From: Salinisphaera orenii subsp. halophila YIM 95161
GTDB taxonomy: Bacteria > Pseudomonadota > Gammaproteobacteria > Nevskiales > Salinisphaeraceae
NCBI RefSeq assembly: GCF_003732545.1
Contig: NZ_AYKF01000078.1
Coordinates: 1 to 41,541, forward strand
DNA: 41,541 nt
Direction of reading: 5' to 3'
Both the position numbers and the translations under genes were made by a program. The notes under the pieces are model-generated. The model did no database searches. It worked only from the letters and a program-made list of their open reading frames with translations, and was not told the DNA's origin. Of this stretch, positions 1 to 41,541 are shown piece by piece (the first letter of the stretch is position 1; each line of letters starts with the position of its first letter).

Positions 1-110
1 TAAGTAATTGGTTGTTACTAAAGAGATTATACCGGCTTCGCCGTTCTGTTTGGTGCAATATCCGGGCTAGCTGGGTAGAACCCGTTAGACACTTTTGACG
101 ACGGTTCTTA
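1..110. other. Left-edge sequence without a recognisable gene
   Basis: Non-coding stretch between the window edge and the decayed IS5-family element. It ends with CTTA (107-110), which is repeated right after the element's other end (2291-2294) and is the likely target duplication. I see no gene or complete RNA in it. Confidence 0.5.
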
Positions 111-275
111 GGTGCTGCTGAAAAACCCGTGCAATCTGCGGGATACCGGCATTCTTAGTCGAAGCTTAGTGGAGCGTGTCTGATGCGGAGTCCGGACGTA
201 TGACGTCACATACCGGGTGGCTCGGTATTGCGCCTGGACATTGAGGGGCAGCCGGCGACGTAAGAACGATGATGA

Positions 276-755
276 AGAGCCACCGACGGACCGCCCGACT
301 TCAAGGGCGAAGCGCGGCGCACGGACACCCACGAATGCAGGACCGACCCCGATGCCCGGCTGTATAAGAAAGCCAAGGGCCAACCCAGCCGGCTGGGTTA
401 TATCGGCCACGTGTTGACCGACAATCGACATGCCCTGGTCGTCGACGCCGAGACCACGCATGCGAGTGACACCGCCGAGGTCGATACCGCCCTCAGGATG
501 CTGGATCGCCGATCTGGTAAACGTCGACTGACCATCGGTGCCGGCAAGCACTACGACGAGCATCGCTTCATTGACGGCGCTCGCAAGGCGTGCCTCACAC
601 CTCACGTTACTTAGAACAGCCAAGGTCGGTGATCGGCTATCAACGCCTACACCACACGCCACGTCGGCTACACCAAGTCGATCAACGCCCGGCACCGAGT
701 CGAGACGCCATTCGGCTGGAGCAAGTACGCCCGGCCACTCCGCCAGACCATGCTA
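276..755 (+). pseudogene. IS5-family transposase remnant, upstream piece
   Basis: Translating the frame that begins FKGEARRTDTH at position 300 gives the middle of an IS5-type DDE transposase. It includes the TDPDARLYKKAKGQ and YIGHVLTDNRHALVVDA segments, then TRHVGYTKSINARHRVETPFGW. The frame stays constant, but TAG (612-614) and TGA (630-632) interrupt it where family members usually have Gln and Arg. Both could be single C-to-T changes of CAG and CGA. An in-frame TGA at 273-275 lies upstream and the N-terminal half is missing. The piece ends where the IS3-family element entered. It cannot make an active transposase. Confidence 0.8.
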
Positions 756-781
756 TGAACCGCCCCGAGAACACTGGAGGC
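756..781 (+). repeat. Left terminal inverted repeat of the IS3-family element
   Basis: The first 14 bases (TGAACCGCCCCGAG) are identical to the inverted right end. Positions 15-20 differ, and the last six (GGAGGC) match again, giving 20 of 26 matches. Confidence 0.92.
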
Positions 782-805
782 CCCAGCTCTTGAGAGAATG
801 GAGCC

Positions 806-1123
806 ATGAAACAAAGCAAACGATATTCACCGGAAGTGCGTCAACGTGCGGTTCGGATGGTGTTCGACCATCAGGGCGAGTATGCCTCGCAGTGGGCGGC
901 TATGGGATCGATCGCGGGCAAGATCGGTTGCACGCCTGAGACATTGCGTAGCTGGGTTCGCCAGGCCGAGCGTGATCACGGACTGCGCGACGGCCAAACC
1001 ACCGACGAGCGCGAGCGCGTCAAGGCGCTTGAGCGCGAGAATCGCGAGTTGAAGCGCGCCAATGAGATTCTGCGCAAGGCCTCCGCGTATTTTGCTCAGG
1101 CGGAGCTCGACCGCCGACGCTAA
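806..1123 (+). CDS. IS3-family transposase OrfA (DNA-binding subunit)
   Basis: A 105-residue protein. The N-terminal two thirds is the helix-turn-helix of IS3-family OrfA ([14 protein letters not shown]... [14 protein letters not shown]). The C-terminal third is a leucine-zipper-like coiled coil ([24 protein letters not shown]) used for multimerisation. Its reading frame is +1 relative to orfB, so a programmed -1 shift would make the OrfAB transposase. The orfB frame is open upstream across the end of orfA. A TTTT run at 1090-1093 is a possible slip site, but the classic A-rich heptamer is absent. Confidence 0.93.
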
Positions 1124-1125
1124 CC

Positions 1126-2031
1126 ATGGTGGCTTTTATCGACGATTATCGCGACGTCTACGGCGTCGAGCCGATCTGCCGTGTTGTGCCGATCGCACCG
1201 TCGACGTATCGCGCGATCAAGGCCCAACAAACCGATCCGAGCCGCCAATCAGCCCGGGCGCGGCGTGACGCCGAACTGCGCGACGCCATGACCCGAATCT
1301 GGGATGACAACTTTCAGGTCTATGGCATGCGCAAGGTCTGGCGTGTCTTGCAGCGCGAAGGCTGGGCCGTGGCTCGCTGCACGGTCGAACGCCTGATGCA
1401 ACAGATGGGCCTACAAGGCGCTGTGCGCGGCCGCACGCCGAAGACGACTGTTTCTGATGCCGATCAGCCCAGCCCGGCTGATTGGGTCAAACGTGCGTTT
1501 ACAGCGTCTCAATCCAATCGATTGTGGATCTCGGATTTCACTTATGTGGCGACCCAGAGTGGCTTTGTCTATGTCGCCTTCGTGATCGACGTGTTCGCAC
1601 GGCGCATTGTCGGCTGGAAAGCCAGCAGCACGCCGAATACCGTGCTCGTGCTCGACGCACTGGAGCAGGCCATCTGTGATCGTATGCCGGGGCGCGAGGC
1701 GGCACTGATTCACCACAGCGATCGAGGCGTGCAATATTTATCGTTTCGGTATGCCAAGCGTCTGAGCGATGCCGAGATCACGCCCTCGGTCGGGCGCGTC
1801 GGCAACGCCTACGACAACGCCATGGCCGAGACCGTAATCGGCCTGTTTAAAACGGAAGTCATCCGCCAACGCGGACCATGGCGCGGCGTCGCGGACGTCG
1901 AATTCGCCACGCTCGAATGGGTCGATTGGTTCAACCATCGGCGCTTACTCGAGCCGATTGGCTATAGGCCACCGGCTGAAGCGGAGCGCATGTATTATCA
2001 GCAAAACACCGAGTCAGCCATCGCGGCATGA
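1126..2031 (+). CDS. IS3-family transposase OrfB (DDE catalytic subunit)
   Basis: A 301-residue retroviral-integrase-fold transposase. An HTH_21-type N-terminal segment (YGMRKVWRVLQREG) precedes the rve catalytic core. The acidic triad is visible as D137 (WISDFTY), D199 (HHSDRG) and E235 (NAMAETVIGLFKTE). There are 35 residues between the last two, the DD(35)E spacing of the IS3 family. The C-terminal WVDWFNHRRLLEPIGYRPPAEAE is also typical. The ATG lies 2 bp after the orfA stop; the product may be made mostly as an OrfAB fusion by frameshifting. Confidence 0.95.
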   Translation: MVAFIDDYRDVYGVEPICRVVPIAPSTYRAIKAQQTDPSRQSARARRDAELRDAMTRIWDDNFQVYGMRKVWRVLQREGWAVARCTVERLMQQMGLQGAVRGRTPKTTVSDADQPSPADWVKRAFTASQSNRLWISDFTYVATQSGFVYVAFVIDVFARRIVGWKASSTPNTVLVLDALEQAICDRMPGREAALIHHSDRGVQYLSFRYAKRLSDAEITPSVGRVGNAYDNAMAETVIGLFKTEVIRQRGPWRGVADVEFATLEWVDWFNHRRLLEPIGYRPPAEAERMYYQQNTESAIAA

Positions 2032-2044
2032 CTCAAACCCACGA

Positions 2045-2070
2045 GCCTCCGAAAAACTCGGGGCGGTTCA
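2045..2070 (-). repeat. Right terminal inverted repeat of the IS3-family element
   Basis: Reverse complement begins TGAACCGCCCCGAG, matching the left end at 756. The CTA target duplication follows at 2071-2073. Confidence 0.92.
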
Positions 2071-2073
2071 CTA

Positions 2074-2159
2074 CGCGGCCTGGACAAGGCAAGCTGGTGT
2101 TTACCATTTATAACCTGATACAGACGGCCGCATTGGAGGTACATGAACACGAGCCATAG
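2074..2159 (+). pseudogene. IS5-family transposase remnant, downstream piece
   Basis: Continuation of the transposase cut by the IS3-family element. RGLDKAS reads on from the LRQTML end of the upstream piece. Then, after a frame change, VFTIYNLIQT matches the C-terminal motif (RGL.KV.W.FT...YNL) usual in IS5-family transposases. The second frame stops at TAG 2157-2159. This confirms that the IS3-family element inserted into this gene. Confidence 0.7.
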
Positions 2160-2290
2160 CGGACGGTGCCTGAAAACCGGGATTTGCCGCCTGTGAGCCC
2201 GCGGATCGATCAGAAAATGACCGGAAGCCGAGTCGGAAAGTTCGACAGATAAAACTTGCGCAACAATTCGGGCGCTATTTCAGCAAGACC

Positions 2291-2499
2291 CTTAGACCTC
2301 TTACTTATCGCGTGCAATTCCGGACTTTATGACAAAACGCAAGACCGTCGGGCAAAGCCATACGCTCTGCTGATCGGCACATTGTTTGAACGCCAAGTCG
2401 GAGCGAACTTGGCTTCAACGCCGGACTGAATAAACCATCCGGCCCACAAAAAAAATGGGGCGAGCTCCGCCACTGTGCGAGGCCGAGGAGAACGATCCG
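2291..2499. other. Gap between the IS remnant and the first cargo gene
   Basis: Holds the CTTA duplication and about 200 bases without a convincing gene. It must carry the promoter of the downstream run if that is not supplied by the insertion sequences, but I cannot pick out a convincing -35/-10 pair. A GAGGAGAA Shine-Dalgarno sequence lies just before position 2500. Confidence 0.4.
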
Positions 2500-3285
2500 A
2501 TGAGCAAAAAACAGACAACATTCAGGCAGAAGTACCGTGATGCAACGCCGTTCTGGTACCGCGGTGAAGCCCATCTGGCGTTCACACTGATCTTCACGGT
2601 CGGCGTGATCATCTACTGTGCTTTTCAGATTGAAAATGCCACGTTCTGGCAATGGGCCGTGGTCGTGCCGATCTTCTTGTTCGGGAACTACGTCGAATGG
2701 GCCGCGCACCGCTACATCCTGCATCAGCCGATTAAGGGCTTGCGCATGATCTATAAGCGCCATGTCCAGACCCATCATCGCTTCTTTACGCATGACGATT
2801 TGTCATTTGAAGACCAGAAGGACTGGCGGGCACTGCTCTTTCCGCCTTTTGCTCCGGTGATGTTCGTATTGAGCGCGGTGCCAATTGCGCTGCTGATTAG
2901 CTGGATTTGGACCGCCAATACAGGCTATATCACCGTAATCACCATGGCTGGTTACTTTCTGATGTACGAAGGCTTGCATACGCTTTCGCACATTGAGGAT
3001 AGTCCATTCTTAGACAAGTTGCCGCTGGTTAACACGGTGCGTCGTATGCATGTCACCCATCATCACCCGGCGCTCATGCAGCAGCGCAACTTCAATCTGA
3101 CGTTTCCCATATGTGACGCGCTATTCGGCACCAGTGATCTCAAGCGCGGCCTATGGGGCACGTTATTTAACGGTAATAATGAAGCGTATATGGACCCACA
3201 AGATCGCCGTCGCTTCGACGAATATAAAGGGGGGAAGGACGAGACATGGCCGCCTGAAGAAGCGGTAAACGACGAGAGTAAGTAA
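2500..3285 (+). CDS. Fatty acid hydroxylase / sterol desaturase superfamily membrane enzyme
   Basis: A 261-residue integral membrane protein of the di-iron fatty-acid-hydroxylase superfamily, which hydroxylates or desaturates unactivated C-H bonds using O2. The histidine clusters that bind iron are visible: H70/H75 (HRYILH), H88/H92/H93 (HVQTHH), H160/H164 (HTLSH) and H184/H187-H189 (HVTHHH). They are set among hydrophobic segments near residues 24-42, 50-64 and 113-157. The family signature NFNLTFPICDALFGT follows. I chose the ATG at 2500 because of the GAGGAGAA ribosome site; an in-frame extension back to 2455 has no such site. The gene lies 28 bp before a TRAP transporter gene. The substrate is not deducible: sterol, carotenoid, lipid or another hydrophobic methyl compound are all possible. 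Confidence 0.85.
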   Translation: MSKKQTTFRQKYRDATPFWYRGEAHLAFTLIFTVGVIIYCAFQIENATFWQWAVVVPIFLFGNYVEWAAHRYILHQPIKGLRMIYKRHVQTHHRFFTHDDLSFEDQKDWRALLFPPFAPVMFVLSAVPIALLISWIWTANTGYITVITMAGYFLMYEGLHTLSHIEDSPFLDKLPLVNTVRRMHVTHHHPALMQQRNFNLTFPICDALFGTSDLKRGLWGTLFNGNNEAYMDPQDRRRFDEYKGGKDETWPPEEAVNDESK

Positions 3286-3313
3286 GGCTGCGTCGCAGTT
3301 TGAGGAACTGTTA

Positions 3314-4312
3314 ATGAAATTCAAAAAAAGTATTATCGAAGTACTGTTGGTCTCTTTCGTACTGGCTTTTAGTGCGTCGGCCGCCGCCAAAGATCTGCGC
3401 CTCGGTCTTATCGTGCCGAACTCGCATGCGTGGACCGCCGCAGCCCGGTCCATGGCCAAGGACTTGAAGGAGCAATCCGACGGCAAATACACCGTCAGCA
3501 TTTATCCGTCAGGCCAGCTGGGTAGCGAGGCGCGCATGCTGCAGCAGCTGCAGACCGGCGCCTTGGATATGGCCTTTTTGACGCTGGCCGAAATCACGAA
3601 TCGTGCACCCGAATTCGGCGCATTCTACGAGCCTTACTTGGTCGAGAATGTCGAACAAGCCGGGGAACTCCTCAACGGCCCGACGGCGACGAAGATGCTC
3701 GATAACTTGCCATCCGAAGCGGGCGTTGTCGGGGTCGGCTACGGCATTGCCTCGATGCGCGTCATGTTGACGAACTTCCGGGCTACGAGCGCAGAGGATC
3801 TGAGCGGACGCAAGATACGAATCACACCTTTTCCTCCGGTTCGGGATTTTTACAATCTGCTGGGTGCCGCGTTCACACCCATGCCGCTACCCGACGTGTA
3901 CGACGCGTTGGCTAATGGCCAGGTCGACGGCGTCGATGCTGACATGGAGCTGGTCTGGAAATTGAAGCTCTACCAGCGCGCCCAGACAGTGTTGAACTCG
4001 AATCACATGATGTTTCCCGTCATCGGGCTCGTGTCCGGTCGCCTCTGGGCGCAGCTTAGTGAATCGGATCGAAAACTGATTTCTGGCGTGGCCAAGAAGC
4101 ATCTCAACGCGCTGTTTCCGAAATACACGAAAATACAGGCCGAGATGACCCGCAACGTCAAGAATGCCGGTGTCGACGTGGTGGATGTCGGTCCGGATTT
4201 CTTTGGCGACGTCACGGACGAATGGGACGTGCAGTGGACCCGCAAAGCGCCCGTGTTGAAAGACTTGAAGGCCGAAGCGGCGGCGATAAAACGCGAGGAC
4301 GCGCCGCAATAG
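3314..4312 (+). CDS. dctP: TRAP transporter substrate-binding protein, DctP family
   Basis: A 332-residue periplasmic receptor that captures an organic acid or similar solute and hands it to the DctQM permease for sodium-driven import. A signal peptide covers about residues 1-25 (KK, hydrophobic core, SASAAA). The body shows the DctP pattern: YPSGQLGSEARMLQQLQTGALDMAF, then DLSGRKIRIT with the arginine that usually clamps the ligand carboxylate, then DVYDALANGQVDGVDAD. It is followed by dctQ and dctM, which completes the transporter. Family assignment is firm; the ligand is unknown, although the neighbours suggest a carboxylate, alcohol or aldehyde precursor of a decarboxylation pathway. Confidence 0.93.
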   Translation: MKFKKSIIEVLLVSFVLAFSASAAAKDLRLGLIVPNSHAWTAAARSMAKDLKEQSDGKYTVSIYPSGQLGSEARMLQQLQTGALDMAFLTLAEITNRAPEFGAFYEPYLVENVEQAGELLNGPTATKMLDNLPSEAGVVGVGYGIASMRVMLTNFRATSAEDLSGRKIRITPFPPVRDFYNLLGAAFTPMPLPDVYDALANGQVDGVDADMELVWKLKLYQRAQTVLNSNHMMFPVIGLVSGRLWAQLSESDRKLISGVAKKHLNALFPKYTKIQAEMTRNVKNAGVDVVDVGPDFFGDVTDEWDVQWTRKAPVLKDLKAEAAAIKREDAPQ

Positions 4313-4374
4313 CGCAACGAAAGAGCGTGCGCGCCATCGACGTGTGTCATGTCGGCAGCCAGCGAAGACGATAA

Positions 4375-4962
4375 ATGATAATCCGCTCAATCCATGCGCT
4401 CAGTGATTTGATCGCGCGCTGCGAAGGCTTGGTGCTCCGGGCCTTGGTCTTGGTGCTACCGGTGATGGTGCTGATAAATGTCACGGGCCGAGCGTTTCGG
4501 TCACCGGTTTACTGGATGGACGAACTTGCCGTGCTCAGCATGTGCTGGCTGGCAATCATCGGGATGTCGCTCACGCTTAAAACGCGAGATGCGGTCGCCG
4601 TGACCATGGTGCAGGATGCATTGCCGCCGCGGCTGACCAAACTGCTTCGTGTGCTATCGGACGCGATCGTATTGGGATTTGCGATCGCACTCGTGGTGTT
4701 TTGCTATCTCTGGTTCGATCCACTACTGCTCGTAAAGGTCGATTTCGATCTCAAGGCATTCGCCGCGCAATCGTTCAACTACGTCTATGACGAGCCTACT
4801 TCCACGCTCGGCGTACCGATGTTCTGGTTCTGGCTGATCGTGCCGGTCGCTGCTTGTACTTGTGCGGTGCATGCGTTGTCCAATTTGCTGCGCACCCTCT
4901 TGCAGCAACCGGCCGCCCCCGCATCCGACTCTCCGATTGCCTCGAGCGGAGCGGATACGTGA
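4375..4962 (+). CDS. dctQ: TRAP transporter small permease subunit, DctQ family
   Basis: A 195-residue inner-membrane protein with about four hydrophobic segments (roughly residues 19-36, 50-64, 98-116 and 144-172). It has the DctQ-type core: VTGRAFRSPVYWMDELAVLSMCWL, then a conserved polar stretch before helix 3. It forms the small domain that partners DctM. The stop codon overlaps the GTG start of dctM by 4 bp (GTGA), so the two should be translationally coupled. The C-terminus is a short Ala/Pro/Ser-rich tail. Confidence 0.9.
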   Translation: MIIRSIHALSDLIARCEGLVLRALVLVLPVMVLINVTGRAFRSPVYWMDELAVLSMCWLAIIGMSLTLKTRDAVAVTMVQDALPPRLTKLLRVLSDAIVLGFAIALVVFCYLWFDPLLLVKVDFDLKAFAAQSFNYVYDEPTSTLGVPMFWFWLIVPVAACTCAVHALSNLLRTLLQQPAAPASDSPIASSGADT

Positions 4963-6224
4963 TACCTGCCGTATTTGTCGCATTGTTGCTTATCGGGCTG
5001 CCGATCGCTCTGGTACTGGCAGTGACCGCGATGGTCTATATCTATACCAGCGGCAATTCCGTGTTGTTCCTATCGTTTCCGCAGCAATTCTTTGGCGGTT
5101 TGAAGAACTACGGGTTGTTGGCCATTCCGCTGTTCATGATGGTCGGCGAGTTGATGAACGAGGGCGGCATTACGCGTCGACTCGTCGCTTTTGCATCGGT
5201 GTTCGTCGGCGCGGTTCGGGGTGGGCTCGCATATATCAACATCATCGCCAACATGGTGTTGGCGTCCATCGTCGGCTCGGCCAACGCGCAAGTCGCGGTG
5301 ATGGCGCAGGTCATGGTCCCCGAGATGGAGAAAAAAGGCTACGACCGTGGTTTCGCGACTGCGACCACCGCTGCCGGCGCGTTGCTCGCTCCGGTCATTC
5401 CGCCTTCGATGTTGTTCGTTATTTTCGGTGTGTTGGCGCAGTTGTCGATCGGCGACTTGTTCATTGCCGGAATCATTCCCGGCCTGATGATGGCCGTAGG
5501 CTTCATCGTCGTCATCGCCTTGTTGGGGCTGCGCTACAACTATCCTGCGAGCGAGCGTCTGAGTCGTTCCGAGAAGATCGCCAACGTCATGGCGAGTATT
5601 CCGTCGCTGGTGGTCCCGACGGTGATGATCGGCGGAATTCTCCTCGGCTTGACCACGCCCACGGAAGCGGCTGCGGTTGGCGCAGCAATGGCCGCTCTGG
5701 TAGGCCGGTTCATCCACGGGGAGATGAAATTAGACCGCTTGGGTGACATGTTGCTGCGTGCTGCGCTCAACAGCAGCGTCGTGCTGGTCCTGGTTGCAGC
5801 GGCTGCCGTGTTCGGTTGGGTGATCGTCTACGAAAACGTACCTCAGCAGCTTGCGGACTTGATGCAGAACCTCACCTCGGATCCCTTTATTTTCATGATG
5901 CTGGTCATGGGATTGCTGTTGTTGGTGGGGATGGTGCTTGATGGCATCGCCGCACTCATTCTACTGGTGCCGATCCTGTTGCCGGTGGCGACGAACGTCT
6001 ACGACATCAACCCTTATCACCTCGGTGTCGTGATGTGCATCAACTTGACGCTGGGGCTGCTGACCCCGCCGGTGGGCGCGGCGCTTTACGTGGCAGCGCG
6101 TGTGACCGGCTGCAAGCCGGGCGACATCGTTCGGCCGCTGTTGCCATTTCTGCTGGTGACGATGCTGATTCTAGTGATTATCTGCTGGCAGCCGGCGCTT
6201 GTGACCGGGTTCGTGAATTACTGA
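4959..6224 (+). CDS. dctM: TRAP transporter large permease subunit, DctM family
   Basis: The transport-channel subunit, 421 residues from the GTG at 4959. I chose this start because it overlaps the dctQ stop and gives the usual DctM length with the family N-terminus (IPAVFVALLLIGLPIALVLA). An in-frame upstream extension to 4854 lies wholly within dctQ. Visible signatures are the GGLAYINIIANMVLASIVGSANAQVAV region, LLAPVIPPS, and LTLGLLTPPVGAALYV near the C-terminus. About a dozen hydrophobic helices are present. With DctP and DctQ it forms a complete TRAP importer. Confidence 0.93.
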   Translation: MIPAVFVALLLIGLPIALVLAVTAMVYIYTSGNSVLFLSFPQQFFGGLKNYGLLAIPLFMMVGELMNEGGITRRLVAFASVFVGAVRGGLAYINIIANMVLASIVGSANAQVAVMAQVMVPEMEKKGYDRGFATATTAAGALLAPVIPPSMLFVIFGVLAQLSIGDLFIAGIIPGLMMAVGFIVVIALLGLRYNYPASERLSRSEKIANVMASIPSLVVPTVMIGGILLGLTTPTEAAAVGAAMAALVGRFIHGEMKLDRLGDMLLRAALNSSVVLVLVAAAAVFGWVIVYENVPQQLADLMQNLTSDPFIFMMLVMGLLLLVGMVLDGIAALILLVPILLPVATNVYDINPYHLGVVMCINLTLGLLTPPVGAALYVAARVTGCKPGDIVRPLLPFLLVTMLILVIICWQPALVTGFVNY

Positions 6225-6274
6225 CCGAACGGTTTGGGCGTAATAACTACGGGCAATTCAAAGGAGCGCTTTGT

Positions 6275-7033
6275 ATGAATCGATTGGAGGGAAACGTAGC
6301 CATCGTCACCGGTGGCGCGCAGGGGATCGGGGCGGCCTATGCCCATGCGTTGGCCGCAGAGGGTGCACGGATCGTGATCGCCGACGTGTTGGACGGCACC
6401 GCTGTCGCCCAAGCGATCGAAGCCGAGGGCGGACAGGCAATATCGGTTTGGACCGACGTGTCGGACGAAGCGTCGACGCAGGCGATGGTCGATGCCGCAG
6501 TCGAACGGTTTGGGCGGGTCGACATACTTGTGAATAACGCGGCTATCTACGCCTCTCTGTCCCTTAAATCGTTCGAGAAGATCGATATCGCCGAATGGGA
6601 CAAGGTCATGGCGGTCAACGTGCGGGGCCCGTTCATCTGTGCCCGGGCGGTCGTTCCGGTCATGCGGGAGAACGGCTATGGCCGCATCGTGAATATTTCA
6701 TCCGGAACCCCGTTCAAGGGTACGCCCAATCTCATGCACTACGTCACATCCAAGGGGGCGATTCTGGCTCTGACGCGCGCTCTCGCCCGCGAAGTTGGTG
6801 GCGACGGCATATGTGTCAACACGCTGGCACCGGGCCTGGTACTCAGCGAAGGCGTGATCGAGAACGCCGATATGCGTGATGCGTTGACCGCGCCGGTTCT
6901 CGCCAGTCGTGCGATCAAGCGCGACCAGATGCCGGAAGATTTGATCGCACCGCTGATTTTTCTCTCCTCCACCGACTGTGCATTCATGACGGGCGAGACG
7001 GTGGTCGTCGACGGCGGGTCGGTCATGCACTGA
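6275..7033 (+). CDS. Short-chain dehydrogenase/reductase (FabG-like)
   Basis: A 252-residue classical SDR that oxidises an alcohol or reduces a ketone with NAD(P). The Rossmann motif TGGAQGIG is at residues 12-19. Asp37 (IVIAD) after beta-2 points to NAD rather than NADP. NNAA (87-90), N115, S142/S143 and the catalytic YVTSK (Y156, K160) are all present. The ATG at 6275 follows AAGGAG at 6260-6265. An in-frame extension to 6035 overlaps dctM and is rejected. It sits between the TRAP genes and an aldehyde dehydrogenase, so I infer oxidation of a primary or secondary alcohol in the same pathway. Confidence 0.9.
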   Translation: MNRLEGNVAIVTGGAQGIGAAYAHALAAEGARIVIADVLDGTAVAQAIEAEGGQAISVWTDVSDEASTQAMVDAAVERFGRVDILVNNAAIYASLSLKSFEKIDIAEWDKVMAVNVRGPFICARAVVPVMRENGYGRIVNISSGTPFKGTPNLMHYVTSKGAILALTRALAREVGGDGICVNTLAPGLVLSEGVIENADMRDALTAPVLASRAIKRDQMPEDLIAPLIFLSSTDCAFMTGETVVVDGGSVMH

Positions 7034-7099
7034 CCTGAATGTCGGGCTAGTGAATGAGCCGTGCGGCAGAGGTTTCAGCGCAGCGTACAGGAGTCGAAC

Positions 7100-8569
7100 A
7101 TGAGCGATATGACGACACTGCATTACATCAATGCAAAGGCAGTTTCATCGGAGAACAATGCAATTGCCGAAAGTTTCAATCCCAATAATGGTGAGCTGGT
7201 CGGCACGTTCGCCGACGGCGGCCGTCGGGAAGCAGAGGCCGCGGCGGAGTCGGCTCGACACGCATTTTTCGCCTCCGACTGGGCTCAACAGCCACGCCAG
7301 CGTGCAGCGGTCCTTCTCGCATTCGCCGAAGGCGTGGAAAAGCGACAGCGCGAGCTGGCGACTCTGATGGCCCAGGAAACCGGAAAGCTTTTCAAGGCCG
7401 CCTGGGCTGAATTGTCGGGCACCGTGTCGGAGCTGCGTTTCTACGCCGGCCTGGCGCGAACGATCTTCGGTCGAACCACGGAAGTCGAGCCGGGCTCGTT
7501 ATCGTTGCTCATGCGAGAACCCGCCGGCGTTGCGGGAATCATAGTGCCGTGGAATGCGCCTGCGATTCTGCTGGTTCGTTCGTTGGCGCCCGCCATGGCG
7601 GCGGGCTGCACCAGCGTCGTCAAGCTCTCGCCGCAATCGGCGCTGTTCCAGAGCGCGTTGCTGCAGTGTCTTGCAGAAATCGACAGTCTGCCCGCGGGCG
7701 TCGTCAACTGGTTTGCCGAAACAGGCAGACAAGGCGGCGAAGCGTTGGTCGATTCGCCGCACGTGGATGTCATCAGCTTTACCGGCAGTTCGCCGGTGGG
7801 TCAGGCGATCATGGCGTCCGCGGCCCCGACGCTGAAACGTTTGAATCTTGAACTCGGCGGCAAGGCACCGTGCGTGGTGTGTGCCGATGCCGACCCACAG
7901 GCAATCGCCCCGCGTTTGGCGGCCGCTGCAACGATCGCCTCGGGGCAGCAGTGCACCGCTGCCGATCGTGTGCTGGTGCACGAGAGTCTGCTCGATCCGA
8001 TGCGCGATGCGCTGGTTTCGGCATTACGAGCCATACGGGTTGGCTCGGCCATGGCAGAGGACAGCCAGATGGGGCCGCTGATCGATTGTGAGAGTCGCGA
8101 CCGCATTCGACAACGGGTCGATCAATCACGCGCTGACGGAGAAGTGATTCTGGAAGGGGATATTCCCGCGCATACACCCGAAGGCGGCGCATTTCTTTCA
8201 CCCAGTCTGGTTGAAGTCGAAGACGTCAATTCACCCTGCATCCAGGAAGAGTTCTTCGGGCCCATCTTGAATCTGGAAAGTTTCGATACGGATGAAGAAG
8301 CCGTGTCGCGGGCAAACGTAAGCCGGTTCGGACTGGCAGCGAGTGTTTGGACTCACGACGGCGCTCGCGCGATGCGAATTTCGCGTGCTCTGCGTAGCGG
8401 CACCGTGTGGATCAACGATCACAACAAACTTTTTCCGGAAGCCGAGACTGGCGGGTTCGGAGCGAGCGGCTTCGGGCGCCTGCACGGGGCTGAAGCCATG
8501 ATGGAGTTTCTGGAAACCAAACATGTGTATCAAGACGTCGGGCGTATCAAGGGCGCCGATTTCGATTAG
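7100..8569 (+). CDS. NAD(P)-dependent aldehyde dehydrogenase
   Basis: A 489-residue ALDH-superfamily enzyme that converts an aldehyde to its carboxylic acid. Key sites are PWN (150-152), FTGS (227-230), the general base E251 in LELGGK, and the nucleophile C285 in GQQC. The EEFFGP motif near residue 390 is also present. The ATG at 7100 has an ACAGGAG ribosome site; a 13-residue in-frame extension to 7061 lacks one. It follows the SDR by 66 bp, the usual alcohol-to-aldehyde-to-acid order, and precedes the UbiD decarboxylase. Substrate unknown. Confidence 0.93.
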   Translation: MSDMTTLHYINAKAVSSENNAIAESFNPNNGELVGTFADGGRREAEAAAESARHAFFASDWAQQPRQRAAVLLAFAEGVEKRQRELATLMAQETGKLFKAAWAELSGTVSELRFYAGLARTIFGRTTEVEPGSLSLLMREPAGVAGIIVPWNAPAILLVRSLAPAMAAGCTSVVKLSPQSALFQSALLQCLAEIDSLPAGVVNWFAETGRQGGEALVDSPHVDVISFTGSSPVGQAIMASAAPTLKRLNLELGGKAPCVVCADADPQAIAPRLAAAATIASGQQCTAADRVLVHESLLDPMRDALVSALRAIRVGSAMAEDSQMGPLIDCESRDRIRQRVDQSRADGEVILEGDIPAHTPEGGAFLSPSLVEVEDVNSPCIQEEFFGPILNLESFDTDEEAVSRANVSRFGLAASVWTHDGARAMRISRALRSGTVWINDHNKLFPEAETGGFGASGFGRLHGAEAMMEFLETKHVYQDVGRIKGADFD

Positions 8570-8673
8570 AGCGCAATGTCACTTATGACCTATATCGCAA
8601 CATTTTTGGATCAGACGATGATTGAATTTTTGTTACGCATCGGCGGCACGAGGTCGTGTCGAGGAGTTCACGA

Positions 8674-10068
8674 ATGAGTGCCGGTACACAAGCGGTGACG
8701 TCGCTGCGCGCCTGGTTGGAGCGCATGGCCCATACAGACCGTCTCGCCGTTACGAAATCCGGCGTTGCGCTGCGTTATGAGGTTGCCGCGATCGCCAAGC
8801 GCCTGGATGGCCACCAAGCGGTCGTGTTTCCAGAGCCAGACGGCCACGCTATTCCCGTGGTATCGGGGCTTGTGGCGCGCCGGGCGTGGATTGCCGAGGC
8901 GATGGGCGTGAGTGAGTCGGCCATGTTGTCGCACTTCCAGCACGCGGCCAGGAATCCATTGCCGTGGCGCGAAATCGCGGATGCGCCGGTACAGGCTGAA
9001 GTGCATCACAGCGTCGACCTGAAGCGCATGCTGCCCGCGCCGACTCACAACGAGCACGATAGCGGGCCGTATATCACCGCGGGTCTTTTGATCGCGCGTA
9101 ATCCGCGCACCGGGGCGCAGAACGTATCGATCAACCGCTGTCAGATCAGCAGCGAAAACCGTATGGGCGTGCTGATTCTGCCGCGCCATGCGCACGCGTT
9201 CTACGAGTCCGCCGAAGCGGCAGGCGACGCGCTGGAAGTGGCAGTGGTGATCGGCGTCGACCCGATGACTCTGCTCGCGTCCCAGGCCATCGTGCCGATC
9301 GACCACGATGAGTTGGAGATATCGGGCGCATTGCGGGGCGCGCCGCTTGATGTGGTCAAGTGCGTGTCCAACAACGTTCGCGTGCCGTCCGAAGCCGAAA
9401 TCGTGCTCGAAGGCCGCATGTTGCCGACCGTGCGCGAGCCGGAAGGCCCGTTCGGTGAATTTCCGCAGTATTACGGCCCCCGTGCCGATCGCCACGTAAT
9501 GGAAGTCGACGTGATCACGCACCGCGAGCGGCCCTTGTTCCACACTATCGTCGGCGGCGGTCTCGAGCACCTGTGGCTGGGTGGCATTCCTCGCGAGGCG
9601 ACGCTGCTCGATCACTTGCAGCGCAGCTTTCCGAGCGTCGTCGATGTGCACCTGCCGGTGGGCGGCGTTTGCCGTTACCAGCTGATCGTGCAGATCGAGC
9701 AGCGCCAGGAAGGCGAGGCCAAGAACGTGATCATGGGCGCATTTGCCGGTCATTACGACATCAAGCAGGTGATCGTCGTGGACCGCGACGTGAACATGCA
9801 CGACCCCAACGAAGTGCAGTGGGCGATTGCGACGCGTTTCCAAGCGGACCGTGATCTGATGATGATTTCGAATGCTCAGGGGTCGAAGCTTGATCCGTCG
9901 GCACGCGACGGCGTCAGCGCCAAGCTGGGGCTGGACGCGACTGTGCCGATGAGCGCTGAGCCGTTCGATTTCACGCGTATCCGCGTGCCGGGAGAAGACA
10001 CCGTGGGTCTGGGCGAATGGCTGGCCGAGGATCCCTTGGCTCGGCTCGAATCGGTGCTGGGGTCATGA
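8674..10068 (+). CDS. UbiD-family prenylated-FMN decarboxylase
   Basis: A 464-residue UbiD-family enzyme for reversible (de)carboxylation of unsaturated or (hetero)aromatic acids, using prFMN made by UbiX. N150 and R155 (NVSINR), E215 (DELEIS) and the E257/E262 pair (EGPFGE) have the same spacings as N168, R173, E233, E277 and E282 of fungal Fdc1, as I remember them. Cofactor, metal and acid-base residues therefore appear intact. The start at 8674 follows CGAGGAG. Its stop overlaps the ubiX start (ATGA). Placement between catabolic dehydrogenases and transporters argues for a degradative role rather than ubiquinone synthesis. Pyrrole-2-carboxylate, furoate-type or phenolic-acid decarboxylases are the relatives to compare. 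Confidence 0.9.
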   Translation: MSAGTQAVTSLRAWLERMAHTDRLAVTKSGVALRYEVAAIAKRLDGHQAVVFPEPDGHAIPVVSGLVARRAWIAEAMGVSESAMLSHFQHAARNPLPWREIADAPVQAEVHHSVDLKRMLPAPTHNEHDSGPYITAGLLIARNPRTGAQNVSINRCQISSENRMGVLILPRHAHAFYESAEAAGDALEVAVVIGVDPMTLLASQAIVPIDHDELEISGALRGAPLDVVKCVSNNVRVPSEAEIVLEGRMLPTVREPEGPFGEFPQYYGPRADRHVMEVDVITHRERPLFHTIVGGGLEHLWLGGIPREATLLDHLQRSFPSVVDVHLPVGGVCRYQLIVQIEQRQEGEAKNVIMGAFAGHYDIKQVIVVDRDVNMHDPNEVQWAIATRFQADRDLMMISNAQGSKLDPSARDGVSAKLGLDATVPMSAEPFDFTRIRVPGEDTVGLGEWLAEDPLARLESVLGS

Positions 10069-10649
10069 CGCCGAGCGCGACTCCGAAAGCGCGCATGGTC
10101 GTCGGTATCACCGGCGCGTCGGGAATCGTGCTCGCGATCCGCTTGCTGGAAACGTTGCGGCGGTTGGATATCGAGTCACACCTGGTCATGAGCCGGGCCG
10201 CGAAGATGACGCTGCGCTACGAGACCGACCGCAAGGCAGCCGATATTCATGCGCTCGCGGATGTCGTGCACGCCATCCGCGATATCGGTGCGCCCATTTC
10301 GAGCGGCTCGTTTCGCACCCTCGGGATGATCGTCGTGCCTTGTTCGATGAAGACACTCGCCGAGGTCGCAACGGGGGTGACCGGCACGCTGCTTTCGCGT
10401 GCGGCCGACGTAACGCTCAAGGAACGCCGTAGGTTGGTACTGATTCCCCGCGAGACCCCGCTCCACGCCATGCACCTGCGCAACATGCTCACCGTGACCG
10501 AGATGGGCGGCGTGATCGCGCCGCCGGTGCCGGCTTTCTATAACCGGCCGGAGAGTCTCGACGACGTCGTCGATCACTTGGTCGCGCGCGCACTGGATCT
10601 GTTCGGCCTCGATGCCCAACTGATGCAGCGCTGGGGTGAAGACGAATAA
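10065..10649 (+). CDS. ubiX: UbiX-family flavin prenyltransferase
   Basis: A 194-residue flavoprotein that prenylates FMN to make the prFMN cofactor used by UbiD enzymes. The glycine-rich GITGASG (14-20) binds the flavin phosphate. SSGSFRTLGMIVVPCSMKTLAEVATG and LIPRETPLHAMHLRNMLTVTEMG are the UbiX signatures. The ATG overlaps the ubiD stop by 4 bp, so it is coupled to the decarboxylase it supplies. It may be a dedicated second copy beside a housekeeping ubiX elsewhere, but this cannot be seen from the window. Confidence 0.93.
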   Translation: MTPSATPKARMVVGITGASGIVLAIRLLETLRRLDIESHLVMSRAAKMTLRYETDRKAADIHALADVVHAIRDIGAPISSGSFRTLGMIVVPCSMKTLAEVATGVTGTLLSRAADVTLKERRRLVLIPRETPLHAMHLRNMLTVTEMGGVIAPPVPAFYNRPESLDDVVDHLVARALDLFGLDAQLMQRWGEDE

Positions 10650-10676
10650 GAAACGAGCGATCGGAGGAGATGGAAC

Positions 10677-11687
10677 ATGAATATTAAACGTCTTATACAG
10701 GCCGTGATAATCGGTTCGAGTGTGGCGGTGACCGCGGTATCCAGCGCGCAGGCACAGGCCGACGAGCCGGTGAATTTGCGGGTGACATCATTCCGCCAGG
10801 GCTCGAGTTGGTACGTATATGGCGTGACGCTGGGCGAACTGCTGCGTCGTCACCTGCCCAAGGGCTCGACCATCGATACACCGCCGCTGGGCGGTGGCAC
10901 AGCGAATCCGCTGCTGATCGAGCGTGGCCGCGCAGATATAGGCCTGAGCTTTTCGGTCGTGAACCGCTGGGCGCGCGAAGGCACGGAGCTGTTCGACGCA
11001 CCGCAGGACAAGCTGCGTGCCCTGATCGGCGGGCTGGATCAGTATTATCTGGGCATTGTCGCGAACAAGTCAAACGCCGGCCCGACACTCGACAGTTATG
11101 TGAACGACACGGTTTCGGAGCCTCGCGTGATGTTATTGCGCAAGGGCAGTTTCGGCTCCTTTGCCGGTGAACAGATACTTGGCGAGATCGGCGCCGATGA
11201 AAACGCCGTGGAAGATCGCGGCGGCCGCTATACGTTCACCGATTTCTCGACGGTGAAGTCGGCGTTTCCGGCCGGCCGTACCGACCTGTTCATCCAGGTT
11301 ATAACCCGCGGCCATCCAGCGATCACCGAGATCGCAGAAACGAGCGACGTGTCGTTCCTCGAACCCAAGGCGTCCACGCTCGACGCCATGAAGAGCAAGC
11401 ACGGCTGGGAACAAGCCACGCTCGATGCCGGCGCGTTTCGGGGTCAGGACAAGCCGCTGACGCTGCCTGGCACGACGAGCACGATCATCGTGTCCGCGGA
11501 TATGTCGGATGAGCTGGCGTATCAGATCGTCAAGACGGTTTGTGAAAATCAGGATGCGTTCCGCGCCGGGCACAAGGCGCTACAGAACTTCGACTGCGCG
11601 ACCAAGGCCTGGAAGTCCGAGAATCTCGGGCTGCCGCTGCACGAGGGCGCCAAGCGCTACTACCGTGAACAGGGCTGGTTGAAATGA
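10677..11687 (+). CDS. TAXI-family TRAP transporter solute-binding protein
   Basis: A 336-residue periplasmic receptor of the TAXI branch of TRAP transporters, which is unrelated in detail to DctP. A signal peptide ends near residue 27 (AVSSAQAQA). The middle shows the TAXI pattern GGGTANPLLIERGRADIGLSFSVVN and later FADFS-like TFTDFSTVKSAFPAGRTDLFI. A strong GGAGGAG ribosome site precedes the ATG. The fused permease follows 25 bp downstream, completing a second importer. It is likely to serve a different compound, or a different stage of the same pathway, from the DctPQM system. Confidence 0.88.
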   Translation: MNIKRLIQAVIIGSSVAVTAVSSAQAQADEPVNLRVTSFRQGSSWYVYGVTLGELLRRHLPKGSTIDTPPLGGGTANPLLIERGRADIGLSFSVVNRWAREGTELFDAPQDKLRALIGGLDQYYLGIVANKSNAGPTLDSYVNDTVSEPRVMLLRKGSFGSFAGEQILGEIGADENAVEDRGGRYTFTDFSTVKSAFPAGRTDLFIQVITRGHPAITEIAETSDVSFLEPKASTLDAMKSKHGWEQATLDAGAFRGQDKPLTLPGTTSTIIVSADMSDELAYQIVKTVCENQDAFRAGHKALQNFDCATKAWKSENLGLPLHEGAKRYYREQGWLK

Positions 11688-11712
11688 ACCTCGCGCGAGC
11701 GCTCGACCGGAC

Positions 11713-13683
11713 ATGAGTGAATCGTCAGATACCTCTGCGAATACCGATAGCGAGCAGAAACCGGCGGATGCGCTGGCCCTGGGCGGCTGGCGTGATCTGT
11801 GTCGTCCGGCGCCGCTGGTCGCGCTCGCTTGGGCGTTGCTTCAGCTGCTCATCTTCGTTTGGCCGGACATGGACATCATGGTGCGGCGTGCCGGCCACGT
11901 CGCATTCGCCACGGCCCTGACATGCCTGTTGATGGGCAAGGTGACCGGTTTTATGGCGGGGCGGTGGTTCTACCGCGCGCTCGCCTGTATCGCGCTGTTG
12001 CCGCCGATCTATATTTTCATCGAGCTGGATCGGATCTACGATCGGATTGTGCAGCTCGATCCGGTGCTGATCGGCGACTATGTGTTTGCCTGTGCCATGC
12101 TGGTGTTGCTGCTCGTGGCGGCGCTGCGTCGTGCCGGCTTGGGTATGTTCGTGCTGGCCGTTGTGTTCATTGCCTATCAGCTTTTCGGCGGCGACATGCC
12201 GGGCGTGCTCGGGCACAACATGTCCGGTTTTTCGACGTTCATCGAGGTTCTGTTTCTGACTGAGCGGGGGATATTCGGTATCCCCACTGCGGTCTCGGCT
12301 GAAATCGTATTCTATTTCATATTATTTGCCGGCATCTTCGATGCCTATGGCGGCGGCCAGCTGATTGTGGATCTGGCCATGCGTTTGACCGGTCGGCAGG
12401 TGGGTGGCCCGGCGAAGGCGTCGGTGATCGCATCGGGACTTACGGGCAGCGTGTCCGGCAGCGCCGTCGCCAACGTCATGAGCACGGGCATCTTCACCAT
12501 TCCGTTGATGCGCCGGGTGGGCTACAACTCCACCTTTGCGGCGGCCACGGAGTCCGTGGCGTCCACTGGTGGTCAGATCCTGCCGCCGGTGATGGGAGCG
12601 GGTGCGTTCATCATGGCCAATTTCCTGCAGATTCCTTATCAAGAGGTGGTTCTGGCTGCCTTGGTGCCGGCCCTGCTGTATTTCGCGAGCCTGCTGTTCG
12701 TGGTGCATTACCGCGCACGGCGTGATGAGATCAGCATGCTCGGCGCGGATGAGGTGGGCGACTGGCGCGTTGCCCTCAAGGCGCGCTGGCATCTGCTGGT
12801 GCCGTTGATTTGGCTGGTGGTGGTCATCGTCTCCGGGTTGGCCGTCGCCGAAGCCGCCGTTCAGGCGAGCATCTTGACCGTCGTCATTGGCACGCTGCGG
12901 CGTGGAACACGCCAACGGCCGCTTGAAATCATCCAGGCTTTGGTACGAACCAGCGAGCGGGCTCTGTCCGTGGCGCTGCCCTGTGCGGTGGCAAGCGTGA
13001 TCGTTGCGGTGATCGCGTTCACCGGTTTGGGTACGAAGTTCACGTCGCTGATTGTGGCCATGTCGTCAGGGAGCCTGGCCCTTGCGCTGATTCTGTCCGC
13101 GCTTGGCAGTTTAGTGCTGGGCGCAGGCATGCCGACCACATCGGCTTATATTATGGCAGCGGTGCTTATAGCTCCCGCGCTAGTCAACTTCGGTCTCGAC
13201 CCGACCGTTGCGCACCTATTCGTGTTCTATATTTCGATCATGTCGATGGTCACACCGCCCGTGGCTCTGGCCGCCTATGCAGCGTCCACGATTTCAGGTA
13301 GCCGTCCAGGGCCGACCGGCTGGTGGGCGTTCTATCTCGCAACGCCGGCGTTGGCTATTCCGTTCGCCTTCACCTTGCACCCCGAACTGGTTACCTGGTC
13401 TTCCGCGAGTGGTTTGGCATGGGCCCTGTTGCAAGTGGTCACTGCGTGCTGGGCGCTGGCTGTTGCCGTCCCGGGCTGGCTTGGGCGGTCATTGCACTGG
13501 GCCGAGCGCGGCATGTTCGCGGGCGCGGGCATCGCCTGCTTCCTGCCGTTGATGTGGCTCTCGATCGCCGGGTTTTTCGTGCTCGCTGCGTTGGTTGGCG
13601 TGATACGCCTTGGCGCCTCCTCATCCGGTGCCGCCGCCGGGGGCGCATCCAACGAGCGGCAACGACGGGGCCAGTCGAGGTAA
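11713..13683 (+). CDS. TRAP transporter fused permease (4TM/12TM, DctQ-DctM fusion)
   Basis: A 656-residue inner-membrane protein. The first part (about residues 30-160) supplies a small-permease-like set of helices. The rest matches a DctM-type permease, including the GSVSGSAVANVMSTG and GGQILPPVMGAGAF segments and LGAGMPTTSAYIM near residue 475. Fused permeases of this kind normally work with TAXI receptors, and the TAXI gene is directly upstream. The C-terminal 120 residues add further hydrophobic helices and a low-complexity Ala/Gly/Ser tail. It ends 13 bp from the convergent SDR gene. Confidence 0.9.
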   Translation: MSESSDTSANTDSEQKPADALALGGWRDLCRPAPLVALAWALLQLLIFVWPDMDIMVRRAGHVAFATALTCLLMGKVTGFMAGRWFYRALACIALLPPIYIFIELDRIYDRIVQLDPVLIGDYVFACAMLVLLLVAALRRAGLGMFVLAVVFIAYQLFGGDMPGVLGHNMSGFSTFIEVLFLTERGIFGIPTAVSAEIVFYFILFAGIFDAYGGGQLIVDLAMRLTGRQVGGPAKASVIASGLTGSVSGSAVANVMSTGIFTIPLMRRVGYNSTFAAATESVASTGGQILPPVMGAGAFIMANFLQIPYQEVVLAALVPALLYFASLLFVVHYRARRDEISMLGADEVGDWRVALKARWHLLVPLIWLVVVIVSGLAVAEAAVQASILTVVIGTLRRGTRQRPLEIIQALVRTSERALSVALPCAVASVIVAVIAFTGLGTKFTSLIVAMSSGSLALALILSALGSLVLGAGMPTTSAYIMAAVLIAPALVNFGLDPTVAHLFVFYISIMSMVTPPVALAAYAASTISGSRPGPTGWWAFYLATPALAIPFAFTLHPELVTWSSASGLAWALLQVVTACWALAVAVPGWLGRSLHWAERGMFAGAGIACFLPLMWLSIAGFFVLAALVGVIRLGASSSGAAAGGASNERQRRGQSR

Positions 13684-13696
13684 AGGTCGTCGGCGA

Positions 13697-14563
13697 CTAG
13701 TCGGTGCGATTACTCATCGATCCGGGCGGCGGGGGGACATCGTCGGGCACGAAGAAGTCGGGCCAGAGGTCCTGGCTGGCATCCACGGCGTACTGATCGA
13801 AATCGGTGACGCCGTGCTCGTGGAGCAGTACGTCGTCGATGCAGAATCGTCCGGTGAACGTGCGGCTGTCGCGCGTTAGCACGAGATGCGCGGCGTCGGC
13901 CACGATCTCGGGCTTGCGACAGTGCGCCATCATTTCCTCGCCGCCGATCAGATTGATCGCCGCCGTGGCGATGCCGGTCCGCGGCCAGAGCGCGTTGAAG
14001 GCGATGCCGTCATCGGCGAATTCCTCGGCCATGCCGAGCACGCACAGGCTCATGCCATATTTCGCGATCGAGTAGGCCACATGCGGGGCGAACCATTTCG
14101 GCTTCATGTCCAGCGGCGGCGAGAGCATGAGCACGTGCGGATTCGCGGCTTTCTTCAGGTAGGGGATGCATTTCTGGCTGACCAGGTACGTGCCGCGCGT
14201 GTTGATCTGGTTCATCAGATCGTAGCGCTTCATCGGCGTTTCTTCGGTGCCGGTCAGCGAGATGGCGCTGGCGTTGTTCACGCAGATATCGATGCCGCCG
14301 AAATGTTCGGCAGTGTGGCGTACCGCGGCTTCGACCTCGTCCTCCTCGCGGATGTCGCAGACGATCGGCAAGGCCCGGCCGCCCGCGGCCTCGATCTGCT
14401 CGGCGGCGGTATGGATCGTGCCGGGCAGCTTCGGGTGCGGTGTATCGGTCTTGGCCGCGATCGCCACGTTGGCGCCGTCGGCCGCGGCGCGCAGGGCGAT
14501 GGCCAGGCCGATGCCGCGCGAAGCGCCGGAAATGAACAGGGTCTTGTCGCTCAGTCCGTTCAT
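13697..14563 (-). CDS. SDR family oxidoreductase (HSDL2 / citronellol-dehydrogenase-like)
   Basis: A 288-residue SDR with SGASRGIG (12-19), NNAS and a YSIAK catalytic pair. AAKTDTPHPKLPGTIHTAAEQIEAAGG is a stretch typical of the HSDL2-like branch, members of which are often named citronellol or citronellal dehydrogenases. It is the last gene of a minus-strand operon and follows another SDR by 31 bp. The C-terminal 35 residues are Asp/Pro-rich. Cofactor and substrate are not assigned. It is much more GC-rich than the SDR at 6275 and is not an obvious part of that pathway. Confidence 0.82.
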   Translation of the reverse strand: MNGLSDKTLFISGASRGIGLAIALRAAADGANVAIAAKTDTPHPKLPGTIHTAAEQIEAAGGRALPIVCDIREEDEVEAAVRHTAEHFGGIDICVNNASAISLTGTEETPMKRYDLMNQINTRGTYLVSQKCIPYLKKAANPHVLMLSPPLDMKPKWFAPHVAYSIAKYGMSLCVLGMAEEFADDGIAFNALWPRTGIATAAINLIGGEEMMAHCRKPEIVADAAHLVLTRDSRTFTGRFCIDDVLLHEHGVTDFDQYAVDASQDLWPDFFVPDDVPPPPGSMSNRTD

Positions 14564-14594
14564 GGCTATGCCTCGGTCGGAGGTGGGTACGGGT

Positions 14595-15413
14595 TCAGCC
14601 GCGATCGCCGCGGGAGGGCAACGCGAAACGCATCACGCGATCGATCAGCCACGGCGACAGGCCGCCGGGGGCCAGCCGACTGGCGCGCATGAGCATCCGG
14701 TACGATAGCCCCGGCACCACCTGCGACTTGCGGCCCAGGCCCTTGAGGCCGGCTGCGACGACGTCCTCGGCGTTCATGATCGAGGCCCGCAGGGGCGACG
14801 GCCAGCGGCTGGGGTCGACGTCCGCGTGTTCGAGAAACTCGCTTTCCGTCAGCCCCGGGCACAACGAAACCACGTCCACGCCGTCGCGGGCGAGCTCCTC
14901 GTGCAGGCCTTCGCCGAGGTAGCGGTTCCAGGCCTTGGTCGCACTGTAATGCGAGAACTGCGGCGTGGGCACGATGCCGGCGATGGAGGCCAGCATGATG
15001 ATGCCGCCGCGGCGATCGTCGCGCATGCGCGAGCCGAAATGATGCGCCAGAATCAGCGGGGCCCGGCAGTTGAGGGCGAGCATCCGGAGTTCGTCGTCCA
15101 GATCATGGTCGAGGAAGTCGCCGGTGACACCCGCGCCGGCGTTGTTGACCAGAAGCCCGATGTGGCGCGTGCCGAGCGCCTCGGTCAGCGGGGTCAGGAA
15201 ATCCGGGTCGGTGAGGTCGGCCGCGATCGTGAGCGTGCGCACGCCGTGCCGGGCCTCGATCTCCTTGCCGAGGGCCGCCAGTCGGTCGCGCCGACGGGCC
15301 ACGAGGGCGACATTGAGCCCGCGGGCCGCGATCTGGCGCGCGAACTCGGCGCCGATGCCGGCGGAGGCGCCGGTGACGAGAGCCCAGGGGCCGTATTGTT
15401 CCGCGAACGCCAT
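14595..15413 (-). CDS. Short-chain dehydrogenase
   Basis: A 272-residue SDR with VTGASAGIG near the N-terminus and ALVARRRDRL after beta-2, where the arginines favour NADP. NNAGAG and the SHYSATKAW catalytic motif are also visible. The C-terminus has a hydrophobic, basic tail (YRMLMRASRLAPGGLSPWLIDRVMRF), as in DltE/YqjQ-like SDRs that associate with membranes. It is downstream of tspO by 22 bp in the same operon. Substrate unknown. Confidence 0.85.
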   Translation of the reverse strand: MAFAEQYGPWALVTGASAGIGAEFARQIAARGLNVALVARRRDRLAALGKEIEARHGVRTLTIAADLTDPDFLTPLTEALGTRHIGLLVNNAGAGVTGDFLDHDLDDELRMLALNCRAPLILAHHFGSRMRDDRRGGIIMLASIAGIVPTPQFSHYSATKAWNRYLGEGLHEELARDGVDVVSLCPGLTESEFLEHADVDPSRWPSPLRASIMNAEDVVAAGLKGLGRKSQVVPGLSYRMLMRASRLAPGGLSPWLIDRVMRFALPSRGDRG

Positions 15414-15435
15414 GCGTCGAGTCCTCCGTTGCCGG

Positions 15436-15909
15436 TCAGGCGCCGCTCCAGTTCAGCCAGAGCAGGCCCGCGTTGAGATAGACGGCGTAACTCACCCAGG
15501 CCAGATAGGGCGCGAGCAGCACGCCGGCGAGTCGGTCCGCGCGCCAGAACGCGGCCAGAGTGGCCGCCAGCGCGATCCAGAGCGCGACAATGACCAGCAG
15601 CGCCCAGCCCAGCGCCTGGGCGCCGAAGGCGATCGGCATCCACAGGGCGTTGAGTGCCAGCTGGAGTGCGAACAGGCCGAGCGCGGCCCCCACGCCGGCC
15701 GTGCGCCAGACCCGCCAGGCCGCGACGGCCATGGCGATGTAGAGCAGCGTCCAGGCGATCGGAAACGCCACGTCCGGCGGCGTGCCGGCGGGCTGGTTCA
15801 GGCTTTCATACCAGACACCGGGCGGGAAAATCGCCCCCGTCAGAGAGGTCAGCGCCACCGCGATGCCGCAGATCAGCGCGGCGCGGACACCGTGGAATCG
15901 TTCAGGCAT
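15436..15909 (-). CDS. tspO: TspO/MBR family tryptophan-rich sensory protein
   Basis: A 157-residue membrane protein with five helices, the TspO fold, which binds porphyrins and cholesterol-like ligands and in bacteria is linked to tetrapyrrole turnover and stress. Typical segments are TGAIFPPGVWYESLNQPAGTPP, FPIAWTLLYIAMA, LNALWMPIAFG and YLAWVSYAVYLNAGLLWLN. I chose the ATG at 15909; a GTG at 15918 would add three residues. The start overlaps the end of the upstream membrane-protein gene. A CbiX-like tetrapyrrole chelatase gene is two genes upstream, a plausible functional link. Confidence 0.9.
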   Translation of the reverse strand: MPERFHGVRAALICGIAVALTSLTGAIFPPGVWYESLNQPAGTPPDVAFPIAWTLLYIAMAVAAWRVWRTAGVGAALGLFALQLALNALWMPIAFGAQALGWALLVIVALWIALAATLAAFWRADRLAGVLLAPYLAWVSYAVYLNAGLLWLNWSGA

Positions 15910-16180
15910 GGAAGACACCCCGCCGGGTCGGAACCCACCATGTGAAACCGAAGATCAGTGTGGCCATGATGGTCACGCCCCAGCCGATGCGGCGTTCGCG
16001 CACGGCGATGAAGGCCAGCGGGAATTCGAGCATGTGCAGCATGATCACGATCGCCCACAGCTGCGCGACCGGATGGGCGAAACCCTGGCTTGCATAGAGA
16101 TACACGCCGAAGGCATGCAGCACCAGCGTGATCAGGTTGCACGCCAGCCAGAAACGGCGATTGTCGGCGAGTGCGCCCAT
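15902..16180 (-). CDS. Small membrane protein of unknown function
   Basis: A 92-residue protein with about three hydrophobic helices (roughly residues 10-30, 40-60 and 66-82) and short basic loops (RERR, PTRRG). I do not recognise the family with certainty; it resembles small four-helix DUF membrane proteins. It lies 4 bp after the CbiX-like gene and overlaps tspO, so it is clearly part of that operon. A role near TspO in the membrane is inference only. Confidence 0.7.
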   Translation of the reverse strand: MGALADNRRFWLACNLITLVLHAFGVYLYASQGFAHPVAQLWAIVIMLHMLEFPLAFIAVRERRIGWGVTIMATLIFGFTWWVPTRRGVFHA

Positions 16181-16184
16181 CCGC

Positions 16185-16568
16185 TCAGCTGGCCGCGGCG
16201 GTACTGTCCGCGAGCATGGTCAGCAGCAGCCGCGGGATGGCATCCGAGGTGCCCAGATACGGCGCGATCTCGATCCGGACGTCCGGATGCTCCGCCTGCT
16301 TGCCGGACACCGCGTCCGGAATGTCCTCGCTCACGTGCCGCCCGGCGGCGAGAAAATACGGCAGTACCGTCACCTGGGTGGCGCCGGCGTCGATCAGGCG
16401 CTGTATGCCGCCCGGGATGTCGGGCTCGGCGAGCTCGAGGAACGCGCAGTCGATGAGCGCGAAGCGCGCATCGTCCGCTTCGCGCACGCGGGACGTCAGA
16501 TCACGGACTTCGTCGTTGGAGGCCTCACGGCGGCTGCCGTGGGCCACCAGCAGGAGAGACTTTTTCAT
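16185..16568 (-). CDS. CbiX-like sirohydrochlorin chelatase domain protein
   Basis: A 127-residue single-domain protein of the CbiX/SirB type. Members insert cobalt, nickel or iron into sirohydrochlorin-like tetrapyrroles, and small ones act as dimers. LLLVAHGSRR at the N-terminus carries the metal-binding histidine. The LPYFLAAGRHVSEDIP segment carries the second conserved histidine. It is the first gene of a minus-strand operon with a membrane protein and TspO. It is divergent from sufT, with a 75-bp shared upstream region. The actual tetrapyrrole and metal are unknown. Confidence 0.85.
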   Translation of the reverse strand: MKKSLLLVAHGSRREASNDEVRDLTSRVREADDARFALIDCAFLELAEPDIPGGIQRLIDAGATQVTVLPYFLAAGRHVSEDIPDAVSGKQAEHPDVRIEIAPYLGTSDAIPRLLLTMLADSTAAAS

Positions 16569-16643
16569 GCTCTGGATGGTATCAGACAGCGGCGCGGGTG
16601 CTTGTTAGACTATTCGCCCTCATCGCAATGCCGGTGGTCCATC

Positions 16644-17195
16644 ATGCAGATGCCCTCCAACGAACCCGTCACCTTCCAGCGCGACTGCGAGGCCGTGCTG
16701 ATCCCGGCCGGCGACACGGTCGAGATCCCGGTGGGCACGCACGGCAACATCACCCAGGCACTGGGCGGCTCGTTCACCGTCTATATCGCCGGCAATCTGA
16801 TCCGGATCGCCGGCGAGAATGCCGACGCCATCGGCCAGGAGGTGCCCGAGCCCCTGACACTGCCGGACGGCGCCGGGGACGACGACGTCGAACGGATCGT
16901 CTGGGAGCAGATGCGGACCGTGTTCGACCCGGAGATTCCGATCAATCTGGTCGATCTCGGCCTGATCTATCGCTGCGACTTCGATCACAGCGATCCGGAG
17001 GCCCGGGTGGTCCACATCGACATGACGCTGACGGCGCCGGGCTGCGGCATGGGCGACATCCTCGTCGACGACGTGCGCAGCAAGGTGCGGATGGTGCCGA
17101 CGATCGGCCAGGTCAACGTCGAACTGGTCTTCGAGCCGCCGTGGACGATGGAGATGATGAGCGACGCCGCCAAACTGCAGGTCGGCATGCTCTGA
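16644..17195 (+). CDS. sufT: SufT-like Fe-S cluster assembly protein (MIP18 family)
   Basis: A 183-residue protein. The N-terminal 70 residues match the SufT-specific extension (PAGDTVEIPVGTHGNITQALGGSFTVYI). The C-terminal part is a DUF59/MIP18 domain with VFDPEIPINLVDLGLIY and LTAPGCGMGD, whose cysteine is implicated in cluster maturation in this family. The ATG at 16644 was chosen over an in-frame extension that overlaps the divergent gene; a second ATG at 16650 is also possible. TAGACT at 16606-16611 could be its -10 element. It stands alone here, without other suf genes. Confidence 0.9.
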   Translation: MQMPSNEPVTFQRDCEAVLIPAGDTVEIPVGTHGNITQALGGSFTVYIAGNLIRIAGENADAIGQEVPEPLTLPDGAGDDDVERIVWEQMRTVFDPEIPINLVDLGLIYRCDFDHSDPEARVVHIDMTLTAPGCGMGDILVDDVRSKVRMVPTIGQVNVELVFEPPWTMEMMSDAAKLQVGML

Positions 17196-17338
17196 AGCCG
17201 CCGTTGCCCGGGCGGGCAGCGACGATCCCGTGGGCTTGTTTGCGTGCTAGCCGCGGGCGCGGGACGCAACCGTCCTATTTCCGTTCCCGAGCGCGGCGAG
17301 GTCGCGCGCCCGGAACCGGCGACGATGAACGGTACCGG

Positions 17339-17367
17339 GCGGTCGCCGGCCCGGATCCGGCGACCGC
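17339..17367 (-). terminator. Strong hairpin between convergent sufT and receptor gene
   Basis: An 11-bp perfect stem (17339-17349 with 17357-17367) and a 7-base loop, placed just after the stop of the minus-strand receptor gene. It lacks a T-run, so it may be a processing or rho-assisted end rather than a classic intrinsic terminator. The rest of the 180-bp gap (17196-17376) shows nothing else. Confidence 0.45.
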
Positions 17368-17376
17368 CGCGCAAGG

Positions 17377-19659
17377 CTAGAAGCGGGACGTGAAGCCCAC
17401 CACGACCGTGCGCTCGGGCCCCGGCCGGATCCCGTTCACGTAGTCGGTGATGAACTGCTTGTCGGTCAGGTTCCGGCCCTGGATCCAGACGGTGGTGTCG
17501 GCGAAGCCCGTGTCCGGCAAGTCATAGCTCGCACGCGCTGACAGCAGGGTGTGATCCGGAATCTCGCCGAGTACCGCCGGTTCGCGGATCTCCACCGAGC
17601 CGGTCGGCCGCGCCAGATTGTCCGGATCGATCGGATTGCCGTCCTCGTCGGCCACGGTCAGTGTCGGCGCGTTGCCGCTGCCCGCGAAAAAGCTGTCGAG
17701 ATAGTGCAGGCTCGCGCTCACCCGCCACCCGGTCCGGTGCTCCAGGCCAAGGGTGAACGTGCCCACGTGATTGGGCACCTGGGGCACGTCGTTGCCGTCG
17801 AGATCACCGCTGGTGAATTCGGCCCTGGTGTAGTTGTAGGCCAGTTCGCCGAAGACGTTGTAGTCGGAGTCGAGGTGGAAGGCGCGGCTGTCGATGCGGG
17901 CGCTCAGATCCAGGCCGTATGAATAGGAGTCGGCCGCGTTGACCACGAGATTGTCGCCGTCGATGGTGATCGGCTCCTGCACCACCGTGTCCTGGATGCG
18001 GTTGTAGAACACCGCGCCCTCGAGGCGCGTGCCGCGGATCGCCGTGGTGCGAAAGCCGAACTGGCTGTTGACGCCGGTTTCGGGCTCGAGCGGGAAGTCC
18101 TCGGCCGTGCGTGCGAACGCCGGCGTGTAGCCCCGTCCGACGTTGGCGAACAGCTGTGTTTCCTCGAAGCCCTCGTAAAGCAGGCTGATGCTGGGCAGCA
18201 CGAGGGTGTTGTCGTCCTTCTCCCGCGGTGAGCCGGGTTCGGAATCCTCGAAGATCACCTCCCGTTCCTGGGTGTAGCGTTCCACCCGCACCCCCGGCGT
18301 GAGGGTGACGTCGCCGATCCGGATCGCGTTCTGGACGAAGCCGGAGATCGCATCGGCGTCGTACTCGGTCAGCGAGCTGCCTTCGCCGGTGGTCGGCTCG
18401 AACACGCCGATGCCGGCGCGGCCGCGGTTGCTTTCGTCCAGCAGCTCGCCGGTGCCGCCCACCGGTTCGCGATCGCTGAACTCGTGCCACTCGTAGCGCA
18501 CGCCCCATTGCAGCGTGTGCTCGGCGCCCAGCGCCTCGAGGTCGGTCAGCTGGAAGCGCGACTCGGCGCCGTGGGTCTTGTAGGTGCGGTCGCGGCCGAT
18601 CATGACGCCGCTGGCACCGCGTTCGAAGAAGAAGGCCGGATCCTCGTAGCCGTCGCGGCTGAAATCCGGCGAGCCGTCGACCACGTCGACCTCGTCCGGC
18701 TCGACGGTGAAGCGCGGCCGCTCGAGGTCGGTGTGGAACAGTCGGGTCGAGATCGACAGCCGGTCGGTCGGCCGCCAGTCGTGGGTGAGGTCGTACTTGA
18801 AGTAGTTGACCGAGATGTTGTTGTAGCGCTGCGCGAACCGGCCGCGCTTGCTGCGCGGGCTGCGGTCGTACTCGGCGGGTAGCAGATTGCTCTCGTCGTA
18901 GTGCGAGCGTTCGCGGAAGTAGACGAAGGAAAAGCCGAGATCGTGACGATCGTTGATCGCCCAGTCGGCGCTGGCGAAGAAGTCGTCGTACTGGAAGTCC
19001 TCGACGTCGAAGCTGCCGTCGGCGTTCATGCCGGTATAGGCGAACACCGTGCCCACGGGCCCGTCCGTGCGCGTGTGCATGATGTGACGCTTGAACGTGC
19101 CCTGACCGCCGGCGCCGAGCTTGATGGTGGTCTCCGGCGTTTCGGTGGGCTGCTTGTTGCGGAAGTTGACGATGCCGTGGTTGTTGAGCGGGCCGTGCAG
19201 CACGTGCCCCGCGCCCTTGAGCACGTCCACCCGCTCGAGGCGTTCGACCGGCGGCGTGTAGTGCGCGCTCGGATCGATGTAGGTCGAGCCGTTGATCGGT
19301 ACGCCGTCCTCCAGCAACAGGGTCTTGCGCGATCGCCGGGTCGGCGCACCGCGCACCGCAATGCCCGAGCGGCGCCCGAGCACGTCGTCATACACGGTGC
19401 GCACGCCGGCGGCGTAGTCGAGCCCGTCCATTAGCGTGTACGGCTGCTTTTCCTCGAGCTCGTCGTCGTAGAGCGTGGCCGCCGCCCCGGGGGTTTCGGT
19501 GATGTCGGTCGGCACCGTCTCCTCGACGTTGATCGGTGCCAGCATGCCGCGCTTGCGCTCCTCGGCGAATACCGGCACCGCTTCGAACATCAGCCCCGAG
19601 CAGGCCATGACGGAGACCGCGCCCCAATTCCTGGAGCGCACGGTTGTCGTGCGTTGCAT
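17377..19659 (-). CDS. TonB-dependent outer-membrane receptor (siderophore/FecA-like)
   Basis: A 760-residue receptor that imports a large ligand, usually an iron chelate, across the outer membrane. A signal sequence ends near residue 32 (VFAEE). The plug domain follows (about 50-175) with SGIAVRGAPTRRSRKTLLLEDGVPIN and RLERVDVLKGAGHVLHGPLNNHGIVNF. The remaining 580 residues alternate as beta strands and end in phenylalanine (FTSRF), as outer-membrane barrels do. The plug resembles FecA-type receptors. No TonB, regulator or ABC partner lies next to it. A partial Fur-like site lies just upstream. Confidence 0.9.
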   Translation of the reverse strand: MQRTTTVRSRNWGAVSVMACSGLMFEAVPVFAEERKRGMLAPINVEETVPTDITETPGAAATLYDDELEEKQPYTLMDGLDYAAGVRTVYDDVLGRRSGIAVRGAPTRRSRKTLLLEDGVPINGSTYIDPSAHYTPPVERLERVDVLKGAGHVLHGPLNNHGIVNFRNKQPTETPETTIKLGAGGQGTFKRHIMHTRTDGPVGTVFAYTGMNADGSFDVEDFQYDDFFASADWAINDRHDLGFSFVYFRERSHYDESNLLPAEYDRSPRSKRGRFAQRYNNISVNYFKYDLTHDWRPTDRLSISTRLFHTDLERPRFTVEPDEVDVVDGSPDFSRDGYEDPAFFFERGASGVMIGRDRTYKTHGAESRFQLTDLEALGAEHTLQWGVRYEWHEFSDREPVGGTGELLDESNRGRAGIGVFEPTTGEGSSLTEYDADAISGFVQNAIRIGDVTLTPGVRVERYTQEREVIFEDSEPGSPREKDDNTLVLPSISLLYEGFEETQLFANVGRGYTPAFARTAEDFPLEPETGVNSQFGFRTTAIRGTRLEGAVFYNRIQDTVVQEPITIDGDNLVVNAADSYSYGLDLSARIDSRAFHLDSDYNVFGELAYNYTRAEFTSGDLDGNDVPQVPNHVGTFTLGLEHRTGWRVSASLHYLDSFFAGSGNAPTLTVADEDGNPIDPDNLARPTGSVEIREPAVLGEIPDHTLLSARASYDLPDTGFADTTVWIQGRNLTDKQFITDYVNGIRPGPERTVVVGFTSRF

Positions 19660-19676
19660 ACCCTCGTCCTTCTGTC

Positions 19677-19689
19677 GCTTATAGTTATC
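19677..19689 (-). promoter_or_regulatory. Partial Fur-box-like site
   Basis: On the minus strand GATAACTATAAGC matches 10 of 13 positions of two adjoining Fur hexamers, 18 bp before the receptor start. The third, inverted hexamer is poor. It would fit iron control of a siderophore receptor, but it could equally be a -10 region (TATAAG). Confidence 0.35.
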
Positions 19690-19829
19690 GGCCCGCCGGA
19701 CGGCGGCACCGGGACGAATCTAGCGTGGCCGCGGGTGCGCCACCATGGGAAAACTTCCCGACAGAACGGCGCGGGCCGCCCGCGTGTCGGAAGGTGCGCC
19801 CGGCCGTGCCGACCGCGGCCCGGTCGGCG

Positions 19830-20540
19830 TCAGTACGACGGCGGCGCGGCCCCCGCGGTGGCGGCACCGAACAGACGTCGGACCAGGACGCGCTGGGCGT
19901 CCAGGGCCTCGCGGGTCGCTTCGGCCGGATCACGGGTGGCACGCAGTGCGGCGAAGCCCTCGGCCAGCAGGACATGGGTTTGGCCCATGCCGAAGCCGCG
20001 CGCCGGCGCGCGGGCGGCCTTGAAGGCCCACCAGGCGGCGCGATTGTCGGCGAAACCGGCCAAGCGCTCGATGAGCTCGCCCACCCAGGCCAGCTGGCGC
20101 TCGCGTTCGGCGGCCTCGCCGACCCGCCGGAAGGCGCGGACATAGCCGATGGGCGTGATCGTCACCGGGTATCGGCCGTCGAGCAGGGCGGCGGCCAGCG
20201 CCCGGTCCAGCCGATCGGCGCTGGCCTGCAGCCGTGCGGCCACGATCAGCGGCCGCAGATCGCTCATGATGCGGCCGACGCGGGCGACGGTCCGGTCGGG
20301 ATCGTCGGTGAGCTCCGACCAGTCGGCCTCGAGATAGAAACTGCGGCTGAGGAATCGCAGCAGCGCCGCGCCGTCGTGACGCGCGGCGTGGTCGCGGTGG
20401 CGGGCCGCGACGTGGTCGGCCTGCCAGCGGCGCACCCGCTCGATCTGTTCGGCCAGGCCTGGCCGCTCGGGCGTTTCGCACTGCGCCCGTTCGGTGCGCA
20501 GCTCGGTCAGCGCCCCGCGCAGGGTGTCGGCGTCGTTCAC
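19830..20540 (-). CDS. Uncharacterised helical protein
   Basis: A 236-residue, Ala/Arg-rich, mostly helical protein without a signal peptide. GTG at 20540 is the likely start because it overlaps the stop of the upstream gene (GTGA); longer versions run into that gene. The segment ALLRFLSRSFYLEADWSELTDD is loosely like the FFLEELY-motif proteins annotated in proteobacteria, and RGFGMGQTHVLLAEGFAALR near residue 190 may be a second conserved part. I cannot assign a function. It is coupled to an anchored beta-propeller gene. Confidence 0.7.
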   Translation of the reverse strand: MNDADTLRGALTELRTERAQCETPERPGLAEQIERVRRWQADHVAARHRDHAARHDGAALLRFLSRSFYLEADWSELTDDPDRTVARVGRIMSDLRPLIVAARLQASADRLDRALAAALLDGRYPVTITPIGYVRAFRRVGEAAERERQLAWVGELIERLAGFADNRAAWWAFKAARAPARGFGMGQTHVLLAEGFAALRATRDPAEATREALDAQRVLVRRLFGAATAGAAPPSY

Positions 20541-21685
20541 CGGGCCGCGTCCGGTACCCGGATGCGCGCGAAGGCGGGCGCGGTGAGGCTGCCCAGATAG
20601 AGGCTGTCGCCGACGCGCTCGACGCTGGTGATGGGCGCGAAGGCGCGCTCGCCGGCGTCGCGGAGATTGGCGATCACGCGGGCATCGGTGTCCAGCCCGA
20701 CCACGTGGCCGACATGGGCCGGCTGCGGCTGGAGTTCCCGCGGCAGGTCGTGGACGATCGCCCGCAGCCACGGCTTGTCGGCGGCGAAATCCAATAGTGG
20801 ATCGCGCGGGGCGAACAATGCCAGCCAGAACGTGCCCTCGCCGTCGAAGGACAGCCCGTCCGGGAAGCCGGGCAAGTTGTTGATGAAGATGTCGCTCTGG
20901 CCGGCTCGGTCGCCGGTGAGCCAGTAGCGACAGATCCGGTAGCTGCCGGTCTCGACCACGAGCACATAGGCGTCGTCGGGCCCCACGGCGACCCCGTTGG
21001 CGAACTGCAGGCCGCCGAGCAGGACGGTCGTGCGGCCGGTGTCCGGATCGTATTTCAGCAGTCGGCCGTGGCCGCCGTGCTCGAGCAGATCGGTGCGGTA
21101 ATCCGACTGGCCGTAGCGGCTGGAGGCGTCGGAAAAATAGATCTGGCCGTTGTCGGCGACGTCGACGTCGTTGGTGAAGGCGAACGGGGTGCCGTCGGCC
21201 CCGCTGGCCAGCACCGTGATGTCGCCCTCGGCGTCGATCGCGAGCAGGCCCTTGTCGGCATCCGCCACGATCAGGGTCTGATCGGCGCGGTCGCCGCCGT
21301 CTTCACTGTCGTCGTCGTCGCCGGACCCGGCCTCGTCGCTGCGCGGCACCGGCCCTTCGGCGAACGCCAGTCCCAGGGGGCGGCCGTTGGTCGTGGCGAA
21401 GACCTCGCTGTCGCCGCCGTCGGCGTCGAAGCGGCGGATGGTGCCGTCGGCGTAGCCGGCGTACAGCCGCCCCTGGGCGTCGCTCGCCACATCCTCCGGG
21501 CCTTCGGCCACGCCGTGTGCCATGCGGGTCTCGCCGGACAGGTCACTGCTATCGTCGAAGGCCGCCTCGGCGTCGGCCAGCGGCGGCGGGTCCCAGGCCT
21601 GCGGCTCGAACGACGACGGCCAGAACACCGCATAGGCGGCCCAGCCGGCCACCGCGAGTACGGCGAGTGTCAACAGTTTCTTCAT
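20537..21685 (-). CDS. Membrane-anchored SMP-30/strictosidine-synthase-like beta-propeller
   Basis: A 382-residue protein. An N-terminal hydrophobic anchor (about residues 3-23) precedes a six-bladed propeller of the SGL/gluconolactonase type. GPEDVASDAQGRLYAGYADGTIRR, FTNDVDVADNGQIYFSDASSRY and GLQFANGVAVGPDDAYVLVVETGSYRICRYWL are family signatures. The ND and N-G pairs supply metal ligands. A very acidic insert (DEAGSGDDDDSEDGGD) sits around residue 125. ATG 21685 follows GAGG. The domain probably faces the periplasm. Lactonase or esterase activity is possible but unproven. Confidence 0.85.
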   Translation of the reverse strand: MKKLLTLAVLAVAGWAAYAVFWPSSFEPQAWDPPPLADAEAAFDDSSDLSGETRMAHGVAEGPEDVASDAQGRLYAGYADGTIRRFDADGGDSEVFATTNGRPLGLAFAEGPVPRSDEAGSGDDDDSEDGGDRADQTLIVADADKGLLAIDAEGDITVLASGADGTPFAFTNDVDVADNGQIYFSDASSRYGQSDYRTDLLEHGGHGRLLKYDPDTGRTTVLLGGLQFANGVAVGPDDAYVLVVETGSYRICRYWLTGDRAGQSDIFINNLPGFPDGLSFDGEGTFWLALFAPRDPLLDFAADKPWLRAIVHDLPRELQPQPAHVGHVVGLDTDARVIANLRDAGERAFAPITSVERVGDSLYLGSLTAPAFARIRVPDAAR

Positions 21686-21732
21686 GCGGTCCTCGATGGA
21701 CGATCGTGCCGCGGCGGCGCCCCGTGATTCCG

Positions 21733-21738
21733 TATACT
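21733..21738 (+). promoter_or_regulatory. Probable -10 element for the DUF4112-bcp pair
   Basis: TATACT lies 34 bp before the ATG at 21773 in the divergent gap. No good -35 is visible at the right spacing. Confidence 0.35.
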
Positions 21739-21772
21739 CGGCCTCAACACGAAAACCACGCATTATCCATAT

Positions 21773-22252
21773 ATGAGCGCTGAGGTCTCGTCCGAACTAC
21801 ACGCCAAGCGGCGCGCCGGGCTGGCCCGCATCGAGCGTCTGGCCTGGTGGCTCGACGACGCGGTGCGGGTGCCGGGCATCGACCGGCGGGTCGGTGTCGA
21901 CGGCATCATCGGTCTGGTGCCCTTCGTCGGCGACCTGGTGGGCGCCGCGCTGTCCAGTCTACTCGTGATCGAGGCGGTTCGGCTCGGGGCGCCCAAGCGC
22001 GTGTGGGCGCGCATGGGGCTCAACATGGGGCTGGATTTCGTCATCGGTCTGGTACCCGTGTTCGGCGATCTGTTCGACTTCTACTGGAAATCGAACCGCC
22101 GCAACGAGCGTCTGATGCGACGCTGGCTGGAGTCTGCGACGACCACCGAGACCGAGCCCCGCTCGCGCTGGCCGGGGGCGCTCGGCCTCACCCTCGGCCT
22201 GGCCTGCGCGCTGACCGCGACCACGGTGCTCTGGCGCGCCGTGTTTGTATGA
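21773..22252 (+). CDS. DUF4112 membrane protein
   Basis: A 159-residue protein of the DUF4112 family. WWLDDAVRVPGIDRRVGVDGIIGLVPFVGDLVGAALSSLLV and MGLDFVIGLVPVFGDLFDFYWKSNRRN are the paired GLVP..GD motifs that define the family, in two hydrophobic hairpins. A third helix lies at the C-terminus. Biochemical function is unknown. It overlaps the next gene by 4 bp (ATGA), so it is co-translated with a peroxiredoxin. Confidence 0.87.
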   Translation: MSAEVSSELHAKRRAGLARIERLAWWLDDAVRVPGIDRRVGVDGIIGLVPFVGDLVGAALSSLLVIEAVRLGAPKRVWARMGLNMGLDFVIGLVPVFGDLFDFYWKSNRRNERLMRRWLESATTTETEPRSRWPGALGLTLGLACALTATTVLWRAVFV

Positions 22253-22716
22253 GCGGCGTCGACGTCGGTGACACGGCACCGCCGATCCGGCGCCGCGCGC
22301 ACGATGGACGCGTCGTGGACACGCGGGCGGCGATCGGCGCCCATCCGGTCGTGGTGTACTTCTATCCGCGCGACGCCACGCCGGTGTGCACCCGTCAGGC
22401 CTGCGGATTCCGCGATCGCCTGGACGCCTTTGCCGCGCTGGATGCCGAAGTCATCGGTGTCAGCGCCGACGACGACGCCAGCCACCGGGCGTTCGCGGCC
22501 CGTCACGGACTCGACTTCGCGCTCGTGGCCGATACCGACGGCGCACTGTCGAGGGCCTTCGACGTCGGCCGTGCGCTGGGGGTGCTGGCCAATCGTGTGA
22601 CCTTTGTCATCGATCGCGACGGCGTCGTCCGGCTGCGGTATCAGGCCCAGCTGGCGGCCGCGCGCCACGTCGACCGCGCCATGGCCACGCTGCAGTCGCT
22701 GTCCGGCCGGGCGTAG
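22249..22716 (+). CDS. bcp: Thioredoxin-dependent peroxiredoxin, Bcp/PrxQ type
   Basis: A 155-residue AhpC/TSA-family thiol peroxidase that reduces hydroperoxides. The peroxidatic cysteine is C47 in YPRDATPVCTRQAC. A second cysteine, C52, is five residues later, the CxxxxC arrangement of PrxQ/Bcp with an intrahelical resolving cysteine. VIGVSADDDASHRAFAARHGLDFALVAD and RVTFVIDRDGVVR are also typical. The ATG overlaps the DUF4112 stop. Cytoplasmic; likely reduced by thioredoxin. Confidence 0.92.
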   Translation: MSGVDVGDTAPPIRRRAHDGRVVDTRAAIGAHPVVVYFYPRDATPVCTRQACGFRDRLDAFAALDAEVIGVSADDDASHRAFAARHGLDFALVADTDGALSRAFDVGRALGVLANRVTFVIDRDGVVRLRYQAQLAAARHVDRAMATLQSLSGRA

Positions 22717-22873
22717 TCGGCGTTGCGGCTAGGTGCGCTGCGGCGCGCCGCTGCCGCCGCAGCATGCGCGCCGTCCCGTCGCAGCGTCGCCGGCAGGCAG
22801 CTCGAATGCCCGGGCGCTCGAGGCGGCGACGCCCCGTCCGACCGTTTCCGCCGGCGCGGATTCGTGTGGGATT

Positions 22874-23245
22874 CTATCGCCGGACCACGGCCAGCAGCAG
22901 TGCGATCCAGCCGCCGATCAGCAGCGCGCCGCCGATCGGCGTGATCGCCCCCAGCCAGCGCATGCCGCTCAGTGCGAGTACGTAGAGACTCCCGGAGAAG
23001 ACCAGCGTGCCGAGCGTGAAGCCGCCGATCGCGGTCGTCAGCGCGGTGCCGGCCAGGCCCTGACGCGCCAGGATGCCGGCGCCGAGCAGTGCCAGCGCGT
23101 GATAGAACTGATACTGCACCGCCGTATGCCAGATCGCCTGGAGATCGGCGGGCAGCCGAGAGGCCAGGGCGTGGGCACCGAAGGCACCGAACAGTACGCC
23201 GATCAGACCATAGAGACTGCCGGCGGCGAGGGCGAACTGGCTCAT
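22874..23245 (-). CDS. DUF423 membrane protein
   Basis: A 123-residue four-helix inner-membrane protein of the DUF423 (YgdD/YwdK) family. GVLFGAFGAHAL and HTAVQYQFYHALALL are its hallmark motifs, and the C-terminal AITPIGGALLIGGWIALLL completes it. Start at ATG 23245, which overlaps the phzF-family stop by 4 bp; an in-frame extension to 23293 runs back into that gene. Function unknown. The 157-bp gap to the bcp stop (22717-22873) shows no gene. Confidence 0.88.
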   Translation of the reverse strand: MSQFALAAGSLYGLIGVLFGAFGAHALASRLPADLQAIWHTAVQYQFYHALALLGAGILARQGLAGTALTTAIGGFTLGTLVFSGSLYVLALSGMRWLGAITPIGGALLIGGWIALLLAVVRR

Positions 23246-24090
23246 GCGGGAAACCGGTCGTCGGGGATATGGATGCGGCCGTGGGCATAGCACACGGCGT
23301 GCCCGCCCAGATGCACGCGGGCGCCGGCCAGGCGACAGGCCACGGTGCCGCCGCGGCGCGAGCGCTGGCGGCCGGCCAGCGTATCGCGACCCAGCACCTG
23401 CGCCCAGTAGGGCGCGAGCATGCAGTGCGCCGAGCCGGTGACCGCGTCTTCGTCGACGCCGTGGTGCGGGGCGAAGTAGCGCGAGACGAAATCGTGATCG
23501 GCGTCGTGGGCGGGCGCGGTCACGATCAGGCCGCGGTTGTCGCCGGCGGCATGGCGCGCCAGGGCGTCCAGATCGGGCCGGAGGGCGTCCACGGTGGCGG
23601 GGTCGTCGAACACGGCCATGTGGTTGGGGCCGACGCGCCAGGCCGAGGGCGTGGCCCCCAGGGCCGCGGTCAGCGCGGCCGGCGGCGCCGCGGCCTCGAC
23701 GGGCTGCGCCGGGAAATCCAGCCAGAGCATGCCGTCGGCCATATCGACGCCGAGCCTGCCCGCCCGGCGCGTCGAGAAGGTCAGCGGCGGCGTGAAGCCG
23801 TCGCGGCAGCGAAGCAGAACATGGGCGCTGGCCAGTGTGGCGTGGCCGCAGAGCTCGACCTCGCAGGTGGGCGTGAACCAGCGCAGCTCGTGGACGGCGG
23901 CATCCTGCCCGTACGCCGGGCGCACGAAGGCGGTCTCGGCCAGATTGTGCTCAGCGGCGATCGCCGCCAGCGTGGCGTCGTCCGGCCAGGCGTCGAGCAG
24001 CACGACGGCCGCCGGGTTGCCTTCGAACACCCGTGTCGCGAAGGCGTCGATCTGATAGAAATCGAGGGCGCGCAGCGAATCGGCCATCAT
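23242..24090 (-). CDS. PhzF family isomerase/epimerase
   Basis: A 282-residue PhzF/DapF-fold protein. YQIDAFATRVFEGNPAAVVLL, the catalytic glutamate E52 in NLAETAFV, and FTPTCEVELCGHATLASAHVL mark the family. VDEDAVTGSAHCMLAPYWA marks the second half. Characterised members isomerise small acids (phenazine pathway) but most are of unknown function. Two adjacent ATGs (24090, 24087) are candidate starts. No ribosome site is visible, and the start is only 4 bp from the Pho box, so initiation may be leaderless or further inside. Confidence 0.88.
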   Translation of the reverse strand: MMADSLRALDFYQIDAFATRVFEGNPAAVVLLDAWPDDATLAAIAAEHNLAETAFVRPAYGQDAAVHELRWFTPTCEVELCGHATLASAHVLLRCRDGFTPPLTFSTRRAGRLGVDMADGMLWLDFPAQPVEAAAPPAALTAALGATPSAWRVGPNHMAVFDDPATVDALRPDLDALARHAAGDNRGLIVTAPAHDADHDFVSRYFAPHHGVDEDAVTGSAHCMLAPYWAQVLGRDTLAGRQRSRRGGTVACRLAGARVHLGGHAVCYAHGRIHIPDDRFPA

Positions 24091-24094
24091 AAAA

Positions 24095-24128
24095 CTGTCA
24101 TGGTGCTGTCATGTCCTGTTGCTATCCA
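24095..24128 (+). promoter_or_regulatory. Pho box and -10 of the ppk promoter
   Basis: Two perfect direct repeats CTGTCAT (24095-24101 and 24106-24112) are separated by 4 bp, the PhoB-binding arrangement. Ten bases downstream is TATCCA (24123-24128), where a PhoB-activated promoter carries its -10. Transcription would start near 24135, giving a leader of about 40 bases to the ppk ATG. Confidence 0.88.
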
Positions 24129-24175
24129 CGAGGGCCGAGTTCGCGACCCTGACGACAAGGCGCCAGAATACCCCT

Positions 24176-26278
24176 ATGACCGCGACCCGAAAATCCGAGC
24201 CCGACGCGGGCGGCACGCCGCGCCTCGATGCGCCCGAACTGTTCATCAACCGAGAGCTGTCGCTGCTGGAGTTCAATGAGCGGGTGCTGGCGCAGGCCCG
24301 CGACACGCGCGTGCCGCTGCTCGAGCGGCTGAAGTTCCTGTGCATCTCCTCGACCAACCTCGATGAATTCTTCGAGGTGCGGGTGGCGGGCCTCAAGCAG
24401 AAGGCCGAGCTCGTCAACACACCGACCGAGGCCGACAACCGCGCCCCGCGCGAGGTGCTGCGCGAGATCGGCGTGCGCGCGCACGAACTGGTCGACAAGC
24501 AGTACGCCACCCTCAACGACGAGCTGATCCCGGCGCTGGAGGCCGAGGGCATCCGTTTCCTGCGGCGTTCGGAGTGGAATCCGCGCCAGCGCGAATGGCT
24601 CGCCGAATACTTCGAGGAGGAGCTGCTGCCGGTGATCAGCCCGCTGGGGCTGGACCCCGCGCATCCGTTTCCGCGCATCCTCAACAAGTCGCTGAACTTC
24701 ATCGTCGCGCTGGACGGCACCGACGCCTTCGGCCGCAAGATCGATTATGCGGTGGTGCAGGCCCCCCGGGCGCTGCCGCGCGTGATCCAGCTCCCGGCCG
24801 AGGCCACGGGCAGCGGCCCGCACGATTTCGTGTTCCTGTCGTCGATCATCCACGAACACGTCGTCGACCTGTTTCCGAGCATGGGCACGAAGGGCTGTTT
24901 TCAGTTCCGGGTCACGCGCAATTCCGACCTGTTCGTGGACGAGGAGGAGGTCGACGATCTGCTGCGCGCCGTCGAGGGCGAGCTGCCCTCGCGCCGCTAC
25001 GGCGACTGCGTGCGCCTCGAGGTGGCCCACAACTGCCCGCAGTCGCTGTGCGACTATCTGATGGACCGGTTCCTGCTCACGCACGAGGATCTCTACCAGG
25101 TCGACGGGCCGGTCAACGTCAATCGCCTGATGGCGCTGCTGGAGACGATCGACCGTCCGGATCTCAAGTACCCGGCGTTCTCGCCGCGCCTGCCCAGCGA
25201 ACTCGGCCCCAGCGGCGACCTGTTCGCCGAGATCCGGGCCGGCGACGTGCTGCTGCATCATCCCTTCGATTCGTTCCTGCCGGTGATCGACTTCGTGCGC
25301 CGGGCCGCGGCCGATTCCCGGGTGCTGGCGATCAAGCAGACGCTCTATCGCACCGGGCCCGATTCCGCGGTGGTGGATGCCCTGGTGGAGGCCGCCAAGG
25401 CCGGCAAGGAGGTCACCGTCGTGGTCGAGCTGCGCGCGCGCTTTGACGAGGCCGACAACATCGAACTCGCCAACCGGCTGCAGGCCGCCGGCGCGCACGT
25501 GGTCTACGGTGTGGTCGGCTACAAGACCCACGCCAAGATGACGTTGATCGTGCGCCGCGAGGCCGACGGTCTGCACAACTACATTCATCTGGGCACCGGC
25601 AACTACCACCCGAAGACCGCGCGACTGTACACCGACTACGGCCTGTTCTCCTGCGACCAGACGCTGGCCAACGACGTCCACGAGATGTTTCTGCAGCTGA
25701 CCAGCCTGGGAAAGGTCTCCGGCCTGGAGCGCATCATCGACGCGCCGTTCCGGCTGCACTCGGCCATCCTCGAGAAGATCGAGCGCGAGGCTGCGCATGC
25801 CTGGGCGGGGCGTGGCGCGCGCATCATCGCCAAGATGAATTCGCTGGTGGAGACGCGGGTCATCCGCGCGCTGTACGCGGCCTCGCAGGCGGGGGTGGAG
25901 ATCGATCTGATCGTGCGCGGCATCTGCTGCCTGCGTCCGGGTGTGGCGGGGGTGTCGGACAACATCCGCGTGCGTTCGATTGTCGGTCGCTTTCTCGAGC
26001 ACACCCGCGTGTTCCATTTCGGCAACGACGATGCGCCCGAGGTGTATCTGGCGAGCGCGGACTGGATGGACCGCAACTTCTTCCGCCGGGTCGAAACCTG
26101 CTTTCCCGTGACCGCGGCGCCATTATATGATCGGGTGATGCGCGAGCTGGCGCTTTATCTCGCCGACGACAGCCAGGCCTGGATGCTGGCCAGCGACGGC
26201 CGCTATCACGCGGTCGAACCGGCGGGCGATGCGCCGGGTCTGTCGGTGCAGAAGCGCTTGATGGAGGGGCCGGGCTAG
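24176..26278 (+). CDS. ppk1: Polyphosphate kinase 1
   Basis: A 700-residue enzyme that makes polyphosphate from ATP. The N-terminal domain begins FINRELSLLEFNERVLAQA and continues LKFLCISSTNLDEFFEVRV. In the catalytic part, THAKMTLIVRR and YIHLGTGNYHPKTARLYTDYGLFS hold the two histidines equivalent to H435 and H454 of E. coli PPK; the first is the phosphorylated one. RGICCLRPG and YLASADWMDRNFFRRVE follow. I start at ATG 24176, because a TTG at 24119 would lie upstream of the predicted transcription start. Phosphate-starvation control is expected from the Pho box. Confidence 0.95.
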   Translation: MTATRKSEPDAGGTPRLDAPELFINRELSLLEFNERVLAQARDTRVPLLERLKFLCISSTNLDEFFEVRVAGLKQKAELVNTPTEADNRAPREVLREIGVRAHELVDKQYATLNDELIPALEAEGIRFLRRSEWNPRQREWLAEYFEEELLPVISPLGLDPAHPFPRILNKSLNFIVALDGTDAFGRKIDYAVVQAPRALPRVIQLPAEATGSGPHDFVFLSSIIHEHVVDLFPSMGTKGCFQFRVTRNSDLFVDEEEVDDLLRAVEGELPSRRYGDCVRLEVAHNCPQSLCDYLMDRFLLTHEDLYQVDGPVNVNRLMALLETIDRPDLKYPAFSPRLPSELGPSGDLFAEIRAGDVLLHHPFDSFLPVIDFVRRAAADSRVLAIKQTLYRTGPDSAVVDALVEAAKAGKEVTVVVELRARFDEADNIELANRLQAAGAHVVYGVVGYKTHAKMTLIVRREADGLHNYIHLGTGNYHPKTARLYTDYGLFSCDQTLANDVHEMFLQLTSLGKVSGLERIIDAPFRLHSAILEKIEREAAHAWAGRGARIIAKMNSLVETRVIRALYAASQAGVEIDLIVRGICCLRPGVAGVSDNIRVRSIVGRFLEHTRVFHFGNDDAPEVYLASADWMDRNFFRRVETCFPVTAAPLYDRVMRELALYLADDSQAWMLASDGRYHAVEPAGDAPGLSVQKRLMEGPG

Positions 26279-26389
26279 GCCGAACGCCGGCACGGGCGTG
26301 AACCCGCCGCCGTCGTTGCGGTCTGAAGCGCACATTGACGGGTTTTCGCCGGGCTGCCGGCTCATTCTCTCCAACCAGGGAAAGCACAC

Positions 26390-27355
26390 ATGAAACGATG
26401 GATGATGGCGCTGCTCGCGAGCGCGATGCTGCTCGGCACCACGCAGGCCGCGTTCGCTGCCACCGCGCAGGAAAACAAGCTCGACGATGCCACCACGGTG
26501 ATCCGTCAGTTCGTCGACATACCGGAGAACGCCATTCCGCCGGCGCTGCTGCGTGAGGCCTACGGCATCGCCGTGATACCGAGCGTGCTGAAGGTCGGCT
26601 TCGTGGTCGGCGGCCGCCGCGGCAAGGGCGTGCTCTCGGTGCGAACGCAGGACGGCTCGTGGTCGAACCCGAGCTTCATCACGCTCACCGGCGGTTCGCT
26701 GGGCTGGCAGGCGGGTGCCTCCTCCTCGGACATCATTCTGGTGTTCAAGACCCAGCGCAGCGTCGACAAGATCGCCAACGGCCAGTTCAACCTGGGCGCG
26801 GACGCCACCGTGGCCGCGGGCCCGGTCGGGCGCAGCGTTGGCGCATCCACCGATCTGGGCTTTGACGCCGAAGTCTATTCCTACTCCCGTTCGCGGGGTC
26901 TGTTCGCCGGGGTGTCGATCGAAGGCGCCCGGCTGGGCATAGATCAGGACGCCAATTGGCTGTTCTACGATGAAGCGGGCATCGACGCCTACAACATTCT
27001 GCGCAGTTCCGACGAGGCCGGTTTGCCCGAGGCGGGCGAGCGCTTCGTCTATACGCTGGATCGTTACATGCCGGCCGCCGAGAACTATCGCGACAACGCC
27101 CCCACGGGCAATCCCGGCGGTGATGTCGGTAGCCGCAACCGCAGTGGCGATGCGAACGCGTCCAATCGTGAGAGCGACGAGTATGGCGGCCGCGGTCAGG
27201 CCACGCCTTACGAGGACGGCGGTGACGGCGTGACCGTCCAGCAGGGCAACTACGACGCCGCCGACAACGACGGCAACGGTGGTGCGCGGCAGCGCAGCAG
27301 CGACGGTGCCGACGGCGGCAGCGGCTATGGCAGCAGCGGCGACGGAGACTATTGA
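26390..27355 (+). CDS. SYLF (Ysc84-like) lipid-binding domain protein
   Basis: A 321-residue exported protein. The signal peptide runs to about residue 23 (TTQAAFA). The SYLF domain covers about 40-215, with AIPPALLREAYGIAVIPSVLKVGFVVGGRRGKGVLSVR cut into the family blocks, SFITLTGGSLGWQAG, and GLFAGVSIEGARLGID. SYLF domains bind membrane lipids. The last 105 residues are a low-complexity Gly/Asp/Asn/Ser tail, unlike the compact bacterial members, and are probably disordered. Its stop overlaps the mtgA start (TTGA). The operon link with a peptidoglycan polymerase suggests an envelope role. Confidence 0.87.
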   Translation: MKRWMMALLASAMLLGTTQAAFAATAQENKLDDATTVIRQFVDIPENAIPPALLREAYGIAVIPSVLKVGFVVGGRRGKGVLSVRTQDGSWSNPSFITLTGGSLGWQAGASSSDIILVFKTQRSVDKIANGQFNLGADATVAAGPVGRSVGASTDLGFDAEVYSYSRSRGLFAGVSIEGARLGIDQDANWLFYDEAGIDAYNILRSSDEAGLPEAGERFVYTLDRYMPAAENYRDNAPTGNPGGDVGSRNRSGDANASNRESDEYGGRGQATPYEDGGDGVTVQQGNYDAADNDGNGGARQRSSDGADGGSGYGSSGDGDY

Positions 27356-28053
27356 GGCTTCTGCTCAGTCGTCCGGGACGCTATGTCCTGATCATCGCCG
27401 GCGCGATACTCCTCGCGCCGGCGGTCCTCATACTGCTCATGCGCTGGGTCAATCCGCCGATCAGCGCGTACATGCTGCGCACCCACTGGCAGACCGGAGC
27501 TGACGGTCCGGCGATTCATCACCGCTGGACACCGCTGGACGATATCGCGCCCTGCATGCCGCTGGCTGCGGTGGCATCCGAGGATCAGACCTTTCCGGAT
27601 CACCACGGTTTCGTCTGGTCGGCGATCACGGATGCCATCGCCGATAACGCCCGCGGCGGCAGCGTGCGCGGCGCGAGCACCATCAGTCAGCAGACGGCCA
27701 AGAACCTGTTTCTGTGGCCGGCCAAGAGCTATGTCCGCAAGGCCATCGAGGCGTATCTGACGGGCTGGCTCGAAGTGCTCTGGCCCAAGCGTCGCATCCT
27801 CGAGGTGTATCTCAACATCGCCCAGTTCGACGATCATGTCTTCGGCGTCGGCTCGGCGGCCCAGCGGCTGTTCGGCACCACCGCCGCGGGCCTGTCGCCG
27901 GACCAGTGCGCGGCGCTGGCCGCGGTTCTGCCCGCGCCGACCCGCTACAGCGCCACCGCCCCCGGACCACACGTGCGGGGCCGCAAGACCTGGATCGCCG
28001 GCCAGATGCGCCAGTTGGGCCGCGGCTATCTCGACGACGTGCTCACGCGCTGA
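27352..28053 (+). CDS. mtgA: Monofunctional biosynthetic peptidoglycan transglycosylase
   Basis: A 233-residue GT51 enzyme that polymerises lipid II into glycan strands. The TM anchor is at about 12-33. Catalytic E77 lies in VASEDQTFPDHHGF, followed by RGASTISQQTAKNLFLW (106-122), RKAIEAYLTGWLEVLWPKRRI and EVYLN (151-155). There is no transpeptidase domain, hence monofunctional. The start is a TTG that overlaps the SYLF stop by 4 bp and gives the standard MtgA N-terminus. The start codon is rare but the position is compelling. Confidence 0.92.
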   Translation: MRLLLSRPGRYVLIIAGAILLAPAVLILLMRWVNPPISAYMLRTHWQTGADGPAIHHRWTPLDDIAPCMPLAAVASEDQTFPDHHGFVWSAITDAIADNARGGSVRGASTISQQTAKNLFLWPAKSYVRKAIEAYLTGWLEVLWPKRRILEVYLNIAQFDDHVFGVGSAAQRLFGTTAAGLSPDQCAALAAVLPAPTRYSATAPGPHVRGRKTWIAGQMRQLGRGYLDDVLTR

Positions 28054-28090
28054 GCCCGTGTCGGTCGTCGGTCGTGCACCGCGACCTGTG

Positions 28091-28096
28091 TATAAT
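28091..28096 (+). promoter_or_regulatory. Consensus -10 (TATAAT) upstream of the YheT-like gene
   Basis: TATAAT sits inside the palindrome GTGTATAATACAC (28088-28100) in the gap after mtgA. A second -10-like TAGTCT (28134-28139) lies only 6 bp before the ATG. No consensus -35 is seen. Confidence 0.45.
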
Positions 28097-28145
28097 ACAC
28101 GCGCCTCGTCATCGGATTTCAACGAATCTACGCTAGTCTGGAGTC

Positions 28146-29162
28146 ATGCTGAAGCGGAGTGAGTTCGAGCCGGCGTTCTGGTTGCGCAACCCCCACGCCC
28201 AGACCGTGTTCGCCTCCAAGCTGCGGCCTCAGCCGCCGCTTGCGGTCGAGCGCGAACGCATCGAGCTCGACGACGGCGACTTCCTTGATCTGTCCTGGCT
28301 GCCGGAGCGCGGGCTCGACGACGACGCGCCGATCGTGATCGTTCTGCACGGCCTGAACGGCTCGCTGGAATCCAAATACGCGCGCGGCCTGCTGCGCGAG
28401 GTCGACGCCCACAGCGCGCGGGGCGTGCTGATGCATTTTCGCGGCGCGGCCGAGCCCAACCGCCTGCCGCGCAGCTATCACTCCGGTGAGACGGGCGATT
28501 TCGGCACGGTGGTCGATCACATCCGGCGCCGCTATCCGCGGGCGCCGCTGGCGGGCGCGGGCTATTCGCTCGGCGGCAACGTGCTGCTCAAGTATCTGGG
28601 CGAGCGGGGCGGTGACGCGCCACTGACCTGCGCGACCGCGGTGTCGGTGCCCTATGATCTCAAGCGCTGCGCCGAGGCGATCCAGCAGGGACTCGCACGC
28701 ATCTATCAGGCCCATCTCATCAACGGGCTCAAGGCCTCGTTCGAGGCCAAGTTCAGCATCATCGACCCGCCGGAGCCGTGGCCGGATCTGTCCCGCGTGC
28801 GCGACTTTCCGTCGTTCGACAACGTCGTGACCGCGCCGCTGAACGGTTTCGCCGACGCCGAGGACTACTACGCGCGGGCCAGCAGCGGGCCGTTTTTGGC
28901 CGATATCCGTGTGCCGACCCTGATCCTGCACGCCGAGGACGATCCCTTCATGGCCCCGGACATCATTCCGTCCGAGCGCGACCTGTCCTCTTCGACCCGC
29001 TTCGAGTTGTCGCGTCACGGTGGGCACGTCGGCTTCGTCGCCGGCGGGCGCTACGGCGAGCCCGTCTACTGGCTGGAGACGCGCATTCCCGCGTTCCTGC
29101 GGGAGGCGTTGCCCGGTTTCGAGCCGGCCGACTCGCCGGACGCGGCGCGCCAGGCCGGCTGA
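28146..29162 (+). CDS. YheT-family alpha/beta hydrolase
   Basis: A 338-residue alpha/beta-fold hydrolase. FWLRNPHAQTVFASKLR at the N-terminus and VLHGLNGSLESKYARGLL are YheT-family marks. The nucleophile is S141 in AGYSLGGN. The acid is in LHAEDDPF (D265/D266), and the catalytic histidine H294 lies in HGGHVGF. Members are esterases or lipases of unclear physiological substrate; E. coli YheT is uncharacterised in detail. Cytoplasmic. It may share a transcript with the glycosyltransferase gene 14 bp downstream. Confidence 0.92.
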   Translation: MLKRSEFEPAFWLRNPHAQTVFASKLRPQPPLAVERERIELDDGDFLDLSWLPERGLDDDAPIVIVLHGLNGSLESKYARGLLREVDAHSARGVLMHFRGAAEPNRLPRSYHSGETGDFGTVVDHIRRRYPRAPLAGAGYSLGGNVLLKYLGERGGDAPLTCATAVSVPYDLKRCAEAIQQGLARIYQAHLINGLKASFEAKFSIIDPPEPWPDLSRVRDFPSFDNVVTAPLNGFADAEDYYARASSGPFLADIRVPTLILHAEDDPFMAPDIIPSERDLSSSTRFELSRHGGHVGFVAGGRYGEPVYWLETRIPAFLREALPGFEPADSPDAARQAG

Positions 29163-29176
29163 GGCCGCATCCGCCC

Positions 29177-30223
29177 GTGCTGTCGGTCATCGTGCCGGTC
29201 ATCGATGAGGCCGGCGCGCTGCCGGGCCTGCTCGCCGATATCGCCGCGCAGCGCAGGGTCGCGCTCGAGGTCGTGCTGGTCGACGGCGGCTCGCGGGACG
29301 CGAGTCCGGATATCGCCCGCGCGGCCGGCGCCCGGGTGATCGAATCGCGCCCGGGCCGCGGCGCGCAGATGAACGCCGGCGCCGCGGCCGCGCTCGGCGA
29401 CTGGCTGTGTTTCCTGCACGCCGACAGTCGCCTGACCCATCCGGCCCAGCTGGCGGACGCCCTCGCACGACTCGAGGCGTGCGACGACCAGCGCGTGGCC
29501 GGACACTTCCGGCTGCGATTCGTGCGCGCGCGAGCCGGCCGCGGCCTGTTCTATCGCTATCTCGAGGCCAAGACGGCGACCGGGCGGCGCCACACCATCA
29601 ACGGCGATCAGGGGCTGATGCTGCGGCGGGCGTTCTTCGACGCGCTCGGCGGCTTCGACACGCGCCTGCCGTTTCTCGAGGATCAGCGCATGGCCGCCGC
29701 GATCCGGGCGCGGGGGTGCTGGTGTCTGCTCGAACACCCCCTGGCGACCTCCGCGCGTCGTTTCGAGGTCGAGGGCGCGTTCGCGCGCTATCTGCTCATG
29801 GCGCTGATCATGGCCATGCACCTCGCCGAGGTGTCGCTCTTCTTCGCTCGGGCGCCGCGGGTCTACGCCCGTCAGCCGGAGACGGGCCGGCTGCGGCTCA
29901 TGCCTTATTTCCGGCTGCTGCGTACGCTGGCCCGGGAATGCGGTCCGCGCGCGACCGGGCGCGTCGCCTGGTGGGTCGCCGGGGTGGCGGTATCGCAGTC
30001 GTGGCAACTGTTCTTCGCGCTCGATGTCGGCCTCGAACAGGGGCTGGGCGTGTCGCGGCGGCCGGCCACCCGGCTGCACGATCGCCTGCTGCGGCCGGTG
30101 TTCCACAACTGCGTCGCCCGCGGCCTTGTGCTCGTGCTGGGTGCCGGCGTCGTGTTCGGACCGCTGCAACTCGGGTGCGCGCTCGCCGAACGCGCGAGGC
30201 GAGACGAGGCCCGGCCCGAGTAG
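29177..30223 (+). CDS. Family 2 glycosyltransferase, TIGR04283-like, with C-terminal extension
   Basis: A 348-residue protein from GTG 29177, the codon at which the GT2 fold begins (LSVIVPVIDEAGALPGLL). DGGSRD (36-41), SRPGRGAQMNAGA, FLHADSRL and INGDQGLMLRRAFFDALGGFD are the signatures of the rSAM/selenodomain-associated transferase 2 group (TIGR04283). The group is about 220 residues long, so the last 120 here, with hydrophobic stretches and a conserved-looking HDRLLRPVFHNCVARG, are extra and of unknown role. The usual partner gene (transferase 1, DUF2064) is absent next door. The acceptor is unknown. Confidence 0.82.
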   Translation: MLSVIVPVIDEAGALPGLLADIAAQRRVALEVVLVDGGSRDASPDIARAAGARVIESRPGRGAQMNAGAAAALGDWLCFLHADSRLTHPAQLADALARLEACDDQRVAGHFRLRFVRARAGRGLFYRYLEAKTATGRRHTINGDQGLMLRRAFFDALGGFDTRLPFLEDQRMAAAIRARGCWCLLEHPLATSARRFEVEGAFARYLLMALIMAMHLAEVSLFFARAPRVYARQPETGRLRLMPYFRLLRTLARECGPRATGRVAWWVAGVAVSQSWQLFFALDVGLEQGLGVSRRPATRLHDRLLRPVFHNCVARGLVLVLGAGVVFGPLQLGCALAERARRDEARPE

Positions 30224-30240
30224 CCGGCGACCGGCCCGGA

Positions 30241-30270
30241 TTGGCACCGACGGGTCGAGCCGCTTAGACT
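30241..30270 (+). promoter_or_regulatory. Predicted promoter of the cardiolipin synthase gene
   Basis: TTGGCA (30241-30246) and TAGACT (30265-30270) are 18 bp apart. A start about 7 bases after the -10 would coincide with the ATG at 30278, implying a leaderless or nearly leaderless mRNA; no ribosome site is visible. Confidence 0.5.
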
Positions 30271-30277
30271 TCGCGTG

Positions 30278-31468
30278 ATGAAAGATGATGCGAATACCGG
30301 GGCGGCCGCCGCGCGACCGCCGGTCGAGGCCTATCAGCGCGCCTTCGAGGCGACGCTAGGGATACCGTTCACCACCGGCAACACGATCGAGCCGCTGATC
30401 AACGGCGTTCGCATCTTCCCGGCGATGATCGAAGCGATCGAGGGCGCCCGCGAGTCGATCGACTTCCTCACCTTCATCTACTGGCAGGGCGACGTCGCCG
30501 AACGCTTCGGCCATGCCCTGGCCGAGCGCGCCGCGGCGGGCGTGCGCGTGCGCGTGCTCCTGGACGCTTTCGGTGCGAACAGCATGCCCGGCGACGTGCT
30601 CGAGCGCATGCAGAACGCCGGCGCCGAGATCGCCTGGTTCCGCCAGCCCATGCGCTGGCGCTTCTGGCAGGCCGACAACCGCACCCATCGCAAGATTCTG
30701 CTGATCGACGGCGTGTTGGGCTTCACCGGGGGCGTGGGTATCGCCGCGGAATGGGACGGCGACGCGCGCAAGCCGGACGAATGGCGGGAGACGCATTTCC
30801 GCCTGACCGGGCCGGTGCTCGACGGCCTGCGCGGCGCCTTCGTGTCCAACTGGGTGGAAACGCGGCGTCCGGAATTCGAGGAGCGCTGGCAGATCCCGAC
30901 GCCGCCCGCCGACGGCGACGCCCGCATGCAGGTGCTGCGGACCTCGGCGGCGGTCAACTACAGCGATATCGCCACGCTGTTCCGGCTGCTGATCCGCATG
31001 GCGCAGTACCGCCTGCGCGTGACCACGGGCTATTTCGTGCCCGACCCGATCACCGTGGACATGCTCTGCGAGGCGGCCGGGCGCGGTGTCGAGATCGATA
31101 TCCTCATGCCCGGGCCGCACACCGACTCGCGTGTCGCCAAGATCGCCGGCGAGGACGCCTTCCGGCCCCTGCTGGAGGCCGGCGTCCGGCTCCACCGCTA
31201 TCAGCCGACCATGTTGCACGCCAAGGTCACGTTGCTCGACGACGTGCTCGCCGTGATCGGTTCGGCCAACTTCAATCACCGCTCGATGGGCAAGGACGAC
31301 GAGATCGCGGTGACGCTCGTCCACCAGCCGACGGTCGACAAACTGTCCGCGGATTTCGAGCAGGATCGCGAGCGCTGCGAGCTCGTGCGCGAGGGCCAGT
31401 GGAAAAAGCGCGGCATCTGGCAGCGGCTGCTCGAATATCTCAGCCGGCTGCTGCGCCCGCAGGCCTGA
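30278..31468 (+). CDS. Cardiolipin synthase, ClsB-like phospholipase D family
   Basis: A 396-residue PLD-superfamily enzyme that joins phosphatidyl groups to make cardiolipin. It has two HKD motifs: H137, K139, D144 (THRKILLIDG) and H314, K316, D321 (LHAKVTLLDD). Both are followed by Gly/Ser-rich turns (GFTGGVGI; IGSANFNHRS). Like ClsB it lacks N-terminal membrane helices and has a basic C-terminus (KKRGIWQRLLEYLSRLLR). A GTG three bases upstream is an alternative start. It stands alone; the 114-bp downstream gap before convergent fetB has no clear terminator. Confidence 0.9.
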   Translation: MKDDANTGAAAARPPVEAYQRAFEATLGIPFTTGNTIEPLINGVRIFPAMIEAIEGARESIDFLTFIYWQGDVAERFGHALAERAAAGVRVRVLLDAFGANSMPGDVLERMQNAGAEIAWFRQPMRWRFWQADNRTHRKILLIDGVLGFTGGVGIAAEWDGDARKPDEWRETHFRLTGPVLDGLRGAFVSNWVETRRPEFEERWQIPTPPADGDARMQVLRTSAAVNYSDIATLFRLLIRMAQYRLRVTTGYFVPDPITVDMLCEAAGRGVEIDILMPGPHTDSRVAKIAGEDAFRPLLEAGVRLHRYQPTMLHAKVTLLDDVLAVIGSANFNHRSMGKDDEIAVTLVHQPTVDKLSADFEQDRERCELVREGQWKKRGIWQRLLEYLSRLLRPQA

Positions 31469-31582
31469 ATCGACGATCGACCGGCGAGACTCGCGCGGGC
31501 GCGGCAGTCTTCGTCTTGCGACCGGCGGCGCCGCCCGGCGGAGGCCGCGCGCAGCCGCCGGCATCGACCGCCGCCCGAACGA

Positions 31583-32386
31583 TTACGACGTCGCGCGTCG
31601 CAGCCGTTCCAGGCGCAGGCGGTGACGGTCGTCGAACAGCCGCCGGGCGCCGAGGGTGACCGCCGACAGGGTGCCGAAGCCGGTGCCGGCGGCGATCAGG
31701 AACATGATCAGGATCTGATATTTCACGGCCTCCCAGGGCGAGCTGCCGGCCAGTATCTGGCCGGTCATCATGCCCGGCAGACTGATGATGCCGGCCGCCG
31801 CCATGGCGTTGATCATGGGGATCATGCCGGCGCGCATCGCCTCGCGCCGGATATCGGCGACGGCCTGGCCGGCGGTCGCCCCGAGCGCCAGGCGCGCCTC
31901 GATCACCGCGGCCTCGCGCCAGGCGTTCTGGGTCAGCCGGTCCAGGGCCAGCGCGATGCCGGTCATGGTGTTGCCGAGCAGCATGCCCAGCAGCGGGATC
32001 GCGTACTGCGGCGTGTACCAGGGCTCGACGCGGATCACCACGACCAGCGTCAGCACGGTGGTCACGAAGGCCGACAAAAACATCGAGATCGTGCCCGCGG
32101 CAAAGCCGTAACCGCCGGTGAAGCGCCGCGTCTGGCGCGCGGCGGCCTCGCGGCCGGCGAGCAGCAGCATCGTCAGCGCGATCAGCGCGATCCAGACGAA
32201 CGCACGCTCGGCGAACACGGCCTCGAGGATCAGGCCCACCAGGCACAGCTGTGCCGCGGTGCGGATCGCCGCGACGACCAGCGTCCGGGCCACCCCCAGG
32301 CGCAGCATCGCGGTGGTGACGGCGAGTGCGATCACGCCGATGGCGGCCAGCGCCAGATCCGCGAACGACAGCGAGATCAGTTGCAT
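31583..32386 (-). CDS. fetB: FetB/YbbM-family ABC transporter permease (UPF0014)
   Basis: A 267-residue permease with about seven helices. RTAAQLCLVGLIL, PLLGMLLGNTMTGIALALDRL, EARLALGATAGQAV and the strongly conserved GIISLPGMMTGQILAGSSPWEAVKYQI are UPF0014 signatures. In E. coli FetAB exports iron and protects against peroxide. The ATG overlaps the fetA end by 10 bp. The ligand here is inferred from the family only. Confidence 0.92.
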   Translation of the reverse strand: MQLISLSFADLALAAIGVIALAVTTAMLRLGVARTLVVAAIRTAAQLCLVGLILEAVFAERAFVWIALIALTMLLLAGREAAARQTRRFTGGYGFAAGTISMFLSAFVTTVLTLVVVIRVEPWYTPQYAIPLLGMLLGNTMTGIALALDRLTQNAWREAAVIEARLALGATAGQAVADIRREAMRAGMIPMINAMAAAGIISLPGMMTGQILAGSSPWEAVKYQILIMFLIAAGTGFGTLSAVTLGARRLFDDRHRLRLERLRRATS

Positions 32387-33000
32387 GTCGTGACCCGGCC
32401 GCGGCCATCCAGCGCGAGCTGGCGATGCGCCACGCGTCGGCGCTGGCCGGGGTCGTGGCTGACCCAGACACAGGCGGCGTCACGCTCGGCGCAGTAGTCG
32501 GCGACCAGCGCCTCGACTCGGGCGATGTTGTCGGCATCGAGATTGGCCGTCGGTTCGTCGAGCAGCAGCACCTGCGGCTGGCCGTCGAGCAGCCGCAGCA
32601 GGGCCAGACGCTGGCGCTGGCCGGAGGACAGCTGTGTCAACGGACGGTCGAGCATCGCGGTCTCGAGATCCAGCGCCGCCAGGCGGTCGTGGCCGGCCGG
32701 CGCATCGGGTGTGCGCAGATGATCGCGCGGAGTATCCGCCCACCAGGCGGGCTCGGCGGGCAGATAGGCGACGGCGCGCCGCCACGCGGGCGCGGCGAAA
32801 ACCGCTGCCGGCCGGTCGTCGAGACGGCATTCGCCGCCGTGCGGGTCGAGATCGGCGATGGCCCGCAGCAGCCGGGTCTTGCCGGCCCCGGAGGGCCCCG
32901 ACAGGGCCAGGCATTCGCCGGGCGCGATCGCGGCGTCGAGCGGGCCGATGCCGCCGATGCTCAGGCCGCGGAGGAGCAGCCGCGGTCGGGTCGAGGCCAC
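32377..33000 (-). CDS. fetA: FetA/YbbL-family ABC transporter ATPase
   Basis: A 207-residue ATP-binding subunit. Walker A is GPSGAGKT (35-42), the signature is LSSGQ (124-128), Walker B is VLLLDEP (144-150), and the H-loop is VSHD. At the Q-loop position the sequence reads LPAEPAWW, so the usual glutamine appears to be missing. The GTG start at 33000 lies 15 bp after the stop of a PII gene. It partners the FetB permease immediately downstream. Confidence 0.9.
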   Translation of the reverse strand: MASTRPRLLLRGLSIGGIGPLDAAIAPGECLALSGPSGAGKTRLLRAIADLDPHGGECRLDDRPAAVFAAPAWRRAVAYLPAEPAWWADTPRDHLRTPDAPAGHDRLAALDLETAMLDRPLTQLSSGQRQRLALLRLLDGQPQVLLLDEPTANLDADNIARVEALVADYCAERDAACVWVSHDPGQRRRVAHRQLALDGRGRVTTCN

Positions 33001-33015
33001 CGCCGGGCGGGGCGG

Positions 33016-33842
<827 letters not shown>

Positions 33843-33844
33843 CA

Positions 33845-33874
33845 CAAAAAAAGAGGCCCCGTTGCCGGGGCCTC
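33845..33874 (-). terminator. Rho-independent terminator of glnK-amtB
   Basis: A 9-bp stem (33853-33861 with 33866-33874) and a TTGC loop (plus-strand reading). On the minus strand it ends in a run of eight T, placed 24 bp after the amtB stop. Confidence 0.92.
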
Positions 33875-33898
33875 CGAGTCACACCGATGGGGCGACGA

Positions 33899-35185
33899 TC
33901 AGGCGCCGGAGCGGCGGCTGCCGCCGGAGGTGAACTCCGGATAGGCTTCCATGCCGCACTCGCCGAAGTCCACGCCCTCGACTTCCTCTTCCTCCGAGAC
34001 GCGGATGCCGAACACGGCCTTGAGGATGCCCCAGACGATCAGGCTGGTCACGAACACCCAGACGAAGATGGTGAGCGCGCCGACGATCTGGCCGGTGAAC
34101 GTGGCACCGGAATTGGTCAGCGGCACCACCAGCAGGCCGAGCAGGCCGCAGACGCCGTGAACCGAGATCGCGCCCACCGGATCGTCGATCTTGATCTTGT
34201 CGAAGAACACGATCGAGAAGACCACCAGGATGCCGCCCGCGGCACCGAACAGCGTGGCGATGAGCGGCGTCGGCGTGGAGGGCTCGGCGGTGATCACCAC
34301 CAGGCCGGCCAGCGCGCCGTTGAGCGCCATGGTCAGGTCGCCCTTGCCGAACATGACGCGGGCCAGCAGCAGGGCGGAGACGAGGCCGCCTGCGGCCGCG
34401 GTGTTGGTATTGAGAAACACCATCGCGACCGAGTTGGCGCTGGCGATGTCGCCCAGCTTGAGCACCGAGCCGCCGTTGAAGCCGAACCAGCCCATCCAGA
34501 GGATCAGCGTGCCGAGCGCGGCCAGCGGCAGATTGGCGCCGGGGATGGCGCCGATGCTGCCATCCGGGCGGAACTTGCCTTTACGCGGGCCGAGCAGCAG
34601 GACGCCGGCCAGGGCCGCCGAGGCACCGGCCATATGCACGATGCCGGAGCCGGCGAAGTCGGAGAAGCCGAGATCGCCCAGGGTGTAGAGGCCGAACACG
34701 GCGTCGCCGTTCCAGGTCCAGGAGCCTTCCATCGGGTAGATGAAGCCGGTCATGACCACGGCGAAGGCCAGGAACGCCCACAGCTTCATGCGTTCGGCGA
34801 CGGCACCGGAGACGACCGACATGGCGGTGGCCACGAACACGACCTGGAAGAAGAAGTCCGAGGCGTCGGCGTAGACCGAGCCGCCGTCGAAGCCGGCTTC
34901 CGCGGAGGCGGCGAGCGCGTCCTCGACCAGCGTCTCGCCGCCGGCGATGCCGTTCAGGAACAGGCCGCCGTCATACATGATCATGTAGCCGCAGACCATG
35001 TACATGATGCAGGAGATCGAATAGAGCGCGATGTTCTTGGTCAGGATCTCGGTGGTGTTCTTGGCACGCACCAGGCCGCCCTCCAGCATGGAGAAGCCGG
35101 CGGCCATCCACATGACCAGTGCCCCGCAGACCAAGAAGTAGAACGTATCGATTGCGTACTGCAATTCGAAGATATTGTTTTCCAT
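33899..35185 (-). CDS. amtB: Ammonium transporter AmtB
   Basis: A 428-residue Amt-family channel with 11 helices. The pore twin-histidines lie in GSGIVHMAGASAAL and GAISVHGVCGLLG. The phenylalanine-gate and ammonium-site regions (SMLEGGLVRAKN; FIYPMEGSWTW) are conserved. There is no cleavable signal peptide: the protein begins with a short periplasmic segment and helix 1. It follows glnK by 48 bp, the usual operon in which GlnK plugs the pore under nitrogen excess. It should be expressed from the sigma-54/NtrC promoter ahead of glnK. Confidence 0.96.
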   Translation of the reverse strand: MENNIFELQYAIDTFYFLVCGALVMWMAAGFSMLEGGLVRAKNTTEILTKNIALYSISCIMYMVCGYMIMYDGGLFLNGIAGGETLVEDALAASAEAGFDGGSVYADASDFFFQVVFVATAMSVVSGAVAERMKLWAFLAFAVVMTGFIYPMEGSWTWNGDAVFGLYTLGDLGFSDFAGSGIVHMAGASAALAGVLLLGPRKGKFRPDGSIGAIPGANLPLAALGTLILWMGWFGFNGGSVLKLGDIASANSVAMVFLNTNTAAAGGLVSALLLARVMFGKGDLTMALNGALAGLVVITAEPSTPTPLIATLFGAAGGILVVFSIVFFDKIKIDDPVGAISVHGVCGLLGLLVVPLTNSGATFTGQIVGALTIFVWVFVTSLIVWGILKAVFGIRVSEEEEVEGVDFGECGMEAYPEFTSGGSRRSGA

Positions 35186-35233
35186 AGCTTTGGTTATCCC
35201 TCGAAAAGTGTCGACCGGAAGTGGGCGACGCGC

Positions 35234-35575
<342 letters not shown>

Positions 35576-35661
35576 CTAGCTCCTGTCATGCGTGATCAGC
35601 ACCCCGGTGCCTCGCATTCAAGCATTCGGGACGTGCAAGCGAGAGATTGCGCCGGTCCTTA

Positions 35662-35677
35662 AGCACTCACCGTGCCA
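35662..35677 (-). promoter_or_regulatory. Sigma-54 (RpoN) promoter of glnK-amtB
   Basis: The minus strand reads TGGCACGGTGAGTGCT, which fits the -24/-12 consensus (TGGCAC, 5 bases, TTGCT) except one position. GG and GC are at the required spacing. It lies about 90 bp upstream of the glnK start. Confidence 0.85.
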
Positions 35678-35750
35678 AGGCATACAAAACAGGAACTTAG
35701 CGTTTTTGCGCGGCGTGGCGTAGAGCGCCCGCGAAGCGCGTTCATGGTGC

Positions 35751-35767
35751 TGCACCAGAACGGTGCA
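35751..35767. promoter_or_regulatory. NtrC enhancer site
   Basis: TGCACCAGAACGGTGCA is a near-perfect NtrC palindrome (TGCACCA, 3 bases, TGGTGCA, one mismatch). It lies about 75-90 bp upstream of the -24 element of glnK. An overlapping half-site TGGTGC (35745-35750) precedes it. Confidence 0.85.
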
Positions 35768-35835
35768 CATGACTTTTGCGTGATCGGCCCAGGGTCGGCA
35801 TATTGGGCGTCTGAACCCGCGACATCCCGCAGGAC

Positions 35836-36081
35836 ATGGTCCGTTCGATCGAAGACATCGCCCAGCGTCTGGCCCAGGCGCTCCCGCCCCAGTTCGGCCC
35901 CGTGCGCGACGAGGTGCGCGCCAACTTCCGTGCCGTGCTGCAGAGTCAACTGTCGCGCCTCGACCTGGTGCCCCGGGAGGAGTTCGAGGCCACGCGCGAA
36001 ATGCTGGCCCACACCCGGCGCAAGCTGGATGCGCTGGAGCGCGAGGTCGAAGCACTCGAGGCCGAACGCGGTCGCGGCTAG
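35836..36081 (+). CDS. ubiK: UbiK accessory factor (BMFP family)
   Basis: An 81-residue protein of the BMFP/YqiC family, an accessory factor for aerobic ubiquinone synthesis that binds UbiJ and lipids. SIEDIAQRLAQALP opens the protein. The C-terminal half (PREEFEATREMLAHTRRKLDALEREVEALEAE) is the expected trimeric coiled coil. It is divergent from glnK, and the NtrC site lies between them. The yifB start follows 5 bp after its stop, so the two are likely co-transcribed. Confidence 0.92.
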   Translation: MVRSIEDIAQRLAQALPPQFGPVRDEVRANFRAVLQSQLSRLDLVPREEFEATREMLAHTRRKLDALEREVEALEAERGRG

Positions 36082-36086
36082 CCGGC

Positions 36087-37598
<1,512 letters not shown>

Positions 37599-37665
37599 CG
37601 CGTCCCGGCGACGCGCTCGCCGGGTGGGCCGCGTCGCCGTCGGCCGTCCAGGCCACGCCTGACGT

Positions 37666-37681
37666 TGGCACGCCTCCTGCA
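37666..37681 (+). promoter_or_regulatory. Sigma-54-type promoter upstream of the TorF-family porin
   Basis: TGGCACGCCTCCTGCA matches the -24/-12 consensus with one mismatch (C for T at the first base of TTGCA) and correct GG/GC spacing. It lies 85 bp before the porin ATG, in the gap after yifB. No clear NtrC palindrome was found upstream of it. Confidence 0.75.
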
Positions 37682-37766
37682 TCGAAAGCCCCGCCCCGGA
37701 ATCGGACGCTTCGGATTCGGGTTTCTCGTGGACCACGGGATTAATTTGCATGGGAGCAAAATTTCG

Positions 37767-38504
37767 ATGAAACAAAAACTTCTGATCGGCACGGCCGCCG
37801 CACTGATGGCCATGACCAGTGCCAGCGCGCTTGCCGAGGCGAGTGCCAACATCGCCTTCGCCACCGACTACCGGTTCCGCGGCATTTCCCAGACCGACAA
37901 GGACTTCGCCATCCAGGGCGGCTTCGACTACGCCTGGGATTCGGGGTTCTACATCGGCACCTGGGCCTCGAACGTGGACAATTTCTCGCCGGCGCCCGAC
38001 GGGACCGGCGGCGCGCAGGCCGAGCTCGACTTCTACGGCGGCTATGCCGCCGAGCTGACCGACACGCTGTCGTTCGACATCAGCGCGCTGTACTACTACT
38101 ACCCGGGTGCGAGCACGCAGAACGGTGCCGCGGACATCGACTATGTCGAATACGTGCCGAGCATCACCTACAGCGATGACAATCTCAGCGCCACGCTGAG
38201 CCTCGCCTACAGCGACGATTTCTACGCCGAGAGCGGCGATGCGCTCTACTACGGCGCGGACTTCGAGTTCCCGCTGGCGGAGTATCTGACGCTCGGCGCG
38301 CACGCGGGCTATCAGACGATCGACGACAACGAACAGTGGGGCACGCCGGACTACGCCGACTGGTCGATCTCGCTGGGCACCTCCATGTTCGGACTCGACT
38401 GGTCGGTGGCCTACATCGATACCGATCTGAACGAGAGCGAGTGCTTCGGCGGCTCCGATCTCTGCGATGCGACCGCGGTGGGTACCGTCAGCAAGTCGTT
38501 CTAG
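37767..38504 (+). CDS. TorF-family putative outer-membrane porin
   Basis: A 245-residue protein with a signal peptide ending near residue 23 (ASALAEA). It forms a beta-strand-rich barrel (FATDYRFRGISQTDKDFAIQGGFDYAWDSGFYIGTWASNV is the family opening, TIGR02001/Gcw_chp) with a terminal phenylalanine. The start at 37767 has GGGAGC upstream; an in-frame extension to 37665 is not a signal sequence. Such porins often lie next to glnK-amtB, as here with only ubiK and yifB between. Together with the sigma-54 promoter this suggests nitrogen-regulated permeability. The solute is unknown. Confidence 0.88.
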   Translation: MKQKLLIGTAAALMAMTSASALAEASANIAFATDYRFRGISQTDKDFAIQGGFDYAWDSGFYIGTWASNVDNFSPAPDGTGGAQAELDFYGGYAAELTDTLSFDISALYYYYPGASTQNGAADIDYVEYVPSITYSDDNLSATLSLAYSDDFYAESGDALYYGADFEFPLAEYLTLGAHAGYQTIDDNEQWGTPDYADWSISLGTSMFGLDWSVAYIDTDLNESECFGGSDLCDATAVGTVSKSF

Positions 38505-38529
38505 ACCCCGATCGACGTGATCGCGTCAG

Positions 38530-38554
38530 GCCGGCTCTTCGGGGCCGGCTTTTT
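38530..38554 (+). terminator. Rho-independent terminator of the porin gene
   Basis: An 8-bp stem (38530-38537 with 38542-38549) with a TTCG tetraloop, followed by five T, 25 bp after the porin stop. Confidence 0.9.
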
Positions 38555-38606
38555 CGTGTCCGGCGGTCACGGCGGCGCTTGCCCGACCTGCTAGACTCCG
38601 TCGCCC

Positions 38607-40652
38607 ATGGCCCAGCCCAAGCTCAATTCCCGTCAGGACGCCGCCGTGCGCTATCTCGACGGGCCGTTGCTGGTCCTCGCCGGCGCCGGCTCGGGCAAGA
38701 CGGGTGTGATCACGCGCAAGATCGCGCATCTGATCGAGCGCGGCTACGCCGGCGACCGGATCGCGGCGGTGACCTTCACCAACAAGGCCGCGCGCGAGAT
38801 GAAGCAGCGTGCGAGCCGGCTCATCGATGCCGAGGCCGCCCGGGGCCTGACGGTGAGCACCTTTCACAGCCTGGGCCTGCAGATGATCCGCGTCGAGCAC
38901 GTGGCGCTCGGCTTCAAGCCGCGTTTTTCCATCTTCGATGCCGAGGATGCCGACAAGCTGCTGGCCGATCTGGTCGGACGCGACGTCGAGCAGCGCAAGC
39001 TGGCGCGCTTCACCATCAGCGGCTGGAAGTCCGCCCTCGTGGACCCGGAGACCGCCGCCGCGCAGGCGAGCGGACCGGAACAGGCGATCGCCCGGGCCTA
39101 CGGCGAATACCAGCGCCGGCTCAAGGCCTACAACGCCGTCGATTTCGACGATCTGCTGGCGTTGCCGGTCCAGCTGCTGCGCACGGACGACGCCGCCCGG
39201 GAACGCTGGCAGAACCGGTTCCGCTACCTGCTGGTCGACGAATATCAGGACACCAACGCCGCGCAGTACGAGCTGCTGCGTCTGCTCACCGGCGTGCGCG
39301 CAGCGTTCACGGTCGTCGGCGACGACGATCAGTCGATCTACGCCTGGCGTGGGGCGCGCCCCGGCAACATCGCCGACCTGTCGCGTGACTTCCCGCATCT
39401 GAAGGTCATCAAGCTGGAACAGAACTACCGCTCGGTCGGGCACGTGCTGTCCGCGGCCAACCGGTTGATCGAATCCAACCAGCGCGCCTACGAGAAGACG
39501 CTCTGGAGCGCCATGGGGCCGGGTGATCGGGTGCGCGTGCTGGCCTGCGCGGACGAGGCCGGGGAGGCCGAGCGCGTGGTCAGCGAGATTTCGTCGCACC
39601 GGCTGCGCACCGGCAACCGCTACGGCGACTACGCCGTGCTCTATCGCGGCAACTTCCAGTCGCGTGCCTTCGAGAAGGCGCTGCGCGAGCGCGGCGTGCC
39701 GTATCGCGTGTCGGGTGGGCGCTCGTTCTTCGAGCGCAGCGAGATCCGCGATCTCGCTGCCTACCTGAAGCTGCTGGTCAACCCCGATGACGACGCCGCC
39801 TTCCTGCGGGTGATCAATCTGCCGCGGCGCGAGATCGGCCCGTCGACGCTGGAAGCGCTCGGCCGCTACGCCGGCGGCCGCCACCTGGGCCTGTTCGATG
39901 CCGCCCGGGGCATCGGTCTGGCCGGCGGGGTCGGCGAGCGCTCCGGTCGGCGGCTGGCCGAATTCGTGGACTGGGCGCGGGATCTGGCCATTGCCGGCGA
40001 ATCCACCCCAGCGAAGACGCTGGTGACGACGCTGATCGCCGATATCGGCTATCGCGACTGGCTGCGCGATACCGCCGCTAACACCCGCGCGGCCCGCAAG
40101 CGGCTGGAGAACGTCGACGAGTTCCTCGGCTGGCTCGGCCATCTCGACGCCACCGCCGACGGCGAGGCGCGCGGACTGGACGAGGTCGTCCGCCGCCTGA
40201 GCCTGATGGACTTCGCCGCCCAGTCGGAAAAGGACAGCGAGAACCAGGTGCATCTGCTCACCCTGCACGCCGCCAAGGGGCTCGAGTTCGACCACGTCTT
40301 TCTCGCCGGCCTCGAGGAGGGTCTGCTGCCGCATCATGCCTGCATGGACGACGAGCGCATCGAAGAGGAACGGCGCCTGCTCTACGTCGGCATCACACGC
40401 GCACGCCGGACGCTGGCGTTGAGCTACGCGCGCCGGCGCCAGCGCGGGGGCGAGCAGACCGACACCACGCCGAGCCGCTTCCTTGAGGAGTTGCCGCGCG
40501 ACGAGATCGAATGGCCGACCGAAGGCCGCCGCGGCCGGGCGGATCCGGCGCAGGGGCGCAGCCAGGTGGCGGCCCTGCGTGCCATGCTCGGCGAACAGGC
40601 CACCGCCGACGCATCATCGGACGAACCGGACACGGATCGCACCGCAGACTGA
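38607..40652 (+). CDS. rep: UvrD/Rep-family superfamily I DNA helicase
   Basis: A 681-residue ATP-dependent helicase. The order of SF1A motifs is clear: Q-motif (LNSRQDAAV), Walker A GAGSGKT (26-32), AVTFTNKAAREMKQR, STFHSLGLQMIR, Walker B LLVDEYQDTN, GDDDQSIYAWRGA, LEQNYRS, LLTLHAAKGLEFDHVFLAG and YVGITRARRTLALS. Length and the start (KLNSRQDAAV) fit Rep rather than UvrD. TAGACT (38591-38596) ends 10 bp before the ATG and may be its -10. The C-terminal 40 residues are acidic and variable. Confidence 0.93.
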   Translation: MAQPKLNSRQDAAVRYLDGPLLVLAGAGSGKTGVITRKIAHLIERGYAGDRIAAVTFTNKAAREMKQRASRLIDAEAARGLTVSTFHSLGLQMIRVEHVALGFKPRFSIFDAEDADKLLADLVGRDVEQRKLARFTISGWKSALVDPETAAAQASGPEQAIARAYGEYQRRLKAYNAVDFDDLLALPVQLLRTDDAARERWQNRFRYLLVDEYQDTNAAQYELLRLLTGVRAAFTVVGDDDQSIYAWRGARPGNIADLSRDFPHLKVIKLEQNYRSVGHVLSAANRLIESNQRAYEKTLWSAMGPGDRVRVLACADEAGEAERVVSEISSHRLRTGNRYGDYAVLYRGNFQSRAFEKALRERGVPYRVSGGRSFFERSEIRDLAAYLKLLVNPDDDAAFLRVINLPRREIGPSTLEALGRYAGGRHLGLFDAARGIGLAGGVGERSGRRLAEFVDWARDLAIAGESTPAKTLVTTLIADIGYRDWLRDTAANTRAARKRLENVDEFLGWLGHLDATADGEARGLDEVVRRLSLMDFAAQSEKDSENQVHLLTLHAAKGLEFDHVFLAGLEEGLLPHHACMDDERIEEERRLLYVGITRARRTLALSYARRRQRGGEQTDTTPSRFLEELPRDEIEWPTEGRRGRADPAQGRSQVAALRAMLGEQATADASSDEPDTDRTAD

Positions 40653-40726
40653 ACGACGCCGTTCGCGGCGGTTCGCGCCCTCGCGTCGAGGCGCCGTCGG
40701 TTCATCCGTGCCGGAAGCGTCCACTA

Positions 40727-40751
40727 AAAAGCCGCCCGGCGGGCGGCTTTT
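40727..40751. terminator. Bidirectional terminator between rep and the cytochrome gene
   Basis: A 7-bp GC stem (40731-40737 with 40741-40747), flanked by AAAA before and TTTT after, lies between convergent genes and can act on both strands. Confidence 0.9.
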
Positions 40752-40781
40752 CAAGCGGCGTTCGAACGTGGTGTCGACCGC

Positions 40782-41270
40782 CTAGGAGGCGCCGGCCTCG
40801 CTGAGGATGTAGTCCACGGCCTTGTGCATCTCGTCCTCGCTCAGGCTGGGGTCGCCGCCCTTGGCCGGCATGCCCTTGTAGCCCTCGATGGAACGCTTGT
40901 AGAGCGTGTCTTTGCCCTGTTCCGACAGGCGCTTCTCCCAGGCGCCGGTGTCGCTGACCTTGGGTGCACCGGCCGCGCCGGAGGTATGACACGCCGTGCA
41001 GACCTTGTCGAAGACTTCCTCGCCCGACATCGGCTCGCCGCCCTCGTCGCCGGAGGCCGCCATCTGGGTCGCGTCCGGATCGGTATTGACGGCATAGACC
41101 GGCTGCGTGCGCTCCTTCACGCGCGAGACCTGCTCGGGGCGCATTTCGTCGTTCGCGGTCATGCCGGTGATGATGTTGGCGCCGATGATCGCCAGCACGG
41201 TTATGGCAACCAACAGGCCAAGGACGATCATGAAGGTGCGAAAGAAAGTCTTGTCGTGATCGGCAGTCAT
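40782..41270 (-). CDS. Membrane-anchored cytochrome c5-like protein
   Basis: A 162-residue c-type cytochrome. An N-terminal membrane anchor (about residues 10-36) is followed by a linker and a single haem domain: CTACH (C91, C94, H95), APKVSDTGAWEKRL, and axial Met134 in YKGMPAKGG. This is the cytochrome c5 pattern of an electron carrier in the periplasm. I start at ATG 41270; an in-frame extension to 41408 is not signal-like. A -10 (TATACT, 41320-41325, minus strand) precedes it. Confidence 0.92.
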   Translation of the reverse strand: MTADHDKTFFRTFMIVLGLLVAITVLAIIGANIITGMTANDEMRPEQVSRVKERTQPVYAVNTDPDATQMAASGDEGGEPMSGEEVFDKVCTACHTSGAAGAPKVSDTGAWEKRLSEQGKDTLYKRSIEGYKGMPAKGGDPSLSEDEMHKAVDYILSEAGAS

Positions 41271-41319
41271 AGGAAGGCTAGTGTCGGCGTGGTCGGATCG
41301 GGATTCGTAAGCAGCCGCG

Positions 41320-41325
41320 AGTATA
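41320..41325 (-). promoter_or_regulatory. Probable -10 of the cytochrome gene
   Basis: TATACT on the minus strand, 50 bp before the ATG. No strong -35 is visible. Confidence 0.4.
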
Positions 41326-41367
41326 CCGGATTCCACTCCGTCGACGCGCGCCGAACGCCGGCCGCGA

Positions 41368-41396
41368 TGGACGTGGCCCGCCCGTGGGCGTATCCT
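41368..41396 (+). promoter_or_regulatory. Predicted tRNA-Arg promoter
   Basis: TGGACG (41368-41373) and TATCCT (41391-41396) are 17 bp apart, with the -10 ending 16 bp before the tRNA. Confidence 0.45.
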
Positions 41397-41412
41397 TGGC
41401 CGCGCCAAAGCG

Positions 41413-41489
41413 GCGCCCGTAGCTCAGCTGGATAGAGTGTCGGCCTCCGAAGCCGAAGGTCGCAGGTTCGAATCCTGCCGGGCGCACCA
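41413..41489 (+). tRNA. tRNA-Arg (anticodon CCG)
   Basis: A 77-base cloverleaf. The acceptor GCGCCCG pairs with CGGGCGC and CCA is encoded. The D arm contains AGCTCAGCTGGATAGAG. The anticodon stem TCGGC/GCCGA holds the loop CTCCGAA, so the anticodon is CCG, reading CGG. The T arm contains GGTTCGAATCC. Confidence 0.97.
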
Positions 41490-41498
41490 CACAAAAAC

Positions 41499-41521
41499 AC
41501 CGGCCGCGAGCCGGTTTTTTT
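41499..41521 (+). terminator. Terminator after tRNA-Arg
   Basis: A 6-bp stem (41499-41504 with 41510-41515) is followed by a run of T to 41521, ten bases after the tRNA. Confidence 0.88.
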
Positions 41522-41541
41522 GTGTGGTTCATCGATATGTT

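Follow-up and report, generated by a model that had tools for sequence, protein, structure and literature searches.

The upper hmf pathway, which acts on the sugar-derived furan 5-hydroxymethylfurfural (HMF), consists of PsfG, PsfA, HmfF and PsfC and leads from 5-hydroxymethyl-2-furoate (HMFCA) through 5-formyl-2-furoate (FFCA) and 2,5-furandicarboxylate (FDCA) to 2-furoate, as set out in the available part of PMC12064950. Gene deletions in Pseudomonas umsongensis GO16 described there point to PsfG converting HMFCA to FFCA, PsfA converting FFCA to FDCA, and HmfF converting FDCA to 2-furoate; the gene table of the same source gives the order hmfF-hmfT-psfG-psfA-psfB-psfC (PMC12064950).

A run of ten co-directional genes in Salinisphaera orenii

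We analysed a 41,541-nucleotide stretch of DNA from Salinisphaera orenii subsp. halophila YIM 95161 (contig NZ_AYKF01000078.1; hereafter, the window), in which ten genes in one direction occupy positions 2500-13683 (Table 1). A first-pass annotation, made from the sequence alone, had proposed that a hydroxylase, an SDR, an ALDH, a UbiD and a UbiX form a single co-directional run at 2500-10649. All five enzymes are where it placed them and pass Pfam cut-offs (PF04116 FA_hydroxylase, adh_short, Aldedh, three UbiD domains, and Flavoprotein for UbiX), and the ALDH residues E251 and C285 that it named are present (numbering from MSD). The five genes do share a direction; however, they are not contiguous, since DctP, DctQ and DctM (3314-6224) lie between the hydroxylase and the SDR, and the run extends beyond 10649 to 13683 with a TAXI receptor and a fused TRAP permease. 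The intergenic gaps are, in gene order, 28, 62, overlap, 50, 66, 86, -4, 27 and 25 nt, and these short distances make it plausible that the ten genes form one operon.

Table 1 Predicted genes of the run at 2500-13683 in the window
Feature	Position	Strand	Basis
PF04116 membrane di-iron hydroxylase, 261 aa, proposed methylfuran hydroxylase	2500..3285	+	Pfam, ten-His pattern, model, hmf-linked clade
DctP, TRAP receptor	3314..4312	+	
DctQ, TRAP small permease	4375..4962	+	Pfam
DctM, TRAP large permease	4959..6224	+	GTG at 4959 is the likely start (by reading)
PsfG-like SDR (putative HMFCA dehydrogenase)	6275..7033	+	Pfam; 57% to P. umsongensis DSM 16611 (L042)
PsfA-like ALDH (putative FFCA dehydrogenase), E251 and C285	7100..8569	+	Pfam; 54% to L042
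HmfF-like UbiD, putative 2,5-furandicarboxylate decarboxylase	8656..10068	+	Pfam; 6h6v E 4.8e-136; 66% to L042
UbiX flavin prenyltransferase, HmfG/PsfC-like	10065..10649	+	Pfam; 57% to L042
TAXI-type TRAP receptor	10677..11687	+	
Fused TRAP permease	11713..13683	+	

We infer that the operon region looks acquired, because a transposase pair lies upstream of the run at the left end of the contig (806-2031; OrfA by PF01527, OrfB by eye), because G+C content is 54-63% at 2-14 kb and 64-72% beyond, with a step near 14 kb, and because the UbiD is rare among relatives. At E 1e-100, the genome itself was the only one of 85 in the order with a UbiD match; the 13 further genomes of its genus had none. 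Minus-strand genes at 13697-21763 seem to have no connection with the operon; they encode two SDRs, TspO, a TonB-receptor plug protein and a strictosidine-synthase-like protein.

The SDR, ALDH, UbiD and UbiX genes match the upper hmf pathway

Compared with P. umsongensis DSM 16611, identity is 57% for the SDR (252 residues), 54% for the ALDH (481 residues), 66% for UbiD and 57% for UbiX. The DSM 16611 genes lie in the order UbiD-MFS-SDR-ALDH-LysR-UbiX, which is that of P. umsongensis GO16. Among solved structures, the window UbiD is nearest to 6h6v (E 4.8e-136) and 6h6x (2.2e-133), followed by AnInD (6.5e-62). We take 6h6v to be HmfF, whose substrate-site residues are His296 and Arg304; the window UbiD retains the two (as H305 and R313), and the AnInD alignment has other residues there. 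Another contig of the same genome, C81, carries homologues of hmfA, B, C, D and E together with a BenE-type transporter and an AraC-type regulator; comparing its ends with those of the window by blastn revealed no join. A second, partial HmfA-like stretch lies at 4019-4360, at the end of a further contig of this genome (C149, 4.5 kb; locus L098), with an ALDH-like gene close by; it is 63% identical over 83 residues to an Arhodomonas protein.

The gene run almost certainly belongs to an hmf pathway. Its predicted substrates are 2,5-substituted furans rather than sterols or terpenoids, because the SDR, ALDH, UbiD and UbiX match the upper hmf set and hmfABCDE are present in the genome. Removal of a C-methyl group from a sterol or terpenoid, at which the first-pass annotation had hinted, would follow a similar order of reactions, and PF04116 includes sterol C4-methyl oxidase; with four partners that match the furan set in both sequence and order, and with hmfABCDE in the genome, we regard this explanation as very improbable. 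We likewise rejected sterol C4 demethylation, a process with sterol-type partners and a decarboxylase other than UbiD, as the partners here are of the furan type and the decarboxylase is a UbiD. The proposed logic of alcohol to aldehyde to acid, then decarboxylation, was right. The word "demethylation" is loose, since furandicarboxylate is symmetric and the CO2 may come from either substituent, not necessarily the former methyl. The enzyme combination had been put forward as new; its SDR-ALDH-UbiD-UbiX part corresponds to the upper hmf pathway as described in the available text of PMC12064950, and is known biochemistry, putative in this organism.

The hydroxylase is linked to hmf clusters by conserved neighbourhood

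We compared gene neighbourhoods for all 23 loci longer than 8 kb, including the window itself, that encode a hydroxylase at least 50% identical to that of the window. UbiD and other hmf genes are present in 22 of the 23 (here and in the counts below, near-copies mean that independent events are fewer than the counts), spread over alpha-, beta- and gammaproteobacteria and over several gene orders: the window, Arhodomonas, Alloalcanivorax (4), Pseudomonas (6), Bradyrhizobium (2), Pseudorhodoplanes, Sphingomonas, Dinoroseobacter, Caballeronia, Burkholderia, Cupriavidus (2) and genome G973. The exception, L086, is at the end of a Caballeronia plasmid and encodes a clade member outside any hmf cluster. 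The recurrence of the same enzyme families together in 22 of 23 loci shows that their grouping exceeds chance. The hmfA-E genes lie outside the four Alloalcanivorax slices and, for the window, on the other contig.

The alcohol-oxidising enzyme of the 22 clusters is PsfG in 16 and HmfH in 6 (in two of the 6, just past the first slice), which agrees with a remark of Donoso 2021, quoted in the available part of PMC12064950, that genomes have either PsfG or HmfH. The hydroxylase gene adjoins psfG in Alloalcanivorax, Pseudomonas and G973. Importers found beside it are of the TRAP type in the window, Arhodomonas, Alloalcanivorax, two Pseudomonas and Dinoroseobacter, of the MFS type in four Pseudomonas, and, as read from ORFs, of the ABC type in L144 (G973) and L046. 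When four Pseudomonas clusters are compared with those of P. umsongensis and strain TH10, the sole difference in the stretch is the hydroxylase gene between psfG and psfA.

Linkage was also assessed in a genome scan seeded by UbiD, from which the best 80 of 323 loci were kept. A hydroxylase at least 50% identical is encoded in 15 of these 80 loci, in one of them (L046) split over two frames. A whole-genome search of 50 of the 80 genomes gave a hydroxylase match at E 1e-15 in 26; in 15 of the 50 the identity is at least 56%, each time inside the UbiD locus, and the remaining 11 of the 26 have homologues of 34-43% only. These weaker homologues, like the second copies found in 4 of the 15 genomes, map to other contigs or are over 100 kb from the UbiD locus. 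Within the best 80 of 323, the hydroxylase is absent from 35 of the 46 UbiD loci with at least two of hmfA-D in the slice, and among 20 loci with a PsfG-like SDR in the slice it is present in 13 and absent from 7. Judged by this distribution, the hydroxylase is an add-on to hmf clusters, because most hmf loci, that of P. umsongensis among them, lack it. P. umsongensis uses HMF with no clade member, and hence the hydroxylase is not needed for HMF; in P. umsongensis and strain TH10 the sole homologue is 34-36% identical and located elsewhere in the genome. Alloalcanivorax balearicus (L052) has the TRAP-SDR-UbiD set with no hydroxylase, unlike the four other Alloalcanivorax loci, and no match at E 1e-15 was found elsewhere in its genome.

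Searches seeded by the hydroxylase gave a similar picture. Among 23 plasmid records with a match, 10 are at least 54% identical, and 9 of these 10 have UbiD within 11 kb (hypergeometric 3e-31, with kinship of the records ignored); in the other 13 (at most 43% identical to the window where listed), UbiD is near in none and is on the same record, far off, in one. In a sample of 249 Pseudomonas genomes whose centre genome is itself one with the hydroxylase, the hydroxylase (E 1e-60) was found in 3 and UbiD (E 1e-150) in 4, all 3 being in common. A sample of 398 genomes of the phylum yielded nine hydroxylase matches at E 1e-45, three at 60% or above (own genome included) and six at 35-44%; UbiD at E 1e-150 was found in 5 genomes, including all three with the closer hydroxylase. 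Nine genomes holding only 33-44% hydroxylase homologues gave no UbiD match at E 1e-100. In 369 genomes of the class there were 7 hydroxylase matches at E 1e-30, strong only in the own genome and in one with Arhodomonas coordinates. Distant homologues, at most 44% identical, thus show no hmf linkage.

We conclude from gene positions that the hydroxylase is linked to hmf genes by conserved neighbourhood. The idea that it is a passenger gene is made unlikely by this linkage, which appears in both the UbiD-seeded and the hydroxylase-seeded searches. The first-pass annotation had tied the hydroxylase to the other enzymes by position only; the 22 of 23 loci now back that tie, and the outcome it named as refuting, absence of the hydroxylase from all related clusters, does not hold: the close orthologues form a single well-supported clade.

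This clade emerged from a tree of 46 rows, in which the 20 rows at 50% identity or above group together with support 100/99. The "≥50%" label was set by identity, not context; 19 of the 20 rows are in hmf loci, with L086 outside. Neither the tree nor the distance correlation includes the two broken L046 pieces; in the tree, the long branches of L132 and L134 join close to the root, apart from the hmf clade. Hydroxylase and UbiD distances across 21 loci are correlated (Mantel r 0.86, 0 of 5000 permutations), as expected for genes travelling together; a common ancestry of the host genomes would strengthen the correlation as well. In the sister clade (35-43% identical), a small DUF6166 (PF19663) gene is nearby in the slices of 15 of 19 rows, for example at L087 13023-13388, L156 11249-11554, L157 10627-10917 and L158 8593-8904, and such a gene is in none of the hmf-linked hydroxylase loci. 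Some sister-clade loci also encode TRAP or ABC importers and an ALDH or SDR.

A proposed methyl-oxidising entry to the hmf pathway

The hydroxylase scores 39.8 bits against PF04116 (cut-off 31) and has ten histidines in the family pattern, HX4H(70), HX3HH(88), HX3H(160) and HX2HH(184), of which at least 8 are invariant in alignment A1. Two homologues depart from the norm. That of Cupriavidus sp. KK10 (L159 8376-9167) has Leu for the second His of the first motif (window H75), and that of a Pseudorhodoplanes MAG (L046 11448-12265) is broken or mis-assembled, because it lies in two overlapping frames (56% and 63%). An AlphaFold2 model built with 20 sequences has pLDDT 90.4 and pTM 0.86. Its first four Foldseek matches in the PDB are yeast Scs7p chains (probability 1.00, TM 0.51-0.53, E 2.5e-3 to 4.4e-3), with none below E 0.001; no solved structure is related by sequence at E 0.3 or better, nor by profile up to E 1. 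Pfam revealed no recognised redox partner gene among the ten genes of the run. Genes adjoining the hydroxylase in G973 (L144) and L046 were considered as candidate redox partners, but read by eye as ABC importer genes instead.

Given that the hydroxylase occurs with either alcohol oxidiser, is frequently found beside psfG and importers, and is dispensable for HMF, we propose that a methyl compound is its substrate and the alcohol its product. In this scheme, TRAP transport would bring in a furan carboxylate, for instance 5-methyl-2-furoate, the cargo of either TRAP system being presumed. At the inner membrane, the PF04116 di-iron hydroxylase would then use O2 to convert the ring methyl to the alcohol, yielding HMFCA, with both substrate and electron donor assumed. 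The SDR (PsfG) would oxidise HMFCA to FFCA, the ALDH (PsfA) would oxidise FFCA to FDCA, UbiD (HmfF), with prFMN from UbiX, would release 2-furoate, and HmfABCDE, encoded on C81, would carry 2-furoate to 2-oxoglutarate. A plausible source of the substrate is 5-methylfurfural, which forms from 6-deoxyhexoses. We put the probability of this whole statement, an upper hmf pathway preceded by a methyl-oxidising step, at about 0.48; the role of the hydroxylase as a methylfuran oxidiser, taken by itself, has an even chance of being correct. More tentatively, the whole clade, so far unassigned, may consist of methylfuran hydroxylases that open the hmf pathway to 5-methylfurans; alpha-, beta- and gammaproteobacteria would then be able to take 5-methyl-2-furoate all the way to 2-oxoglutarate.

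Lipids are the usual substrates of the characterised PF04116 enzymes, and a small acid would be an unusual one. The locus could instead be an ordinary HMF cluster in which the hydroxylase, off the carbon path, alters membrane lipids and helps the cell to withstand toxic furan aldehydes. Its nearest fold, the fatty-acid hydroxylase Scs7p, and its absence from many hmf clusters are consistent with this; however, PsfG accompanies it in 16 of 22 clusters, its gene adjoins psfG in the three groups named above, and it belongs to a single clade nearly confined to hmf loci, and we consider the lipid explanation unlikely. The same chemistry might also act on another furan (2-methylfuran, 2,5-dimethylfuran, or a furfuryl or longer alkyl furan) rather than a 5-methylfuran acid or aldehyde. 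Such membrane enzymes do suit hydrophobic substrates, but the importers beside the hydroxylase are of acid-carrying types (TRAP, MFS HmfT-like, and the ABC importer read from ORFs), which makes such a substrate quite unlikely. It is improbable, finally, that the enzyme cleaves furan ethers such as 5-methoxymethylfurfural, where hydroxylation beside the ether oxygen would release HMF or HMFCA: a position before PsfG or HmfH fits equally well and PF04116 includes the ether-cleaving alkylglycerol monooxygenase, but nothing in the evidence is ether-specific, and no pterin-related gene was recognised by Pfam among the ten genes of the run.

If methyl oxidation is indeed its role, the hydroxylase would account for bacterial use of 5-methylfurans derived from 6-deoxy sugars such as rhamnose and fucose or from methylfuran fuels, would add a small-molecule hydroxylase to a family whose known members work mainly on lipids, and would offer a methyl-to-HMFCA step relevant to furandicarboxylate production. 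With this proposal, a gene with the vague annotation "sterol desaturase family" becomes a testable furan-catabolism enzyme, and natural pairs with and without the hydroxylase (P. iridis type and P. umsongensis; A. marinus and A. balearicus) allow direct testing. A literature search outside Donoso 2021 (the main hmf survey), Koopman 2010 and Crigler 2020 recognised no publication that describes such a hydroxylase within hmf clusters or the breakdown of 5-methylfurans through hmf genes, which leaves the hydroxylase entry step, with its presumed substrate, as the part that may be new.

Comparison with known systems

The window hydroxylase resembles the fatty-acid 2-hydroxylase Scs7p (4zr0, 4zr1) in fold and in type of histidine pattern, but the two are 18% identical over the aligned part and Scs7p is a lipid enzyme. 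Xylene-type methyl oxidation by XylM works alike, a membrane di-iron hydroxylase being followed by alcohol and aldehyde dehydrogenases; XylM, however, belongs to another hydroxylase family and acts on benzene-ring substrates, and the resulting acid is not known to be removed by a UbiD. The hmf cluster of P. umsongensis GO16 shares orthologues of the SDR, ALDH, UbiD and UbiX with the window, but has the MFS protein HmfT instead of TRAP; its gene table has no hydroxylase, the entry hyd being a putative hydrolase, and the words "hydroxylase" and "desaturase" are absent from the available part of the paper (PMC12064950). Cupriavidus basilensis HMF14 (hmfABCDE, hmfFGH) is like the window in furandicarboxylate decarboxylation by HmfF/HmfG and in the HmfABCDE lower route, but uses the oxidase HmfH instead of PsfG/PsfA, and the available part of PMC6604932 does not mention a hydroxylase. 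The hydroxylase-bearing hmf clusters of Arhodomonas, Alloalcanivorax, some Pseudomonas and Burkholderiales plasmids share the enzyme set of the window, with hydroxylases 54-78% identical to its own, and differ from it in gene order, importer type and the choice of PsfG or HmfH.
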